Positions 1-64,000 are shown, counted from the stretch's first letter. The stretch is DNA of 64,000 bases from Spartobacteria bacterium (GCA_021324395.1 JAJPJG010000032.1:124001-188000); one strand, 5' to 3'. The notes: a model not told the origin generated them from the sequence alone. Made by a program: numbers and translations.

Positions 1-455
1 AGTTCGCACGCGCGGCGCAGCACCCGCATTGCGTCCTGCTCGGAAAAATGGTGCAGCGCAAGCGAGCAGCAAACAAAATCATACGTTACCGCATCGGTAT
101 ACGTGCGTGCATCGGCACGGACAAAGTTGATTTCCGGAAAATCGGCGCTGCGCCGGCGCGCGATTTCAAGCGTCGACGGATGCAAATCGACCGCATCGAT
201 TTTCACCGAGATGCCGCGCTGGCGCGCCCACTGCACGATCATCCGCGGCACATCGCCCGGTCCGGTCGCGAGGTCGAGCAATCGATATGAACGCCCCGGT
301 TTCAGCCACGCTTTTAAAAACGTGCGCACGAGCCGATGTCCGCCGAAGTAGCGGTTGATCTTGCCGAGATTGTCGAGATCGGCCTCGAGTTCGCGCGAAA
401 CGGGTTGCGGCACGTCCATGAGTTCCGGCTCTTCAGGGTCGAAAGAGCGCTTCAT
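1..455 (-). CDS. Class I SAM-dependent methyltransferase (partial, runs off left edge)
   Basis: From an ATG at 453-455 the leftward frame stays open to the window edge, so about 151 N-terminal codons are visible and the stop lies outside. The protein begins MKRSFDPEEPELMD. It has a glycine-rich SAM-binding turn, LLDLATGPGD, near residues 59-68, an acidic strand end IDLHPST near 89-95, and SLALHHF near 131-137, the usual order of a class I Rossmann methyltransferase. The substrate cannot be told; small-molecule methylases of the UbiE/menaquinone type look similar. It is the last visible gene of the leftward MarR-TolC-PgeF group, 60 bp downstream of pgeF. Confidence 0.8.
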   Translation of the reverse strand, partial: MKRSFDPEEPELMDVPQPVSRELEADLDNLGKINRYFGGHRLVRTFLKAWLKPGRSYRLLDLATGPGDVPRMIVQWARQRGISVKIDAVDLHPSTLEIARRRSADFPEINFVRADARTYTDAVTYDFVCCSLALHHFSEQDAMRVLRRACE

Positions 456-515
456 CTCGCGAATATAACACCGGATGCCGCATGTTGTTCATGCAAAAAA
501 TTGTCGTGTGAAGAT

Positions 516-1169
516 TTAAAAAATGAGCGCGAGGAACGCGAGCATGCGTCCGGTTTGCCCGCGCTCGACACGATAGGAATAGTAACGCTGCGTGTCTGTT
601 CCGGTATTCTCGCAGCTGTCAAACACGTGCTGCACCCCGGACTCGCGGCACTGCGCGATGATGATAGACGCAAAATCGATTTCATAATGCGGCGGGCGAA
701 TGCACGGACTGAGTTGCACGATCAAATCGCGCGGATCAGTGTCGAATGTTTCGCGCATTTTTTGGATCGCATGTGGCACGATGCCGAGTTCAGTTCCTTT
801 TTTGCCCGAGTGCAAAAGTCCGACCGCGCGTTGCTTTGGATCCACGAGATAAACGGCGCAACAATCTGCAACGTAGATGCCGAGGCAAACGCGAGCCGCG
901 CGTGTAATCAATCCATCCGCGCCCGGTGCGCAGCCGCGCACGTTTTCGTCGACAATGGCAACTTCACGACCGTGAACCTGCTGTGCCGTCGCAAAGGGCA
1001 AATCCACGCCGAACAAGCTATGGCGGGCTTTCGCGTGAAATTGGTCGAGGCGCTGCAGCGCAGTTTCGCGATCGGTTTTTACGTCGAGCCCCGGCACGCG
1101 AAGCGTGAACGCGTGCCGCACGAAATCGATTCCACTCAGCGCGGGGAACGTCTCGACGGGAACGTTCAC
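516..1169 (-). CDS. pgeF: Laccase-domain purine nucleoside phosphorylase family protein (YfiH/YlmD)
   Basis: 217 residues, normal for the Cu-oxidase_4/DUF152 family, once called polyphenol oxidases and now known to include purine nucleoside phosphorylase/adenosine deaminase enzymes and the peptidoglycan-editing factor PgeF. Visible signatures are QVHGREV near 63-69, ADCCAVYL near 100-107 and the C-terminal CENTGTDTQRYYSYRVE segment followed by TGR. The usual HAGWRG motif reads HSGKKG, keeping the metal-ligand His but changing the loop. The GTG start at 1167-1169 overlaps the tolC stop as GTGA, which decides the start and indicates translational coupling. Confidence 0.85.
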   Translation of the reverse strand: MNVPVETFPALSGIDFVRHAFTLRVPGLDVKTDRETALQRLDQFHAKARHSLFGVDLPFATAQQVHGREVAIVDENVRGCAPGADGLITRAARVCLGIYVADCCAVYLVDPKQRAVGLLHSGKKGTELGIVPHAIQKMRETFDTDPRDLIVQLSPCIRPPHYEIDFASIIIAQCRESGVQHVFDSCENTGTDTQRYYSYRVERGQTGRMLAFLALIF

Positions 1170-2683
1170 GGACGGCGGACGGTCGTCGTTACTTTGCGTT
1201 TGTGTGTGAGCGGATCGTCGAATGTTTCTTCGTAGCGCGTCGCGGTCGCGGTCACGCGCTCAAACTCGGCGAGGTCCGCATTGTAATCGTGCCGCGCCTG
1301 CAATTCCGTGCTGCGAGCGGTTGTGAGCTGGACTTGCGCGTTGAGCACATCGAGCTGTGTGCCCGCGCCGACGTGAAACCGCTCCGTCGCGAGTCGCAAT
1401 GCTTCGAGCGCCTGCTCGACAGCTTTTTGCTGGCTCGCAAGCGTTTCGCGCGCCTGTCGCAAGTTGTCGACAGCTGTTTGAACCTCCAGATCGACCTGAT
1501 GAACCGAGTCGTCGTAGGTTATTTTCGCTTCTTCGAGTTTAGCGCGAGCCTGTTTTACGCGGCCATAAGTAGCGAACCCGTCGAAAATATTCCAATCGGC
1601 AGTCGCGCCGAAAAACCAGCCGTTGACCACCTCGGCAAGATCGGTCGAAGCGCGGGAGTTGCGCCATTCGTAGCCGCCGTTCACCGACACCTGCGGCTGA
1701 TAACCGGCGAGCTCGACTTTCACACCCTCGACCTCGGTTAAAATTTGCAACCGCTGCACTTTCAAAAACGGACGAAGCGCGTGCGCGGTATCAATCGCGA
1801 CGGCGAGATCGATGTCCTGCGGCGTCACGTCGAGCGAGCCGACGGCATTGATTGGCGGCGTCGCCGGATGCTCCCGATTTGCGCCGAAACCGAGCGTTTT
1901 TGCGAGCGCGAGCTGCGCGAGCGCGTAGTTGTTACGCGCGGCGATCAAGTCAGGACGGGCATTCGCGAGCTGGACTTCAGCTTGCAGCACGTTGAAACGC
2001 GGGACAGTGCCGGCGTCGAAACGCTGCTGCTGGTCGCCGAGTTGATTTTGTAAAAGGCGGACGCTTTCCTCGCGCACGGTGATGAGTTCGCGATTCAACA
2101 ACACCGCGTAAAATTGCCTGCGCGTAGTGGCGACGACCGTATCCACGACATCGCGCAAGCTCCAGTAAGCGCTATCCCGCTGGAATTTCGCAGCGCGGAT
2201 TGCGGCGGTGACACGTCCGCCGGAATAAATCAACTGCCGCGCCTCGATCGTCACCTGCCAGCTTTTGTTTTGCACGCTGGTCGGCGACGATGCGAACTGG
2301 CTGGTGGTCGCCTGTCTCGAATTGCCGCCCGGGGCAGCATTGGTGCCTGTCGTCGCGGGTGACGGTGATGCGGTGGCAGCCGCATTTCCACCCGCACCGC
2401 TCGCCCCGCCAAAATCTTCCAGCAATCGCTTGTCCTGCTGATTGTAAACAGCGACAGCGGTGATTTGCGGCAAAGCCTCCGCGCGCACTTCGATCACCAC
2501 GCCGCGCGTGCGCTCGATTTCCTGTTTCGCGTGCAGAATGTCGGGATTCTGCACAAGCGCGAGCCGCACGGCTTCGTCGAGCGTAAGGTTTCGGACGGGA
2601 CTGCTGCCGGCTATTTCCTCGCCGGCAATCAACAACGTCGCAGCCGTCCCAAAAAGAGCGGCAAAAAGAAATCGGATTTTCAT
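1166..2683 (-). CDS. TolC-family outer membrane efflux protein
   Basis: 505 residues with an N-terminal signal peptide (hydrophobic from about residue 4, Ala-rich to about 21). Two Ala/Gln/Leu-rich helical repeats follow, with the recurring pattern LDEAVRLALVQNPDI, LQAEVQLANARPDL and LDVLNAQVQLTTA typical of the outer membrane efflux protein (OEP) fold. Such trimeric proteins form the outer-membrane exit duct of tripartite pumps and type I secretion. A Pro/Thr/Gly-rich insertion lies near residues 95-130. The ATG overlaps the stop of the upstream MarR gene as ATGA, so it is co-translated with its probable regulator. No periplasmic adaptor or pump gene is next to it, so its partners must be elsewhere. 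Confidence 0.92.
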   Translation of the reverse strand: MKIRFLFAALFGTAATLLIAGEEIAGSSPVRNLTLDEAVRLALVQNPDILHAKQEIERTRGVVIEVRAEALPQITAVAVYNQQDKRLLEDFGGASGAGGNAAATASPSPATTGTNAAPGGNSRQATTSQFASSPTSVQNKSWQVTIEARQLIYSGGRVTAAIRAAKFQRDSAYWSLRDVVDTVVATTRRQFYAVLLNRELITVREESVRLLQNQLGDQQQRFDAGTVPRFNVLQAEVQLANARPDLIAARNNYALAQLALAKTLGFGANREHPATPPINAVGSLDVTPQDIDLAVAIDTAHALRPFLKVQRLQILTEVEGVKVELAGYQPQVSVNGGYEWRNSRASTDLAEVVNGWFFGATADWNIFDGFATYGRVKQARAKLEEAKITYDDSVHQVDLEVQTAVDNLRQARETLASQQKAVEQALEALRLATERFHVGAGTQLDVLNAQVQLTTARSTELQARHDYNADLAEFERVTATATRYEETFDDPLTHKRKVTTTVRRP

Positions 2684-3162
2684 TTATTGGGGCAGTTCTG
2701 CTGAACGAACGTGTGGATTTTTTCGTAAATTTGCAGCCACATTTTTTGTTCTTCCGGCGTCAATTCATCCATCACCCTGCGCAGATTGCCGACCATGTCC
2801 GTGCGGATGCCTTCGACGAGTGCCAGGCCATCGGTCGTGATGTGCACTTTGATTTTACGACGATCGTCAGTGGCGTGGTTGCGCTTGACGAGGCCGAGAT
2901 TCTCGAGCCGGTCCACGAGGCCGGTCGCCGCCGCGGTAGTGTGTCCCATTTTACCCGCGATTTCCGTCATCGTGAGAAACTTTTGCTGCTTGAGAAAGCC
3001 GAGCAGAAGGTATTGCGGGAAGGAGACGTTCCCGCGCGAAAGGTCTTTCGAGAGATCGAGCAAAAAGCGGCGTTGAAGATTGCAGACGATTTGCGACAGT
3101 CGCTCACAATCGTTGTGGATTTCTGCTTCGGGACGGTTCTTCGACATAATAATTAAGGTCAT
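2680..3162 (-). CDS. MarR-family transcriptional regulator
   Basis: 160 residues with a winged-helix core. The helix-turn-helix region TMTEIAGKMGHTTAAATGLV (near 64-83) leads to the wing motif ATDDRRKIKVHIT, diagnostic of MarR regulators. These dimers usually repress an adjacent efflux or detoxification operon and release DNA on binding a ligand. Here the gene heads the operon and its stop overlaps the tolC ATG, fitting control of the efflux gene. The true start may be the Met at 3147 (MSKNRPEAE); neither ATG has a convincing Shine-Dalgarno. The 109 bp between it and the divergent cyclic-nucleotide-binding gene probably hold both promoters. Confidence 0.9.
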   Translation of the reverse strand: MTLIIMSKNRPEAEIHNDCERLSQIVCNLQRRFLLDLSKDLSRGNVSFPQYLLLGFLKQQKFLTMTEIAGKMGHTTAAATGLVDRLENLGLVKRNHATDDRRKIKVHITTDGLALVEGIRTDMVGNLRRVMDELTPEEQKMWLQIYEKIHTFVQQNCPNK

Positions 3163-3271
3163 TTACAGTAAAGAGTGGCTTGACTGCGTCAACCGCAGAT
3201 TCGTGTTCTGTGCGTTTTTGGCCGCCGCGCGCTCGACACCGCTCGATTGCTTCCGCTACCGTCCTCGGCAA

Positions 3272-3736
3272 ATGAATGCCGAAATCCTGCGTTCCATCTC
3301 ATTTTTAAAAACTCTCGATGGCGACGAACTGCAGAAATTGAGCGAGCTGTTCACCACGCGCGAAGTTCCTGCCGATGACAAAATTTTGGACGAGGGCAAG
3401 CCGGTGCATCAGTTTTACCTCGTCTGCCACGGCACCGTTCACGCGCGCCGCACGTCGCAACAGCGCGAGGTGCTGCTCGGACGCATTCCGCCGGGCGGAT
3501 TTTTCGGCGAGATCAATTTGTTCGATCCCGGCGTCGCGACGGCGAGCATTTACGCGATCGATAAAGTCACGGTCGCGGTAGTGGAATACGATGCGTTGCG
3601 GCGTTTCATGGAAAACAATCCGGCGATCGGATACAAAATCGTTTCCGGCTTGATGGCAGGCATGGCGCGGCGCTTACGGACAACGAACGAACGTTTCGCC
3701 AACACATTTTACTGGTCGAGTGTCGCCGCGCAGTAA
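3272..3736 (+). CDS. Cyclic nucleotide-binding domain protein
   Basis: A 154-residue single-domain protein starting MNAEILRSISFLKTL, the classic opening of the CAP/PKA-type cNMP-binding domain. The phosphate-binding cassette region reads GGFFGEINLFDPGVATASI near residues 76-94, with the conserved G-E pair, but the Arg usual in true cAMP binders (RxA) is not evident, the position reading VAT. There is no C-terminal helix-turn-helix, so it is not a Crp/Fnr transcription factor; it more likely acts as a sensor or regulatory subunit. The frame extends upstream to 3080, but that part lies over the divergent promoter region and antisense to marR, so the ATG at 3272 is preferred. Confidence 0.8.
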   Translation: MNAEILRSISFLKTLDGDELQKLSELFTTREVPADDKILDEGKPVHQFYLVCHGTVHARRTSQQREVLLGRIPPGGFFGEINLFDPGVATASIYAIDKVTVAVVEYDALRRFMENNPAIGYKIVSGLMAGMARRLRTTNERFANTFYWSSVAAQ

Positions 3737-3779
3737 CCGGAGTTTGCATTTGCACATTCCTCGCCAAAGTTAAACGACC

Positions 3780-4568
3780 GTGCCGCTGCTCGAAGTCCGC
3801 AATTTAAAAACGTATTTTCCCGTTTACGGCGGCGTTTTCCGTCATCACATCGACGACGTCAAAGCGGTCGATGACGTGAGTTTTTCTGTGGAAGCGGGAA
3901 CGACCGTCGGACTCGTCGGTGAAAGCGGCAGCGGCAAGACCACGATCGGTCGCACAATTTTGCGGCTCGTGCCTGCGACGAGTGGTGAGATTTTTTTCGA
4001 CGGTCGCGAAATTTTGAGCATGAGCGAACGCACGTTTCGTCCGCTGCGTCGCGAGATCCAGATAGTTTTCCAGGATCCGTTCGGCTCGCTGAATCCGCGC
4101 ATGACGATCTCGAATATCGTCGGCGAAGCGCTGGAAATTCATTTTCCGCAAATGTCGGGAGAAGATCGCCGCGAGCGGGTCGCCGAGCTGTTGCGGCAGG
4201 TCGGGTTGCAACCGGAGATGATGTCGCGTTATCCGCACGAATTCAGCGGAGGCCAGCGCCAGCGCATCGGCATCGCGCGCGCTCTCGCGGTGAAGCCGAA
4301 ATTCATCGTTTGCGATGAACCGGTGAGCGCGCTCGACGTCAGTGTGCAGGCGCAGATCGTGAATTTGCTCCAGGATTTGCAGGAGGAACTCGGCCTCACG
4401 TATCTCTTCATCGCGCACGATCTCGCGGTCGTGGAGCACATCAGCGATCACGTGCTCGTGATGTATCGCGGCAAAATCGTCGAGTCGGCGAGCGCGGAGG
4501 CGATTTACGAAAATCCGCAGCACGACTACACGAAAAAGCTGCTCGCCGCCGTTCCGCAATTTGCGTGA
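3780..4568 (+). CDS. Oligopeptide/dipeptide ABC transporter ATPase (OppF/DppF type), no neighbouring permease
   Basis: 262 residues from a GTG start. It has Walker [10 protein letters not shown] near 49-57, Q-loop [15 protein letters not shown], signature [14 protein letters not shown] near 157-170, Walker [13 protein letters not shown], and the H-loop in [11 protein letters not shown]. The [11 protein letters not shown] sequence is characteristic of the Opp/Dpp (nickel/peptide) ATPase subfamily. It ends at TKKLLAAVP, exactly where OppD/OppF proteins normally continue into an oligo_HPY tail of about 60 residues, so that tail is missing. The neighbours are a cNMP-binding protein and rodA, so the permease and binding protein must be elsewhere. 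Confidence 0.88.
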
Positions 4569-4598
4569 GCGCGGTTTCTCCTGCATTTTAAAAACCAC

Positions 4599-5714
4599 AT
4601 GACTCCGCTGCTTCGGAAATTCTTCGGCTCAAACTGGCTCATTATCGGCCTTATGTTGGGCCTCGCGGTTTTCGGACTCATCGCGATTTATAGCTGCACT
4701 TACATGCGCGACGACGCGAATTACGTGAATATGTGGCGCAAGCAAACGATATGGGTCGTCTCCGGTCTCGCGATTTTTCTCGTGGTCAGTTTCGTCGATT
4801 ATCGCTGGCTGAAATGGGGCGCGCTGCCGCTCTATCTCGCGAGCATCATGTTTTTGGTGCTCACGCTGCTGATCGGCAAACGTATCGACAACGCACGTTG
4901 CTGGCTGCAGATCGGGCCGCTCACGTTCCAGCCCGCGCAGCTCGCGATCGTTGCCGGCATAGCGATGCTCGCGCTGTTTCTTTCGGAATTTCGAAAGCTG
5001 CATCCGATGTTGAAGCTCGCCGCGACGGGGGTGATCGCCGGCGGTCCGATGGTGCTGATTTTAAAACAGCCCGATCTCGGCGAAGTCATCGTCTGGGTGC
5101 CGGTGCTGATCGCATTGTGGTTCGTCGGCGGGATTCCGCTCCGTTACCTCATCGCGATTGCGCTGATCGGGATCGCGTTTATTCCCCTCGTTGCGAATTT
5201 CGGGCTCAAAGATTACCAGCGCGCGCGTCTCGTCGCGTTCATCGATCCGGAAATCGATCCGCAAAAAACCTCGTGGGCCATCAACCAGTCACTCATCGCC
5301 ATCGGCTCCGGCGGCTGGGCCGGCAAAGGCTTCAAGGCGCCGAACACGCAAGTCGAGCTCGGCTTTCTGCCGAAAACGACCGTGCCGAACGACTACATCT
5401 TTTCCGCGATCGGCGAGGAATGGGGCTTTCTTGGCGGTGTCGTGCTGGTCAGCGCTTACGCCGCGCTGCTGCTCGCGTGTTTGATCGTCGCCTTACGCGC
5501 CGGCGACGAGTTCGGGCTGCTCATTACCGTCGGTGTCATCGCGATGATCTTTTTCCACGTTTACCAAAACATCGGGATGACCATCGCCATCATGCCGATC
5601 ACCGGCGTGCCGCTGCCGCTCGTGAGTTACAGCGGCTCGTTCGTGCTGATGGTGATGCTCGCGCTCGGGATGGTGAACAGCGTTTGGGTTCACCGCAAAA
5701 AAGCGATTGCCTGA
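4599..5714 (+). CDS. rodA: Rod-shape-determining SEDS glycosyltransferase RodA
   Basis: 371 residues with about ten hydrophobic membrane segments. SEDS landmarks are DYRWLKWGALPLY near 63, the KQPDLGEV motif near 152-159 with the invariant Asp, FGLKDYQRARLVAFIDPEIDP, the extracellular loop FLPKTTVPNDYIFSAIGEEW, and the C-terminal TGVPLPLVSYSGSF. SEDS proteins polymerise lipid II glycan strands with a class B penicillin-binding protein; this length and absence of extra tails favour RodA over FtsW. It lies 30 bp after the ABC ATPase and ends 1 bp before the stop of a convergent gene. No mreB, mreC or pbp2 gene is in the window. Confidence 0.92.
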   Translation: MTPLLRKFFGSNWLIIGLMLGLAVFGLIAIYSCTYMRDDANYVNMWRKQTIWVVSGLAIFLVVSFVDYRWLKWGALPLYLASIMFLVLTLLIGKRIDNARCWLQIGPLTFQPAQLAIVAGIAMLALFLSEFRKLHPMLKLAATGVIAGGPMVLILKQPDLGEVIVWVPVLIALWFVGGIPLRYLIAIALIGIAFIPLVANFGLKDYQRARLVAFIDPEIDPQKTSWAINQSLIAIGSGGWAGKGFKAPNTQVELGFLPKTTVPNDYIFSAIGEEWGFLGGVVLVSAYAALLLACLIVALRAGDEFGLLITVGVIAMIFFHVYQNIGMTIAIMPITGVPLPLVSYSGSFVLMVMLALGMVNSVWVHRKKAIA

Positions 5715-5715
5715 T

Positions 5716-6096
5716 TTAGCGCGCCGGCACTTTCAGGTATTCGTCGTTCGCGACTTTTAAAAAGAGCGCGCCGCTGTCCTTCGCATCCTCCGATTCGTAA
5801 ACGAAAAACCCGCCGCTGTCGTCGGTGCCCGCTTTCATCATCTGCGAATCGCGCCGCTCGACTTTTTGTTTGCCGACGAGCTGCGTGCCTTGAAACGTCA
5901 GCGGCGGCTGCGCTGACGGATTTACGAAATGCCGGTCGCCGACCGCGGTTGGCTCCTCGATTTGCTCCAGCGAATGCCGGCGCGCGTGATCGACGCTCGT
6001 AAAAATCGCAATTGCCGTAAAGCCGGCGAGCAGGGCAATGCCAAGCCGCGCAGCCCATGCCTTACCCAAAGTCGCGTTGTTTTCTGCGTCAGCCAT
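5716..6096 (-). CDS. Uncharacterised membrane-anchored protein
   Basis: I do not recognise this family. From the ATG at 6096 (MADAENNATLGKAWAAR) it is 126 residues; a GTG at 6111 would add five. One hydrophobic segment near residues 15-33 (LGIALLAGFTAIAIF) should anchor it with the rest outside the cytoplasm. The tail has no Cys or obvious catalytic pattern and ends SGALFLKVANDEYLKVPAR. It is convergent with rodA with stops 1 bp apart, and divergent from the aspartic-protease gene. Codon use is typical of the region, so it is probably a real gene. Confidence 0.6.
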   Translation of the reverse strand: MADAENNATLGKAWAARLGIALLAGFTAIAIFTSVDHARRHSLEQIEEPTAVGDRHFVNPSAQPPLTFQGTQLVGKQKVERRDSQMMKAGTDDSGGFFVYESEDAKDSGALFLKVANDEYLKVPAR

Positions 6097-6287
6097 CACG
6101 GGTTTATCCACGAAAAAACCGGCGCACGCAAGGCCGTTACGAGTGCGTCACAAAAGTGGCGAATTTTGCGCTGGGTGGTTAAAAAAAGCCGCAAATCGCA
6201 ACGCATCGAAATGCCTGCAGCGGCAATTTACAGAGGCGGTGCGCATTCGGTTTCCGGCTGGCACCGATGCTGCAATAGGCGCGCGGC

Positions 6288-7115
6288 GTGCGTGCGAAAT
6301 TGCTCCAGTTCGTTTTTCTCGCCTTGCTCTGTCTCGGCGGCACGCGCGCGTTTTCGTCGCAAAATGGCGCGGCGAACTTCGAATTCCGCGACGGGCTGAT
6401 CTGGATCAAAGTTCAGGTCGCCGGCTCGGATCGTCCGCTCAACTTCGTCCTCGATTCCGGTGCGGGCTCCAGCGTCATCGATTTGCAGGGGGCCGAACGC
6501 GCCGGCTTCAAGCTCGGCGAGACGCAGGAAGTGCGTGGCGTCCATTCGCGTTCGGTCGCGTATCGCGTCAACGGCTTTGACGCGCAATTCGCCGGCGAGC
6601 GCGTGAAGTTGCCCGTGCTCGCGATCGATCTTTCCAATGTGAGCGCTGCGTGTCATCAGCGCATCGACGGTCTGCTTGGCGCCGATTTTCTCCGCAGCCG
6701 CGTGGTGCGGATCGATTTCCGCTCGCAGCAAATCGCCCTGCTCGACCGCTGCGGCGAATGCGGTGAAGCGCTCCCGTTGCGCCGGCAGAACGACACGTTT
6801 TGCGTCGCGATCAGCGTTAACGGCTCGCGCCGGCAATGGATGCGGCTCGATACCGGCTGCGACCAGGCGCTCGAATGGGTGCGTAGCGGAGCGAAAGCGG
6901 ACAGCGACCGCAGCACTTCCATCGGCCTCTCGAACAAACCAGTGCCGTATCAGACCACGGAAATCCAGCTAGGCAGCACACATCTCGATCACATCAAAAC
7001 CGGCATCCACGACCGCGCAATTTTCCCCGGCGAATCCGGCCTGCTCGGCACGGGCGTGCTCTCCCGGTTCGCGATCACGATCGACGGGGCGCACAGCCGT
7101 CTCGTCCTCGAATAA
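6288..7115 (+). CDS. Secreted two-lobed retropepsin-like aspartic protease family protein
   Basis: 275 residues with a GTG start and a signal peptide (LLQFVFLALLCLGGTRA). Two half-domains are visible. The first has FVLDSGAGSSVID near 53-65 and the psi-loop partner GLLGADFL near 128-135. The second has MRLDTGCDQALEW near 184-196 and GLLGTGVLSRF near 249-259. Each pairs an Asp-Ser/Thr-Gly motif with a hydrophobic-hydrophobic-Gly strand, as in clan AA proteases. Most bacterial retropepsin-like proteins have one motif and dimerise; two lobes in one chain recall pepsin architecture. Six Cys residues in the mature part could form disulfides. The gene stands alone, and the first 21-bp palindrome array begins about 20 bp after its stop. 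Confidence 0.75.
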   Translation: MRAKLLQFVFLALLCLGGTRAFSSQNGAANFEFRDGLIWIKVQVAGSDRPLNFVLDSGAGSSVIDLQGAERAGFKLGETQEVRGVHSRSVAYRVNGFDAQFAGERVKLPVLAIDLSNVSAACHQRIDGLLGADFLRSRVVRIDFRSQQIALLDRCGECGEALPLRRQNDTFCVAISVNGSRRQWMRLDTGCDQALEWVRSGAKADSDRSTSIGLSNKPVPYQTTEIQLGSTHLDHIKTGIHDRAIFPGESGLLGTGVLSRFAITIDGAHSRLVLE

Positions 7116-7135
7116 TACCTCTGGCAACGCATTTC

Positions 7136-7378
7136 TCCCTCGGGGGATCAGCCGTTCCCCCAAGGGGGAAAATCTCCGCCCTCAGGAGACGAGCCGTGCC
7201 TCTCGGGGAGCTGATTTCCCACTTGGGGGACCGGACTGCGCCCCCAAGGGAAAAGAGTTTTCCCCTCGGGGGAAACATGTATCCCTCGGGGTTAGATGCC
7301 GTCCCCAAGGGGCGCGGACAAATCCCCAAGGGGCGAAACCCGGGAACCTTTTGAAAAATACGTTTCCATCTGGGAAAC
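7136..7378. repeat. 21-bp-period palindrome array A (about 12 units, core CCCC-NN-GGGG)
   Basis: The 311-bp gap between two convergent genes is filled by imperfect palindromes of the form TCCCC-(TC/AA/TT)-GGGGA. Their centres lie near 7140, 7162, 7182, 7203, 7223, 7246, 7266, 7286, 7307, 7328, 7350 and 7370, a mean spacing of about 21 bp with 1-2 bp jitter. Unit 11 is very degenerate, and unit 12 (GTTTCC-N5-GGAAAC) keeps the symmetry with a different sequence. Spacers between cores are not conserved. No credible gene lies here. The spacing and symmetry match arrays B and C in this window although the sequences are unrelated. Confidence 0.85.
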
Positions 7379-7426
7379 AGATCCTTATAAATATCGGTTT
7401 ATCCGATTTTCGGCGGGAAAAATGGG

Positions 7427-8047
7427 CTATTCCGGCAGCGAAAGCGCGGCGATTCGCTCCATCACCCGCTCGCTCAATTTCTGGTAAACATCCCGCCCGC
7501 CGCCGACCAAATCCGCCTCGGTAAAGTAGATCGGCTCGCCGACGACTACCGTGATCGCGTGTGGCTTCGGAAACGTCGAGCCACGCGGGAAAGCCTCGTA
7601 TGCGCCGAAAATCCGCATCGGCACCACCGGCACGAGCGTTTTGGCGATGATCAAGCCGAGCCCCGGCTGGGCCGGCTGAAGCTGTCCGTCGAGGGTGCGC
7701 GAGCCTTCGGGGAAGACGACCGTGCATTCGCCGGCCTTCACGAGCTTGATCACGGTCTTGAGCGCGCTCATGTCCGCGCGATCTTGATCGACCGGCACGA
7801 CGTTCAGCTTCGGAAAAATCGGACCGAGAATCGGCCATTTCAGCAGCGATTTGCGCGCGAGGAAATGAATCGCGCGTTTGCAGCAGATGCCCGCGAGTGG
7901 CGGATCGAGAAAGCTCTGGTGATTCATCGCGAGAATCGCGCCGCCGTTTTCGACGATGCGCTCGCCGTGGACCACCCGAAAGCGAAACAGCAGCTTCGCG
8001 AGCAGCTTTGAAAGATTATAGCCGAACCAATACCAGCGGCTGGTCAT
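7427..8047 (-). CDS. plsC: 1-acyl-sn-glycerol-3-phosphate acyltransferase (PlsC family)
   Basis: 206 residues from the ATG at 8047 (MTSRWYWFGYNL); in-frame ATGs at 8059 and 8095 would lengthen it by up to 16 poorly conserved residues. It has the acyltransferase HX4D block NHQSFLDP, the second block FLARKSLLKWPILGP, the FPEGSRT block and the VPVVPMRIFGA block, in the order and spacing of the PlsC/LPLAT family. It transfers a fatty acyl group to lysophosphatidic acid or a related lyso-lipid at the cytoplasmic membrane. It lies directly downstream of cmk in the tyrA-aroA-cmk-plsC run. Confidence 0.88.
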   Translation of the reverse strand: MTSRWYWFGYNLSKLLAKLLFRFRVVHGERIVENGGAILAMNHQSFLDPPLAGICCKRAIHFLARKSLLKWPILGPIFPKLNVVPVDQDRADMSALKTVIKLVKAGECTVVFPEGSRTLDGQLQPAQPGLGLIIAKTLVPVVPMRIFGAYEAFPRGSTFPKPHAITVVVGEPIYFTEADLVGGGRDVYQKLSERVMERIAALSLPE

Positions 8048-8098
8048 TGCACGTTGCATTGCGAGGACATCGGCGCGGCAGTTTGCAATCTGCAATCC

Positions 8099-8752
8099 TC
8101 AATCCGGAATCTGCAGTCCCTTTAGTTTGAGTCGCCCGATGATTTCGCCAACCACTCCGTCGATCGTGAGGTTCGAGCTATCGATCACGTGCGCGTCCTC
8201 GGCGATCACGAGCGGCGAGGCTTTGCGCGAGGAGTCGCGGCGATCGCGCGCGGTGATTTCGTCGTTCTGGCCCTGCGCAGCACGACGGCGCGCGCGAACT
8301 TCCGCCGACGCATCGATGTAAAATTTGTAAGGCGTCTCCGGAAAAACCACTGAGCCGATGTCGCGCCCTTCCATGACGAGGTCGTGGTCGTCCGCGTAAC
8401 GACGTTGCAGCGTGACGAGCGTGCGGCGCACCGGCTCGATGCTCGCGATGGTCGACACGTTTTGATTCACGCTTTCGTCGCACAAAAACGGCGTCGGATT
8501 TTGTCCGTTGATTTCAATCGTCGATTCGCCGTCGTGCAGTCCGCATTTGATTTTTATAATGCCGAGCAATTCGAGCACTGCAGTCGTGTGGCGCGGATCG
8601 ATTTGCTGCTGCAAAACCGCCCACGTCACCGCGCGATACATCGCGCCGGAGTTGACGTAAACGTAACCCAGCCGTCGCGCGAGCGCGCGGGCGACGCTGC
8701 TTTTGCCGGATGCCGCCGGCCCGTCGATGGCGACAACGGTGTGCGGTGTCAC
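8099..8752 (-). CDS. cmk: Cytidylate kinase
   Basis: The frame is open upstream, but a GTG at 8750-8752 overlaps the aroA stop as GTGA and gives the standard Cmk N-terminus VTPHTVVAIDGPAASGKSS, so that start is chosen (217 residues, family-typical). The P-loop is GPAASGKSS, followed by RRLGYVYVNSGAMYRAVTW, the CMP-binding region MEGRDIGSVVFP and the lid RARRRAAQ. It phosphorylates CMP and dCMP. An aroA-cmk pair is a common bacterial arrangement, with rpsA often following; here an acyltransferase follows. Confidence 0.95.
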   Translation of the reverse strand: MTPHTVVAIDGPAASGKSSVARALARRLGYVYVNSGAMYRAVTWAVLQQQIDPRHTTAVLELLGIIKIKCGLHDGESTIEINGQNPTPFLCDESVNQNVSTIASIEPVRRTLVTLQRRYADDHDLVMEGRDIGSVVFPETPYKFYIDASAEVRARRRAAQGQNDEITARDRRDSSRKASPLVIAEDAHVIDSSNLTIDGVVGEIIGRLKLKGLQIPD

Positions 8753-10104
8753 GGCTTGATCTCGATGCCGCTTTGCGACGGCAGGGAACTGATGACCGGC
8801 GTTTGCTGCTCGCGCTTCGGTTTCATGATTTGCTCGAGCGTTTCGTAAAAATTCGGATACGACGTCGCCACGCAATCGATGTCGTCAATGACCGTGTCGC
8901 CCTCGGCGAAAAGCCCGGCGATCGCGAACGCCATTGCGATACGGTGATCGCCGAAACTTTGCAGCCGCGCGCCTTGCAACGGCGCACCGCCGATGATCTC
9001 GAGGCCGTCTTCGCGCTCCGTGACTTCCGCGCCCATCGCGCGGAGATTCGTCGCGATTGCGGCGAGACGATCCGTTTCTTTCACGCGCAATTCCTTTGCG
9101 TCGGCAATCACCGTGACGCCGCTGGCCAGCGCGCCGGCGACAGCGAGGATCGGGATTTCGTCGATGACGTTCGGGATTTCCCTGCCCTGGATCATCGTGC
9201 CCTTAAGTTTTGCGCCTTCGATCACAACAGTTCCACGCGGCTCGCCTTCCTCGACATCCTCGATGATCTCGCTTACGTGCGCGCCCATGCGCAACAGCAC
9301 GCCTAAAATGCCGGTGCGCGTTTCGTTCAAACCGACATCTTTCACCAGCAAATGCGACCGCGGTTGAACGGCGGCTGCGACTAGCCAGAACGCGGCGCTG
9401 GAGATATCGCCGGGAACGACAAAATCGCGCGACTCGGGTGTTTGCTCGCCGTGAACCGAGACGCTCAAGTCGTCTTTATGCGGACGCACGAGAAAGTAGC
9501 TCAGCATCCGTTCCGTGTGGTCGCGGCTCTGGTTCGGCTCGGTGACAGTCGTCTTACCTTTCGCAAACAATGCGGCGAGCAGGATCGCGCTCTTCACCTG
9601 CGCGCTGGAGATCGGCATGAAGTATTGGATCGCGTGCGGCTTGGTGCCTTCGATCACAAGCGGCGGCGTCTGGCGCTGGCCTTCTGCGGTGATCTGCGCG
9701 CCCATTTCCGTGAGCGGCTCGATGATGCGTTTCATCGGCCGGCGCGAAAGCGACGAGTCGCCGATGAGACGGCTGCGGAATGGCTGCGCGGAGAGCAGGC
9801 CTGCGAGAAGGCGCATCGTCGTGCCGGAGTTGCCGCAATCGATGTCGCCTTTCGGCGCAATGAGTTTTTTCTTCGTGCCATGAACGACGAGCGTCGTCGG
9901 CTCCGGTTGGTCGATCTCGACGCCGAGAGCGCGCATCGCGTCGACGGTGCGCATGCAATCTTCACTCGGTAAAAAGCCTTTGATCGCGCACGAGCCGTTT
10001 GAGAGCCCGGCGATGATCACCGCGCGGTGTGAAATGCTTTTGTCTCCTGGCACGCTGATTTCCGTCTGGATCAGCGGTGCTTTTTGAACTTTCCAATGCG
10101 TCAT
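8749..10104 (-). CDS. aroA: 3-phosphoshikimate 1-carboxyvinyltransferase (EPSP synthase)
   Basis: 451 residues. Substrate-binding landmarks are SVPGDKSISHRAVIIAGLS near 18-36, the NSGTTMRLLAG loop near 91-101, SQ/SA-rich segment PISSAQVKSAIL, IDEIPILAVAGA with the catalytic Asp, and KELRVKETDRLAAIATNL near 340. It condenses shikimate-3-phosphate with phosphoenolpyruvate in aromatic amino acid synthesis. The C-terminus is about 20 residues longer than usual (ending PSQSGIEIKP), and part of this tail lies next to the cmk start. The start overlaps the tyrA stop as ATGA. Confidence 0.96.
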   Translation of the reverse strand: MTHWKVQKAPLIQTEISVPGDKSISHRAVIIAGLSNGSCAIKGFLPSEDCMRTVDAMRALGVEIDQPEPTTLVVHGTKKKLIAPKGDIDCGNSGTTMRLLAGLLSAQPFRSRLIGDSSLSRRPMKRIIEPLTEMGAQITAEGQRQTPPLVIEGTKPHAIQYFMPISSAQVKSAILLAALFAKGKTTVTEPNQSRDHTERMLSYFLVRPHKDDLSVSVHGEQTPESRDFVVPGDISSAAFWLVAAAVQPRSHLLVKDVGLNETRTGILGVLLRMGAHVSEIIEDVEEGEPRGTVVIEGAKLKGTMIQGREIPNVIDEIPILAVAGALASGVTVIADAKELRVKETDRLAAIATNLRAMGAEVTEREDGLEIIGGAPLQGARLQSFGDHRIAMAFAIAGLFAEGDTVIDDIDCVATSYPNFYETLEQIMKPKREQQTPVISSLPSQSGIEIKP

Positions 10105-10961
10105 TTTTTGTTCGGTTTCAGTGCGTCGCGTCGCGTTTTTGCCTCGGTGAGAAATTGCTCCATCGCGCGCGCGTCGGCGGCGCTGAGGAGTTTCAACACA
10201 TCCCGTAATTTTTCAATCATTGCGTTGATCGACTTTTCGAGCGCGTCGCGATTTTGCTCGAAAATCTCTGTCCACATCGCCGGTGGGCCCGATGCCACGC
10301 GTGTCGTGTCGCGAAAACCGGGGCCGGAAAAATCGAGCGCGCTGGCGTTTTCGCCAACCGCGAGATTCACGAGCGTCGCCGCCACCAGATGCGGCAAATG
10401 GCTGACGCGCGCGATGATTTCGTCGTGCTCGCCAGGAGGGAGCATGTGAATACGGCAGCCGAGAAATTTCCAAAAAGCGCCGATGCTCGCAACGGCATCG
10501 TTGTCGCTGCGTTCGTCCGGAGTAAGAATGCATGCGGCGTTTTCAAACAAATCGGCGCGTGCCGCTGCGAGGCCGCTTTGCTCGGAGCCGGCCATCGGAT
10601 GACTGCCGACGAAACGGCTGCGTTTCGAAAAAATCGGTGCGAGCGTATCAACGACTGGGGCTTTCACACTGCCGACATCGGTGACAAGCGTTTCCGGCGC
10701 GATGAGCGGAGCGATTTTTTCCGCGAGTTCCGGCATGCAGCCGATCGGCGTGCAAAAAACAACGAGCTGCGCGTCGTTAACGATTTGATCGATCGACGTC
10801 GAAGCGACATCGGCGATTTTTTCGCGCAGCAATTCCACAACCGCATCTTCGCGCCGCGCCCACATCGCGATCTGCGCATCCGCTTTGCGCGCACGCAATG
10901 CAAGCGCGATCGAGCCGCCGAGCAGACCGGGACCGAGAATCGCGATTTTGGAAAAGTTCAT
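10101..10961 (-). CDS. tyrA: Prephenate dehydrogenase
   Basis: 286 residues from the ATG at 10961 (MNFSKIAILGPGLLGGSIA). An upstream in-frame codon would put the start inside the terminator hairpin of the preceding gene, so it is rejected. The Rossmann motif is GPGLLGGS near 9-16, followed by VVFCTPIG, the TDVGSVKAPVV segment, the catalytic-His segment VGSHPMAGSEQSG, and HLPHLVAATL near 200. It oxidatively decarboxylates prephenate to 4-hydroxyphenylpyruvate. There is no ACT domain, so feedback control by that route is not expected. It heads the tyrA-aroA-cmk-plsC group. Confidence 0.93.
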   Translation of the reverse strand: MNFSKIAILGPGLLGGSIALALRARKADAQIAMWARREDAVVELLREKIADVASTSIDQIVNDAQLVVFCTPIGCMPELAEKIAPLIAPETLVTDVGSVKAPVVDTLAPIFSKRSRFVGSHPMAGSEQSGLAAARADLFENAACILTPDERSDNDAVASIGAFWKFLGCRIHMLPPGEHDEIIARVSHLPHLVAATLVNLAVGENASALDFSGPGFRDTTRVASGPPAMWTEIFEQNRDALEKSINAMIEKLRDVLKLLSAADARAMEQFLTEAKTRRDALKPNKK

Positions 10962-10966
10962 GAGAC

Positions 10967-11002
10967 AAAAAGAGACGCGACGCATTTCCGCGTCGCGCCT
11001 CT
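10967..11002 (-). terminator. Rho-independent terminator of the small lipoprotein gene
   Basis: A 13-bp stem with one mismatch (10971-10983 pairs with 10990-11002) closes a 6-nt loop. Read leftward it is followed directly by a run of five U at 10967-10971. It lies 24 bp after the lipoprotein stop and only 6 bp before the tyrA start, so it separates the two leftward transcripts unless read through. Confidence 0.85.
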
Positions 11003-11025
11003 GTAGGATTTGCTTTCGTCAGCCG

Positions 11026-11436
11026 TTAGGGGACGAGGAAAATTTTCTGCGTGTAAGGATCTTTGACTTCCGTGCCTGGCGGAAAACCGCGCACGTCGAC
11101 ATAGCCGGAATACGGCGCATACGGGCTAGTGACAAAGCCCGGTTTTCCGGGAACCGGTGTGCCGTAGGGATAATCCTTGCGCGGCGCAGCGGTTGTCGTC
11201 GTCGTTTTTTCCGTTTTCACCGATGGAGGCGGTGGCGGAGGAGGAGTGTTGTCGGTCGTTGTCACGGTCGTGTCGGTTGTCTGCGTCGTCGTCGGCGGGG
11301 GTTCCTGCGAGATCATCTGCGTCTCGGTGCCTTGATAGCCGTAGTTGTGGCGACGGTGCTGCGGCTGCGAGCTTTCGCATGCGGCGAGCGAGATCAATGT
11401 GATCAACGCGGCGGAGGTGAAATGAAGTCGTGTCAT
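11026..11436 (-). CDS. Small Pro/Thr-rich lipoprotein
   Basis: 136 residues. The N-terminus [20 protein letters not shown] ends in a lipobox (LAAC) with the acceptor Cys at residue 20. Residues 45-90 are a low-complexity Thr/Pro linker with seven consecutive prolines. A conserved-looking tail follows: [20 protein letters not shown] and then the end KIFLVP. No enzymatic motif is seen. It is probably an envelope lipoprotein with a flexible spacer and a short C-terminal binding segment. It is monocistronic, with its own terminator at 10967-11002. Confidence 0.75.
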
Positions 11437-11508
11437 AATTCCCTTATAGTGTTTGCTCTCTTACCGGATGGAACCGGCGCTGACAACTGAATTGTCTCCT
11501 CGCCCGGC

Positions 11509-12489
11509 TCACAAAACGCGCAGTTGACTCTGCAATTGCTCGCTCAGCGCGGCGGTGACCTGCTCGGGCGACTCGAGCGCGGCGAGCGGGCCGACGTTTT
11601 GCAAAATGTGCAGGTTGCTGTTGCGGACCATCTCGCGCAAACGCTGCGCCCAATCGAGCGGTGACGCCGGCACTGCATCGCTCCAGAGCAGCGTCACCGG
11701 CTGTGCGAGCGTTTTGATTCGCGATTCGAAATCGAAACAAAGCCGGCCCGCGTGCAGATTCGCAATCGCGTGCTCGGCGCCGTATTGCTGCGCGCAGGTC
11801 GCATAAACATCGACGACTTCCTCAGTGACTTTCGCCGGATTGGCAAAGCCGAATTGCGTGAGCCACTCGCGCATGGCCGATTTCGTCGATTGGTAATTGC
11901 GGTAAAGAAAGCGATTCAGCAATGGCAGCGCCGCCGAGAGTTTTGTGCCGAGCGAAATTTGCTTTTGGCCAAACTCCGTCAGCCCGGTCGGCATTAGCAA
12001 AATCAAACGCGACACCAGTTCCGGATGCTGGCTCGCGACGAGCACGCACAAACCGCCGCCGAGTCCGCTGCCGATGAGCACCGGCGGCTGATCACATGTC
12101 GCGCGGATAAACTCCGCGAGCGCACGCGCGAAATCCTCCGCCGCGATGTGCGCCTGCGGGCGCGCCGATTCGCCGAAACCGATCAAGTCCGGCGCGACGA
12201 CGCGATGCGTGCTCGTGAATGCCGGATAGACTTTCGACCATTCGTAAGACGAAGCGCCGGGCGAAATGCCGTGCACGAAAATAAGTGTCTGCCCGATGCC
12301 GCATTCGTGATAAACGATCTGGCCGAGGCTCGTGTGGAGAACCTTCGTTTTGAAAACAGCGGGCGAGATCGTGTCGGGCACGCGCGATTTCGTCGCCGGT
12401 CGCACCGCATATTTCAGCGCAAACATAATCGCGCCGAGGAAACCCGCGCCGAGGCCGACGCCGAGCAGTTTTTTCTCGCCGCGGCTCAT
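11509..12489 (-). CDS. Alpha/beta-hydrolase-fold membrane protein lacking the catalytic triad
   Basis: 326 residues with an N-terminal membrane anchor near 8-26. The fold is clear: oxyanion-strand motif FVHGISPGASSYEW near 71-84, the HRVVAPDLIGFGESARP strand near 95-111, and the nucleophile elbow VLIGSGLGGG near 137-146. By alignment with family members reading GNSLGG, the nucleophile Ser (position 142) is Gly, the acid position before Pro274 is Val, and the catalytic-His position (GH in relatives, here GP at 300-301) is Pro. All three triad residues appear lost, so it is probably a binding or scaffold pseudoenzyme. It is 3 bp downstream of purM, at the end of the purine operon. Confidence 0.8.
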   Translation of the reverse strand: MSRGEKKLLGVGLGAGFLGAIMFALKYAVRPATKSRVPDTISPAVFKTKVLHTSLGQIVYHECGIGQTLIFVHGISPGASSYEWSKVYPAFTSTHRVVAPDLIGFGESARPQAHIAAEDFARALAEFIRATCDQPPVLIGSGLGGGLCVLVASQHPELVSRLILLMPTGLTEFGQKQISLGTKLSAALPLLNRFLYRNYQSTKSAMREWLTQFGFANPAKVTEEVVDVYATCAQQYGAEHAIANLHAGRLCFDFESRIKTLAQPVTLLWSDAVPASPLDWAQRLREMVRNSNLHILQNVGPLAALESPEQVTAALSEQLQSQLRVL

Positions 12490-12492
12490 CGC

Positions 12493-13524
12493 TTAAAACT
12501 CCAGCCGCACCACGCCGGAGCCGCGTTCGATGCGGCCGATGCGTTTCGCTTTCGTTTTGCGAATCACCGCGTCGGCGTCTTTTTCTGCAACGATGATGGT
12601 CATGCCGATGCCCATATTAAACACCTGATACATTTCGGTCACGTCCACGTTTCCGCCACTTTGCAGGATTTGGAAAAGGGCGGGCACCTTCCATGATTTC
12701 GTGTCGATCGCTGCGTAGCAATTTTTCGGCAGCACGCGCGGCAGATTGTCGATCAACCCGCCGCCGGTGATGTGCGCGAGCCCTTTGATCACGCCGTCCG
12801 GCAGCGTCGCGAGCAGCGGTTGGAAATTGCGATGCACGCGCAGCAATTCGTCGCCGATGGTTTTCGCGATGCCCGGCAGCTTCGACGAAAGCTGCAGTTC
12901 CATTTGCTCAAACAAAATTTTCCGCGCGAGCGAATAGCCGTTGGTGTGCAGTCCGTTTGATGCAAGGCCGAGCACCACGTCGCCCGCTTTGATTCTGCTG
13001 CCGTCGATCATTTTTTTGCGATCGACCACGCCGACAATCGTGCCGGCGAGATCGTATTCGCCGCGTTGATACATGCCCGGCATTTGTGCGGTTTCGCCGC
13101 CGATCAAAGCGCAGCCCGCCTCTTTGCACGCTTTTGTAAAACCTTTGATGAGCTGCTCGAAAACCGCCGGTTCGAGCCGTTCCGCGCCGATGTAATCGAG
13201 GAAAAACAACGGCCGCGCGCCGACCACGGCGATGTCGTTGACGCAATGATTCACGAGGTCCGCGCCCACGGTGTCGTGCCGGTTCATCGCGAACGCGAGC
13301 TTCAATTTCGTGCCGACGCCATCAACGCTCGACACGAGCACCGGTTCGCGCATGCCTTTGAAGTTCGGTTTAAACAACCCGCCGAATCCGCCGATTTTCC
13401 CGAGCACTTCCGGCCCGTGCGTGATTTTTACGCGCGCGTGAATTTTGCTTTTCACCGCATTGCCGAGATCCACGTCCACGCCGGCTCGTGCGTAGGCTTT
13501 TTTGTGTTTCTCACCGTTATTCAT
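12493..13524 (-). CDS. purM: Phosphoribosylformylglycinamidine cyclo-ligase (AIR synthetase)
   Basis: 343 residues. PurM landmarks are YARAGVDVDLGN near 11-22, the GGFGGLF segment, SSVDGVGTKLKLA with the ATP-site Asp, and VNHCVNDIAVVGARPLFFLDY. Further along are IGGETAQMPGMY, the SNGLHTNGYSLAR loop and HITGGGLIDNLPRVLP. It closes the imidazole ring to give AIR in purine synthesis. The ATG overlaps the purF stop as ATGA. The order purS-purQ-purL-purF-purM is kept with no unrelated gene between. Confidence 0.97.
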   Translation of the reverse strand: MNNGEKHKKAYARAGVDVDLGNAVKSKIHARVKITHGPEVLGKIGGFGGLFKPNFKGMREPVLVSSVDGVGTKLKLAFAMNRHDTVGADLVNHCVNDIAVVGARPLFFLDYIGAERLEPAVFEQLIKGFTKACKEAGCALIGGETAQMPGMYQRGEYDLAGTIVGVVDRKKMIDGSRIKAGDVVLGLASNGLHTNGYSLARKILFEQMELQLSSKLPGIAKTIGDELLRVHRNFQPLLATLPDGVIKGLAHITGGGLIDNLPRVLPKNCYAAIDTKSWKVPALFQILQSGGNVDVTEMYQVFNMGIGMTIIVAEKDADAVIRKTKAKRIGRIERGSGVVRLEF

Positions 13525-14975
13525 ACGAGATCAAAAAGCTCCGGATGCTCGTCCTCTTCGGCCAATAGGTTCGCGCGGTTCTGGCGTCGCTCCATGATGA
13601 ATTTGTCGAGCTGCGGATCGAACGGAATCGGGTAGTCGCCAGTGAAACACGCGAGACAAAAACTTTCGCGCGGCAGTCCGGTCGCACGCACCATGCCTTC
13701 GGTGTCGAGATAACCAATCGAGTCCGCGCCGAGATACTCGCGGATTTGCTCCATCGTGCATTGGTTCGCGAGCAGGTTTTTCGGATCGGGAAAATCGATG
13801 CCGTAGTGGCACGCGAAGCGATGCGGTGGACACGAAATGCGCATGTGCACTTCCTTCGCGCCGGCTTCGCGCATGTTTACGACGCGCGCACGCGCCGTTG
13901 TTCCGCGCACGATGGAATCATCCACGACGACGACGCGCTTGCCCGCGACGGCTTCCTTGATGAGGTTCAATTTCACGCGCACATTGAAATCGCGGATGAG
14001 CTGCGTCGGCTGCAAAAATGTGCGCCCGATGTAGTGATTGCGCACAAACGCGTGCTCGTAGGGAATGCCGAGCTCCTCGGCAAAACCGAGCGCCGCGTAA
14101 TTTCCCGAGTCCGGCACCGGCACGACCATGTCGGCCTCGACCGGATGCAACCGCGCCAGTTCGCGTCCCATCGCGGTGCGCACGCGGCTGACGTTGATGT
14201 TTGAAATGATCGAGTCGGGCCGCGCGAAATAGACGTATTCGAACATGCAAAATGCCTGCTTCTCGGTGTCGAACGGAAACTCGCTGCGAATGCCTTTTTC
14301 GTCGATGATGACGACCTCGCCCGGCTCGATCTCGCGCACGAATTCCGCATGGATCAAATCGAACGCGCACGTCTCGCTCGACAAAATGTAAGCGCCGTCG
14401 AGCTTTCCGAGTGCGAGCGGACGGAAGCCGAACGGATCGCGCACGCCGATGATTTCGCGCTCGCTCATGATGACGAGCGAAAAGGCGCCCTGCACTTTGC
14501 GCAATGCCGCAAGCACGCCGCTCGTGCCGTTTGGCTGGGCGAGCAAATGCAGAATGATTTCGCTGTCGACGGTCGTCTGGAAAATCGAGCCTTTGTGCTC
14601 GAGTTCATCGCGCAGCAGCGCGGCGTTGATGAGATTGCCGTTGTGTCCGATCGCGAGTTGTCCGCGCCCGCAATCGACCACGAGAGGCTGCGCATTTTTG
14701 ATATTGCTCGAACCGGTGGTCGAATAACGCACGTGTCCAATGGCGCGATTTCCTTTCAATCGCTCCAGGTTATCCGGCGAAAACACCTGCGACACAAGGC
14801 CCATCTCTTTGTGCATGGCGAACGGCGTGTTCGGCCCGCTCGCCGTGACGATTCCCGCGCTTTCCTGGCCGCGATGCTGCAGCGCGAACAGTCCGTAATA
14901 AGTCAGCACCGCTGCGTTCGGATGACCGTAAACGGCGAAGACGCCGCATTCGTGTTTGGGGCGATGGTCGCTCAT
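13521..14975 (-). CDS. purF: Amidophosphoribosyltransferase
   Basis: 484 residues from the ATG at 14975, chosen because it overlaps the purL stop as ATGA and gives [19 protein letters not shown]. Cys8 would become the N-terminal nucleophile after propeptide removal, as in Bacillus-type PurF. The PRPP-binding motif is [17 protein letters not shown] near 345-361. Four Cys residues in the C-terminal half ([26 protein letters not shown]) fit the 4Fe-4S cluster of the Bacillus-type enzyme, though ligand identity was not checked by alignment. It catalyses the first committed step of purine synthesis. Confidence 0.96.
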
Positions 14976-17197
14976 TCGGTCATGCAGTTGCGGATGGCAG
15001 AATACCACGCGCGATGGAGATCATCCACCGGCCAGAGAAGGCTCGTGCCGTTGGCGCGAAGCTGGAGTTCCCTGCCGCCCACCGTGCCGATGCGCCGCGC
15101 TGGAATGCCGCGCCATTCGCAAAGTGCAACCGCAGCGGCGGCGTTTGTTTTCGAGACGGAAATCACGATGCGCGATTGCGACTCGTTAAATAAAAGCTGG
15201 TCGAGGCGCAGATCCGTTGCGCCGAAGTCAATTTCCGCGCCGATCGGTTTTTCGCGCGAGATGCAGCATTCGGCGAGCGCGACGGCGAGTCCGCCTTCGC
15301 TGCAATCGTGCGCGCTTTTGACGAGCCCGCTGCGGATCAACGAGCGCAAACTGTCGTGCAGCGCCCGTTCGCGATCAAAATCGATCCGCGGCGGCGTGCC
15401 TTCTTTTTTGCCGTGGACGATTTTCAGATATTGCGTCGCGCCCATTTCGCTGCCGAAGCCGCCGAGCAGGATGATCGCATCGCCGGCATCTTTGAAAAAT
15501 TGCGTCGTGATCTGTTTTTCGTTTTCGATCAGGCCGACCATGCCGACCGTCGGCGTCGGATCGATCGCGCCGCCCGGATTTTCGTTGTAAAGGCTGACGT
15601 TTCCACCCGTGACCGGCGTGTTAAACACGCGGCAACCCTCGGCGAGACCTTCCACGCATTCGCGAAGCTGCCAGAAATTTTCCGGCTTGTGCGGGTTGCC
15701 GAAATTTAAGTTGTCCGTGACCGCGAGCGGAACGGCGCCGCTGCACGCGAGATTTCGCGCGGCTTCGGCGACGGCGATCTTTGCGCCTTCGCGCGGATCG
15801 AGCGCGCAATAGAGCGCGTTGCAGTCACTCGTCGCGGCGAGAATTTTGTTCGCCTCGCGCACGAGAAAAACCGCCGCGTCGGAACCGGGCAACACGCACG
15901 TGCCCGCGCGCACCATGTGATCGTATTGCCGGTAAACCCAATTTTTCGACGCGATCGTCGGATGCAACAAAAGCTGCAAAAGCGCGCTGTGCGAATCGGC
16001 CTCGGGCCAGTCCTGGAGCGGCTTCGCGGGCGATTTCGGTTTTGCATCGCGCACGTAAATCGGCGCATCGTCCGCTAGTTTGCTCGCGGGAATTTCCGCG
16101 GCGACCTTGCCGCCGTCGAGCACGCGCATCATGCCGTCGTCCTTCACCACGCCGACTTCGGCATACGGCAAATCCCATTTTTCAAAAATGTCGCGCACGG
16201 TTTGCTCGTGGCCCTTTTTCACGATGATCAGCATTCGCTCCTGCGATTCGCTGAGCATGATTTCGTAAGGCGTCATGCTTGTTTCGCGCTTCGGCACTTT
16301 CGCGAGATCGATCTCCACGCCCGTGCCGCCGCGGCTCGCGGTTTCGCACGTCGAGCAGGTGAGCCCCGCCGCGCCCATGTCCTGGATGCCCGCGACGCAG
16401 CCGGTTTCGAGCAATTCAAGGCACGCCTCGAGCAGCAGCTTTTCTTTAAAAGGATCGCCGACCTGCACCGCCGGCCGGTCCTGTTTCGATTCCTCGGTCA
16501 GCTCGCGGGAAGCGAACGCCGCGCCGGCGAGTCCGTCGCGACCGGTTTCCGCGCCGACGTAAAACACCGGATTGCCGATGCCTTTGGCCGCGCCGCGCGC
16601 GATTTGCTCGTGGCGCAGCACGCCGAGGCAAAAGACGTTCACCAGCGGATTGCCCTCGTAGCTTTCGTCGAAATAAATCTCGCCGCCGATGGTGGGAATG
16701 CCGATGCAATTTCCGTAGTGCGCAATGCCGGCGACGACGCCCGCAAACAACCGGCGATTCGTTTTCACACCCGCGCTGTCGCCGCAAATCTCGCCAAAGC
16801 GCAGCGAATTCAGCGAAAACACCGGCCGCGCGCCCATCGTAAAAATGTCGCGGATGATCCCGCCGACGCCCGTCGCCGCGCCCTGGAACGGCTCAATCGC
16901 GCTCGGGTGATTGTGCGACTCCATCTTGAACGCGATCGCCCAGCCATCGCCGATGTCGATCACGCCCGCGTTTTCCTCGCCGGCTTTCACGAGCACGCCC
17001 GGCCCGTCGGTCGGAAATTTCCGCAACTCCGGCTTCGAGTTTTTGTAGCTGCAATGCTCGCTCCACATCACCGAGAAAATCCCGAGCTCGGTGAAATTCG
17101 GCTCGCGTCCGAGGATCGATTTGATGCGCTCGTATTCGTCCGGCGTGATGCCGTGCTTGGCGATGAGGTCGGGCGTGATGGCTGGTTCGTTGGTCAT
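14972..17197 (-). CDS. purL: Phosphoribosylformylglycinamidine synthase large subunit, small-PurL type
   Basis: 741 residues, the length of the small PurL that works with separate PurS and PurQ rather than the 1300-residue fused enzyme. Motifs include [20 protein letters not shown] near 45-64, the ATP/Mg segment [37 protein letters not shown], the [20 protein letters not shown] block, and the C-terminal [18 protein letters not shown]. It converts FGAR to FGAM with glutamine-derived ammonia. A 71-bp gap separates it from purQ and holds a possible 9-bp hairpin (17220-17228 with 17255-17263). Confidence 0.97.
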
Positions 17198-17268
17198 CGA
17201 GGCGGATTAGGAAAACAGGAAAATCGCGATGCTCAAATTCGTTTTTCCTGCAGGCGCGATTTTTTTCT

Positions 17269-17973
17269 TTAAGCCGCCTTCCGCGCGCCGAGCGTGGCGA
17301 GGATCGACTCGAAGATGACTTTGCCGTCGGTGCTGCCGAGGCGCGGGTCGCAGGCGCGCTCCGGGTGCGGCATCAGGCCGAAGACGTTCCGCGCGCGGTT
17401 GCAGATGCCCGCGATGTTTTGCGCGGAGCCATTCGGGTTGGCGGCGGCGGTCGCCGCGCCGTTTTCATCGGTGTAGCGCAGGAGGATTTGCCGATGCGCG
17501 TTCAGTTCCAGCAGCGTGGCGTCATCGGCCACGTAGCAGCCTTCGCCGTGGGCGATCGGGATGTTTAAGAGCGTGCCCGTCCACGTCGCGCACGTCCACG
17601 GCGTGTCGATATTCTCCACGCGCAACCGCCGGTGCTCGCAGATGAAATGCAGCGATTGATTGCGCACGAGCGTGCCGGGCAGCAGATGCGCCTCGCACAG
17701 GATCTGGAAGCCGTTGCAGATGCCGAGCACGGCTTTCCCCTGTTTCGCCGCATCCACCACGCTCTGCATCACCGGCGAAAAACGCGCGATCGCACCGCAG
17801 CGGAGATAATCGCCGTAGGAAAACCCGCCCGGCAGCACGATCAGGTCGAATGCATCGAGCGACGTCTCCTTGTGCCAGACGTAATGCGTCTCCACGCCCA
17901 AAACCTCGCTCAGCGCGATGAAACAATCCTGGTCGCAATTGGACCCCGGGAAGCGGATGACAGCGGCTTTCAT
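17269..17973 (-). CDS. purQ: Phosphoribosylformylglycinamidine synthase glutaminase subunit
   Basis: 234 residues. Class I glutamine amidotransferase: [13 protein letters not shown] near 5-17, [17 protein letters not shown] near 47-63, the nucleophile elbow [10 protein letters not shown] near 82-91 with catalytic Cys, and the C-terminal GLMPHPERA carrying the His-x-Glu dyad. It supplies ammonia to PurL. Its start is 16 bp after the purS stop. Confidence 0.97.
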
Positions 17974-17989
17974 CGTCTCGGGAAAAAAC

Positions 17990-18217
17990 TTACTGCAGCT
18001 CCAGCCGGTAATCCTCGATCACCGGGTTCGAGAGCAGGTCGCGGCAAATCTCGTGCAGCTTCGCCTCGTCCGCGCCCTCGACTTCGATCTCCATGAACTT
18101 GCCGATGCGCACGCTTTTTACCTGCGGCAACCCGTGATGATGCATCGCGTCGCGCACGGCGACACCCTGCGGATCGAGCACGCTTTGTTTCGGCATCACG
18201 ATGACTTTGGCTTTCAT
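17990..18217 (-). CDS. purS: Phosphoribosylformylglycinamidine synthase subunit PurS
   Basis: 75 residues beginning [18 protein letters not shown], with [20 protein letters not shown] and the end [12 protein letters not shown], all standard for PurS, the small dimeric subunit bridging PurQ and PurL. It is the first gene of the purine operon, so the promoter should lie in the 112 bp between it and the lipoprotein gene at 18330. Confidence 0.95.
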
Positions 18218-18329
18218 GCGCCGAGAAGATGATTTGCGCGCACGGAAAGTTCAACTGCATTGTGGCGATGCGCGGCAAAAATGATGCAGCCGGTTAGCTG
18301 CAGCGCAGGCGACGTTCGGTTGCGCGACC

Positions 18330-18725
18330 TCACGGATCGTAGAATTGCCGCATCATCTCCCATTCGCCGGGGGCTGAGTGAGTGCGCACCCAATCTGCAA
18401 AGGCGGTGTGAGGGACCTTCTTGCAGTTGACGTAACTGACCTCGACATCACTGGCGCGAAAACAGAATGCGGTATCCTGAAAATGGAGGAACTGGTAGGA
18501 ATGTCCGTAGTAGTCGCCGCGATGCGGTAGAGTCTGGCCGCTCGCGGATAGCGCATCATCGAATGACTCCGGCAGTTTCTGCTTCTTGGCGTGGTAATCG
18601 CAAACCATTGCTGCGAGCCGGTCGAGATACTGTTCGTTCTTGGCGCGGGCCTCTGCTGGAGAATCGGAACAAGCCGATAGAGCAAGAAAAGCAGCGCACA
18701 TAAGAAACAAAATCGCGGATTTCAC
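18330..18725 (-). CDS. Small lipoprotein, likely second cassette-type gene
   Basis: 131 residues from a GTG at 18723-18725. The signal sequence MKSAILFLMCAAFLALSAC ends in a lipobox (LSAC). The mature part is soluble with a Cys in VCDYHAKK, one in TAFCFRAS and one in YVNCKKVPH, and ends WEMMRQFYDP. I do not recognise the family. The start is 17 bp past the attC border at 18743, the usual position of an integron cassette gene, and there is no Shine-Dalgarno. A possible degenerate second recombination site follows its stop (see rejected items). Confidence 0.7.
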   Translation of the reverse strand: MKSAILFLMCAAFLALSACSDSPAEARAKNEQYLDRLAAMVCDYHAKKQKLPESFDDALSASGQTLPHRGDYYGHSYQFLHFQDTAFCFRASDVEVSYVNCKKVPHTAFADWVRTHSAPGEWEMMRQFYDP

Positions 18726-18742
18726 GGGACGTGTGGCAAGTG

Positions 18743-18867
18743 GCCTAACGACAAAGCTCAGCGACCGGCGCTGGCAGTGCCGATCCGCCGGAGCGGGTGA
18801 TGTTGTAAAACCAGCGACTCATAAACTGAAAGGCTGGGCGCCGGTTCGCTACAGCGCCTTGTTAGCC
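18743..18867 (-). mobile_element. attC: Integron attC recombination site
   Basis: A 125-bp imperfect palindrome directly follows the HAD-like gene. The outer arms (18742-18771 and 18838-18867) pair as R boxes TAAC/GTTA, an unpaired central spacer, then L boxes AGCG-ACCGGCGC against its complement with one extrahelical A, the layout of a folded attC bottom strand. On the minus strand the site opens with GGCTAAC (R'', 1 bp after the HAD stop codon) and ends with GTTAGGC (R', a perfect GTTRRRY). The inner part (18772-18837) is less ordered. No integrase is in the window. Confidence 0.8.
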
Positions 18868-19223
18868 GTCATGTCAGATGTCTCCTGTAATCTTCCAACG
18901 TTTGAGTGCTGCAACTTCCTGGATGAATCGTGACGAATCGTGGCCACGTGCTCATAGGCATGTCATCCAGTAACACGTTCGGCTTCGGTAAGAAAGCCTC
19001 GAAACAATCGGCGATGCCGAACTCCTCAGCGCTCCGCCGTGCGTAATCTGAACCACCCGAACTCCAGCAGTAGAGAACTGCACCTTGCTCCTTCAACGAC
19101 CGAACATGCTGTATCGCTGCCGGTATCGGGATGCGCTTGGAACTGGCGCTACGAACGAGTGTGTCGTCCACGTCCACATAAATATAAATCGGCGATGAAC
19201 TCATGAGGCGTGAAGACGGCTAA
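18749..19223 (-). mobile_element. Integron-type gene cassette carrying the HAD-like gene
   Basis: On the minus strand the cassette would run from the first T of GTTAGCC (19224-19218) to the G of GTTAGGC (18749-18743), about 475 bp holding one gene and its attC. In a circular cassette the left border joins that terminal G to give GTTAGCC, the exact complement of the R'' box GGCTAAC at 18861-18867. The integrated R' differs (GTTAGGC) because it belongs to the next cassette. This agreement is what a genuine cassette predicts. No integrase is nearby, so it would be a lone or CALIN-type remnant. Confidence 0.7.
18869..19204 (-). CDS. Small HAD-like phosphatase, cassette-borne
   Basis: 111 residues, much shorter than most HAD phosphatases. 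Motif I is YVDVDDTLVRS near 8-18 (DxDxT/V with the nucleophile Asp), motif II is LYCWSSGGSDYARR near 44-57, and a KPNVLLDDM segment near 74-82 supplies the motif III Lys and the motif IV acidic pair. It keeps the core catalytic residues but has no room for a cap domain, so it may act on a large substrate, as T4 polynucleotide kinase 3'-phosphatase-like proteins do. Its stop is 1 bp from the attC site, the packing expected of an integron cassette. Confidence 0.78.
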   Translation of the reverse strand: MSSSPIYIYVDVDDTLVRSASSKRIPIPAAIQHVRSLKEQGAVLYCWSSGGSDYARRSAEEFGIADCFEAFLPKPNVLLDDMPMSTWPRFVTIHPGSCSTQTLEDYRRHLT

Positions 19224-19371
19224 CTCTGAATTAGACGAAATAGGGATTGGCGGTAGTTTTCGCATAAAACCGAAAGGGGGGACGTTTGCATGGATCGTTT
19301 TCGCCTAAATCGACGGCAATTTCGCCTCAACGGGCGGGGGATGGCAAGGGAGGAGTGGGTCTGATGCGGTT

Positions 19372-19620
19372 TTGCAGGGATGCAACGTGGCTTTGCAGGG
19401 ATACATCGTCGCATTGCATCGATACAACGTGACGTTGCATGGATACAATGAGCCATTGCAGGGATACAATGGAGCGTTGCATGGATACAATGTGACGTTG
19501 CATCGATACAATGAGGCGTTGCAGGGATACAATGGAGCATTGCAGGGATACAACGTGACGTTGCATCGATACAATGAAGCGTTGCAGGGATACGATGAGG
19601 CGCTGCATGGATGCATTCCG
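19372..19620. repeat. 21-bp-period palindrome array B (12 units, core TTGCA-N4-TACAA)
   Basis: Twelve units start exactly every 21 bp at 19372, 19393, 19414, 19435, 19456, 19477, 19498, 19519, 19540, 19561, 19582 and 19603. Each has a 14-bp core TTGCA(GG/TG/TC)GATACAA and a 7-bp spacer, mostly YGNRRCG. Cores of the type TTGCATCGATACAA pair at 6 of 7 positions. GG-, TG- and TC-type cores alternate along the array. The array lies in the 481-bp gap between the cassette gene and the FN3-domain gene, ending 66 bp before the latter. I see no gene in 19205-19371 apart from the cassette border at 19218-19224. Confidence 0.92.
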
Positions 19621-19685
19621 CGAAACTGGGACGACCTTGTAATATTTACTTGACGATCTTGGACCTCTTTTCTACAGGACTGCGC

Positions 19686-20309
19686 ATGGTCAAAGTCATC
19701 AGCAACTTCAGTAGGCTCACAGACGGAGAGCTTTCCAACTTGTCTGACTCCGTTTTTTCCAAAATGTCAGGCAACGCGCATTTCCCGAATCCGAACCCGC
19801 CGCTGGCCAGTTTGAGCGCGGCGGGCGTCGCATTTTCCGATGCCACCGCCGCCGCCGCCGGGGGCGGGGTGGCGGAGACGGCTGCGAAGAATGCGGCGCG
19901 CGACACGCTGGAGGCGACGTTGACGGCGCTGGCGAAGTTTGTGCAGAACACGGCGAACCTGACGGTGGAGATGGTGCTCAGCTCGGGCTTTAGCGTGGCG
20001 AAGACGCCGCAGCGCGCGACCACGCCGCCGGATGCACCGACGAATTTGCAATACGAACAAGGCGCGGGTCAGGGAATTGTGGATGTGTCGCTCGATGCGG
20101 TGAATGCCGATTGGTATGAGGGCGAGCAGACGACCGACCCGAACAACGCGGCCTCGTGGGTGCCGACGACGCCGGTGGCGTTCAAGAATTCGCGCCGGAT
20201 CAGCGTGACGAACCTGACACCGGGGACGGGCTACTGGCTGCGTTTCCGCGGGGTGAAGAATAATATGCGCGGCCCGTGGAGCGACCCGCTTTTCGTCCGC
20301 GCGATCTAG
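19686..20309 (+). CDS. Fibronectin type III domain protein
   Basis: 207 residues from the ATG at 19686 (MVKVISNFSRLTDGELSNLS); the frame continues upstream into the repeat array, which is unlikely to be coding. An Ala-rich helical N-terminal half (residues 40-115) is followed by an FN3-like domain with PPDAPTNLQYEQGAGQGIV, ADWYEGEQTTDP, SWVPTTP and the closing SVTNLTPGTGYWLRFRGV plus GPWSDP. There is no signal peptide. The layout resembles Verrucomicrobia/Planctomycete proteins of unknown role in which FN3 follows a helical domain. The function is not known. Confidence 0.7.
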   Translation: MVKVISNFSRLTDGELSNLSDSVFSKMSGNAHFPNPNPPLASLSAAGVAFSDATAAAAGGGVAETAAKNAARDTLEATLTALAKFVQNTANLTVEMVLSSGFSVAKTPQRATTPPDAPTNLQYEQGAGQGIVDVSLDAVNADWYEGEQTTDPNNAASWVPTTPVAFKNSRRISVTNLTPGTGYWLRFRGVKNNMRGPWSDPLFVRAI

Positions 20310-20363
20310 GCGGCGCTTTCTTTTCCATCGACGCGCCAAATGCGCGCGCCGTAGCTTTTGCCG

Positions 20364-21641
20364 ATGATCCACACGCATTCGCACTCGGCTTTTGCAGCGG
20401 CGAAAAAGCGCATCCCCGGCGGGGTGAACTCGCCGGTGCGCGCGTTTCGCGGCGTGGGCGGCGAGCCGTTCTTTGTCGATCGCGCCAGCGGCTCGCGCAT
20501 CCGGGATGTCGATGGCAATGAATACATCGATTACGTCGGCACGTGGGGCCCGGCGATTCTCGGGCATGCGCCGCGCGTGGTGATCGATGCGGTGAAGGCG
20601 ACCGCCGAGCGCGGGGTGAGCTTCGGCATTCCCAATCCGCTCGAGATCGAGATGGCGGAGCTGATTTGCCAATGGGTGCCCAGCATCGAGAAGGTGCGGA
20701 TGGTCAACAGCGGCACCGAGGCGACGATGTCGTGCATCCGGCTCGCGCGCGGTTTCACGAAGCGGGAGAAGATCATCAAGTTCGAAGGCTGCTATCACGG
20801 GCATGTCGATTCGCTTTTGGTCAAGGCCGGCTCGGGCGCGCTGACGCATGGCGAGCCGGACAGCGCCGGCGTTCCCGCGGCGTTTGCGGATTTGACGATC
20901 ACGCTGCCGTTCAACGACGTCGCGGCGCTGCGCTCGGTGTTCATGCGGGAGGGGAGCAAAATCGCCGCGGTGATCCTGGAGCCGATCCCGGCGAACGCGG
21001 GACTCTATTTTCCGCGCGAAGGTTTCCTGGAGCTGCTGCGCCAGCAATGCAGCGAATACGGCGCGCTGCTGATTTTCGACGAAGTGATGACCGGGTTCCG
21101 CGTCGCGCGCGGCGGCGTGCAGGAACGCAGCGGCGTCACGCCCGATCTCACCGCGCTCGGCAAGGTCATCGGCGGCGGCCTGCCCGTCGGCGCATTCGGC
21201 GGTCGCGCGGACGTGATGGATCAGCTCTCGCCGGACGGGCCGGTTTACCAGGCCGGCACGCTCAGCGGCAATCCGCTCGCGATGGCGGCGGGGCTGGCGC
21301 AGTTGCGCGAAATGGAGCGCGTGAACGGCTGGCAAAAGCTGGAGCAACTCGGCGCGATGCTGGAGGAGGGGACGCGCGAGGCGTTGCGGAAAACGAAGCG
21401 CGATTTCGTCTTTCATCGCGTCGGCTCGATGTTCTGCCTCTTCTTCGCCAAGGGCGAAATCCACAACCTCGCCGACGCGCAACGCAGCGACCGCACGGCT
21501 TTCGCCGCTTTCTTCCACCGCTGTCTCGACGCGGGCGTTTACTTCGCGCCGTCGCAATTCGAGACGGGGTTCATCTCGCTGGCGCATAGCGAGCAGGACA
21601 TCGCACGCACGGCGGAAGTCGTCGCTGAAGCGCTGGGCTAA
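20364..21641 (+). CDS. hemL: Glutamate-1-semialdehyde 2,1-aminomutase
   Basis: 425 residues from the ATG at 20364 (a TTG two codons earlier is also possible). It begins [17 protein letters not shown] and has [19 protein letters not shown] near 114-132, [15 protein letters not shown] near 147-161, [17 protein letters not shown] near 232-248 and the PLP-Lys region [16 protein letters not shown] near 266-281. It makes 5-aminolevulinate from glutamate-1-semialdehyde in the C5 tetrapyrrole pathway. Its stop overlaps the stop of the convergent isomerase gene by 3 bp. Confidence 0.96.
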
Positions 21642-22606
21642 GCCCAGGTGACCGCGCCCTTCGCTTCGCGCAGGACGATGCCGCGCAGAAACTCCACGCC
21701 TTTGCGCAGGCCCTCGGCGGGTGTCATCAGCGAGTCCTCGTGTTCCATCGAGAGCGCGCCGTCGTAGCCGCACATGCGAAGCGTGCTGACGAAATCGCGC
21801 CAGAAATCTGCGCCGTGTCCGTAGCCGACGGTGCGGAAAATCCACGCGCGATTTTTTTCGTCTGAATACGGCTTGGTGTCGAGGTAGCCGTCGTAATCCC
21901 CATTGACGCGGTAGAGAAAAGTGTCCTTCGCGTGGACGTGATGGATCGCGCCTTCGAGTTTGCGCACCGCTTTCACCGGGTCGATGCCCTGCCAGAAAAA
22001 ATGGCTCGGGTCGAAGTTCGCGCCGAGCACGCTGCTTTCGGTCGCATCGCGCAGTTTCAGCATCGTCTCCGGATTGTAAACGAGGAAGCCGGGATGCGCC
22101 TCGAGCGCGATTTTGCGGACGCCATTGTCGGCGGCAAACTTCACCTGCTTTTTCCAATACGGAATCGCGACCTTGTTCCACTGCCAGTCGAGGATCTTGA
22201 GGAAATCGGGCGGCCACGGGCACGTGACCCAGTTTGGATATTTCGCGCCGGCGTGATCGCCCGGGCAGCCGGAAAAGGTCGTCACGACTTCCACGCCGAT
22301 TTTGCCCGCGAGTTTCACCGTCGCCTGGAAAACTTCGTGGTGCTCCTTCGCGAGTTTCGCGTCGGGATGAAGCGGGTTGCCGTGGCACGAGAGCGAGCTG
22401 ATTTCCAGCCCGCGCGATTTTACCGCCGCGACAAATTCCTTGAGCTTGCCCGCGTTTTTCAAAAGCTCCGCCGGCTTGCAATGCGCATTGCCGGGATAAG
22501 CGCCGGTGCCGATCTCGACGCAATCGCATTGCAGCGACGCGATGTGATCGAGGGCTTTTTCGAGTGGAAGATCGCTGACGATCGCGGAGAAGACGCCGAC
22601 TTTCAT
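21638..22606 (-). CDS. Sugar phosphate isomerase/epimerase (xylose isomerase-like TIM barrel)
   Basis: 322 residues from the ATG at 22606 ([19 protein letters not shown]); the longer upstream frame runs antisense to the hpt leader and is rejected. Family features are the [13 protein letters not shown] strand, [11 protein letters not shown], the metal-ligand region [18 protein letters not shown] near 160-178, [17 protein letters not shown] near 190-206, HVHAKDTFL and [10 protein letters not shown]. Those E, D/H and H residues match the divalent-metal site of AP_endonuc_2-fold isomerases. The substrate is unknown; related proteins act on inositol, hexulose or ketopentose compounds. Confidence 0.88.
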
Positions 22607-22688
22607 GCGGGAAATCTGGGTGAGCCGTGCATCGAAAACAACGCATTTTACTTCGTGCGCTGAGTCGGACAAATTGCATTCTCCCTTT

Positions 22689-23234
22689 ATGCAAGACGAC
22701 ATCGAGAAGACGCTCTTTCACGCCACGACCATCCTTTCTCGCCTCGACGCGCTCGCGCAGGAAATCACCGAGGAATATCGCGGCAAGGAATTGACCGTCA
22801 TCGCGGTGCTAAACGGCAGTTTGATGTTCATGGCCGACCTGCTCAGGCGCATTCCGCTGCCGCTGAAACTCGATTGCATCAGCGTCGCGAGCTATCACGG
22901 CGGCACCGAGTCCACCGGCAAAGTGACGTTCAACCAGCTCACCATTCCCGATGTCGCCGATCGTCATGTGCTCATCGTGGACGACATTCTCGACAGCGGT
23001 CTCACGCTCGATGCCATCTGCGAAAAGCTGCGCGTCGAGGGCAAGCCGCGCAGCATCAAAATCTGCGTGCTGCTGCGCAAAATCAAAGCGCGCCGCGTGC
23101 CGGTCGAGGCGCATTACGTCGGCTTCGACATCGGCGACGAGTTCGTCGTCGGCTACGGACTCGACTACCAGGAGCGCTATCGCAACCTGCCGTTCGTCGG
23201 CGTGCTGCGACACGAGTTGATCGGCGCTTTATGA
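22689..23234 (+). CDS. hpt: Hypoxanthine(-guanine) phosphoribosyltransferase
   Basis: 181 residues from the ATG at 22689. It has VIAVLNGSLMFMADLLRRI near 38-56, the CISVASYHGGTESTGKV flexible-loop region near 64-80, the PRPP-binding motif VLIVDDILDSGLTL near 95-108 and FDIGDEFVVGYGLDYQERYRN near 141-161 with the base-binding segment. It salvages hypoxanthine and guanine with PRPP. It overlaps the next gene as ATGA. The leftward isomerase gene diverges from it with about 80 bp between. Confidence 0.95.
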   Translation: MQDDIEKTLFHATTILSRLDALAQEITEEYRGKELTVIAVLNGSLMFMADLLRRIPLPLKLDCISVASYHGGTESTGKVTFNQLTIPDVADRHVLIVDDILDSGLTLDAICEKLRVEGKPRSIKICVLLRKIKARRVPVEAHYVGFDIGDEFVVGYGLDYQERYRNLPFVGVLRHELIGAL

Positions 23235-23476
23235 AAGTCCGCGTCCAGTTTTTTTCGCGGCTGAAAGACGTCACCGGCTGCGCGAGGCAAGAGCTGGAAC
23301 TTCCGGCGGATGCAATTATCGACACGCTGCTCGCGCAGCTTTTTGAAAACCATCCGAAGCTCGTCGACTGGAACGCACACATGCTCATCGCCGTCGGCCT
23401 CGAATACGTCCCACGCGACCACGCGCTGCGCGAAGGCGATGTGGTTTCGATCATGCCGCCGGTGCAGGGTGGGTGA
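23231..23476 (+). CDS. MoaD/ThiS-family sulfur-carrier-like protein
   Basis: 81 residues with a beta-grasp pattern: MKVRVQFFSRLKDVTG, ELELPADAIIDTLLAQL, AVGLEYVPRDHALREGDVVSIMPP, ending QGG. The C-terminal Gly-Gly is the adenylation and thiocarboxylate site used by MoaD in molybdopterin synthesis. The ATG overlaps the hpt stop (ATGA). No moaE, moaA or moeB gene is in the window, so the partner is elsewhere and the exact pathway (molybdopterin or another sulfur transfer) is uncertain. Confidence 0.85.
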   Translation: MKVRVQFFSRLKDVTGCARQELELPADAIIDTLLAQLFENHPKLVDWNAHMLIAVGLEYVPRDHALREGDVVSIMPPVQGG

Positions 23477-23541
23477 GACGTTTTTATTTGTGATGAACCG
23501 GCACGCGTCCTCGCAGGGGCGTCGCAACGAAACGTTGGTAA

Positions 23542-23754
23542 ATGAAAACAATCACATTGAAGCTGCCGCTGCTCGGGCTTATCGCCGGCACGCGCGCGAT
23601 GCTCGGCGCGGGCATTGCGTTACTGCTCGCCGACAAGATGGGCCGCGAGGAACGCCGCGTCGCAGGCTGGGTGCTCGCGGGTGTCGGCGTGTTGACGACG
23701 ATTCCGCTCATCGCGCAGGTGTTCGGCGATGACGAGGACGCTCCGGCGCGTTGA
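23542..23754 (+). CDS. Small two-helix membrane protein
   Basis: 70 residues. Two hydrophobic stretches, LPLLGLIAGTRAMLGAGIALLL near 8-29 and GWVLAGVGVLTTIPLIAQV near 42-60, flank a charged turn DKMGREERR. The C-terminus is acidic (GDDEDAPAR). It is predicted to sit in the inner membrane as a helical hairpin with both ends on the same side. I recognise the pattern from hypothetical proteins in other genomes but not a function. Confidence 0.65.
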   Translation: MKTITLKLPLLGLIAGTRAMLGAGIALLLADKMGREERRVAGWVLAGVGVLTTIPLIAQVFGDDEDAPAR

Positions 23755-23788
23755 CCGGCGAGCGCGCGACGCGTAGGCTGTGCCAACG

Positions 23789-24109
23789 ATGCGTCTCGCT
23801 CCGTCCAACATCCAGGTCATCGGCGACGAACTCGCGATCGCATGGAATGACGGCGGCGAAAGTTATCTCAAGCTCGATGCACTGCGCCGCGCGTGTCCGT
23901 GCGCCGGTTGCCAGGGCGAACCGGACGTGCTCGGTCAAATCGCGAAGCCTGGGCTGACGCACACGCCCGCGAGCTTTCGGCTGCGCAGTTTTCAAATGGT
24001 CGGCGGTTACGCATGGCAGCCGAGGTGGGAGGATGGACATTCGACCGGGCTTTACTCGTTTCCATATTTGCAGCGGCTCGCAACATTGCCCGCGGAGGAA
24101 AACGCATGA
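23789..24109 (+). CDS. DUF971 domain protein (GBBH-like N-terminal domain)
   Basis: 106 residues from the ATG at 23789, or 109 from a GTG at 23780, which is closer to the weak AGG at 23774. Hallmarks are ELAIAWNDGGESYLKLDALRRACPCAGC (residues about 15-42) with a Cys-x-Cys-x2-Cys group, and VGGYAWQPRWEDGHSTGLYSFPYL near 71-94. The domain also occurs fused to gamma-butyrobetaine hydroxylase and to Mrp-type Fe-S carriers and is thought to bind a metal. Its stop overlaps the next start as ATGA. Confidence 0.85.
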   Translation: MRLAPSNIQVIGDELAIAWNDGGESYLKLDALRRACPCAGCQGEPDVLGQIAKPGLTHTPASFRLRSFQMVGGYAWQPRWEDGHSTGLYSFPYLQRLATLPAEENA

Positions 24110-24567
24110 GCCAGCGCGGCAAAGTCACGGTGCTGATGTTTTTCTTTGCGGTCTGCGGCACGGCCGCGCTGGTGAATTATTACTGGGAACTCAAAGCCGA
24201 GCGCGTGAAACCGGTGGAGCTTTACTCGATCATCTATAACCAAATCTCCGCCTTTCACGACGACGACTTTTCGCGTGCCTATCAGCAGGCGTCGAGCAGC
24301 GTGCAGCAGCGGTTTAACATCGCGCAATTCGCCGACGCGATCCGCGCCGATTGCGCCGGCATCGTGAACGCCGAGCGCGTCGAGTTCGGCTTCATCGAGG
24401 CGCACGGACGGCACGCGACGATCCAGGTTTTCCTTATCGACAGCGACGGGCAGGTGACGCCGTGTATTTATACACTCGTTAGCGAAGGAGAAACGTGGAA
24501 AATCGACAGCGCGCGCGTGCAGCGTCGCTGGCCGGCGGGCGCGCGACTCGGCGGGCTGCGTAGTTAA
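24106..24567 (+). CDS. DUF4864-like membrane-anchored protein
   Basis: 153 residues from an ATG overlapping the DUF971 stop. One membrane segment near residues 7-27 (VTVLMFFFAVCGTAALVNY) is followed by an NTF2-like soluble region: QISAFHDDDFSRAYQQASS, VQQRFNIAQFADAIRAD and a closing ETWKIDSARVQRR. That pattern matches DUF4864, a small domain of unknown role. Translational coupling to the DUF971 gene suggests they work together. Confidence 0.7.
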   Translation: MSQRGKVTVLMFFFAVCGTAALVNYYWELKAERVKPVELYSIIYNQISAFHDDDFSRAYQQASSSVQQRFNIAQFADAIRADCAGIVNAERVEFGFIEAHGRHATIQVFLIDSDGQVTPCIYTLVSEGETWKIDSARVQRRWPAGARLGGLRS

Positions 24568-24583
24568 CGCGCGCATCTTTTCA

Positions 24584-24627
24584 CAAAATCTCTGCGTGAC
24601 AGCGCGCGAACTTTTCGCGAGATTTTG
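24584..24627 (+). promoter_or_regulatory. Hairpin abutting the cyclophilin start codon
   Basis: CAAAATCTC-t-GCG at 24584-24596 is complementary to CGCGAGATTTTG at 24616-24627, giving a 12-bp stem with one bulged T and a loop of about 19 nt. It ends 6 nt before the ATG at 24634, so it would cover the ribosome entry region. It could act as a weak terminator for the gene upstream (no clear U-run follows) or as a translation-control element. No experiment-like support beyond the pairing. Confidence 0.4.
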
Positions 24628-24633
24628 CGCCCC

Positions 24634-25227
24634 ATGAAATCGTTGTTGTCTGTCCTGGCGCTGATGTCCTTGCTGATGACGACTGTCAAAAGCGAGGATC
24701 AAAAACCTATGTCAAACGAAGTTGCTGTCATCAAAACCACCGCGGGCGAAATGGTCATCGAGTTCTGGCCGGATGTCGCGCCGAAGACGGTGGAGAATTT
24801 TAAAAAACTGGCGAAGGATGGATTTTACGACGGCACCGCATTTCATCGCATCGTCAAAGGATTCATGATCCAGGGCGGTGATCCGCTGACGAAAGACGCC
24901 TCGAAAGAAGCGCGATGGGGCACCGGCGACCCTGGTTACAAAATTAAAGCGGAGTTTAACAGCAAGTCGCACCAGCGCGGCGTCATCTCGATGGCGCGTA
25001 GCAACGACCCGGACTCCGCCGGCAGCCAGTTTTTCATCTGCCTCGGTGACGCGAGCTTTCTCGATGGCAAATACACAGCCTTCGGGAAATTGATCAAGGG
25101 CGACGACGTTCTCGGCAAAATCGGCGACACGCCGACGGCCTCAGGCGCGGGCGGCGAGAAGAGCAAACCGACGACGCGCATCGGCGTGGAAAGCGTCAAG
25201 ATTGTGCCGGCCGACTCTGTCAAATAG
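24634..25227 (+). CDS. Cyclophilin-type peptidyl-prolyl cis-trans isomerase
   Basis: 197 residues. The N-terminus MKSLLSVLALMSLLMTTVKS looks like a signal peptide, so it is probably periplasmic. The cyclophilin core is complete: DVAPKTVENFKKLA, FYDGTAFHRIVKGFMIQGGDP with the active-site Arg, GVISMARSNDPDSAGSQFFI near 124-143, and LDGKYTAFGKLIKGDDVL. It speeds proline isomerisation during folding of exported proteins. It is preceded by a hairpin that touches the ribosome-binding region. Confidence 0.93.
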   Translation: MKSLLSVLALMSLLMTTVKSEDQKPMSNEVAVIKTTAGEMVIEFWPDVAPKTVENFKKLAKDGFYDGTAFHRIVKGFMIQGGDPLTKDASKEARWGTGDPGYKIKAEFNSKSHQRGVISMARSNDPDSAGSQFFICLGDASFLDGKYTAFGKLIKGDDVLGKIGDTPTASGAGGEKSKPTTRIGVESVKIVPADSVK

Positions 25228-25301
25228 CGCTCGCGAAGTTTTTTTAATGATTTAGCGATTTCCTATTTGCAAAACTTAAGGGCGGGGCACAATGTAGGGC
25301 C

Positions 25302-28091
25302 ATGTCCCCCGCGCCGGAAAAGTCGGCGAACGAAGCTCGCGAAGCGGCAGGCAAAAATGCGAGCTCCGGAACGCCAGGTAAATTGCAAGGCGGGCGTCTT
25401 TCCGAGATACAACCGACAAATATCGTCAAACTCGACACGTCGGATGCGGTTACGCAGGCGCTCGATCAAGTTTTAGCACAAACTGAAACTTCGCCCGATG
25501 CGGCGAACGCGCTCGAGGCGCTGGCAGCGCAGCTCGATCGTGCAGTCCAGTCCAAAGACGAAGCCATCGCGCAGCTCGAGCAGGCGCGAAAAAATGCGCA
25601 GACGCAGCTCGATGCACTCGGTGTCGAGCGCGACACCGCGCAAAAGTCGCGCGACGCGCTTTCACGCGAAGCGGAGAAATTGCGCAGCGAACTCGCGCAG
25701 CAGCGCGACCGTTTTGAGGAACAAATCGCGGCGGTCACGGCCGAGCGCGATGCGATTGCGCGCGAGCGGAAGGAAACGCTGGCGCAATTCACGAAGGAAC
25801 GCGAGGACTACAAACGGCAAATCACGAGCGTAAGCCAGCTCGCGGATGATTTGACGAAAAAGCTCGCGAATGTGTCCGCGCAATTTGCGAAGACGCAGCA
25901 AAGCCTCGAGCAGCGCATCGATCTCATCACCGGCCAGCGCGAGCATACGGAAGTCGAGCGGCAGGCCGCGGTCGACCTGCTCAACAAGGAACGCGAAGCG
26001 CATCGTCGCGAAATCGAGGAGCTGACGAAAGCGCGGGATCGCGTCACAACGCAGCGCGAGGAAATTGCGGCCGCACTCGCGGAGACAAAACGCGCGACGC
26101 AAAAACAAATCGAATTTCTCACGCGGCAGCACGAGGAATTGAGCGAAGCGCGCAGCAAACTCGAAGCCGATCTCGCCAAAACACGCGGGCAGTCCGAAAC
26201 CAAAATTGCATCGCTAACCAAGAAGCTCAACGAGTCGATTGCCGAGCACGAAAAAACGGCGGCGGAACTGAAATCGCTGCGCGCGGACTATCAAAAGGAA
26301 ACGGAGATTTTAATCGCGCAACGCGATGATGTGACGCGCGAGCGAAATGAATTGCGGACTTATCGCGAAGTGACGCGCGTGGCGCACGAGCGTGAATTGC
26401 GCGCGCGCGACGAGCAGGTGCAGGCGATGGCCGCGCAACGCGACCAGGCGATCGAGCAGCTCGCATGCGACCGCGACTTTAATCAAAAACAAACCGAATC
26501 GATCTCTTACGAGCGTGACATCGTCGCCAATGAACGCGACGAAGCGGTCGCGGGGCTGACGAATTTAAAAGAAGCGCACACGCGCGAGCGTCTCGCGCTT
26601 TCCGCAGAGCGCGATGCGGTGCTGCAACAACGCGCCGACACTTTGCAGCAGATCGAGCAATTGCGCATCGCGCACCGCCACGAAATCGAGGCGCTGCGTC
26701 GCGAGCGCGACAGTTTGATCGACCAGCGCGCGGATGTGACGGCGCAGCTGGATCGATTCACGGCCGCGCTCGGCGAGGAGCGCACGTCTGCGTTGCGCGA
26801 GGAAACCGAAGCGGTGCGCCAGCTGGCGGACCTTCAGCAAACGCATCAGGCCGATTTTGAAGCGCTGCAACAGCAAGTTGCACAATTGACAACGGAGCGT
26901 GACGACGCGCTCGCGCAGCTCGCTCCGTTTACGGCCATGCAACAGGTCGAACAGGAGACTTTCGGGGCCGCCTCCGCTCGTAAATACGAGCAGGGCGGCA
27001 GGGTGGGCGGCGATGCCACGGGCACGACCGTCCGCGCAGTTGACGGAATCGCCGAGCGCGAAGTCCTGATGAAAATTGCGAATACGGAAACTGCGTCGCC
27101 TGCGGAAGCGCTGCGTGAGTTGTTGCGCGAAGCGCGCACGCTCGCACGGCTCGACCACCCCGGCATTTTGCCGCTCTACGAGGTCGGTCTCGATGAAAGC
27201 GGACGCCCGTTTTACACCGCACGCGCCGCGCAAGGTGTGACGCTGCGGCAGATTCTCGACGAAATCGAGGATGGGCGCACCGGCACCAGCATTCATTTTA
27301 CGCTGCGTCGCATGCTTTCGATTTTCCATCGCATCTGCGACGCCGTCGCCTACGCGCATGCGCAGGGAATTGTGCACGGTTCGTTGCAGGCCGGCCACAT
27401 ATTGATCGGCGAATACGGCGAGGTGTTCGTGACCGGATGGGGTGCGGGCGGAAATGCGATTTACGCCGATTCACGGCCGCGGCCGGAGATTGACGTGTGC
27501 GCGCTTGGGAAAATTCTTTACGAGATCGTCACGCTGACTACGCCGCCTGATCCGAACCAGCTTGCACGCGAAAACATGCCGAAGTCGCAAGCCGCGTCGA
27601 AGTCGAAAAAACAAAAAGCACCGCAGCAATCCGACTCGCATATGCGCCGTCACGATGCGCTTGCGGCGATCCTGCTGCGCGCGGCGGAAAAAGCGATCGG
27701 GCGGCACGGCGAGCATCCGCACTTTAGCGTGCGCGAATTGCAGCGCGAAGTGGATGCTTACGGCAATAGCTTCGACGATCCGTCCGAGAGAATGACTGTC
27801 GGCAAAATCGTTGGGCAACTTCTGATGGAGCGGAAATGGTTCTTCGCCGCGATCACCGCGGTGATTCTCGCTGCAATCGCGTTGTCCGGATTGACCGTTG
27901 CGCGCAATTATCTCTCGAGCAGAACGCCAATCATCGCACCGCAAACCGCGTCCGACCATTTGAGCGAAATCCTTGCAGGCGACAAAAAGGAGTTGAACGT
28001 TCCGCCGCTGCCTCCGGTGCCGCCCGCGAGACCCGCCGCATCGGCGGCAGCGCAAAGTCCGGCGACACGCGGCTCGCGCGGTGTTCGCTGA
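25302..28091 (+). CDS. Giant coiled-coil protein with C-terminal protein-kinase-like (pseudokinase) domain and membrane anchor
   Basis: 929 residues in three parts. Residues about 70-560 are a nearly continuous heptad-rich coiled coil (Glu/Arg/Gln/Ala, many repeats like TAERDAI and RERDSLI). Residues about 565-790 are kinase-like: a strand VLMKIA with the ATP-site Lys near 589, ARTLARLDHPGILPLYEVG, and a catalytic-loop equivalent IVHGSLQAGHILI near 687-699. There the HRD Asp is Ser and the metal-ligand Asn is His; the DFG region reads VTGWG near 708-712. A membrane helix follows near 846-866, then a Pro/Ala-rich tail. Loss of the catalytic Asp residues argues for a pseudokinase scaffold. It is monocistronic. 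Confidence 0.8.
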   Translation: MSPAPEKSANEAREAAGKNASSGTPGKLQGGRLSEIQPTNIVKLDTSDAVTQALDQVLAQTETSPDAANALEALAAQLDRAVQSKDEAIAQLEQARKNAQTQLDALGVERDTAQKSRDALSREAEKLRSELAQQRDRFEEQIAAVTAERDAIARERKETLAQFTKEREDYKRQITSVSQLADDLTKKLANVSAQFAKTQQSLEQRIDLITGQREHTEVERQAAVDLLNKEREAHRREIEELTKARDRVTTQREEIAAALAETKRATQKQIEFLTRQHEELSEARSKLEADLAKTRGQSETKIASLTKKLNESIAEHEKTAAELKSLRADYQKETEILIAQRDDVTRERNELRTYREVTRVAHERELRARDEQVQAMAAQRDQAIEQLACDRDFNQKQTESISYERDIVANERDEAVAGLTNLKEAHTRERLALSAERDAVLQQRADTLQQIEQLRIAHRHEIEALRRERDSLIDQRADVTAQLDRFTAALGEERTSALREETEAVRQLADLQQTHQADFEALQQQVAQLTTERDDALAQLAPFTAMQQVEQETFGAASARKYEQGGRVGGDATGTTVRAVDGIAEREVLMKIANTETASPAEALRELLREARTLARLDHPGILPLYEVGLDESGRPFYTARAAQGVTLRQILDEIEDGRTGTSIHFTLRRMLSIFHRICDAVAYAHAQGIVHGSLQAGHILIGEYGEVFVTGWGAGGNAIYADSRPRPEIDVCALGKILYEIVTLTTPPDPNQLARENMPKSQAASKSKKQKAPQQSDSHMRRHDALAAILLRAAEKAIGRHGEHPHFSVRELQREVDAYGNSFDDPSERMTVGKIVGQLLMERKWFFAAITAVILAAIALSGLTVARNYLSSRTPIIAPQTASDHLSEILAGDKKELNVPPLPPVPPARPAASAAAQSPATRGSRGVR

Positions 28092-28188
28092 TCTCAGTCG
28101 CGCGTCAAGCGAATCATCGGTTTGCGCGAAACTTTTTGCGCAAAAACATTTTTGCCGCGCGATGCGTGACGCGTAGAATTGCGTTCCC

Positions 28189-29082
28189 ATGCGAGGCAAC
28201 GATTCGCACAAAACCACACTCGGCATCGTGCAGATGCGCTGCACGCCGAAGCCCGACGAAAACCTTTCGCGTGCGCTCGACTTCGTCCGAGACGCAGCGA
28301 AGAAAGGTGCGCGCGTCGTCTGTCTTCCCGAGCTGTTTCGCTCGCAATATTTTTGCCAGGCCGAGGACCACGAATATTTCAAGCTCGCCGAGGAGATTCC
28401 CGGCCCGTCCACCCGCGCGCTGGCGGAGCTTGCGCACGAGTTAAACATTGTGGTTATCGCGTCGCTTTTCGAAAAACGCGGCGCGGGTATTTACCACAAC
28501 ACTGCGGCGATCATCGACGCGGACGGCGAGCTGCTCGGGAAATACCGCAAGATGCACATCCCCGACGATCCGCTTTACTACGAGAAATTTTACTTCACGC
28601 CGGGCGATCTCGGCTTTCGCGCGTGGCGCACGAAACACGCGAACATCGGCGTCTGCGTCTGCTGGGATCAATGGTATCCCGAGGCCGCCCGCCTGACTGC
28701 GTTGCGTGGCGCCGAGATTCTGTTTTACCCGACCGCGATCGGCTGGCATCCGGGCGAGAAAGCCGAATTCGGCAAGCAGCAGCACGACGCGTGGGAAACG
28801 ATCCAGCGCAGCCACGCAATCGCGAACGGCTGCTACGTCGCGGTGCCCAATCGAATCGGCCACGAAGCTCACAACGGCGGCCCGGGCATCGAGTTTTGGG
28901 GACAAAGTTTCATCGTCGCGCCCGATGGACGGATCATCGCGAAAGCAAGCATCGACCGCGAAGAAATCCTCATCGCGGAAGTCGATCTCGCGCAACTCGA
29001 CATGCAGCGAACGCATTGGCCGTTCTTCCGCGACCGCCGTATTGATGCCTACTCCGATATAGGCAAGCGATACATTGATTAG
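28189..29082 (+). CDS. aguB: N-carbamoylputrescine amidase
   Basis: 297 residues, nitrilase superfamily. The Glu-Lys-Cys triad is visible: PELFRSQYF near 49-57, GKYRKMHIPDDPLYYEKFYF near 117-136, and VCVCWDQWYPEAARLTALRG near 155-174. The YYEKFYFTPGD segment is typical of AguB rather than other nitrilases. It hydrolyses N-carbamoylputrescine to putrescine, CO2 and ammonia. The aguA start is 11 bp after its stop. Confidence 0.94.
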   Translation: MRGNDSHKTTLGIVQMRCTPKPDENLSRALDFVRDAAKKGARVVCLPELFRSQYFCQAEDHEYFKLAEEIPGPSTRALAELAHELNIVVIASLFEKRGAGIYHNTAAIIDADGELLGKYRKMHIPDDPLYYEKFYFTPGDLGFRAWRTKHANIGVCVCWDQWYPEAARLTALRGAEILFYPTAIGWHPGEKAEFGKQQHDAWETIQRSHAIANGCYVAVPNRIGHEAHNGGPGIEFWGQSFIVAPDGRIIAKASIDREEILIAEVDLAQLDMQRTHWPFFRDRRIDAYSDIGKRYID

Positions 29083-29092
29083 CGATTTTGTT

Positions 29093-30157
29093 ATGCCGAA
29101 AACGGAATCTCCCCATGTGACCACGCCGGCGGAAATGGGCTACCGCATGCCCGCCGAATGGGAGCCGCACGCCGCCACATGGCTCTCGTGGCCGCGCCGC
29201 GAAGGCATCAGCTTTCCCGATGCATACGACGCCGTTGTGCCGACACTCGCGAAGATGATCGATGCGCTTGCCGATTCCGAGCCGGTGCGCATCAATGTGC
29301 GCGACGCGGACGAGGAGGCGATCGTGCGGGAGCAGTTGAAAAAAAACCGCGCACGGAGCGAGCACGTCGAGTTTTTCCACATCCCGACGAACGAACCATG
29401 GTGTCGCGACCACGGCCCGATTTTTCTCACGCGCAAAGACGACCCGCAAATCGCGATCATCGACTGGGATTACAACGCGTGGGGCTGGAAATATCCGCCG
29501 TTCGACGACGATGACGAAGTCCCGACGCGTGTCGCCGGGCGCCTCGGGTTGCCCGTTTACAAACCGGGGATGGTGCTCGAGGGCGGCTCGATCGACGTCA
29601 ACGGCAACGGCACGTTGTTAACGACAAGCTCCTGTTTGTTAAATCCGAATCGCAACCCGGATTTCACCAAAAAAGAGATCGAGAAAATGTTGAAGGATTT
29701 TCTAGGTGTCCGGAACATTTTGTGGCTCGGCGACGGCATCGAAGGCGACGACACCGACGGTCACATCGATGACCTCACGCGCTTTGTCAGCCGCGCCACC
29801 GTCGTGACAGTGGTCGAGGAGGACGAGGAGGATCCGAACTTCGCACCGCTGCAGGAAAACCTCGCGAAGCTGCGCGAAATGGACGTCGAGGACGGCACGC
29901 CTATCGAAATCCACACGCTACCGATGCCCGGAAAAATCGTCCGTCAGGGCCAGCGCCTCCCGGCGAGCTACGCGAACTTTTACATCGGCAACAAAGTCGT
30001 CCTCCTACCCGTTTACGGCGACACCTGCGACGCATGGGCCGCCTCCGTCCTGCAAACCGCATTCCCCGACCGCAACATCATCAGCATCGATTGTCGCGAG
30101 TTGATCTGGGGACTCGGTGCGTTCCATTGTTTAACGCAGCAGCAACCCGCCGTTTAG
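29093..30157 (+). CDS. aguA: Agmatine deiminase
   Basis: 354 residues from the ATG at 29093 (MPKTESPHVTT); the TTG at 29075 would overlap aguB and is less likely. PAD-type guanidine-modifying enzyme: MPAEWEPHAATWLSWP near 19-34, NEPWCRDHGPIFL near 99-111, EGGSIDVNGNGTLLTT near 163-178, DGHIDDLTRFV near 222-232 and the catalytic Cys in PVYGDTCD near 310-317. It ends GAFHCLTQQQP. It converts agmatine to N-carbamoylputrescine, the substrate of the adjacent AguB. Confidence 0.95.
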   Translation: MPKTESPHVTTPAEMGYRMPAEWEPHAATWLSWPRREGISFPDAYDAVVPTLAKMIDALADSEPVRINVRDADEEAIVREQLKKNRARSEHVEFFHIPTNEPWCRDHGPIFLTRKDDPQIAIIDWDYNAWGWKYPPFDDDDEVPTRVAGRLGLPVYKPGMVLEGGSIDVNGNGTLLTTSSCLLNPNRNPDFTKKEIEKMLKDFLGVRNILWLGDGIEGDDTDGHIDDLTRFVSRATVVTVVEEDEEDPNFAPLQENLAKLREMDVEDGTPIEIHTLPMPGKIVRQGQRLPASYANFYIGNKVVLLPVYGDTCDAWAASVLQTAFPDRNIISIDCRELIWGLGAFHCLTQQQPAV

Positions 30158-30199
30158 CGGTCAGGTAGTCATCGAGATACTCGTGCGAACGCGGAGCGT

Positions 30200-31072
30200 T
30201 TACAGCGCGATTTCCGCGCCTTCGCGCGCTGCTTCGACGATCGTGTTGCCGCCGAGTTTTGCGGCAATTTTGCGGGCGTGCTCGAGCATTTGAGTCACAC
30301 GCGCGTCGTCGTGATTTGGATCGTGATGAAACAAGAAGAGCCGTTTCACATTCGCGGTCACTGCGATTCGGACGGTGTCATCGAGGCAGCCGTGGCCCCA
30401 GCCGATGTGCGCGTCGTATTCGGCATTATCGTATTGCGAATCGATGACGAGCAAGTCGGCGTCGCGGATGAAATCGATGAGCTTGCGGTTTTTCGTATCG
30501 CAATCGGCGACGCGATCGTAGCTGAACGGCTCGTTGTCGGGTATGTAAACAATCGAACCACCGCTGGTGAAGAGCCGGTAGCCTACGGCCACGCCGGGAT
30601 GATTCACGACCATGGCCTGCACGCGGACTTTGCCGATGGAAAATTCGAAGTCCTTCAGTTCCTCGATGAGGATGTTGCCGGGCATTTCCTTGAGCGCGAT
30701 CGGAAAGTATGGACTCTCCATCATGCCCGCGAGCGTAGTGCCGAGGCCGATCTTCGCGCCTTCGTAGCCGATGATGTGGACTTTGTTTTTCGCCTCGTAG
30801 GCGGGATGAAAAAACGGAAAACCCTGAATGTGGTCCCAGTGCGTGTGCGTGATGAGCAGCGTGAGCTCGAGCGGTTTGCCCGCGAATTCATCGCTGAGCG
30901 CATTCCCGAGCGGACGAATGCCCGTGCCGGCATCGAGGATGATCAACTCGCCGTCAGCGCGGACTTCGAGGCACGACGTGTTGCCGCCGTAGTGAACAGT
31001 CGTTGGCCCCGGCACCGGCACGGAGCCACGCACGCCCCAGAATTTAACGCGACAACGTGACGGTGTTTCCAT
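30200..31072 (-). CDS. MBL-fold metallo-hydrolase
   Basis: 290 residues. It begins with the group-specific VKFWGVRGSVPVPGP and YGGNTSCLEVR. The zinc motif THTHWDHIQGFPFF near 74-87 is intact, followed by VNHPGVAVGYRL, the Asp/His positions YIPDNEP and LLVIDSQYDNAEY, GWGHG, and FLFHHDPNHDD. This subgroup resembles cyclic-nucleotide and phospholipid phosphodiesterase-like hydrolases, often found with response regulators. The substrate is unknown. It lies downstream of the HU gene but is separated from it by a strong terminator. Confidence 0.85.
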   Translation of the reverse strand: METPSRCRVKFWGVRGSVPVPGPTTVHYGGNTSCLEVRADGELIILDAGTGIRPLGNALSDEFAGKPLELTLLITHTHWDHIQGFPFFHPAYEAKNKVHIIGYEGAKIGLGTTLAGMMESPYFPIALKEMPGNILIEELKDFEFSIGKVRVQAMVVNHPGVAVGYRLFTSGGSIVYIPDNEPFSYDRVADCDTKNRKLIDFIRDADLLVIDSQYDNAEYDAHIGWGHGCLDDTVRIAVTANVKRLFLFHHDPNHDDARVTQMLEHARKIAAKLGGNTIVEAAREGAEIAL

Positions 31073-31102
31073 GGATTGGCTTCGCGGATTTCAAACGAGA
31101 TG

Positions 31103-31146
31103 GAAAAAAAGAAAACCCGTTTTGCCGGAAGGCGAAACGGGTTTTC
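31103..31146 (-). terminator. Strong Rho-independent terminator of the HU gene
   Basis: A 16-bp stem (31111-31126 with 31131-31146, one G-T pair) closes a GGAA tetraloop. Reading leftward, it is followed by a run of seven U at 31104-31110. It lies 22 bp after the HU stop and 31 bp before the MBL hydrolase start. Confidence 0.93.
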
Positions 31147-31167
31147 TCGGTTTCTGAGGGGGAAAGT

Positions 31168-31440
31168 TTACAGCTTGCTTTTGAGCTCTTTGCCCGCGGC
31201 GAATTTCACCGTCTTCGATTTTTTGATTTTGATCTTTTCTCCGGTCTTTGGATTGATCCCCATGCGCGCGGCGCGTTCCGCGACGCGGAAGGTGCCAAAG
31301 CCCACGAGTTGGACCGATTTGTCTTTGCGGATGCCGGTTTTGATACCGTCAATGACCGCGCTGACCGCGCGCTCGGCTTCCGCCCGGCTGCTAGCGCCGA
31401 GCGATTTCACGACCGCGTCCACGAGTTCTGATTTGTTCAT
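31168..31440 (-). CDS. hup: HU-family DNA-binding protein
   Basis: 90 residues from the ATG at 31440 (MNKSELVDAVVKSLG), preceded by a good AAGGA ribosome site; the frame extends upstream but without coding character. It has VQLVGFGTFRVAERAAR and the arm motif GINPKTGEKIKIKKSKTVKF, placing it in the HU/IHF family. The arm tip Asn-Pro that kinks DNA is present. It is a nucleoid-organising dimer, expressed alone between a divergent promoter region and a strong terminator. Confidence 0.95.
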   Translation of the reverse strand: MNKSELVDAVVKSLGASSRAEAERAVSAVIDGIKTGIRKDKSVQLVGFGTFRVAERAARMGINPKTGEKIKIKKSKTVKFAAGKELKSKL

Positions 31441-31515
31441 GAATTGTTTTCCTTGGTTTAGAAGTTTTGCTTTCGGGTTTGTCTGGAGGCGCTCCAGCGA
31501 AAGTGTGGTTGTTCT

Positions 31516-31539
31516 GACAGCGCGTATAATTTCTGTCAA
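31516..31539. promoter_or_regulatory. Divergent promoter region with TGACAG-N12-CTGTCA inverted repeat
   Basis: In the 192-bp gap between hup (leftward) and the gamma carbonic anhydrase gene (rightward), a 6-bp inverted repeat TGACAG/CTGTCA spans 31516-31539. Within it a TATAAT (31526-31531) faces right, and TTGACA (31535-31540 complement) faces left as a -35 candidate for hup, though its -10 partner is poor. Promoter consensus in this phylum is not established to me, so this is a suggestion only. Confidence 0.35.
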
Positions 31540-31632
31540 CTTGGTTTTTGAAAAAAAATAGGAAGCGCTGCGAGGTATCTGTTCATCGCCTGCGCGATTG
31601 ATTCGACAAAACAAAAACCGCAGCATCGGCGC

Positions 31633-32160
31633 ATGACTTTAGACGAAAGACTCGGGCGCTATTACGCGCGGACACCGGCGGTTCATCCGAGCGCGTTCGT
31701 CGCGCCGGGAGCCGCACTGATCGGCGACGTGACGATCGGCGAGCAGGCGAGTGTCTGGTTTCACACGACGATTCGCGCGGACATCAACTCGATCACGATC
31801 GGGCCGCGCTCGAATATCCAGGACGGCTCGGTAATTCATCTAGCGGACGATTTCGGAACGGTCGTCGGCGAACTCGTCACGGTCGGGCATCGCGCGATTT
31901 TGCACGCGTGCACAGTCGATAACGAAGTGCTGGTCGGCATGGGTGCGATTCTGCTCGATGGCGTGGAAGTCGGCGCGCGGTCAATCATCGGCGCGAATGC
32001 GCTCGTCACACAGCACACGCAGATTCCGCCAGGTTCGCTCGTGCTCGGTTCGCCGGCGAAAGTCGTGCGCCAGCTCGATCTCGAGGAGCAGCGCTGGCTT
32101 GCGAGTTGGGCGCAAAAATACGTCGAGCTTTCGCGCCGCTATTTGGCCGACAAGCGTTAA
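31633..32160 (+). CDS. Gamma carbonic anhydrase family protein
   Basis: 175 residues of left-handed beta-helix hexapeptide repeats: AVHPSAFVAPGAALIGDVTIG, SVWFHTTIRADINSITIGPR, IQDGSVIHL. The metal-ligand His residues are in SVIHLAD and VGHRAILHACTV. An amphipathic C-terminal helix ends it. This is the YrdA/PaaY/CaiE group; many members bind zinc, and some are carbonic anhydrases while others act on acyl groups. Its stop overlaps the speA stop, so the two genes converge. Confidence 0.9.
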   Translation: MTLDERLGRYYARTPAVHPSAFVAPGAALIGDVTIGEQASVWFHTTIRADINSITIGPRSNIQDGSVIHLADDFGTVVGELVTVGHRAILHACTVDNEVLVGMGAILLDGVEVGARSIIGANALVTQHTQIPPGSLVLGSPAKVVRQLDLEEQRWLASWAQKYVELSRRYLADKR

Positions 32161-34103
32161 ACGATCGACGGCACGGGCGCGGCGGCTTGCTTCGCGCCGT
32201 TGAGGTGCAGATACGTGTAGCCTTTGAGCTCACGCTCGTAATTGGCGAGCAGCTTCATTGCTTCGTTCGGTTTCAAGCGATCGCTTTTGATCGCCGCATC
32301 GACCTGCGCCTTGACGAGGCGGATCAACTCGTTCTGGTCCCACTGCGTAAGCGTGAGCACTTCGCCGATGGTGCTGCCCTCGATCGTTTCCTCAATGTAG
32401 AAGCCGTCCTCCTCATCGTCATCGAGAAACAGGTGCGCCTCGTTCACGCGCCCGAATAAATTATGCAGGTCGCCCATGATGTCCTGATACGCCCCCATCA
32501 GGAAGATGCCGATGTAGTAAGGCTCGCCGGATCGGAGGCGATGGAGCGGCAGCGTTTCTTTAACATCCTGCAAATCGATGAATTTGCTGACCTTTCCATC
32601 CGAGTCGCACGTGATGTCGACGAGCGTGCCATTGCGCTCCGGTTTTTCGTCCAGCCGGTGAATCGGCATGATCGGGAAAAGTTGCCCGAGCGCCCAGTGG
32701 TCGAGCAGCGACTGGAAGACGGAGAAATTGCAGACGTATTGGTCGCTGAGCGAAGTTTCGAGTTGTTTAATTTCGTCGGGCACATATTCCGAATCCCGAA
32801 AATGCTCGACGATGCGTTGCGCGATGCGCCAATAAATCGCCTCGATCTTCGCTTTGCTCCGCAAATCGACGAGCCCGAGATCGAACATCACCTGCGATTG
32901 CTCCTTGATCTGCTGCGCGTCGTGCATGCCTTCCATTTTGCTGTGACGCATGAGATTGCGCTCGATGTCGATGATGTCGCGCACGAGCTTCGAATCGCTC
33001 TCCGTCGGCTCGACATCGATCGGCGTGGAATTCTTTTCAATCGAGCCGAACGCCTCGACGACGAGCACCGAGTGATGCGCGACAATCGCGCGGCCGCTTT
33101 CGCTCACGATGGTCGGATGCGGCACTTTTTCCGAGTCGCAGACATCCATCAGGTTGTAAACAATGTCGCGCGCGTATTCCTGCAACGAATAGTTCGTTGA
33201 GCTGTCGAACGTCGTGCGCGAACCGTCGTAATCAACACCGAGTCCGCCGCCGACATCGATGTAGCCGAGATCGTGGCCGAGCTTCGCGAGCTTTGCGTAA
33301 AAGCGCGCCGCTTCGCGCACCGCGCGTTTGATCGTGCCGATGTCCGGCACCTGCGAGCCGACGTGGAAATGAACGAGCTTTAAACAATGCGCGAGTCCTT
33401 CGCGTTTCAACGTCTCGCTCGCACAAACCAGATCAGCCGTCGACAGGCCGAACTTCGCATTTTCTCCGCCGCTCGTCGCCCATTTGCCCGCGCCTTTCGA
33501 CTGCAAGCGCACGCGCAAGCCGATCAGCGGCTCCACGCCGACTTCGCGCGATACGCGCAAAATTTCAAAAAGCTCCTCGAGCTTTTCCACGACCATGACG
33601 ACGCGCTTGCCGAGCTTCGTGCCGAGCAGTGCGTTGTTGATGAAAATCGTGTCCTTATAGCCGTTGCAAATGATCAAACTCTCCGGGTCGTTATGAATTG
33701 CGAGCGCCGCAATCAGTTCGGGCTTGCTGCCGACTTCGAGCCCGTAATGAAACGGCCTGCCGGCATCCATGATCTCCTCGACGACCTCGCGGAGCTGATT
33801 GACTTTGATCGGAAAAACGCCGCGATACACGTTATTGTAGCCAAACTCGTTGATCGCGGTGTCGAACGCCTTGTTGATCGTCTCCACGCGATGCCGCAGC
33901 AAATCCTGAAAACGGAGCACGAGCGGAAACTTGAGTCCTTGTTCCTTCGCGTCGGCGATGGCTTCCATGATGTCGATCGAGGCACCATTTTGCTGGGGCA
34001 AAATCTGGATGTTGCCGCGCTCATTGATCGTGAAATAACCGCTGCCCCAACGATCAATGTTGTAGAGCGAAATCGCGGATTCGATATCCCAGCTTTGCGT
34101 CAT
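32157..34103 (-). CDS. speA: Biosynthetic arginine decarboxylase
   Basis: 648 residues, the usual SpeA length. It begins WDIESAISLYNIDRWGSGYF. The PLP-Lys strand is GVFPIKVNQLREVVEEI near 95-111, with YGLEVGSKPELIAAL, the glycine-rich IDVGGGLGVDYDGS near 267-280 and a C-terminal region with YYIGIFLMGAYQDIMGDLHNLFG including the aspartate/active-site segment. It is PLP- and Mg-dependent and converts arginine to agmatine, which feeds AguA and AguB encoded 2-4 kb away. It ends with a short Ala/Pro-rich extension. Confidence 0.96.
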   Translation of the reverse strand: MTQSWDIESAISLYNIDRWGSGYFTINERGNIQILPQQNGASIDIMEAIADAKEQGLKFPLVLRFQDLLRHRVETINKAFDTAINEFGYNNVYRGVFPIKVNQLREVVEEIMDAGRPFHYGLEVGSKPELIAALAIHNDPESLIICNGYKDTIFINNALLGTKLGKRVVMVVEKLEELFEILRVSREVGVEPLIGLRVRLQSKGAGKWATSGGENAKFGLSTADLVCASETLKREGLAHCLKLVHFHVGSQVPDIGTIKRAVREAARFYAKLAKLGHDLGYIDVGGGLGVDYDGSRTTFDSSTNYSLQEYARDIVYNLMDVCDSEKVPHPTIVSESGRAIVAHHSVLVVEAFGSIEKNSTPIDVEPTESDSKLVRDIIDIERNLMRHSKMEGMHDAQQIKEQSQVMFDLGLVDLRSKAKIEAIYWRIAQRIVEHFRDSEYVPDEIKQLETSLSDQYVCNFSVFQSLLDHWALGQLFPIMPIHRLDEKPERNGTLVDITCDSDGKVSKFIDLQDVKETLPLHRLRSGEPYYIGIFLMGAYQDIMGDLHNLFGRVNEAHLFLDDDEEDGFYIEETIEGSTIGEVLTLTQWDQNELIRLVKAQVDAAIKSDRLKPNEAMKLLANYERELKGYTYLHLNGAKQAAAPVPSIV

Positions 34104-34343
34104 GCGTCGCGCATATTAGAACTGAGTTTTGCGTTTTCAATACCCACGACGAATTTTTTGTAAAAAAGATTTCGCTCACGACGCAACGAGCCAGCGCTTG
34201 TTGCAAGAATCGCGGAACCGTCCGCCGGCGTCCGGGCGTGAAGAGGGTTCTGCTTTGATTTTCTATCGCGTCGATGAGTCGGCTGCGGCTGTGATAACGC
34301 GCAGTTGGCAAGCGCCGCGCGACCGCGCATATTTTCCCGCTGA

Positions 34344-35546
34344 ATGAACAACGGCTTCGACAGCATTGAAGATGTCATCGCGGACATCCGCGCCGGACGC
34401 ATGGTCATCGTCGTCGATGACGAGGATCGTGAAAACGAGGGCGACCTCGTGATGGCGGCGGAAAAAATCACGCCCGAGGCCGTCAACTTCATGACGAAAC
34501 ATGGGCGCGGTTTGATTTGTGTGCCGATCACCGAGGAGCGCGCCGCGCAGCTTGGCCTGCAGCGCATGGTGCTCGACAATCGTGAAAGCCAGCGCACCGA
34601 TTTTACCGTGTCGGTCGATGCGGCGCGGGATGTTACGACCGGCATCAGCGCCGCCGACCGCGCAAAAACGATCCGCATTTTAGCCGATCCAAAATCGACG
34701 CCGCGCGATCTCGTTCAGCCCGGCCACGTTTTTCCGCTGCGCGCAAAACCGGGCGGCGTGTTGCGTCGCGCGGGACACACGGAAGCGGCGACCGATTTGC
34801 CGCGACTCGCCGGGCTCCATTCGGCCGGCGTGTTGTGCGAAATCCTGCATGACGATGGAACGATGGCGCGGCTGCCGGAGCTGATGCGCTACAAAAAAAA
34901 GCACGGGCTGAAACTTTGCACGATCCAGGACTTGATCGCGTATCGGCGCAAACAGGAGAAGCTCGTCGTATGCGAGCAGGTCGTGAAAATGCCGACCGAT
35001 TTCGGCGATTTCGATTTGCACATGTATCGCTCGGTGCTCGACGACACGCATCACCTCGCTCTTGTGAAAGGGAAGATTTCCAAGACAAAGGCGACACTCG
35101 TTCGCGTGCATAGCGAATGTTTGACCGGCGATGTCTTCGGCTCGCTGCGCTGCGATTGCGGGAACCAACTGCACGCCGCGCTGCGCCAGATCAGCGACGC
35201 CGGCAATGGCGTGCTCGTTTACATGCGCCGCCACGAAGGACGCGGCATCGGCTTGCCGGCGAAAATTCACGCTTACAAATTGCAGGAGCAGGGACTCGAC
35301 ACCGTCGAGGCGAACGAGCAACTCGGTTTTCCGGCCGAACTCCGCGACTACGGCATCGGCGCGCAGATCCTCGTCGATCTCGGCGTGCGCAAAATGCGTT
35401 TCCTCACGAACAACCCGAAAAAAGTCGTCGGCCTCGAAGGCTACGGATTGGAAATCGTCGAGCTCGTCCCGATTAAGTCAAAGCCGAATCCGCACAACGA
35501 AAAATATCTCGAGACGAAGCGGGTGAAGATGGGGCATTTGTTATAA
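34344..35546 (+). CDS. ribBA: Bifunctional 3,4-dihydroxy-2-butanone-4-phosphate synthase / GTP cyclohydrolase II
   Basis: 400 residues. RibB half (about 1-203): [55 protein letters not shown] and [14 protein letters not shown]. RibA half (from about 208): [21 protein letters not shown] with the zinc Cys set near 253-268, [38 protein letters not shown] and LTNNPKK. Both active sites look complete. It begins riboflavin synthesis from ribulose-5-phosphate and GTP. I looked for an FMN riboswitch in the 240-bp leader and did not find its conserved elements. Confidence 0.96.
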
Positions 35547-35597
35547 GGCTTGACTTCAGTTTGTCGGGGGCATTCACTGGCGCAGCTTCGCCCCCCG

Positions 35598-36275
35598 ATG
35601 AAGATCGCGCCTCTTTTCGCCGCCGCCGCGCTCATTCTCACGCTCCAAACGAGCCACGCCATTACCTTGCTGCAGGTCGATGACTTTGAAAACGGCACCA
35701 CCGACAGCTGGGCCAATGGCGGATCCTCCCAGCCGCTGAACATCACCACAGGCGGGCCCGCCGGGGTGAACGACAACTTTCTCAAAATCACCGCCGACGG
35801 CAGCGGCTCGCTTGGCCGCCTGACGATCTTCAACCGCAGCCAGTGGATCGGCGATTACGTCGCGGCTGGCGTGAATGAAATCGACATGGATTTGGAAAAT
35901 CTCGGCTCCGTAACGCTGAATATCCGCCTCGCGTTTAAGTCGAGCACCGCCGGACAGACGACGCCCGGTTATCTTTCGAGTGCGTTTTCGTTGCCGGCGG
36001 ACTCCACATGGCATCACGCGACCTTTTCCATCACCGCCGCGAACATGATCGCATTCAACTCGCCCGCCGTTTTCAGCACCTTCATGACGAACCCGGCCGA
36101 ACTCCGCATCATCAACGAAAGCGGCACATCGAATCTGGTTGGCGACCCCGTCGTCTCGCAACTCGGCGTCGATAACATCAAAGCTGTGCCCGAACCCACC
36201 GCGGTGGCATTTTTGGTAGGCGGCTTTGGCGCGCTCGCTTCATGGGGTGTGCTCCGTTTCGCGCGCACCCACTGA
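35598..36275 (+). CDS. PEP-CTERM sorting domain protein
   Basis: 225 residues from the ATG at 35598, with a signal peptide (MKIAPLFAAAALILTLQTSHA). A beta-rich middle (DDFENGTTDSWANGG, LKITADGSGSLGRLTIFNRSQW) looks like a carbohydrate-binding-type sandwich. The end is a PEP-CTERM signal: VPEPTAVAFLVGGFGALASW, then a short Arg-containing tail. Such proteins are processed by exosortase for surface or matrix display. Array C begins 36 bp after its stop. Confidence 0.85.
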   Translation: MKIAPLFAAAALILTLQTSHAITLLQVDDFENGTTDSWANGGSSQPLNITTGGPAGVNDNFLKITADGSGSLGRLTIFNRSQWIGDYVAAGVNEIDMDLENLGSVTLNIRLAFKSSTAGQTTPGYLSSAFSLPADSTWHHATFSITAANMIAFNSPAVFSTFMTNPAELRIINESGTSNLVGDPVVSQLGVDNIKAVPEPTAVAFLVGGFGALASWGVLRFARTH

Positions 36276-36311
36276 TTTGCATCTCATCGCGCAAAAGTCG
36301 CCGGCAAATCA

Positions 36312-36619
36312 GTGACTCCGGTCACAAAATCCGTGAGCCATTTCACCAAAACTGTGAGCCGACTCACAAAAACCGTGAGGCGACTCACCCGAACGGTAAG
36401 CTGTCTAACCAAAATGGTGAGCCATCTTACAAAAATGGTGAGACGACTCACAAAATTCCTGAGACGACTCACCAAATCTGTAAGTCGTCTCACCAAAATC
36501 GTGAGACAACTCATCAAATCCGTGAGTCATTTCACAAAATCAGTGAGACGACTCACAGAAATCGTGACCCATAACACGATTTTCGTGAGGGATAACACGA
36601 ATTTTGTGAAATGCCTCAC
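36312..36619. repeat. 21-bp-period palindrome array C (15 units, core GTGAG-N4-CTCAC)
   Basis: Fifteen units start every 21 bp without any insertion or deletion, from 36312, 36333, 36354 onward to 36606. The core GTGAG-NCGA-CTCAC (14 bp) is an imperfect palindrome; the 7-bp spacer is mostly AAAATCN. Individual cores diverge (GGTAAGCTGTCTAACC, GTGACCCATAACAC) but changes often keep the symmetry. The array fills the 340-bp gap between two convergent PEP-CTERM genes, and the last unit (36606-36619) contains the stop codon of the leftward gene. Confidence 0.93.
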
Positions 36620-38982
36620 GGCTTTTTTGCCTTTGTTTTCATCATCCACAGGCCTGAAAGGAGCAGTCCAAGGACGAGAAAAACTCTGGCGTCTGGTTCC
36701 GGAACACCGACCGAGGTGAAATTCACACGCACATCGGTGCCGCTTGTTAGGAATGTTCCGGACCAACCGGCGGCGGCCATGTCCGGTGCAAAAGCAAACA
36801 CGGATGCAGAGGGTGTGCCTGTGAATGGAAAACTCAAAAGCGTGTAATTCGTGCCTGTTGCAGCTCCGCCCAAATTTTGAAACTCGAACCGAAATGTGCC
36901 TGCGAAAGCCGAGAAAAAGCCAAGGGCGTTAGACAATTTCCACAGATCGCTGCCGCTGCCGCCGATTCCAAAATTGATAGTCAGCCCCGCAGGTGAAGGG
37001 CCGCTCGAGGGAAGATCTGCATTGAGCGTGGCCGCGGCTGTGCCGCCAATATCGAGAATTCCTGTCGTTCCGGAAAAGGCGAGAGTGGAGAGCGTGCCGG
37101 ATGCGACCAAAGTTCCACCGTAGATGGTGGCCGTGCCCATTGTTGGATGGGTTAATTGAAGCGTGCCGCTGTTCACGGCGACGCTGCCGATATTAGCGTT
37201 TGTGAGTGTCAAAGTTCCGGAGCCAGTTTTTTCCAACCCGTCGTTGGCACCGGTGGCCGTGACATTAAAGCCATTCGTATCGATCACTGCGAACAATGAT
37301 GTTGAACGAGTGAAGTTCTGCGCGAGTGACAGGTTTCCGGCCGCTTTCAATATGCCGCCGGCAAATTCGATCGTGCTTCCAGTGCCGAGCGCGCCGGAAT
37401 TTCCAATCACGAGCGTGCCCTGTTCGATGCTGGTAGTGCCGGAGTAGTTGTTTGATGTTGCGCTCAGGGTCAATGTTCCGGTGCCGCTTTTCGTCACTGC
37501 GAGTCCGGGCGCGGATTCTTGAATCTGGCCATCAATGCTGAGTGCATTGTCATTGATGATGACCATTTCGGAGCCGGAGGTGGTGAGGTTCGTCTGGCTG
37601 ATCGTGGTGCTCGCGCTTCCGCTGGATAAAATGCCGCCGCTTACAAGATTCAGCGTTCCGCCCGCAACGAGTGTAGTGCTGCTGGTGGTATTGTTTTGCA
37701 ATTTCAGCGATGCCCATGTGTTCGTGCCTGAAATGGTGAATGGGCTCGTCAGCTTTACATGGCTGGAAGATCCGGCTGCGTTCGGATCGGAAACGTAGTT
37801 ACTGAAAGGAACGATTGAACCATTCGCATCGACCGCAGCCCAATCGGTTCCGGCACGGACATACACGGGCGCGATTCCGCTGCTATCATTCGCGATGCCT
37901 GTGCCAAGTAATTGCCCGTCTCCGGTAAAATTCAGTGTGCCATGTCCGGTGCGCGTCACTCCCGAAACAGTTAGCGCAGCGTTTGTTCCTGATCGTCGAA
38001 CATTCACTGTCGCCGAGCCCGCGAAATTCAGCGCGCCCACTGTTTCATTTACAACCGTTGTGCTATTGCCAATGAGGCTCAATTCGCCGCTCTGCATCGC
38101 CAGTGATGCGGAATCTGAGATGCGGTTTGAAACTGGGATGCTGGAATTATCGAGCAGCAATTTTCCAGCGCCGCCGATCGAGATAGCGGTATTCAAGGCC
38201 GAGCCGCTGCCGGAAAAAGCGAGCGTGCCCAAGTTGATGTTCGTTGCACCGGAGTAAGTATTCACGCCATTTAGCGAAGCGGTCCCATGGATGCCATACA
38301 CTGTCAACGCGAGTTGACCCGGCCCATTGTCTTGCAATGTGCCGTTGAAATTTCCGCCGCTCCACAGCGTTAACGTCACAGTCCGTGCGGATGTGTCCGA
38401 CTGCACGATTCCGCTGCCATTCAACGCTTTGATATCCTGGGAGCTTGATGTTTGCGCAAGCGTCACAACGCTCGATGGCGCAAGTATGACATTGGAGAAG
38501 AAAAGTGAGCCGTATCCCGTGAGCCGGTATTCGCCCTGGTTTACTTGGACAGTTGCGAGGAAGTTGGTGCCGCCCATGTTCAACGTGGCCGTGCCGGTTT
38601 TGATGAGCAAGTTACCGTTATTGCCGTTCGCTAGCAATGTCGTGCTAATCGTCGCATCAGCATTGGTGGTGATCGTCAGGCCATTGGAACCGGAAAAAAT
38701 CGGGCCGCTGCTAAGCATGTAGCCGGGCGCGTTGAAAGTCATGCCCGACGCGGTCACCGAAAAATTGCTGACGTTTACCGTTGCTGCACTGCCTGAAAAA
38801 ATGGCGTTGCCCGATTGCTGCCAGACGACATTTTGCGAACCATCCCACCAGTTCGCTGTTGTTGCGTCCCAAGTGCCGCTTCCACCCGCTCCACTCGCGC
38901 CCCAAATCAAGTCCGCGTGTGCAAGCGAAATAGCCAACGACACGAACCAGACAAATAATGTGAATCGAAAGAAATTTCTCAA
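36616..38982 (-). CDS. Autotransporter-associated beta-strand repeat protein with PEP-CTERM signal
   Basis: About 788 residues from a TTG at 38980-38982 that begins a signal peptide (MRNFFRFTLFVWFVSLAISL, then AHA). The open frame runs 570 bp further upstream with an ATG, but that part lies antisense to the redoxin gene and looks non-coding. The mature protein is Gly/Ser/Thr/Asn-rich with repeats such as LTKTGSGTLTLSATSNNYSG, TLTLTNANIG and GTLVIGNSGALG, typical of the passenger beta-helix. It ends GVPEPDARVFLVLGLLLSG, then a basic KTKAKKP tail. It is predicted to be a surface-displayed beta-helix. Confidence 0.85.
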   Translation of the reverse strand: MRNFFRFTLFVWFVSLAISLAHADLIWGASGAGGSGTWDATTANWWDGSQNVVWQQSGNAIFSGSAATVNVSNFSVTASGMTFNAPGYMLSSGPIFSGSNGLTITTNADATISTTLLANGNNGNLLIKTGTATLNMGGTNFLATVQVNQGEYRLTGYGSLFFSNVILAPSSVVTLAQTSSSQDIKALNGSGIVQSDTSARTVTLTLWSGGNFNGTLQDNGPGQLALTVYGIHGTASLNGVNTYSGATNINLGTLAFSGSGSALNTAISIGGAGKLLLDNSSIPVSNRISDSASLAMQSGELSLIGNSTTVVNETVGALNFAGSATVNVRRSGTNAALTVSGVTRTGHGTLNFTGDGQLLGTGIANDSSGIAPVYVRAGTDWAAVDANGSIVPFSNYVSDPNAAGSSSHVKLTSPFTISGTNTWASLKLQNNTTSSTTLVAGGTLNLVSGGILSSGSASTTISQTNLTTSGSEMVIINDNALSIDGQIQESAPGLAVTKSGTGTLTLSATSNNYSGTTSIEQGTLVIGNSGALGTGSTIEFAGGILKAAGNLSLAQNFTRSTSLFAVIDTNGFNVTATGANDGLEKTGSGTLTLTNANIGSVAVNSGTLQLTHPTMGTATIYGGTLVASGTLSTLAFSGTTGILDIGGTAAATLNADLPSSGPSPAGLTINFGIGGSGSDLWKLSNALGFFSAFAGTFRFEFQNLGGAATGTNYTLLSFPFTGTPSASVFAFAPDMAAAGWSGTFLTSGTDVRVNFTSVGVPEPDARVFLVLGLLLSGLWMMKTKAKKP

Positions 38983-39138
38983 AAGGCGTCCGTCGTTAAA
39001 ACCAGACCATCGCGATGATTCCAGAGAAACGACCCCTCTGTTTTTCACAGCACGACCTGTTATTGGCCGGCATGAAAGCGAACATCTGAATTTGACGCAA
39101 CCAAATTTCCGCGCCGGGTTTTCAACGAAACGACACCT

Positions 39139-39738
39139 ATGAAAAAAATCGCATTCTCTCTTTGTGCTTTGATCGCAATGTCCGCGGGCGTTTTTGCCGC
39201 GGCGAACGTCGGCCAGCCGGCGCCGGATTTTACCCTCAGTGATTTGCAGGGAAAGTCGCATTCGCTTTCCGAATACAAGGGCAAGTTCGTCGTGCTCGAG
39301 TGGAACAACCCGGATTGCCCGTTCGTTCACAAGCATTATGACAGCGGCAATATGCAGAAGCTGCAGGGCTACGCGCGCGACAAGGGCGCGGTGTGGCTGA
39401 CGATCAATTCGTCGGCAGATGGAAAGCAGGGGGCATATCCGGCGGACAAACTCGCGCAGATCATGAGCGAGCGGCACTCGGAACCGACGGCGTATTTGCG
39501 CGATGCGGACGGAAAAGTCGCGCGCGAATACGAGGCGAAGACGACGCCGCACATGTTCGTGATCGATCCACAGGGGAAGCTGATTTACGCGGGCGGCATC
39601 GATGACAAACCGAATCCCGATCCGTCGAGCATCGCGTCGGCGAACAACTACGTAAAAGCCGCGCTCGACGAAGCGATGTCGGGCAAGCCGGTGACGACGC
39701 CGACGAGCCGCCCTTACGGTTGCGGCGTGAAATATTAG
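39139..39738 (+). CDS. Secreted redoxin/thioredoxin-fold protein
   Basis: 199 residues with a signal peptide (MKKIAFSLCALIAMSAGVFA). AhpC/TSA-like opening VGQPAPDFTLSDLQGK near 24-39, then VVLEWNNPDCPFVHKHYDSG near 51-70. The peroxidatic-type Cys is in NPDCPFV; a single Cys occupies the redox site where thioredoxins have CxxC. TTPHMFVIDPQGKLIYAGGID near 135-155 supplies the cis-Pro. It ends PYGCGVKY with one more Cys. It is likely a periplasmic thiol peroxidase or reductase. Its stop overlaps the convergent permease stop. Confidence 0.85.
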   Translation: MKKIAFSLCALIAMSAGVFAAANVGQPAPDFTLSDLQGKSHSLSEYKGKFVVLEWNNPDCPFVHKHYDSGNMQKLQGYARDKGAVWLTINSSADGKQGAYPADKLAQIMSERHSEPTAYLRDADGKVAREYEAKTTPHMFVIDPQGKLIYAGGIDDKPNPDPSSIASANNYVKAALDEAMSGKPVTTPTSRPYGCGVKY

Positions 39739-40625
39739 ACCTGCGTCAACGCGATTGCGCCGGCGACGGCGATGAGCCCGCCGATGATTGAGCGCGCGCC
39801 CGGGCGGTCGTTATCAAAAAACCACGCGAGCGGAATCGTGAATACCGGAGTGGTCGCGACGATCGGGAGCACCACGCCGCTCGGTGCGATGGCGAGCGCC
39901 CATTGATAAAACGCGACGCCGACCGTCGGGCCGGCGAGCGCATTGCCCGCGATCCACGGCAAAGCGCGCATGGTGTGCTGGCGCGTGCGCGTTTTGTTCG
40001 GCCGAAAACGTTGCACCACCGCGAAGAAAGCGGCGGCGATCAAGATCCCGCCGAGCATGCGCTGGTAAGCCGCCGTGCCGCCGTCGATGTGCAATCCGGC
40101 ATCGTGCGCGATGAAATAAGCGCGTCGGCTGATGACGGCGCCGAGCGCCTGCCCGAGCGCAGCGATCACGCCGAAAATTGCTCCGGCAAAAAACGTGCGC
40201 CGTTGAATCTCGATGTGGCGTTGCGGAGCGAGCGCCATCGCGACGCCGAGCAAAATAATCGCCGCGCAGAAAAGCTGTGCGCTGCGCAATCGAGTGCCGA
40301 GCCAGAGCCATTCGATCAATGCGCCGAATGGCGCGGCGAGACATTGCGTTAACAAAATGGTGAGCCGCGGCCCGATGCGTGTGAGCGCGAGAAATAGCGC
40401 GATGTCACCGAGTCCGAATCCGACGACACCGCTCACGAAAAAACTCCAGAACGATTTTCCGCCGGCGACGCCTTGCCCGAAACAATGCGCCCAAGCCGCG
40501 AGCAAAATCAGCGATATGAGCATCCGCCCGAAGTTTGCAAAGCTCCCGCCGACCAGCCGCGACGAGCGCGCTGCGAACACGACGGAAAATGCCCAGCACG
40601 CTGCGGTAAGAAAAGAGGGAAACAT
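39735..40625 (-). CDS. EamA/DMT-family inner membrane transporter
   Basis: 296 residues with about ten hydrophobic helices in two homologous halves, each an EamA domain: helix 3-4 region GFGLGDIALFLALTRIGPRL and the second-half equivalent GPTVGVAFYQWALAIAPSGV. The end reads RSIIGGLIAVAGAIAL. Members export amino acids, nucleosides or other metabolites; nothing here indicates the substrate. It follows the GH1 gene in the same direction but is only 19 bp from its stop, so co-transcription is possible. Confidence 0.88.
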   Translation of the reverse strand: MFPSFLTAACWAFSVVFAARSSRLVGGSFANFGRMLISLILLAAWAHCFGQGVAGGKSFWSFFVSGVVGFGLGDIALFLALTRIGPRLTILLTQCLAAPFGALIEWLWLGTRLRSAQLFCAAIILLGVAMALAPQRHIEIQRRTFFAGAIFGVIAALGQALGAVISRRAYFIAHDAGLHIDGGTAAYQRMLGGILIAAAFFAVVQRFRPNKTRTRQHTMRALPWIAGNALAGPTVGVAFYQWALAIAPSGVVLPIVATTPVFTIPLAWFFDNDRPGARSIIGGLIAVAGAIALTQV

Positions 40626-40644
40626 CAGAAATGACCAATGCGAC

Positions 40645-42156
40645 TCACGCGATCTTTTGATTGGTCATTTTGCTCCGCGCCTCGCGGATCAACTGCGCGT
40701 AAGTCTCGCTCGCGCGATCGCCGAGATGATCCTCGACGCGGCGTTCCGTGCCGAGCGTGTAGTCGATCGAATACAGCCCGAAGCGCGGCGTGAAGGTGCC
40801 CCACTCGTAGTTGTCGAAAAGCGACCAGTGCAGGTAGCCGATCAGCGGCACGCCGTCGTGAACGATCTTCGTCACTTCATGCACGTGCAGCCGCAGAAAC
40901 TTGCTGCGCGTGATGCGGTCACGGCGATGCGTGTGCTCGTTGTTCCATTTGCGGCGAAGCGCAATTCCATTTTCCGCGATGAGCACTGAGCGCCCGCCGA
41001 AATCGCGCGAGTAGTATTTGCAAAAAAAGTGCAGGCCACGCGGAAGCACGCGCCAATCCCACCATTTGCTCGTGACGGAATTGAGCGTCCATGCCCGGAA
41101 CGATTTGTTTTTAAACTCGTGGTCCCACAATACCGGCAGGCGAAAAATGTGCGCGGCGAATGGATCGTAGTAATCGAGCCCGATGTAGTCGAAAAGCCGC
41201 GCGCGCGGTGACGCGTAGATCGCGTCGAGCACAGGCGCGAACTGCTCCGGCTTGAAATTGCGATAGCCGATCCAGTTGCTCACGCGCTTCATCAGCGCGC
41301 CGAAATAATACGGCAAATCCTTGTGCAGCGGAATGCGTGCGGCGCAAAACGCAGCGTCGAATTGCTCGATCTTTTCATGAATGTGCTCGCGCACGTTTTC
41401 GCGAGCGACGCCGCGCTCGGCGAGGCTGAGCAGGTCGAGCAGCATTTTGTCGCTCCAATACAAATCGCTGCAGTAGTTGTTGAGCGTGACCATTGGCGCG
41501 GGCCATCCGCGTGCGGCGTGGAGATCGTGCAGCGCATTGTAAGCGCGGACGTGCGCGATGAGCAGCGCGTTGTAGGCGCGCGTGACGGAGTGAAAACCGA
41601 AACGCTTTTGCGAGGGAAACTGGTTTCCGAGATACGTGTTCAGCACGAGCATATTTGGCTCGTTGATCGTGATGAAGAACCGGATCGGCGAGGGGAGGCG
41701 CTCGTTTAAATATGTAACCGCCGTGGTTACATAGCGCACATAGTGCTCCGGTGTTTTTTCATCCAGCCACGGATCGCTCCCGAGCCACGCCGGATGCACG
41801 AAGTGGTGCAGCGTGACCACCGGCTCCAAGCCGTGCTCGCGACAGGCGTTGAGCATTTCGACGTAATGATCGAGCGCCGCGAAATCGAACGGCGGCGGAT
41901 CGCCCGGCTCGTTTTTCAAAGTCGGCTGCACGCGGCTCCACTCGATGCCGAGCCGAAATGCGTTCAACCCGAGCTCGCAGCAGCGCGCGAAGTCCTCGCG
42001 GTAACGCGTCCAGAATTCCGCCGCGCGTCCGCAGCGCATGACATCCTTCTTTTGCTCGGCGCGCGCCCAGTTCGTCTGCGGTTCGCCCGTGCCGTTGTAG
42101 CCGCCTTCGCTTTGATAAGCGGACGTCGCGACGCCCCACAGAAATTCGCGATTCAC
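40645..42156 (-). CDS. Glycoside hydrolase family 1 protein (beta-glucosidase-like)
   Basis: 503 residues from a GTG overlapping the glycosyltransferase stop as GTGA. The N-terminal signature FLWGVATSAYQSEGG near 5-19 is the GH1 type. The acid/base Glu is in TINEPNM near 166, and the nucleophile in LIAENGI near 393. Conserved YIGLDYYDPF and LHWSLFDNYEWGTFTPRFG close the barrel. There is no signal peptide, so it is cytoplasmic. Coupling to a GT28-type lipid glycosyltransferase suggests a role in glycolipid remodelling rather than sugar catabolism. Confidence 0.9.
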   Translation of the reverse strand: MNREFLWGVATSAYQSEGGYNGTGEPQTNWARAEQKKDVMRCGRAAEFWTRYREDFARCCELGLNAFRLGIEWSRVQPTLKNEPGDPPPFDFAALDHYVEMLNACREHGLEPVVTLHHFVHPAWLGSDPWLDEKTPEHYVRYVTTAVTYLNERLPSPIRFFITINEPNMLVLNTYLGNQFPSQKRFGFHSVTRAYNALLIAHVRAYNALHDLHAARGWPAPMVTLNNYCSDLYWSDKMLLDLLSLAERGVARENVREHIHEKIEQFDAAFCAARIPLHKDLPYYFGALMKRVSNWIGYRNFKPEQFAPVLDAIYASPRARLFDYIGLDYYDPFAAHIFRLPVLWDHEFKNKSFRAWTLNSVTSKWWDWRVLPRGLHFFCKYYSRDFGGRSVLIAENGIALRRKWNNEHTHRRDRITRSKFLRLHVHEVTKIVHDGVPLIGYLHWSLFDNYEWGTFTPRFGLYSIDYTLGTERRVEDHLGDRASETYAQLIREARSKMTNQKIA

Positions 42157-43349
42157 TTTTGGATCGTCACGTCGCCCGCGGCCGCCTGCGCAATCGCGTC
42201 GCGCTGCTCGGCGTCAAGCGAGAGCGGCGGGAGATTATCCTCGATCAACGTATTGACGATCGTTTCCGCCGCGTGCGGTTTGCCGAATCGCTCCGCGTTG
42301 CGCCGCATTAACTCGAGCCGCGACGGCTCATCGAGCAGGCAATCGATCTTGTAGGGAATTGTCGTCAGCTCGTTGCACTTCACGGCGATGCCTTCCTCGA
42401 GCAGGTGATCGCTGTTGCGCTCTTCCTGGCCGGGGATCGGCGAAATGATGACCATCGGCAGCGCGCACGCGAGCGCCTCGGCAGTCGTGAGCCCGCCCGG
42501 TTTGCCGATGAACAAATCCGACATCTTCATCAGCTCGTGCATGCGGTCGGAGTAGCCGAGGATTTTAAAACGCGGATTATTCGCGCCGACGATTCCCTGC
42601 ACGCGCGCCTGCAGTTCCTCGTTCCTGCCGCAGATCACCACCGTCTGCGTTTCGTTGCGAAGCTGCATCAGCCGTGCGACGACGAACTCCGTCGGGCTCA
42701 CGCCGAGCGCTCCGGCGGAAAGCAGCATCGTCGGCTTCAGCGGGTCGAGTCCGTAGCTCGTGCGCACTGCCATCCGATCGATCGGTTCCGCAAAAACCGG
42801 ATCGACCGGAATGCCCGAAACGGTGATCCGTTCCCGCGGCAACCCGAGCATTTCGAGATGGGCGCGTGTTTCGTCGATCGCGACGAAGTAGCGGTGAAAA
42901 ATGCGCGAAAGCCACATCGCGTGCATGTCGAGGTCGGTCACCACGATCGAGAGATGCGCCTCGAGCTGACGCTTCGCGATGAGGTGCGAGATGATTCCCG
43001 CCGGCATGAAGTGCGTGCAGACCGTGATGTCCGGCCTGAACTTGCGGATGAATTTCACGAGCGGCAGAGTATTCAGCCGGTCGAGCCGCAACCGCATCGC
43101 GTCCGTCTTCCACGGCTCATCGCTTTGCTTATACATCCATCCGAGTAGCGCCGGCGCATTACGCACGAGCTGGATGTAGAGCTTTGAGTAGAAATCGCGG
43201 AAGAGCTTGTTAGTAAAGTCGAGCGCATCGCGGCACTCGACCGCCTCCACCCGCTCGTCACGCGCGAAGGTTTTCGCCAGCGCTTCGGCGGCCTTGACGT
43301 GCCCCGTGCCGGCACTCGTCGAGATGATCAATACACGTTTTTTCGTCAT
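42153..43349 (-). CDS. MGDG-synthase/MurG-like (GT28) glycosyltransferase
   Basis: 398 residues from the ATG at 43349 (MTKKRVLIISTSAGTGHVKAAEAL). The GTGH loop near 14-17 and PDITVCTHFMPAGIISHLIAK near 104-124 match the acceptor domain of monogalactosyl/diglucosyl-diacylglycerol synthases. The donor-binding segment is FIGKPGGLTTAEALACALPMVI near 289-310, followed by PIPGQEERNSDHL. Members transfer a hexose from a UDP-sugar to diacylglycerol. Divergent from the lipoprotein gene at 43457, and coupled to GH1. Confidence 0.88.
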   Translation of the reverse strand: MTKKRVLIISTSAGTGHVKAAEALAKTFARDERVEAVECRDALDFTNKLFRDFYSKLYIQLVRNAPALLGWMYKQSDEPWKTDAMRLRLDRLNTLPLVKFIRKFRPDITVCTHFMPAGIISHLIAKRQLEAHLSIVVTDLDMHAMWLSRIFHRYFVAIDETRAHLEMLGLPRERITVSGIPVDPVFAEPIDRMAVRTSYGLDPLKPTMLLSAGALGVSPTEFVVARLMQLRNETQTVVICGRNEELQARVQGIVGANNPRFKILGYSDRMHELMKMSDLFIGKPGGLTTAEALACALPMVIISPIPGQEERNSDHLLEEGIAVKCNELTTIPYKIDCLLDEPSRLELMRRNAERFGKPHAAETIVNTLIEDNLPPLSLDAEQRDAIAQAAAGDVTIQK

Positions 43350-43456
43350 GCCTGATTCCGATACGCTGCGGGAAAGCGCAAATGAGTGCAACGCAAAGCT
43401 CGCGAAAGACAGGCAACCGCAACGAGCTCAGGACGTGCTTGTCGTTTGAGGACGGA

Positions 43457-44038
43457 ATGGAGATATTGCGGCCCATGCGAAGATTGCTTTGCCTTGCGCT
43501 TTCACTGTTGCTGGCCGCGTGCGGTGTCGAATCCGATAACCCGATTGCTCCGCCGGAGAAAACCATCGCCGACACACGGCTGGAAGGTGTGTGGAAATCC
43601 GTCAATAGCGACGACTATTTGCACTTCGCCACGCAACAGCATTCGCAGGGCATGGATTTCGTCGTGGTCGAGCACGGCAAAGGATTGAAGGTTTCGAGAT
43701 TCCTGGCGCTCCCGACAGTGATCGGAGGCGTGCATTTTTTCAGCATGATCGACACACAAAAAGAACGCGGCAAAAAGCAGCGCTATGCATTCATGCGCTA
43801 TGCCGTCTCATCGGAAAACGTGCTTAGCCTTTGGGGCATCAATCAAGAGGCCGTTGAGCGCGCAATTAAAACCGGCCGGCTCAAAGGCAAAATCCACGTT
43901 AATTCAAAAGACAAAAACGACCGCGATGCCATCATCACCGACAGCAGTGAGAACATCGCAAAATTCATCGGCTCGCAGGATGCACGGAAGTTATTCGATA
44001 GTCCGCCGACGAAATATCGCAAAATCTCGAGCCGCTGA
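43457..44038 (+). CDS. Lipoprotein of unknown function
   Basis: 193 residues from the ATG at 43457, which has a well-placed GAGGA ribosome site; an ATG at 43475 is the alternative. The signal RRLLCLALSLLLAAC ends in a lipobox (LAAC). The mature part has GVWKSVNSDDYLHFATQQHS, FLALPTVIGGVHFFSM and a Lys/Asp-rich segment GRLKGKIHVNSKDKNDRDAI, a lipocalin-like beta pattern without clear family hallmarks. It ends next to the stop of the convergent SpmAB gene. Confidence 0.72.
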   Translation: MEILRPMRRLLCLALSLLLAACGVESDNPIAPPEKTIADTRLEGVWKSVNSDDYLHFATQQHSQGMDFVVVEHGKGLKVSRFLALPTVIGGVHFFSMIDTQKERGKKQRYAFMRYAVSSENVLSLWGINQEAVERAIKTGRLKGKIHVNSKDKNDRDAIITDSSENIAKFIGSQDARKLFDSPPTKYRKISSR

Positions 44039-45367
44039 TTACGTAAACATCCACCGGCACACGATGACCGACACGATCACGCCGGTCAGGTCCGCCGTCA
44101 GTCCGGCGACAACGGCGTGCCGCGTGCGCCGCACCGCGACCGAGCCGAAATACACCGCGAGCACATAGAACGTCGTCTCCGTGCTCCCCATGATCGTCCC
44201 CGCCGTGCGCGCGATGAGACTGTCCGGCCCGTGCGCTTTCACCAGCTCGGCGAAGAGCCCCGTCGTCGCACTGCCGCTCAACGGGCGCACGAGCACGATC
44301 GGCAGCAGATCGGTCGGGAATGAAATCAGCCCGAGCACGGGCGAGAGCGCCCTGGCCAGCAAGTCGATTCCGCCAGCGGCGCGAAACATTCCCACCGCGA
44401 CCAAAATCGCCACGAGATACGGAATGATCCGCACCGCGACGTTGAATCCCTCCTTCGCGCCGTCGGTGAACTCCTCGTAAACCTTCACCCGGCGCAGCGC
44501 CGCATACAGCGGGAAAAACATCAGCAGAAACGGAATCGCCATCAGCGAGACCGTCCCGACGATCTGCGCGAAAAGCGACTTCCCGCTCATCACCGGCACC
44601 GGTCGCCCGAACGCGCCGGGGAAAAACACATCCATCACAAACCACGCGACGAACAGCGCGAGGAAGCCGAACAGCGTCACTTTTCCAAATACACCCAGCG
44701 CCGCCGGCTCCGCTTCCACCTCGGTCGCGGTGAAACTCATTTCCACATTTGCCCGGCGATCCACGGTCGTCTCCGCCTCCGGCAGCCGGAACATCGGCAG
44801 CTTCTCCAGCCATTTCACCGACACCACGCCGGCGATCGCCGCGCAGAACGTGGAAATGAGCGCCGTGCCGATGATCGCCGACGGATTCTGCGAGTTCGCT
44901 GATGCGAGGATCGCCACCGCCGTAGCCGGGATGAGCTGCACCGAGCTCGTGCTGATCGCCAGGAACGTGCACATCGCATTCGTCGCCACGCCCGGGCGTG
45001 GATTCAGCGACTCGAGATAACCCATCGCGCGCAGCCCGAGCGGCGTGGCCGCATTCGAGAGCCCGAGCATGTTCGCCGCAATCGTCATCACGATCGCCCC
45101 GTTCGCCGGATGCTCCGCCGGCACATCGGGAAAAAGCCGGCGCGTGAGCGGCCGCAGCGCCGACGCGATCAGCCGCACCAGTCCCGAACGCTCAGCCAGC
45201 CGCATGATCCCGAGCCAGAGCGCCATGATCCCGATCAGCCCGAGCGCGATCATCACCGCCGCTTTCGCCGAGTCAAACGTGCCGTCCGTCAGCTCCTTCA
45301 TCCGCCCCGTGAAACCGCCGATCAGCACCGCCGCGAGCATAAGACCGAGCCAGATGTAGTTCAGCAT
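44039..45367 (-). CDS. Fused SpmA-SpmB spore-maturation-type membrane protein
   Basis: 442 residues from the ATG at 45367 (MLNYIWLGLMLAAVLIGGF). Two nucleoside-recognition (Gate) domains: the SpmA half has NGAIVMTIAANMLGLSNAAT PLG-like landmarks near 92-114; the SpmB half has VAVRIIPYLVAILVAVGMFRAAGG near 311-334, PLSGSATTGLFAELV and AGTIMGSTETTFYVLAVYFG. In Bacillus these are separate proteins needed for spore core dehydration. Here both are in one chain in a Gram-negative genome, where the role is unknown; transport is the likely job. Confidence 0.88.
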   Translation of the reverse strand: MLNYIWLGLMLAAVLIGGFTGRMKELTDGTFDSAKAAVMIALGLIGIMALWLGIMRLAERSGLVRLIASALRPLTRRLFPDVPAEHPANGAIVMTIAANMLGLSNAATPLGLRAMGYLESLNPRPGVATNAMCTFLAISTSSVQLIPATAVAILASANSQNPSAIIGTALISTFCAAIAGVVSVKWLEKLPMFRLPEAETTVDRRANVEMSFTATEVEAEPAALGVFGKVTLFGFLALFVAWFVMDVFFPGAFGRPVPVMSGKSLFAQIVGTVSLMAIPFLLMFFPLYAALRRVKVYEEFTDGAKEGFNVAVRIIPYLVAILVAVGMFRAAGGIDLLARALSPVLGLISFPTDLLPIVLVRPLSGSATTGLFAELVKAHGPDSLIARTAGTIMGSTETTFYVLAVYFGSVAVRRTRHAVVAGLTADLTGVIVSVIVCRWMFT

Positions 45368-45785
45368 GACTCGCAACTATCTGCGGCATCCGCCGCGCGA
45401 TGTCGAGTTTTCGGGTAAGTCAAAAGGCGGGAGCCGAGCACAAACCTAAGCCAAACCCGCATGCCTCGTAACGACGTGGAGTGCGTTTGCCTGCGCGAGC
45501 AAGTTTCCACCCACGGCACAAACCGCCGCGGCGGTCGCGGCGCCGCGTGTCGTTCTGGACGACGTAGACTTTGCTGTTGTAGATATCCAGCCGAGCTTGA
45601 TTGTGCATCGCAGGTTGCTAATCTGCGTTCCGGCGATCGTGAGTGCGGCCGCCTCTTGGTCATGAACGATTGTTTTATTCATACTGCGGGACAGCACCAA
45701 GCTCCCCCGCTTTCTTCCATGTCATCTGAGCGATGGAGCTAACCGGCTCCGGCTGCTTTGTGAAGCAATACGGTCGCGTGAAATT
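45368..45785. other. 418-bp gap with no recognisable gene
   Basis: Leftward short open frames exist (for example 45446-45676, beginning MNKTIVHDQEAAALTIAGTQ), but they have no recognisable domain, no ribosome site and several overlap in different frames. The sequence shows no array, no terminator with a U-run and no attC-like palindrome. The right end should hold the promoter of the rhodanese-YceI gene at 45786. It may be the decayed remains of a small gene. Confidence 0.5.
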
Positions 45786-46541
45786 ATGACTGTCTCCCAC
45801 GAGTCTGTTTCAGCGCATCGGCTTAAAGAACTGCTCGATGGACGGGAGGCGCTCACGGTTTTGGATGTTATGACGGAGGAATGCTTTTCAATCGAGCATC
45901 TGCCGCAGGCGCGCAATGCCTGCGTTTACAACGTCGATTTTGTCGATCGGGTGAAGACGATTGCGCCCGATTTGAGCGGGAGAATTGTGGTCTATGGCTC
46001 CTCGGCAAAGAATCTCGCCTCCTCGGTCGCAGTCACGAAGCTTCTTCAAGCGGGTTGGAGCAATGTCGTCGATTTCCGGGGCGGTCTGGAGGATTGGACA
46101 AAAGCAGGCTTCCCGACTGAAGGAACTCATCTTCAGCAGGAGAAAACGAGAATGCCCCGCTTTGACCTTTCCGTCTTCAACGATGATTTCACCGGAGGAG
46201 AGTTTGAGAGTGCCGGTGTGTCCGATGATTTCTTTGAGAGCGCCAGATATCCCGAAGGTCAGTTCCACATCGACTGGGTCGAAGCAATCGAAGGTGCGAC
46301 CGCAGGCCAGCCCAACCACAAGGTGAGCGGCAGGCTCAGGTTAAAGGAGGTCGAGCGGCAGATTGAGTTCCCTGCTTTGATCGGAATGCAGGACGACGGC
46401 GCACTGGTGGCGCAGGCGAACTTCGACATCGATCGCACGCAATGGAACATCCTCTACGGTTCCGGCAGGTTCTTTGAAAAACTGGGGATGCATCTGGTCA
46501 ATGATCTGGTGAGCATCCAGTTGAAGATCGTCGTGGAATAA
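45786..46541 (+). CDS. Rhodanese-like domain fused to a YceI-like lipocalin domain
   Basis: 251 residues. Residues about 5-110 are rhodanese-like: HRLKELLDGREALTVLDVMT, FSIEHLPQARNACVYN, and the active-loop strand GRIVVYGSSAKNLASS, where the catalytic Cys (normally YC) is Gly. VVDFRGGLEDWTKAGFP closes the domain. Residues about 125-251 are YceI-like: ESARYPEGQFHIDW, HKVSGRLRLKEVERQIEFPA, ANFDIDRTQWNILYGSGRF and VSIQLKIVVE. YceI proteins bind polyisoprenoids or fatty acids but are normally exported; this one has no signal peptide. No sulfurtransferase activity is expected. Confidence 0.8.
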   Translation: MTVSHESVSAHRLKELLDGREALTVLDVMTEECFSIEHLPQARNACVYNVDFVDRVKTIAPDLSGRIVVYGSSAKNLASSVAVTKLLQAGWSNVVDFRGGLEDWTKAGFPTEGTHLQQEKTRMPRFDLSVFNDDFTGGEFESAGVSDDFFESARYPEGQFHIDWVEAIEGATAGQPNHKVSGRLRLKEVERQIEFPALIGMQDDGALVAQANFDIDRTQWNILYGSGRFFEKLGMHLVNDLVSIQLKIVVE

Positions 46542-46682
46542 CGAGAGCGAGACGCTCCGGGAGAAACCGCTACCGCAGTGGTTGCAGCAAGTTCCCGCGC
46601 GATGCTGAAAGGAAAAAATGGAGTCGGGCGGCAGATTCGTTATCTTTTCTGGGACGTGGCTGCTGGCAGCGACGTCGCATCG

Positions 46683-49600
46683 ATGAGCGAACCGACCATT
46701 CTCGAAAAAATCGGCCAGGGCATTCGGCGGTTGACGCCGCTGGGATACCGGCTGCAGAGCACCACGCGCAAAATGGCGCGCCGCGCGATGCGCAAGCCGC
46801 GCACGGTCGCGGAAGGGCCGAATCTTTTGCCGCTGCTCATCCAGGTGCTCGCGGCGTTTTCGAAAATCGATGGCGTAGTGCTCGAGGATGAAATCGATTC
46901 GTCGCTCGGTTTCCTGCGTTACGATTATCCGGAGGCGGTTTACTCCGAGCTGCGCAAACTTTTCCGGCAGGCGCTGAATGAGCAGCACGACTTGATGGCG
47001 ATGGGGCAGAAGCTTTCGACGCAACTGACCGACGACCGCAAAATCATGCTCGGTGTGCAACTTTACGACTTGATTTCAAAGGCCGAGCTGAACCACGAGC
47101 AGATCACAAATTTCTACGCGTTCATGTCGCAACTCGGCATGGCTGCACAGGCGATCGACATCGTGTATCAACTCAACGCCGCCGAGACCGCCGATCCCGC
47201 GATTTTCCAAAAAGGAGCATCGCCGCTTGAATCGCTCTGCTTCGGACCGGATGGGTCGGCGGACGTGACGCTGAAGGACCTGGCGCCCGATGAGCGGCTG
47301 CTCGCGTTTCGTTACCAGGATTTGATCCTGCTGAAGAACCAGACTAAGCGGTCGATAGTCGTGCGCGGCAGGCCGCTGGCGTCGAATGAATTTTGCCGCG
47401 TCTACTCCGGCCAGCGGATCGTGCTCGGCGAGCAGGTGCTGACTTACCAGGACCTCGTTTATTATTTTAACGCGAAGAAAAACGTCGCGGTGGCGCACGT
47501 TTATCTCAGCGTGAACAAGGATGACGAGGTCACCCTGGAAAAATCGCGCAGCCGCGACAGCGCGCTCGATGTGCAGTTCGGGCTGAGAGTGCAGGTGAAA
47601 GCGCTCAAGACGGTCGATGCCGTGCTCAATGGCGTGAGGTTGAAAGCGGGCGCTTATGTCGAGGGCACGCTCGAGGACAAAATCATTTTTCACGATGACA
47701 GCGAGCTGCTGTTGATCGATCTGCGCCGGCGCGCGCGGGCGATGGGCGGACGCTTTCAACTCAAGGCGCACAAATCCGAATACCTCGTCTCGAACAATCC
47801 CGGCCTGCTCGAGGAGGACGACATTTTGCTCTCACCGGGAACCGGAGGCGAAGTGCTGCTGAAAATCCAGTGCGATTACGAAAACAAAGTCGGCCATCTC
47901 GACGTGATGCAGGCCGACCGGCCGATTCTCGTCGGAGAGATGCCGGTGAGAAATTCGGCGCCGCTGGCCGATGGCGACACGATTCGCATCGATACCGGCC
48001 AGGTGCTGCGCTGCAATTTCTCCGAGCGCATCATCGAGGAGGAACGCAACATCATCAGCACGCTCGAAGTGCGCGATCTCACGCATCGTTTTCGCGAGGG
48101 GGAAACGGCGCTCGACGGCATTTCGTTCTCCATCATGCGCGGCGAAATGGTGTGCGTGATGGGCGCCAGCGGCTCTGGAAAAAGCACGCTGATGCGTGTG
48201 CTCGCCGGCCAGCTCCAGCCGCAGCACGGCGAGGTTTTGCTCAACAGCCAGTCGCTTTACGCGAACCTCGACGCGCTCAAAGGCTACATCAGCTACATCC
48301 CGCAGGAGGATGCGTTCGACGAGCTTTTGACGATTGAGGAAAATCTCGATTTCGCGGCGGCGATCCGCGCGCCGCATTTGTCGAGCCGCGATCGCGCGCG
48401 GCGCATCGACGGCAAGCTGATCGAGCTCGGCCTAACCGAACGGCGCGACAGCGTGGTCGGCAGTCCATTGAAAAAAACGCTGAGCGGCGGCGAACGCAAA
48501 CGTTTAAACATCGGTTTGGATATGATCGGCGGCGCCGACGTATTTCTTTTCGACGAGCCAACGAGCGGTCTCTCGTCAAAGGACGCCGAACACGTCATCG
48601 AGATCATCCGTTCGATGGCGCACAACAAAATCGTCCTCGTCACGATTCACCAGCCCGCGTCGAAGCTTTTCCAGATGTTTAGCAAAGCGGTGCTGCTCGA
48701 CAAAGGCGGGAAGCTCGTTTTTTACGGCACGCCGCACGACATGCTTTCGTATTTCGCGACGGCGGAGCACGAGCAGCATTTCGGCACCGAGTTGGGCGGC
48801 TGCCCCGCGTGCGGCACAACGCGACCGGAATTCATTTTCGACGTGCTCGAGACGCCGCTGCGCGATTTGAGCGGCGACATCATCTTCGAGGAAAATTCGC
48901 AGGGCCAGCTCGTGCCGGCGCGGCGTTTCTCGCCCGATTACTGGCGCGACAAATACGAATCGTTCCGGCTGCTGCAGGACATGCGGCAGGTCGCGGTGAA
49001 AAAGCACGAGGTCATACCAATTCCGCCTACGCCGATGCGCAAGCGTGAGCCGTTCCGCTGGCGCGACGAGTGGATGCAACTCCGCATTTTGATGCAGCGC
49101 GCGTTCATCTCGAAAATGCGCAACCGCGCAAACCTGCTCACGACGATTGTGGAGGCGCCTGTGCTCGCCGCGCTCATCGGGGCGGTGCTGCGCTACTCCG
49201 ATTCCGGCACCTATGATTTCGCGTCGGCTTATCACATTCCGACGTATCTTTTTTTAAGCCTCGTTGTCGCAATGTTCCTCGGCCTCACCAACAGCGCCGA
49301 CGACATCATCCGCGACCGCGCAGTGCTGCAGCGCGAGCGCAATCTCAACGTCCGGCTGCCGTATTACATCTTTGCAAAATCGCTCACACTCGCGCTCTTC
49401 GCCGCGATCCAGTGCGCGCTCTTCGTGCTCATCGGCAATGCCATTCTCGAAGTGCGCGGCCTTTTCTTTCCGCACTTCTTTTTCAATTTCATCACCGCGC
49501 TCGGCGGCGTCGCTGTCGGCCTGCTGATCTCCTCGCTCGTCGCCGATGGCAAGACCGCTGCAAACATCGTCCCGCTTATTTTGATCCCGAACATCATCCT

Positions 49601-50273
49601 CGGCGGCGCGCTGATTAAATACGAGGACATGAACCGCGACCTTGATCTCATCTACAAAATGCAGCGCTTTTTCTCCACGCATCCGGGCGCTGAAACGGGC
49701 AAGCGCGAGAGCGATTTGCAGGTGCCGATTTTGTGCGAGTTTATGCCGATGCGCTGGAGCTACGAAGCGCTCGTCGTCGCGCAGGCGAAGCTCAATCCGC
49801 TCACGATGCGACAGGAAAAACTTCAAGCGGAAATCGATGACCTCGCCGCGGACGAACAACGCACGCCGCAGGAAACCGGCCGGCTCGACGATTTAAAAGA
49901 CGCGCTCGCGCTCCTCTCCGGCCTTGAAGCGATGACCGCCGACGAGGTCGACAAGCGCCTGCACAAAGTGGACAAAGTCATTGCGGGAAAACCGCTCGAC
50001 CCGAGCGATCTTCGTTCGCACGGTCGCGGCTTCACGGCTGAGCGCCTTTTCGTAAACCAAAAAATCACCGACCTTGTTTCCAAGGCCGAAACAGAGCAGG
50101 CAGACTACCGCCGCTCAAAAAACATCAACGTCTTTTTCGGCCCGGAAAAACACCTTGGCAAATTCGTCTGCAGCGTCCTTTCCTTTAACGCCTTTGTCCT
50201 CGTCGTCTTCATCGCCGGCGCGCTCGGTCTCCTCCATGTCAGCTTGAAGCGGCAACTCCGCACAAGGGCGTAA
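46683..50273 (+). CDS. ABCG-type ABC transporter with TerB-like and FHA-like N-terminal regions
   Basis: 1196 residues from the ATG at 46683 (MSEPTILEKIG). Order: TerB-like helical domain near 45-155 (LPLLIQVLAAFSKIDGVVLE, DDRKIMLGVQLYDLI); a beta-rich region of about 330 residues with an FHA-like end near 425-465 (RPILVGEMPVRNSAPLADGD); ABC ATPase with Walker A GASGSGKST near 494, LSGGERKRLNIG near 599, and FLFDEPTSGLSSKD near 621. A zinc-ribbon-like CPACG sits near 706. Seven or so membrane helices follow from about residue 815 (ABC-2 permease), with a Lys/Asp-rich coiled insert near 1040-1150. ATPase-then-permease order is that of eukaryotic ABCG. The substrate is unknown. Confidence 0.88.
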   Translation: MSEPTILEKIGQGIRRLTPLGYRLQSTTRKMARRAMRKPRTVAEGPNLLPLLIQVLAAFSKIDGVVLEDEIDSSLGFLRYDYPEAVYSELRKLFRQALNEQHDLMAMGQKLSTQLTDDRKIMLGVQLYDLISKAELNHEQITNFYAFMSQLGMAAQAIDIVYQLNAAETADPAIFQKGASPLESLCFGPDGSADVTLKDLAPDERLLAFRYQDLILLKNQTKRSIVVRGRPLASNEFCRVYSGQRIVLGEQVLTYQDLVYYFNAKKNVAVAHVYLSVNKDDEVTLEKSRSRDSALDVQFGLRVQVKALKTVDAVLNGVRLKAGAYVEGTLEDKIIFHDDSELLLIDLRRRARAMGGRFQLKAHKSEYLVSNNPGLLEEDDILLSPGTGGEVLLKIQCDYENKVGHLDVMQADRPILVGEMPVRNSAPLADGDTIRIDTGQVLRCNFSERIIEEERNIISTLEVRDLTHRFREGETALDGISFSIMRGEMVCVMGASGSGKSTLMRVLAGQLQPQHGEVLLNSQSLYANLDALKGYISYIPQEDAFDELLTIEENLDFAAAIRAPHLSSRDRARRIDGKLIELGLTERRDSVVGSPLKKTLSGGERKRLNIGLDMIGGADVFLFDEPTSGLSSKDAEHVIEIIRSMAHNKIVLVTIHQPASKLFQMFSKAVLLDKGGKLVFYGTPHDMLSYFATAEHEQHFGTELGGCPACGTTRPEFIFDVLETPLRDLSGDIIFEENSQGQLVPARRFSPDYWRDKYESFRLLQDMRQVAVKKHEVIPIPPTPMRKREPFRWRDEWMQLRILMQRAFISKMRNRANLLTTIVEAPVLAALIGAVLRYSDSGTYDFASAYHIPTYLFLSLVVAMFLGLTNSADDIIRDRAVLQRERNLNVRLPYYIFAKSLTLALFAAIQCALFVLIGNAILEVRGLFFPHFFFNFITALGGVAVGLLISSLVADGKTAANIVPLILIPNIILGGALIKYEDMNRDLDLIYKMQRFFSTHPGAETGKRESDLQVPILCEFMPMRWSYEALVVAQAKLNPLTMRQEKLQAEIDDLAADEQRTPQETGRLDDLKDALALLSGLEAMTADEVDKRLHKVDKVIAGKPLDPSDLRSHGRGFTAERLFVNQKITDLVSKAETEQADYRRSKNINVFFGPEKHLGKFVCSVLSFNAFVLVVFIAGALGLLHVSLKRQLRTRA

Positions 50274-50329
50274 AGTAACACAAAAGAATAAGGATTGTTG
50301 TCGGACAAAATTTGGTTAGGATGTTGCAA

Positions 50330-50794
50330 ATGCGCGCTGAACCTTTTGGCCCGCTCGTGGTGTTTACACTCGCGAACGAGAAATGGGCATTGCCCGCTTC
50401 CGTCGTGCAACGCGCGGTTCGCGCCGTGGAAATCACGCCTTGTCCCGATGCGCCCGATGTCGTGCTCGGTGTCATCAACGTGCACGGACGCATTATTCCG
50501 GTTTTTGATTTGCGCCGGCGCTTTGGTTTGCCGCTCCGCGAACTCTCGATCGACGATCACATCATTATCGCAAAGGCGGAAACGCGCAGCGTGGCAATCC
50601 TGGTCGATGCAGTGTGCGGAATGATGCAGCCGGACGAATCCGCGGTTCTTACAAAGACGGAACTTCCGCCGGAGCTCACGACCTTTGATGGCATCTTAAA
50701 GCTAGGCCGCGAGATCGTCCTAATCTATGACCTCGACAAGTTTCTATCTCTCGAAGAGGAGCAGCTTCTCGCAAAGCTGGAAAGTAGCCGATGA
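50330..50794 (+). CDS. CheW-like adaptor (WspB-like position)
   Basis: 154 residues. An AGGA 8 nt upstream favours the ATG at 50330 over the one at 50321. CheW fold: LVVFTLANEKWALPASVVQR, GVINVHGRIIPVFDLRRRFGLP near 50-71, DHIIIAKAETRSVAILVDAV near 79-98. It ends SLEEEQLLAKLESSR. CheW proteins link receptors to CheA. It is the first gene of the chemosensory operon, 57 bp after the ABC transporter stop; its stop overlaps cheR as ATGA. Confidence 0.9.
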   Translation: MRAEPFGPLVVFTLANEKWALPASVVQRAVRAVEITPCPDAPDVVLGVINVHGRIIPVFDLRRRFGLPLRELSIDDHIIIAKAETRSVAILVDAVCGMMQPDESAVLTKTELPPELTTFDGILKLGREIVLIYDLDKFLSLEEEQLLAKLESSR

Positions 50795-52146
50795 CTATCC
50801 AAATTCCCGGTCACCTTTGGCAGAGACTTGGCGAATTGATCGCCGCTCAGACCGGCTTGCATTTTTCCAGTGACCGCCTCGATGACCTGAAGCGTGGCGT
50901 GGAATCCGCCGGACGGGAGCTGGGGTTAAGCCGGCTGGCAGAAGCGATCGAAGCTTTTACTCAAGAACCGCTCGACCAGGATAAGCTCAAGGTTCTGGCA
51001 AAGCATCTCACGATAGGTGAGACCTACTTCTTTCGTGATCCGAAGGTCTTCGAAACATTGGAGACGAAGATTCTTCCGCCGTTGATTCACCAACGCCGGC
51101 AAAATGAGCGGCGTCTTAGAATTTGGAGTGCGGGCTGTTGCTCGGGCGAAGAACCTTATTCCATCGCAATTCTGCTGCACAAGCTGTTGCCGGATATCGC
51201 CAGGTGGAACATCACGATTCTCGCAACGGACATCAACACTCGCTTTCTGCAAAAAGCGGAAGCGGGAGTTTTCTCGAAATGGTCTTTTCGCGGCCCAATT
51301 AGCGAAGACCTAAAGAAGGCTTATTTCAAAGCCATAGATGAAAACCGATTCGAGTTGCTGCAAGCTTACAAGTCATTAGTTACCTTCGAATTTCTAAACC
51401 TTGGAGAGGATAGCTATCCTTCGCTGCTCACCAACACCAATGCAATGGACTTAATCCTTTGCCGTAATGTGCTGATGTATTTCTCGCCAACTCAAGCGGC
51501 AAAGGTAGTGAAGAAGCTTCAGCGCTCATTGCTCGAAGGCGGATGGCTGGTGACAGGAACTGCCGAAACCGGCTCGCTCTTTGAGCCATTGCTGGCGGTG
51601 AACTATCCCGGCGTAGCAATTTTCCAGAAGGTCACCGAGCCAATACGTGAACAAAAACCTGTCTCGAAGCGCATCCAGGCGAAGCCAATTTCGTTTGCAC
51701 CTCAGCCAACAAAAGCGGCTATGGTGCCGCGGCCCAACGCGGATGAGTTAATCAAAGCTGCGCGGGCAAACGCGAATGAAGGACACTTTGCAGCCGCCCT
51801 GGAGCTTTGTGACAAAGCATTGAAGCTTGATAAGCTGAATGCTGGCGCTCATTACCTAAAAGGCTCGATTTTACAGGAACAGAATCAGCTCGACGATGCA
51901 GTAGCTTCGCTGCGGCGGGTGCTCTATCTTGATCGCGAATTTGTGCTCGCCTACTTCACGCTCGGCATGATCATGCAGCAAAAAGGCAACATGCGCGAGC
52001 AGGCCAAGCATTTCCAAAACGCATTACTTTTGCTGCAAAAATACACTCCCAACGAGGTGATCCCGGGCTCGGGCATGACTGCCGGACGGCTCGCCGATGT
52101 CATCAAGTCAACCATCCATGTTCGTGAAGTGAGTGAGACGAAATGA
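50791..52146 (+). CDS. CheR methyltransferase with C-terminal TPR repeats (WspC-like)
   Basis: 451 residues. CheR core: LAKHLTIGETYFFRDPKVFE near 68-87, RIWSAGCCSGEEPYSIAILL near 109-128 (SAM site), ILATDINTRFLQKAEAGVF near 141-159, and DLILCRNVLMYFSPTQAAKV near 218-237. After a Pro/Lys linker, residues 315-430 hold TPR units (DELIKAARANANEGHFAAAL, NAGAHYLKGSILQEQNQLDDA). CheR-TPR methyltransferases are typical of Wsp-type systems and methylate receptor glutamates. Stop and next start overlap (ATGA). Confidence 0.93.
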   Translation: MTIQIPGHLWQRLGELIAAQTGLHFSSDRLDDLKRGVESAGRELGLSRLAEAIEAFTQEPLDQDKLKVLAKHLTIGETYFFRDPKVFETLETKILPPLIHQRRQNERRLRIWSAGCCSGEEPYSIAILLHKLLPDIARWNITILATDINTRFLQKAEAGVFSKWSFRGPISEDLKKAYFKAIDENRFELLQAYKSLVTFEFLNLGEDSYPSLLTNTNAMDLILCRNVLMYFSPTQAAKVVKKLQRSLLEGGWLVTGTAETGSLFEPLLAVNYPGVAIFQKVTEPIREQKPVSKRIQAKPISFAPQPTKAAMVPRPNADELIKAARANANEGHFAAALELCDKALKLDKLNAGAHYLKGSILQEQNQLDDAVASLRRVLYLDREFVLAYFTLGMIMQQKGNMREQAKHFQNALLLLQKYTPNEVIPGSGMTAGRLADVIKSTIHVREVSETK

Positions 52147-52757
52147 GTAAATGGAATGAACTTCACCAACGGCTAAGCATGGTGCGCGAGACGATCGACC
52201 GTGGCTTTTCTCCAACCAAAGAAGAGCAACAAGGAATCCTGCGCAAACGCGCGGAGTTTTTGGCAAAAGAACCCGTGCAGGAAACAGCTACTGACGGAAT
52301 GGAAGTCACTGTCTTCACACTCGCAAATGAAACCTATGGAATCGAAACTAAATTCGTGATCGAAGTAATAGCCTTCGATCAACTCACCATGGTTCCCGGC
52401 GCGCCAGGTTTTATCGCAGGAATAGTAAACCTGCGCGGAACTATTCTTACGCTCATCGATATCAAGAGGTTCTTTGGTCTGCCGGAGAATGGAATCGACG
52501 ATCTTCATAAGATCGTCCTCATTCGTGCAAAAGAAACACAAGCCGGCCTCCTCGCCGATAACTTGATTGGAATCAGTCATGTCGCAGTAAACGATTTGCA
52601 AACAAGCTTACCAACATTAACCGGCCGCCGCGCGGACTACTTAAAAGGAGTAAGAGCTGACGGCCTGATCGTGCTTGATGTCGAGAAGTTGCTTGCAGAC
52701 GAGCGGCTATACGTCAACCAAAAGCCGGAAGAACACATGACAGAAGCAAACTTATGA
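52143..52757 (+). CDS. CheW-like adaptor with N-terminal extension (WspD-like)
   Basis: 204 residues. An N-terminal helical region of 50 residues (KWNELHQRLSMVRETIDRGF, PTKEEQQGILRKRAEFLAKE) precedes a CheW domain: EVTVFTLANETYGIETKFVI, GIVNLRGTILTLIDIKRFFGLP near 97-118, HKIVLIRAKETQAGLLADNL. The N-terminal extension followed by CheW matches WspD-type adaptors. Base composition is less GC-rich than neighbouring genes. Its stop overlaps the first receptor gene (ATGA). Confidence 0.9.
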   Translation: MSKWNELHQRLSMVRETIDRGFSPTKEEQQGILRKRAEFLAKEPVQETATDGMEVTVFTLANETYGIETKFVIEVIAFDQLTMVPGAPGFIAGIVNLRGTILTLIDIKRFFGLPENGIDDLHKIVLIRAKETQAGLLADNLIGISHVAVNDLQTSLPTLTGRRADYLKGVRADGLIVLDVEKLLADERLYVNQKPEEHMTEANL

Positions 52758-54481
52758 AATGGAATGTCGGAGCTAAAATCGGTGCGGGATTTCTCCTAGC
52801 TATTCTGGTTCTTCTGCTCATCGGGCTTCTCACTTACCGTAGCATAAGCGCGTTAGTGCAAGCTTCCGAGTGGAGGCGCCACAGCTATCAGGTGCTGCAG
52901 CATGTCGAGCGTGTGCTCTCTTTGCTGAAAGATGCTGAGACAGGGCAGCGCGGCTTTATCATTACTGGCGAAGAACGGTATCTGGATCCATACCAAGTGG
53001 CATTGCGCGAAATGGATGGTGAGATAGCTACGCTACGGAATTTGACGAGCGATAACCCGGGCCAGCAGCAACGACTCGACTCATTGCAAAAGCTGGAGCA
53101 GGGCAAGCTTGCAGAGCTGCAGGAGACAATTTCTCTGCGTAAGGAAAAGGGCTTTGAAGATGCACGAATGGTTGTTGCATCGGATCGCGGGAAGCAGCTC
53201 ATGGATCAGGCGCGCGATGTGATCAGTGCGATAAATCAGGAGGAAGAGCGGTTGTTGGATGAACGCACGAAAGAAGCTGCGACGAACACACAGCGGACTT
53301 ATGCGACCATCATTTATGGCATTATCTTTGCCGTAGTTGCGATGTTCGGCACCGGGTGGCTGATAACAACAAATATTGCAGCACCTTTGAAGCAGGTCAC
53401 TGACATAGCGAACCGCATTGCAGTTGGTGAATTGGGCGGTGAAGTAGGCGATATGGAACGTCTGGATGAGGTGGGCCTATTGCATAACGCTTTTGCGCGA
53501 ATGAATAAGTCTTTAAAGCTGCTGGCCGGGCAAGCTCAACAGATCGCAGCGGGTGATTTAAAAGCACAGCTTAGCGTGCAATCGGACAAAGACATCCTTG
53601 GGAACGCTTTCGCGACAATGACACAGAACCTGCGCAGCTTGATGCAGGACGTTTTGGAAGCGGTAAACGTGCTTGTTTCCTCCGCAAGCGAGATCATGGC
53701 CGCTGCGACTCAACTAGCTTCGGGAGCTACTGAGACAGCGACAGGGGTAAGCCAGACTACGGCTACGGTCGAAGAAGTGAAGCAAACCTCGCAGCTATCG
53801 AGTGAAAAGGGAAGGCAGGTCGCCGATAATGCGCAAAATGCAGCAAAGGTTGCGCAGGAAGGCAAGGAATCGGTGGAAGAGACCATTGCTGGAATGAGCC
53901 GAATCCGCAATCAGATGGAGACAATTGCCGATAGCATTGTAAGACTTAGCGAGCAGAGCCAGGCAATTGGCGCTATCATCGCTACAGTTGATGATCTGGC
54001 GGCGCAATCGAATCTCCTGGCAGTGAATGCCTCGATTGAAGCGGCCAAGGCGGGTGAGCATGGCAAAGGATTCGGTGTCGTTGCGCAGGAGGTAAAGAAC
54101 CTCGCAGATCAATCCAAGCAAGCAACGATGCAGGTTCGCACGATTTTGAGCGATGTCCAGAAAGCAACTGCGAGCGCTGTTTTGGCTACCGAACAAGGCA
54201 GCAAGACAGTCGAAGCCGGAGTGGTGCAAGCAAATTCGGCCGGCCACGCGATTCGAGCCTTGAATGACACAGTTACGGAAGCTGCACAGGCTGCTACGCA
54301 AATCGCGACAATGAGCCAGGAACAGTTTGTCGGCATGGATCAAATCGCGCTCGCAATGGAAAATATCAAGGTGGCAAGCACGCAAACCGTCGCCAGCACA
54401 AAACAGGCGGAAACCGCGGCGCATCATATTCATGAACTTGGGCAAAAACTAAAGGACCTGATAAACCGCTTCAAAGTATAA
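52754..54481 (+). CDS. Methyl-accepting chemotaxis protein with CHASE3-type sensor
   Basis: 575 residues. TM1 near 7-29, then a periplasmic CHASE3-like helical domain with the marker LLKDAETGQRGFIITGEERY near 56-75, and TM2 near 188-210. HAMP and a second HAMP-like region (residues 211-300) are followed by the signalling hairpin with tip VDDLAAQSNLLAVNASIEAA and GKGFGVVAQEVKNLADQSKQ near 410-460. It ends LKDLINRFKV without a CheR-binding pentapeptide. CHASE3 domains sense unknown extracytoplasmic cues. Stop and the next start overlap as TAATG. Confidence 0.93.
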   Translation: MKWNVGAKIGAGFLLAILVLLLIGLLTYRSISALVQASEWRRHSYQVLQHVERVLSLLKDAETGQRGFIITGEERYLDPYQVALREMDGEIATLRNLTSDNPGQQQRLDSLQKLEQGKLAELQETISLRKEKGFEDARMVVASDRGKQLMDQARDVISAINQEEERLLDERTKEAATNTQRTYATIIYGIIFAVVAMFGTGWLITTNIAAPLKQVTDIANRIAVGELGGEVGDMERLDEVGLLHNAFARMNKSLKLLAGQAQQIAAGDLKAQLSVQSDKDILGNAFATMTQNLRSLMQDVLEAVNVLVSSASEIMAAATQLASGATETATGVSQTTATVEEVKQTSQLSSEKGRQVADNAQNAAKVAQEGKESVEETIAGMSRIRNQMETIADSIVRLSEQSQAIGAIIATVDDLAAQSNLLAVNASIEAAKAGEHGKGFGVVAQEVKNLADQSKQATMQVRTILSDVQKATASAVLATEQGSKTVEAGVVQANSAGHAIRALNDTVTEAAQAATQIATMSQEQFVGMDQIALAMENIKVASTQTVASTKQAETAAHHIHELGQKLKDLINRFKV

Positions 54482-56118
54482 TGATGAATTCGTTCTTAAA
54501 CCTGCGCACAGGAGTGAAGCTTTTCATTAGCTTCGGGCTTATGGCACTCATCACGGGAGCGGTCATTGTGACAGCTTATTTTGGGGTGCTCGAACTGGAG
54601 CGGTCGCAAAAAGCGTTATTCGAGCGTGATTTCAAGATGGCGGTCAATCTGCTCAATATCCGTGCGCTCGAGAATCGTCAGCGTGTTCGTATCCTGGAAC
54701 TATTGGCGTTTATCGAGAAGGAAGATGCGCCCGTTTTACTGCAGGATATCAAAAGCAATGCGAAAGAGATCGACGACTCACTTGAGCAATGCCTCGAGAT
54801 TGGAAAAGACGATGCCAGGATGGCCGGGCGAATGGAGGAACTAAGATCGACTATCGTTGATTATCGTAAGACTAGGGACCAGCAAATTGTTCTTATCAAT
54901 AGCGGAAAGGTCGATGAGGCAAAGCAGCTAAGCAATTCCGTGCAGGAGGAGCGTTACGAACGAATCGCTTCTCTAGCTAATGACCTAGGCAAAGAAGCTG
55001 TGGGACGTGCGCAGAAGCGAATACTGGATAGCGCGGACAGGGTGCATCAGCTAATCAGCTTTCTTGGCGTGGTTGCCGTCATCGCGGTAGTCATCACGAT
55101 GCTGCTCGGCTACGTGCTAAATCGCATGATTGCGCGACCGCTAAAAGCGATCTCGGGAGTTGCCGAACGAATGGCTGCTGGCGATTTTTCCACAAAGATC
55201 ACTGTGAATCATCGCGGTGATGAAGTAGGTGTGCTCGAGACGAACTTTCGCCGGATGAATGAAAATCTTGGCAGCATCATACAGGAAATCATCGAGGCGG
55301 TAAATGTGCTTGCGTCATCGGCGAGCGAAATCCTTGCCGCAACAACGCAGCTAGCTTCCGGCGCTACCGAGACAGCGACGGCAATCACCCAAACCACGAC
55401 GACAGTTGAGGAAGTGAAGCAAACTTCAAAGGTGTCGAGTGAAAAGGGCAAAGTCATTTCCGATACCGCTCAACAAGCTTCCCAGGTAGCTCAAACTGGA
55501 CGGAGATCTGTGGACGAAACCATCGATGGCATGGGACGGATTCGTCAGCAAATGGAATCGATTGCGGATAGCATAGTAAGACTTAGCGAGCAGAGTCAGG
55601 CTATCGGCGAAATCATAACGACTGTCGATGACCTGGCGGCGCAGTCAAATCTACTAGCTGTGAATGCATCGATTGAAGCAGCCAAAGCAGGCGACCACGG
55701 CAAAGGCTTTGCGGTGGTCGCGCAAGAGGTAAAGAACCTCGCCGAGCAATCCAAGCAAGCGACAATGCAAGTGCGCGGCATTCTAAGTGAGATTCAAAAG
55801 GCAACCAGCAGCGCCGTCTTAACTACCGAGCAAGGCAGCAAGGCTGTTGAAGCGGGAGTAACTCAATCAACCGCCGCGGGCGATACGATCCGCATCCTGG
55901 CCGATAACATCTCGCAAGCTGCGCAGGCGGCTACGCAGATTGCCGCAACCAATCAGGAGCAATTCGCAGGCATGGATCAGGTAGTGCTAGCGATGGAAAA
56001 TATCAAAGTGGCAAGCACGCAGACTGTCGCGAGCACAAAGCAAGCGGAGACTGCGGCGCGCAGCCTGCATGACTTGGGGCAAAAACTGAAAGAGCTCGTG
56101 CAGCGGTTCAAGGTCTAG
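54481..56118 (+). CDS. Methyl-accepting chemotaxis protein with four-helix-bundle sensor
   Basis: 545 residues. TM1 near 13-34, a 4HB-type periplasmic region (LERSQKALFERDFKMAVNLL, VDEAKQLSNSVQEERYERIA), TM2 near 191-212, HAMP, and the signalling domain. From about residue 270 on it is nearly identical to the preceding receptor (DDLAAQSNLLAVNASIEAAK, ENIKVASTQTVASTKQAETA), so the two arose by duplication with sensor exchange. It ends LKELVQRFKV. ATG at 54481 or 54484. The cheA start is 2 bp after its stop. Confidence 0.93.
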   Translation: MMNSFLNLRTGVKLFISFGLMALITGAVIVTAYFGVLELERSQKALFERDFKMAVNLLNIRALENRQRVRILELLAFIEKEDAPVLLQDIKSNAKEIDDSLEQCLEIGKDDARMAGRMEELRSTIVDYRKTRDQQIVLINSGKVDEAKQLSNSVQEERYERIASLANDLGKEAVGRAQKRILDSADRVHQLISFLGVVAVIAVVITMLLGYVLNRMIARPLKAISGVAERMAAGDFSTKITVNHRGDEVGVLETNFRRMNENLGSIIQEIIEAVNVLASSASEILAATTQLASGATETATAITQTTTTVEEVKQTSKVSSEKGKVISDTAQQASQVAQTGRRSVDETIDGMGRIRQQMESIADSIVRLSEQSQAIGEIITTVDDLAAQSNLLAVNASIEAAKAGDHGKGFAVVAQEVKNLAEQSKQATMQVRGILSEIQKATSSAVLTTEQGSKAVEAGVTQSTAAGDTIRILADNISQAAQAATQIAATNQEQFAGMDQVVLAMENIKVASTQTVASTKQAETAARSLHDLGQKLKELVQRFKV

Positions 56119-56120
56119 CG

Positions 56121-58340
56121 ATGGCAAACGACGAAGAGTTTCAACAAAGGCTGCTCGAAGCTTTTCAGATCGAGGCTCAAGAGCATTTGCAAATGCTATC
56201 GGCCGGCCTGCTGGAACTCGAAAGCAGCCCTGCCGAGGAGCGACGGCATGAGATTGTGGAAACCATTTTTCGCGAAGCGCATAGCTTGAAAGGTGCTGCC
56301 CGTTCGGTGAATCGCACGGATATCGAGTCGCTATGCCAGGCGATGGAGAGTGTCTTTTCAAAGTGGAAAACAAATGGCGTTACCGCGACCGCGGAGACAT
56401 TCGACCGGCTTAGCGATGCAGTCGATTTTTTGCAAAGGCTGCTCGGCGCAACTCCGCCGGATGCGCGGGAAGTCGCTGCGATGACCAAGGAAATTCGCGC
56501 TTTGGAGACAATGGTCGAGCCGTTGCCGGAATCGATGACCGAACCAGTCGATCCTGGTTTCAGTGCGCACCCGGTAGCGCACGTGACTGAAGATACGATC
56601 CGCATTGCGACAGCAAAGATGGATGCGCTTCTGCTGCAAGCCGAGGAAATGATCGCCGTGAAAAACACCGCGACGCAACGCGCGTCGGAACTGCACGAGG
56701 TCGCCGCGATGATGGAAACGTGGCGCAAGGAATGGGCGAAGATGAATGCGGAGATGCAGAGGGTTCGCGCGCCCGCGCAGAACAGCAGTGCGCCGACGGA
56801 GCGTGTCTTCGACTTTCTCGAATGGAACCAGAGCTATCTTCGCTCGCTCGAAAACCGATTGCTGACTTTGCGCAAATCGGCGGAGGAAGATCAGCGGCGG
56901 CTCGGCGGAATGGTTGACGATTTGCTCGATGAAGCGAAGCGGCTCGTGATGCTGCCGTTTGCGACGCTGCTCGACATTTTTCCGAAGCCGGTGCGCGATC
57001 TGGCGCGTGACCAGGAGAAGCAGGTGGAGCTGATTTTGCGCGGCCGGCGCATCGAGATCGACAAACGCATTCTCGAGCAGATGAAAGATCCGCTGATGCA
57101 TCTCGTGCGAAATGCGATCGACCACGGGATCGAAAAACCTGAGATGCGCATGGCGCAGCGAAAGCCGGAGCGCGGCATGATCACAATGGCTGTTGCGCAG
57201 ATCGATGCGAGTAAAGTCGAGATCGTGATCGGCGACGACGGCGCAGGCATCGATGTCGCCGAAGTGAAAGCGGCTGCGGTTAAATCCGGCGCTATTTCGA
57301 CTGAAGAAGCCGCGCAGCGTAGCGACCGCGAAGCGCTCGCGCTGATTTTTCAAAGCGGCGTTTCTACGAGCAAAATGGTCACCGAACTTTCCGGACGCGG
57401 ACTCGGCATGGCGATCGTGCGCGAGAAGGTCGAGAAGCTCGGCGGACATATTGAGATCGAGACTGAGCGCGGGCGTGGCACGGCTTTTCGCATCGTGCTG
57501 CCGGTCACGCTTTCGACTTTCAAAGGGCTGCTCGTGCGCGCGGGCGGACAGCCGTTCGTGCTGCCGATCGCGAACGTCGATCGCGTGCTGCGGATCGCGC
57601 GCGATGAAATTAAAACGGTCGAGAACAAGGAGACGATTTCGTGGGATGGCCGCGTGCTCTCGCTCACGCGGCTCAATGTGGTGCTAGGCTTGCCGCGTCG
57701 TGAAAAAAGCGAGGACTCGAAGTTTGTGCAAATGGTTGTGCTGAACGCAGGCGAAACGCGCATCGCGTTTGTCGTCGACGAGGTGCTCAACGAGCAGGAG
57801 GTGCTTGTAAAACCTCTGCAAAAGCCGCTCGTTCACGTGCGGAATGTTGCCGCCGCGACCGTGCTCGGTTCCGGCCAGGTCGTGCTGATTTTAAATGTGC
57901 CGGAATTGATCGAGTCCGCGACAACCGGCACTGCGAATGCGGTTTCCGCAATTGTGGCGGAGCCGGTCGAATCGAAAACGAAATCGCTGCTCGTCGTCGA
58001 TGACTCCGTTACTTCGCGCATGCTGTTAAAAAACATTCTTGAAACGGCCGGCTACGATGTGAAGACCGCAATCGACGGCGTGGATGCGATGACGCATTTG
58101 CGCACGCAGCATTTCGACCTCATTGTTTCCGACGTGCAGATGCCGCGCATGGACGGTTTTGATTTAACAGCAAAAATCCGCACGGACAAACGGCTCGGCG
58201 ATTTGCCTGTCGTGCTCGTGACTGCGCTCGAATCGCGCGAGCACCGCGAACGGGGCATTGACGTCGGGGCAAACGCCTACATCGTGAAAAGCAGCTTCGA
58301 TCAAAGCAACCTGCTCGAGGTCGTCGAGCACCTGATATGA
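56121..58340 (+). CDS. CheA-type hybrid histidine kinase with C-terminal receiver (WspE-like)
   Basis: 739 residues. HPt domain with phospho-His in REAHSLKGAARS (His54), a linker without an obvious P2, a helical dimerisation region, and the HATPase with MHLVRNAIDHGIEKPE near 327-342, GDDGAGIDVAEV, GLGMAIVREKVEKLGGHI. A CheW-like domain follows near 470-600. A receiver ends it (LLVVDDSVTSRMLLKNILE, phospho-Asp in IVSDVQMPRMDG near 668, Lys in IVKSS). CheA-REC fusions are typical of Wsp and related non-flagellar systems. Overlaps cheB as ATGA. Confidence 0.94.
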   Translation: MANDEEFQQRLLEAFQIEAQEHLQMLSAGLLELESSPAEERRHEIVETIFREAHSLKGAARSVNRTDIESLCQAMESVFSKWKTNGVTATAETFDRLSDAVDFLQRLLGATPPDAREVAAMTKEIRALETMVEPLPESMTEPVDPGFSAHPVAHVTEDTIRIATAKMDALLLQAEEMIAVKNTATQRASELHEVAAMMETWRKEWAKMNAEMQRVRAPAQNSSAPTERVFDFLEWNQSYLRSLENRLLTLRKSAEEDQRRLGGMVDDLLDEAKRLVMLPFATLLDIFPKPVRDLARDQEKQVELILRGRRIEIDKRILEQMKDPLMHLVRNAIDHGIEKPEMRMAQRKPERGMITMAVAQIDASKVEIVIGDDGAGIDVAEVKAAAVKSGAISTEEAAQRSDREALALIFQSGVSTSKMVTELSGRGLGMAIVREKVEKLGGHIEIETERGRGTAFRIVLPVTLSTFKGLLVRAGGQPFVLPIANVDRVLRIARDEIKTVENKETISWDGRVLSLTRLNVVLGLPRREKSEDSKFVQMVVLNAGETRIAFVVDEVLNEQEVLVKPLQKPLVHVRNVAAATVLGSGQVVLILNVPELIESATTGTANAVSAIVAEPVESKTKSLLVVDDSVTSRMLLKNILETAGYDVKTAIDGVDAMTHLRTQHFDLIVSDVQMPRMDGFDLTAKIRTDKRLGDLPVVLVTALESREHRERGIDVGANAYIVKSSFDQSNLLEVVEHLI

Positions 58341-59395
58341 CCCAACGAAAAATCCGCGTGCTCATCGTGGAAGACTCGGCCGTTTCGCGCGAGTTGCTGA
58401 CGCACATTTTACAAAGCGATCCCGAAATCGAAGTCGCAGGCATGGCGCGCGACGGCGAGGAAGCAATCGCCGAGACGCTCCGATTAAAGCCGGATGTGAT
58501 CACGATGGACATCCACATGCCGAAGCTGAACGGCTTCGACACCACGCGGCGCATCATGGAAATGCAACCGGTGCCGATCATCATCGTAAGCTCGAGCGCC
58601 GATCCGAATGATGTGCAAAAAGCATTTCGCGTGATGGACGCGGGCGCCGTCGCAATTCTCGAAACACCGCGCGGCACGGCACATCCGGAGCATAACTGGA
58701 TGGCGGCGAAATTGGTTCGCACCGTGAAGCTGATGTCCGAAATCAAGGTCGTGAAGCGCTGGCGCAGAACACCGCCGCGCGCCACGAAACCGCCGCAATC
58801 GGTGCAACTGCTTTCCGCAACGCGCAGCTTCGAGCTTGTTGCGATCGGCGCATCGACCGGCGGGCCTGCCGTATTGCATTCGATTTTGGGTTCGATTCAA
58901 AAATTTCCGCCGGTCCCGATTTTAATTGTGCAACACATCGCGAGCGGTTTCGTGCAAGGTTTTGCCGACTGGCTGGCGCACAGCACCGGTCTGCCGGTTC
59001 ATCTCGCAAATCACGGCGACAAACCGCAAGCCGGGCATGTTTACGTGGCACCGGATGGCCACCACATGGTCATGGATAATACCGGCCGTATCGCGTTGCG
59101 CGCCGATCCGCCGGAGAATGGCTTGCGTCCGGCAGTCTCGCCATTTTTTAACTCCGTCGCCCAAGTTTTTGGCGATCGAGCGATTGGTATTTTGCTCACC
59201 GGCATGGGCCGCGACGGTGCTGATGGACTCAAAGCAATGCGCGATCGCGGCGCGGTTACCATCGCGCAGGACCAGCAGAGTTCCGTCGTTTACGGAATGC
59301 CCGGCGCAGCGGTAAAACTCGAAGCCGCCGCCTACGTGCTGCCACCGGCGCAAATCACAGCAACACTCGATTCATTGCTGCACCCGGCCAAATGA
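58337..59395 (+). CDS. cheB: CheB protein-glutamate methylesterase (WspF-like)
   Basis: 352 residues. Receiver domain with VLIVEDSAVSRELLTHIL and the phospho-Asp in VITMDIHMPKLNG near 56. The catalytic domain has the Ser in AIGASTGGPAVLH near 173, the His in LIVQHIASGF near 199, and the Asp in TGMGRDGADGLKAM near 292. It demethylates the receptors when phosphorylated by CheA. The stop overlaps the next gene as ATGA. It pairs with the CheR-TPR in this operon. Confidence 0.95.
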   Translation: MTQRKIRVLIVEDSAVSRELLTHILQSDPEIEVAGMARDGEEAIAETLRLKPDVITMDIHMPKLNGFDTTRRIMEMQPVPIIIVSSSADPNDVQKAFRVMDAGAVAILETPRGTAHPEHNWMAAKLVRTVKLMSEIKVVKRWRRTPPRATKPPQSVQLLSATRSFELVAIGASTGGPAVLHSILGSIQKFPPVPILIVQHIASGFVQGFADWLAHSTGLPVHLANHGDKPQAGHVYVAPDGHHMVMDNTGRIALRADPPENGLRPAVSPFFNSVAQVFGDRAIGILLTGMGRDGADGLKAMRDRGAVTIAQDQQSSVVYGMPGAAVKLEAAAYVLPPAQITATLDSLLHPAK

Positions 59396-60702
59396 CGAAA
59401 CAAAATGACATCGAGATTCTGATCGTCGAGGACAGCCTCACGCAGTCCTTGCGTTTGCAGCATTTGCTTGAAAAAAACGGGTTCCGCGTCCGCACCGCGC
59501 GTGACGGCCGGCGCGCGCTCGAATCGCTGGAGGTGCATCGGCCGACGCTCGTCATCGCCGACATCCAAATGCCGGAGATGGACGGTTATCAATTGTGTCG
59601 CGCTGTGAAAAGCACACCCGCGCTGCGCGATGTTCCGGTGATGCTGCTCACTTCGCTTTCCGCGCCGCAGGACATCATTCGCGGACTCGAATCCGGTGCG
59701 GACAATTTCGTCGTGAAGCCTTACGAGGAGGACTTCCTGCTATCGCGCATCGAGACGGTGCTCGCGAGCCAGCAGTTCCGCAAAACAGGCGGCGCGGAAG
59801 CGGAGCTGCCGATTTTGTTTGCGGGAAAAAAATACACCATTAGTTCCGACCGCCGGCAGATCCTGAATCTGCTGCTCTCGACTTACGAAACGGCTGTCAA
59901 AACCAACCTAGACCTCATCCAGGCGCACGAGGAACTCAAATCGGCGCAGGCGCAGTTGATCGAGGCTGAGAAAGCGTTGTCACTGGGTCGGCTCGCGGCG
60001 GGCGTTGCGCACGAGGTGCGCAATCCGCTCGCCATTTTGGAAATGGGCGTCTCGTTCCTATCCGAGCGTTCGCTCGGCGAGGAGGAGCGCGGAGTGTTAA
60101 ACGAAATGTGTGAAGCCGTTCGCCGCGCGAACATCGTCATCCACGGCTTGATGGATGTGTCGTCGCCGAACGAGCTCGGCATGCGCGACAGCGACATCAA
60201 TCGCGTGATCGAAAAAGCGCTGCTGCTTTTCGCCGATCAACTCGACCAGCGAAAAATCAAAGTCCGCCGCGAGTTGCAGCCCGACTTGTGCGCGTGCCGG
60301 ATCGACGAAAGCAAGATGGAACAGGTGTTCATCAATCTGTTCGCCAACGCGCGCGACGCGATGCCGAATGGCGGCGAGTTGCTGATCCACACGCAAACGC
60401 GCGTGCTCGATAAAAGCGACGTCACCTACGACGCCGGCGACCGTTCCGGCGCGCGCTTGCGCGAAGGCGACCACGGCGTGCTCGTCGAGATCAGCGACAG
60501 CGGCGCGGGGATTGCCGGTGACAATTTAACCAAAGTGTTCGATCCGTTTTTCAGCACGAAACCGACCGGCAAAGGCATGGGACTCGGCCTCACCGTATCG
60601 AAAAAAATGATCGAGCTGCACGGCGGAAAACTCGCGCTGCGCAACCGTCCCGAAGGCGGCATCACCGCGACTGTCCTGCTCCGCTGCATCGGCCAGGCCT
60701 GA
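59392..60702 (+). CDS. REC-histidine kinase hybrid (output component)
   Basis: 436 residues. N-terminal receiver (ILIVEDSLTQSLRLQHLLE, phospho-Asp57 in VIADIQMPEMDG, ending FVVKPYEEDFLLSRIE), then a conserved linker of about 65 residues (FAGKKYTISSDRRQILNLLL). HisKA has LGRLAAGVAHEVRNPLAILE with His near 207, and HATPase_c has NLFANARDAMPNGGE, SDSGAGIAG, and FDPFFSTKPTGKGMGLGL. No periplasmic sensor. It sits where the wsp operon would have its output, so CheA probably phosphorylates its receiver and gates the kinase. Confidence 0.92.
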   Translation: MTKQNDIEILIVEDSLTQSLRLQHLLEKNGFRVRTARDGRRALESLEVHRPTLVIADIQMPEMDGYQLCRAVKSTPALRDVPVMLLTSLSAPQDIIRGLESGADNFVVKPYEEDFLLSRIETVLASQQFRKTGGAEAELPILFAGKKYTISSDRRQILNLLLSTYETAVKTNLDLIQAHEELKSAQAQLIEAEKALSLGRLAAGVAHEVRNPLAILEMGVSFLSERSLGEEERGVLNEMCEAVRRANIVIHGLMDVSSPNELGMRDSDINRVIEKALLLFADQLDQRKIKVRRELQPDLCACRIDESKMEQVFINLFANARDAMPNGGELLIHTQTRVLDKSDVTYDAGDRSGARLREGDHGVLVEISDSGAGIAGDNLTKVFDPFFSTKPTGKGMGLGLTVSKKMIELHGGKLALRNRPEGGITATVLLRCIGQA

Positions 60703-60707
60703 AAGAC

Positions 60708-62084
60708 ATGAGCCTCGACGAGTTCCCGCCTGCGCAACTCGTAGACATTTTGATCGTCGAGGACAGCCTCACGCAGGCGATGAAATTGCAGCACGTGCTC
60801 GAGCAGCACGGTCATCGCGTGACCGTCACCCGCAACGGCGAGGAGGCGCTCGCGACCTTGCGCGCGATGCCGCCGCAAATGGTGATCACCGATATCAACA
60901 TGCCGAAAATGGACGGCTACGAGCTTTGCCGCCGCATCAAGGACGATCCGCAGACGACAGCGCTTCCGGTGATTTTGCTCACATCGCTTTCCGATCCGAA
61001 GGACATCCTGAATGGGCTCGAATGCGGCGCGGACAATTTCATCGTTAAACCTTACGACGAGGACTTCCTGCTCTCGCGCATCCAATACGTCATCGCGAAC
61101 TCCGAGCTGCGACGCAACGGCGGGGAAGAACGCACGGAGGTTTTTTTCGCGGGTCACAAATATCGCTTCAGCTCCGCGCGTATTCACTCGCTCGACCTGT
61201 TGCTCTCCACTTACGAAACCGCCGTGTTGAAAAATCTCGAGCTGAGCAAGGCGAAGGAATTACTCGAGCGGCGGGCGACGGAGCTGCGCGAAAAAAACGA
61301 GCAAATGGAAGCCGACCTCATCATGGCGCGTGAGCTGCAACGCGCATTTCTCCCGCAGGAATCCGTCTTCCCTCACAATGCCGCACCGGAAAAAAGTGCG
61401 CTGCAATTTTGCCACCGGTATCGCACGACCACGGAACTCGGCGGCGACTTTTTCGACATTCTCACGATTTCCAACGAACAGGTTGGCGTGTTCATTTGCG
61501 ACGTGATGGGACACGGCGTTCGTGCGGCGCTCGTGACCGCGCTCATCCGCGGATTGATCGAGGAACTGATGCCGTTCGCAGGCGATCCCGGCGAGTTCCT
61601 CTCGCAGATGAATGAGAGCCTCTGCGCGATTTTAAAACAAACGACAACGCCACTTTTTGCCTCCGCATTTTATGCAGTGATCGACGTCGCGGACGGCGTG
61701 ATCCGTTACGCGAACGCCGGCCATCCGAGCCCGTTCCATCTGCAACGCACCGCAAACAAACTCTCGCGCCTCGAACCGCAAGACGGGCGACACGGGCCGG
61801 CGCTCGGCGTTTTTGAAAAAACAATCTACCCGGAAGCCGACCGGCGGCTCGCGGCTCGCGACGGGCTGATCCTTTTCACCGATGGATTCTACGAAGTCGA
61901 AGGCAAAAACGGCGTGTTTTACGATCAGCAACAACTGTCGCAGCAAATCGAGCGGCACATGCAGTTAGACACCGGTTTGCTCTTCGACAAGGTCGTCGAG
62001 AAGATCCGCGCGTTCTCGGCCACGCAAAATTTCGAGGACGATCTTTGTCTTGTCGGAGTTGAAGTTGCGCGCACAGGCGGGTAG
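60708..62084 (+). CDS. REC-PP2C (SpoIIE/RsbU-type) serine phosphatase (output component)
   Basis: 458 residues. Receiver (DILIVEDSLTQAMKLQHVLE, phospho-Asp62 in VITDINMPKMDG), the same REC-linker as the preceding kinase (FAGHKYRFSSARIHSLDLLL), a coiled coil, then a PP2C-type phosphatase. It has LQRAFLPQE near 213, TTELGGDFFDIL near 243 with the metal-binding Asp, ICDVMGHGVRAALVTALIRG near 266-285, YANAGHPSPF and LFTDGFYEVEG, and finally DDLCLVGVEV. Related proteins dephosphorylate anti-anti-sigma factors. No anti-sigma or STAS gene is in the window. Confidence 0.93.
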   Translation: MSLDEFPPAQLVDILIVEDSLTQAMKLQHVLEQHGHRVTVTRNGEEALATLRAMPPQMVITDINMPKMDGYELCRRIKDDPQTTALPVILLTSLSDPKDILNGLECGADNFIVKPYDEDFLLSRIQYVIANSELRRNGGEERTEVFFAGHKYRFSSARIHSLDLLLSTYETAVLKNLELSKAKELLERRATELREKNEQMEADLIMARELQRAFLPQESVFPHNAAPEKSALQFCHRYRTTTELGGDFFDILTISNEQVGVFICDVMGHGVRAALVTALIRGLIEELMPFAGDPGEFLSQMNESLCAILKQTTTPLFASAFYAVIDVADGVIRYANAGHPSPFHLQRTANKLSRLEPQDGRHGPALGVFEKTIYPEADRRLAARDGLILFTDGFYEVEGKNGVFYDQQQLSQQIERHMQLDTGLLFDKVVEKIRAFSATQNFEDDLCLVGVEVARTGG

Positions 62085-62096
62085 GTTTTCCGCTCG

Positions 62097-62450
62097 ATGT
62101 CGAAACGACGCATCCTCATCGTGGACGACGAGGTCGAAGCCCCGCGATTGCTCAAGCGGCTGCTGGAACTGAAGCGCCCGTATGAAATCGTGCTCGAGCA
62201 TGACTCGACAAGGGCGCTCGATGTCGCGCTCACGTTTCGCCCGGAGGTGATCCTGCTCGACGTCATCATGCCCGATCTCGACGGCGGCGACGTCGCGATG
62301 CAAATCCGCCGCGCCGACCCGGTGCGCGACACACCGATCATTTTCGTCAGCGCCATCGCGCAACCGATCGCCGGTTACCCGTTCCTCAACAAACCGACGC
62401 CTGTGGAAAAGATCATCGAGTGCATCGAGGAAAATCTACCTGCGGTGTAG
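62097..62450 (+). CDS. Single-domain response regulator
   Basis: 117 residues: RRILIVDDEVEAPRLLKRLL, phospho-Asp55 in VILLDVIMPDLDG, Thr/Ser in IIFVSAIAQ, and Lys in FLNKPTPVEKIIECI. The sequence is otherwise CheY-like. It lies 12 bp after the phosphatase gene and closes the operon. It could be a phosphate sink, a CheY-type output, or a phosphorelay partner of the hybrid kinase. Confidence 0.9.
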   Translation: MSKRRILIVDDEVEAPRLLKRLLELKRPYEIVLEHDSTRALDVALTFRPEVILLDVIMPDLDGGDVAMQIRRADPVRDTPIIFVSAIAQPIAGYPFLNKPTPVEKIIECIEENLPAV

Positions 62451-62541
62451 CGCGTGTTGGTTTGTCCGCAGATCGCGCATGTGCTGTGAGCGCCGGCTAG
62501 AACATTGGCGTCGTCGCGCGATTGTGGTGTAGTCGCGGGAG

Positions 62542-63309
62542 ATGATTTGGTTCGACCACACCGCCGGCAAACTGATTGAGCGCATTCGCGTCAACGCGAT
62601 CTCGCGCGAAGTGCGCGATGGCCGGCCATTCATCGTGAAGCGGCGGCGCTACACCGCGTGGCCGCTCATTCGCACAGCAAATTTGTTTTTTCGCGCCGCT
62701 AAAAATCCGGCGTTCGTTTACGAGCGCGCGAGCGACTGGCAGCGCTGGGAAAGCGGATGTTTCCGCATGCTGCACGGCGATCATTTTCAAGTGCTCGTTG
62801 AAGGGAGGCGCACCGTGCGCGCCGAAGTGCTGCCGGGGCGCAGTCTCGTCGGGCATCTCGACTCGGGAACGTTCTCGCAGCCCCTCGTCGAGGCCGCGGG
62901 CCGCGAGCTGCGGCGCGGGCACGGGATGTATTCGCCCGAGTTCCGCGGCGCCTGGTCACACGGCGATCCGAACCTCGCGAATTTCCTTTTCGACACGGCG
63001 GAACAGCGCGCGCGGATGATCGATTTCGAGATAATCCATCATCATTCGCTGCCGGCCGTGGAGCGCCACGTCGCGGATCTGCTCGTGTTTTTGCAGGATT
63101 TGCTCGGCTGTGTTTCGGGCGATGACTGGCTGCCGTTCGCGCACGCTTTTTTAAGTGCATACGATTGTCCGGAGATCACGCCTTTTTTAAAACGCGAGCT
63201 TGTCGTCCCGCACGGCGTGCCGCGTGTCTGGTGGTGGATTCGCTCGAATTACGTTTCCGGCCAGGTGCTGCGCGAGCGCGTCGATCAACTGCGCGAGTCG
63301 CTATCGTAG
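62542..63309 (+). CDS. Aminoglycoside-phosphotransferase/Kdo-kinase-like protein
   Basis: 255 residues with a bacterial protein-kinase-like fold. An N-terminal segment RPFIVKRRRY supplies a possible ATP-site Lys. The catalytic loop is WSHGDPNLANFLFD near 137-150 (HGDxxxxNxxxD) and the metal-binding segment ARMIDFEIIHHH near 157-168 (IDFE). These are Brenner-motif hallmarks of APH and of the lipopolysaccharide heptose/Kdo kinases. The substrate cannot be told; a sugar or lipid kinase is likely. It converges with the UDG gene, with the two coding ends overlapping by 9 bp. Confidence 0.75.
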   Translation: MIWFDHTAGKLIERIRVNAISREVRDGRPFIVKRRRYTAWPLIRTANLFFRAAKNPAFVYERASDWQRWESGCFRMLHGDHFQVLVEGRRTVRAEVLPGRSLVGHLDSGTFSQPLVEAAGRELRRGHGMYSPEFRGAWSHGDPNLANFLFDTAEQRARMIDFEIIHHHSLPAVERHVADLLVFLQDLLGCVSGDDWLPFAHAFLSAYDCPEITPFLKRELVVPHGVPRVWWWIRSNYVSGQVLRERVDQLRESLS

Positions 63310-63921
63310 CTTCACGCCGCGCATCGCGGGATGCCCGCAAATCCGCTTCATTGCTAGCGCCAGGAGCGATTTACCCGGCTCGATGCGATGCCACGGTGAT
63401 GCGCCGGATGGATGCGGCAGCGGGATGAGATCGAACTTTTTCCCGCGAAATTCCGCGACGAATTTTTTGCCGATGATCTCGTCGAGCTTTTCAAATTGCA
63501 TGAACTGACGGATCGCGAGCTTGCCAACGGGAATCACAAGTTCCGGTTTTAAAATCGTCAGCTCCGCGTCGAGCCAGCCGGAGCAATTCTGGACTTCAAC
63601 TTCGTTCGGCACGCGATCGCCGCCCGTCGCGTTTTTGCCGGGAAAACAGCGGCAAACCGCCGCCATGTAAATGCGCGCGCGAAATTGCGCTTCGTCCACG
63701 CCGCAGAATTTCTCGAACCATCCGAACATCGTTTTGCCCGCCGTCCACGCGAACGGCTTTCCTGCGACCGGCTCGCGCGTGCCCGGCGCCTGGCCGACGA
63801 GCATCACCTTGCTCACCACCGCGCCGCCGGAGACGACGGGCTTGTGCATGTTCACGCACCGCGCACAAGCGCGCAACGCATCGACGTGCGCATCGAGTTT
63901 GCGTTGGAGAGCTGTGGTCAT
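63301..63921 (-). CDS. Uracil-DNA glycosylase superfamily protein (Fe-S type)
   Basis: 206 residues. CARCVNMHKP near 19-28, then VMLVGQAPGTREPVAGKPFA near 39-58 (motif 1, normally GEAPG), an MAAVCRCFPGKNATGGDRVP segment near 86-105, and LPHPSGASPW (motif 2 with the catalytic His region) near 168-177. Cys pairs at about 19/22 and about 90/92 plus one near 113 fit the 4Fe-4S family 4/5 or UdgX type. It is involved in uracil repair. Its start overlaps the fmt stop (ATGA). Confidence 0.85.
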   Translation of the reverse strand: MTTALQRKLDAHVDALRACARCVNMHKPVVSGGAVVSKVMLVGQAPGTREPVAGKPFAWTAGKTMFGWFEKFCGVDEAQFRARIYMAAVCRCFPGKNATGGDRVPNEVEVQNCSGWLDAELTILKPELVIPVGKLAIRQFMQFEKLDEIIGKKFVAEFRGKKFDLIPLPHPSGASPWHRIEPGKSLLALAMKRICGHPAMRGVKLR

Positions 63922-64000
63922 TGTAAAACCGTGCCGACGGCAACGGGAAAGCCGCGCAGAAATTCGCCGGCGCTCATTCGCTTTTTGCCTTCGAGTTGCA
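63918..64000 (-). CDS. fmt: Methionyl-tRNA formyltransferase, C-terminal end only
   Basis: The leftward frame enters from the right edge and ends at a TGA at 63918-63920. The visible 26 residues read QLEGKKRMSAGEFLRG then FPVAVGTVLQ, matching the usual C-terminus of Fmt (GKKRMSAxEFLRG). The family is suggested only by this tail, so confidence is moderate. The stop overlaps the UDG start as ATGA. Confidence 0.6.
   Translation of the reverse strand, partial: QLEGKKRMSAGEFLRGFPVAVGTVLQ

Follow-up and report, generated by a model that had tools for sequence, protein, structure and literature searches.

A Wsp-like chemosensory operon with a histidine kinase, a PP2C phosphatase and a lone receiver in the output position in a genome of the Verrucomicrobiota

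To our knowledge, what non-motility chemosensory arrays act on is mostly unknown beyond the Wsp system, with its c-di-GMP output, and a few developmental systems. The locus described here poses this question directly: what does an array of Wsp-like build control when its operon encodes no cyclase?

Gene content and order of the operon

The window (the whole 64-kb stretch of DNA analysed) carries ten intact open reading frames on the + strand (50312-62450), in the order CheW, CheR-TPR, CheW, two receptors, CheA-REC, CheB, a histidine kinase with a receiver (REC-HK), a SpoIIE-type phosphatase with a receiver (REC-PP2C) and a lone REC, and every domain of the ten proteins scores above the Pfam cut-offs. 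The first CheW coupling protein (50312..50794; PF01584, E=5e-28), the start of which is uncertain (TTG at 50312, ATG at 50321 or ATG at 50330), is followed by a CheR methyltransferase with C-terminal TPR repeats (50791..52146; PF01739, E=1e-48, together with TPR families), a second CheW (52143..52757; PF01584, E=2e-29) and two chemoreceptors, one of the CHASE3-HAMP-MCPsignal type (52754..54481; PF05227, PF00672, PF00015) and one of the 4HB_MCP-HAMP-MCPsignal type (54481..56118; PF12729, PF00672, PF00015). CheA (56121..58340; Hpt-HATPase-CheW-REC, PF01627, PF02518, PF01584, PF00072) carries one Hpt and retains its acceptor histidine in AHSLKG and its receiver aspartate in SDVQMP. The receiver-methylesterase CheB (58337..59395; PF00072 and PF01339, E=2e-61) exceeds the NCBIfam CheB cut-off and has an intact GASTGG motif.

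The three putative output genes follow. The first encodes a REC-HisKA-HATPase histidine kinase (59392..60702; PF00072, PF00512, PF02518) with intact AHEVRNP and N, G1 and G2 boxes, in which the domain search found no PAS or other sensor domain; the second REC-PP2C (60708..62084; PF00072 and PF07228, E=3e-41), with the metal-ligand motifs GGDFFD, CDVMGHG, FTDGF and EDDLCL; and the third the lone REC (62097..62450; PF00072). The acceptor aspartate is present in each REC of the operon, and the intact motifs rule out a degenerate phosphatase or kinase. Among the nine junctions there are five 4-nt overlaps (CheW1/CheR, CheR/CheW2, CheW2/MCP1, CheA/CheB and CheB/REC-HK) and one 1-nt overlap (MCP1/MCP2), which agrees with the translational overlaps ascribed to most of the genes in the preliminary description, while the remaining genes are separated by 2 nt (MCP2/CheA), 5 nt (REC-HK/REC-PP2C) and 12 nt (REC-PP2C/REC). 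With no overlap longer than 4 nt and no gap wider than 12 nt, the ten genes very likely form a single co-transcribed operon.

The resemblance to wspABCDEFR of Pseudomonas lies both in the parts, one operon encoding two CheWs, CheR-TPR, a receptor, CheA-REC and CheB, and in their order, wspBCDAEF (here BCDA(A)EF), with an output REC protein after CheB. The differences are a second receptor, the absence of WspR and the presence of REC-HK, REC-PP2C and a lone REC as outputs in a genome without a GGDEF match. Elsewhere in the Verrucomicrobiota (G277, G363) a WspR-like REC-GGDEF occupies the same position. The Wsp-like order, the lack of a WspR and the three outputs had all been described from the window, and they stand. 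That the cyclase had been "replaced" by these outputs is a reading without such support: GGDEF, HK and PP2C outputs interleave on the CheA tree, and a cyclase ancestor is not shown.

A single array in the genome and its counterparts in the phylum

The host assembly, from a soil-type bacterium (3.68 Mb, 58 contigs, 91.5% complete; the window is C15:124001-188000), belongs to the Verrucomicrobiota and probably to the family Chthoniobacteraceae; the same-family genome G406 (locus L206) shares identical receiver sequences with a record that bears the label Chthoniobacteraceae (L042). The three CheW domains and the two receptors of the whole genome are all encoded in this operon. No match was obtained in the assembly to FHIPEP (the FlhA family) or to GGDEF, the latter in a search that was positive in 8 of 14 control genomes. 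The operon thus encodes the only array found, and the assembled genome offers it neither a flagellar nor a cyclase target. A second array or a flagellum as the true partner was accordingly rejected, as was a cyclase hidden elsewhere in the assembly. STAS, RsbW-like and flagellar genes are all lacking from the 64-kb window, in line with the preliminary description, and the genome searches place them elsewhere or give none. CheR-TPR and multidomain response regulators (here REC-HK and REC-PP2C) are marks of ACF systems. With these and without FHIPEP in the genome, gene content places the array, Wsp-like in its build, among the ACF or non-motility systems.

The output genes are retained in relatives. 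Relatives of the full-length REC-PP2C are 62-63% identical in the same-family genome G416 and the cultured Verrucomicrobium sp. BvORR034 (G218), and 43% identical in G178. Two same-family genera keep the order CheB, REC-HK, REC-PP2C, in G416 as MCP-MCP-CheA-CheB-(REC-HK)-(REC-PP2C) and in G394 as CheW-CheR/TPR-CheW-MCP-CheA-CheB-(REC-HK)-(REC-PP2C), where the last gene is cut by contig ends. Three distant lineages keep the set in rearranged form, split over two divergent strands in G218, with REC-HK-REC and REC-PP2C ahead of CheW in G178, and with REC-HK-REC ahead and REC-PP2C behind in G124. Another genome of the family, G390, has MCP-CheA-CheB-(REC-HK), and no PP2C was recognised downstream of its HK. 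The lone REC has a 35% identical relative beside the cluster of Verrucomicrobium sp. BvORR034 and was not found in the same-family G416. Co-occurrence of the set, proposed as a check, is borne out in relatives. The contrary outcome that had been envisaged, in which relatives would have an interrupted operon lacking the kinase and the phosphatase, was for the most part not encountered, G390 showing the HK only. Conserved flanking genes were also considered and rejected: G394 has only a weak match (29%) to the upstream ABC transporter, and for the downstream gene there is none in the loci checked.

A search with the CheA core in 388 Verrucomicrobiota genomes gave 81 with CheA, and 60 CheA regions, those of the better-scoring CheAs, were fetched and annotated, so that the fractions given here hold for that sample. 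Wsp-like clusters, defined by a CheA with REC, CheR, CheW and CheB and found by their CheA, numbered 32 (including L122 and L123), and 14 of them contain PP2C (L122, L123, L144, L145, L148, L157, L158, L162, L165, L182, L183, L190, L196 and L198). Of the 32 clusters, 11 contain HK, 3 contain both HK and PP2C, 4 contain GGDEF, and in 6 no output was recognised. In many clusters REC-PP2C comes after CheB and no HK gene was recognised in the fetched stretch. All ten REC-PP2C calls rechecked with Pfam were REC plus SpoIIE, which rules out drift of the profile as their source, and the REC-GGDEF proteins of L146, L147, L152 and L155 were confirmed in the same way. On a rough estimate assuming one or two REC-PP2C genes per genome among a few thousand genes, well under 1 of the 32 clusters would be expected to have one at random; together with the same-family conservation, the 14 CheA-sampled clusters rule out chance adjacency. 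A tree of CheA proteins within the phylum has two Wsp-like clades, separate from the outgroup CheAs; the CheA of the window belongs to one of them, and PP2C-bearing clusters occur in both. On the supported branches the PP2C-only and the HK+PP2C labels must each have changed at least three times.

Receivers shared by exchangeable effectors

The receiver of REC-PP2C has 25 matching places in its own genome, itself included. By far the closest of the others is the receiver of the neighbouring REC-HK (58%, 206 bits), the next is the REC of CheA in the same operon (33%, 74 bits), and all others reach at most 72 bits. In a tree of 106 receivers, which with only 137 columns and limited sampling has weak deep forks and moderate backbone support, 19 output receivers form one clade (98/80), all of them from Wsp-like clusters. 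Their effectors are HK in nine, PP2C in four and GGDEF in two, with four lacking a recognised effector; both the HK and the PP2C receivers of the window lie inside this clade, and its GGDEF members occupy the WspR slot. A second group of REC-PP2C proteins (L157, L158, L162, L165, L182, L183, L190, L196 and L198) joins the REC-HK proteins of L166 and L179 (100/99). The simplest reading of these groupings is that the receiver was kept and the effector exchanged, more than once.

The component outputs themselves are not new. The 2012 catalogue of clusters with CheR-TPR and of ACF systems lists receivers fused to HK (about 40%), GGDEF and a family-2C phosphatase (PMC3447774), so that the suggestion that this output set was undescribed was too strong at the level of domains. 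The catalogued systems resemble the present one in CheR-TPR, multidomain response regulators and the lack of a flagellum; in contrast, that census, in the part available, deals with domains only and does not describe a joint HK+PP2C set, a shared receiver or a link to STAS proteins (PMC3447774). Novelty is further reduced by the Che3 system of R. centenum, where CheA has already been shown to act on a REC-bearing histidine kinase accompanied by a lone REC: CheA3, which has a C-terminal REC, phosphorylates the receiver of CheS3, and the resulting inhibition of that kinase reduces the level of CheY3~P (PMC3868531). In the accessible portion of that study no PP2C is described in the cluster, and CheS3 is a hybrid kinase with a PAS domain under discussion (PMC3868531), whereas the HK of the window carries a single REC and no PAS. 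In the open-access literature searched, no account was found of HK and PP2C occurring jointly, of their shared receiver or of STAS genes in such clusters. What appears novel against that literature is hence the combination of HK and PP2C and the link to STAS, the separate outputs having been known since 2012.

Partner switching as the putative output

Phosphatases of this type were proposed, in the preliminary description, to connect the array to partner switching. The genome has the parts for such a switch, namely a SpoIIE-type PP2C with its metal-binding residues, a STAS protein with the D-S phosphosite and an RsbW-type kinase. Of its three STAS matches one is a SulP-like transporter and the other two lie at C45:37337-37879 and C45:17961-18266, and there is one clear RsbW-like kinase (C53:25983-26345). 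The operon itself has no STAS or RsbW gene, nor has the rest of the 64-kb window. In related clusters, however, STAS genes do occur beside REC-PP2C: between REC-PP2C and CheW in G178 (L123), after REC-PP2C and an Hpt gene in G124 (L144), and after REC-PP2C in G101 (L145), with a STAS and an RsbW-like gene about 1-1.5 kb further on in G163 (L182). The L123 protein matches the STAS_2 model only, below the curated cut-off, but aligns well with the STAS proteins of the other clusters. Those of G124 and G178 are 37-39% identical to C45:37337-37879 and share with it a C-terminal extension and the D-S phosphosite region. REC-PP2C also lies beside STAS in L171 and L172, and in L154, L167 and L170, che clusters of another type, a REC-PP2C-HATPase_c_2 fusion does so, a build that would be expected of an HsbR-type switch. 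These neighbourhoods give the proposal independent support. Near REC-PP2C in the closest clusters (G416, G394, G218) and in most clusters of the second REC-PP2C group, no STAS was detected by searches with one-genome seeds of limited sensitivity.

STAS proteins of the C45:37337-37879 type are present in 310 of the 388 genomes and, in the loci looked at, usually adjoin a GAF-PP2C. The type appears to be a core module of the phylum, and some genomes have placed an additional copy in a che cluster. Its mere presence was therefore rejected as a test of co-occurrence, and only the extra copies in che clusters (G178, G124) are informative. In the host genome, too, the candidate shares its operon with another PP2C, one of the GAF type. 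The genome has eight SpoIIE matches, the weakest below the cut-off, and some seven others compete with REC-PP2C. The lone REC not found in G416 and the PP2C not recognised after the HK of G390 also speak against the model given next.

CheA acting on an output receiver has a precedent in WspE, which phosphorylates WspR. The model preferred here, and thought fairly probable, is that CheA acts in parallel on REC-HK and REC-PP2C, with REC-PP2C addressing a STAS switch and REC-HK and the lone REC behaving as CheS3 and CheY3. The receptors would regulate CheA via the two CheWs and would be adapted by methylation through CheR-TPR and CheB, while the C-terminal REC of CheA would probably serve as a phosphate sink. 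CheA would phosphorylate the near-duplicate receivers of REC-HK and REC-PP2C; phosphorylation of the latter would change its phosphatase activity, activation being expected as in HsbR and RsbY, and the enzyme would then dephosphorylate a Ser-phosphorylated STAS protein, for which C45:37337-37879 is the best candidate in the genome, causing it to change partner. Phosphorylation of REC-HK would change its autokinase activity and thereby the phosphorylation of the lone REC, possibly among others, as in CheA3-CheS3-CheY3. By analogy with known systems we infer all the phosphotransfers, the STAS substrate, the direction of regulation and the final target. In the HptB-HsbR-HsbA system of P. aeruginosa a STAS anti-anti-sigma factor is the substrate of a phosphatase whose activity depends on phosphorylation of a receiver; the donor there is not CheA but HptB, which receives its phosphate from orphan hybrid kinases, and HsbR is also a kinase (PMC5085249). 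In B. cereus a sensor kinase tuned by a methyltransferase phosphorylates the REC-PP2C protein RsbY, which in turn removes phosphate from the STAS protein RsbV, but RsbK is a single hybrid kinase and the RsbK-RsbM-RsbY module is without an array, CheA, CheW or CheB (PMC4574943).

A relay in series, with REC-PP2C two steps below the array, is judged unlikely. CheA would then phosphorylate the HK receiver only, and the HK in turn the lone REC and the PP2C receiver. Such an arrangement would suit the intact motifs of the HK, the position of its gene directly upstream of REC-PP2C and the R. centenum system, where only CheS3~P phosphorylates CheY3 and CheA3 acts on the CheS3 receiver (PMC3868531); yet the HK and PP2C receivers are near-duplicates that group with REC-GGDEF of the WspR slot, suggesting the same donor, and the many clusters with REC-PP2C and no HK recognised in the fetched stretch indicate that an adjacent HK is unneeded. 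It is somewhat less likely still that the main output is the branch of REC-HK and the lone REC, as in Che3, and that the substrate of REC-PP2C is some Ser/Thr-phosphorylated protein that is not of the STAS type. Such a substrate would accord with eight SpoIIE matches against only three STAS matches in the genome, and with the lack of STAS in the window and of any detected near the clusters of the closest relatives, but SpoIIE-family phosphatases of known substrate mostly act on STAS proteins (for example PMC5085249, PMC4574943), and STAS adjoins REC-PP2C in three related clusters and is near it in a fourth.

Control of surface motility or another taxis, for instance by type IV pili, tuned by PP2C and HK, is improbable. 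Arrays classically control motility, and in Nostoc punctiforme hormogonium development or motility is under the control of both the chemotaxis-like Hmp system and the HmpU-W partner switch. These are described as two separate gene sets and, in the part of that work available, with no REC-PP2C in a che operon (PMC6495340). Against motility here stand the lack of the flagellar FlhA family in the genome, a CheA with one Hpt, and CheR-TPR with multidomain regulators, which mark ACF systems (PMC3447774). The retention of this wiring in relatives, some of which have the likely target gene of the phosphatase next to it, suggests that partner switching, and not movement, is what the array controls. 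As the Nostoc STAS protein acts as an output without a known sigma factor (PMC6495340), an anti-sigma factor is not to be assumed.

With a single array, no flagellum, no GGDEF found and both outputs in the operon, a non-motor, non-cyclase array function becomes directly testable in this organism, and STAS, encoded next to the phosphatase in some relatives, is a specific candidate substrate. The receiver tree would represent a clean case of modular rewiring, in which effectors are exchanged on a conserved receiver. For the phylum as a whole the chances appear evenly balanced that arrays of the Verrucomicrobiota have repeatedly recruited PP2C/STAS switching, with a receiver dedicated to CheA placed on interchangeable kinase, phosphatase and cyclase effectors and the array directly controlling partner switching. 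If true, this would constitute a lineage-wide and previously uncharacterised class of array output.

The upstream transporter gene and c-di-GMP

A large ABC transporter fusion (window 46578-50273) lies on the same strand as the first CheW gene, from which only 38 nt separate its end, and it could be co-transcribed with the che operon. This gene order is not kept in the relatives checked, and the match at one relative's locus, L216, is weak (29%). No GGDEF domain was found in the bacterium's own genome (91.5% complete), which suggests that c-di-GMP synthesis is missing.

Receiver-linked phosphatases elsewhere

The same genome encodes a second phosphatase of this kind, a REC-PAS-PP2C protein on contig C36 (L127 6800-10657), where the neighbours are REC and REC-HK-REC genes and chemosensory genes are absent; blocks resembling this neighbourhood were seen in several genomes of the family (loci L207-L214). 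Verrucomicrobiota Che clusters of another type, not Wsp-like, carry REC-PP2C-HATPase_c_2 fusions with an HsbR-like architecture at L154 (11858-13408) and, on the reverse strand, at L167 (13696-15231), L170 (5395-6993) and L203 (3785-5737). STAS genes, confirmed by Pfam, lie next to the fusion at L154, L167 and L170. In the che cluster of genome G124, a stand-alone Hpt gene (L144 10366-10737) sits between REC-PP2C and STAS, a position which suggests an HptB-like relay step.

The STAS and GAF-PP2C pair

One type of STAS protein, whose C-terminal extension is conserved, occurs in 310 of the 388 Verrucomicrobiota genomes. Among the loci seen (L220-L239) its gene usually has a GAF-PP2C gene directly downstream, as on contig C45 of the own genome (STAS at L124 9338-9880, GAF-PP2C at 7892-9334). 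The pair is apparently a core switch module across the whole phylum.
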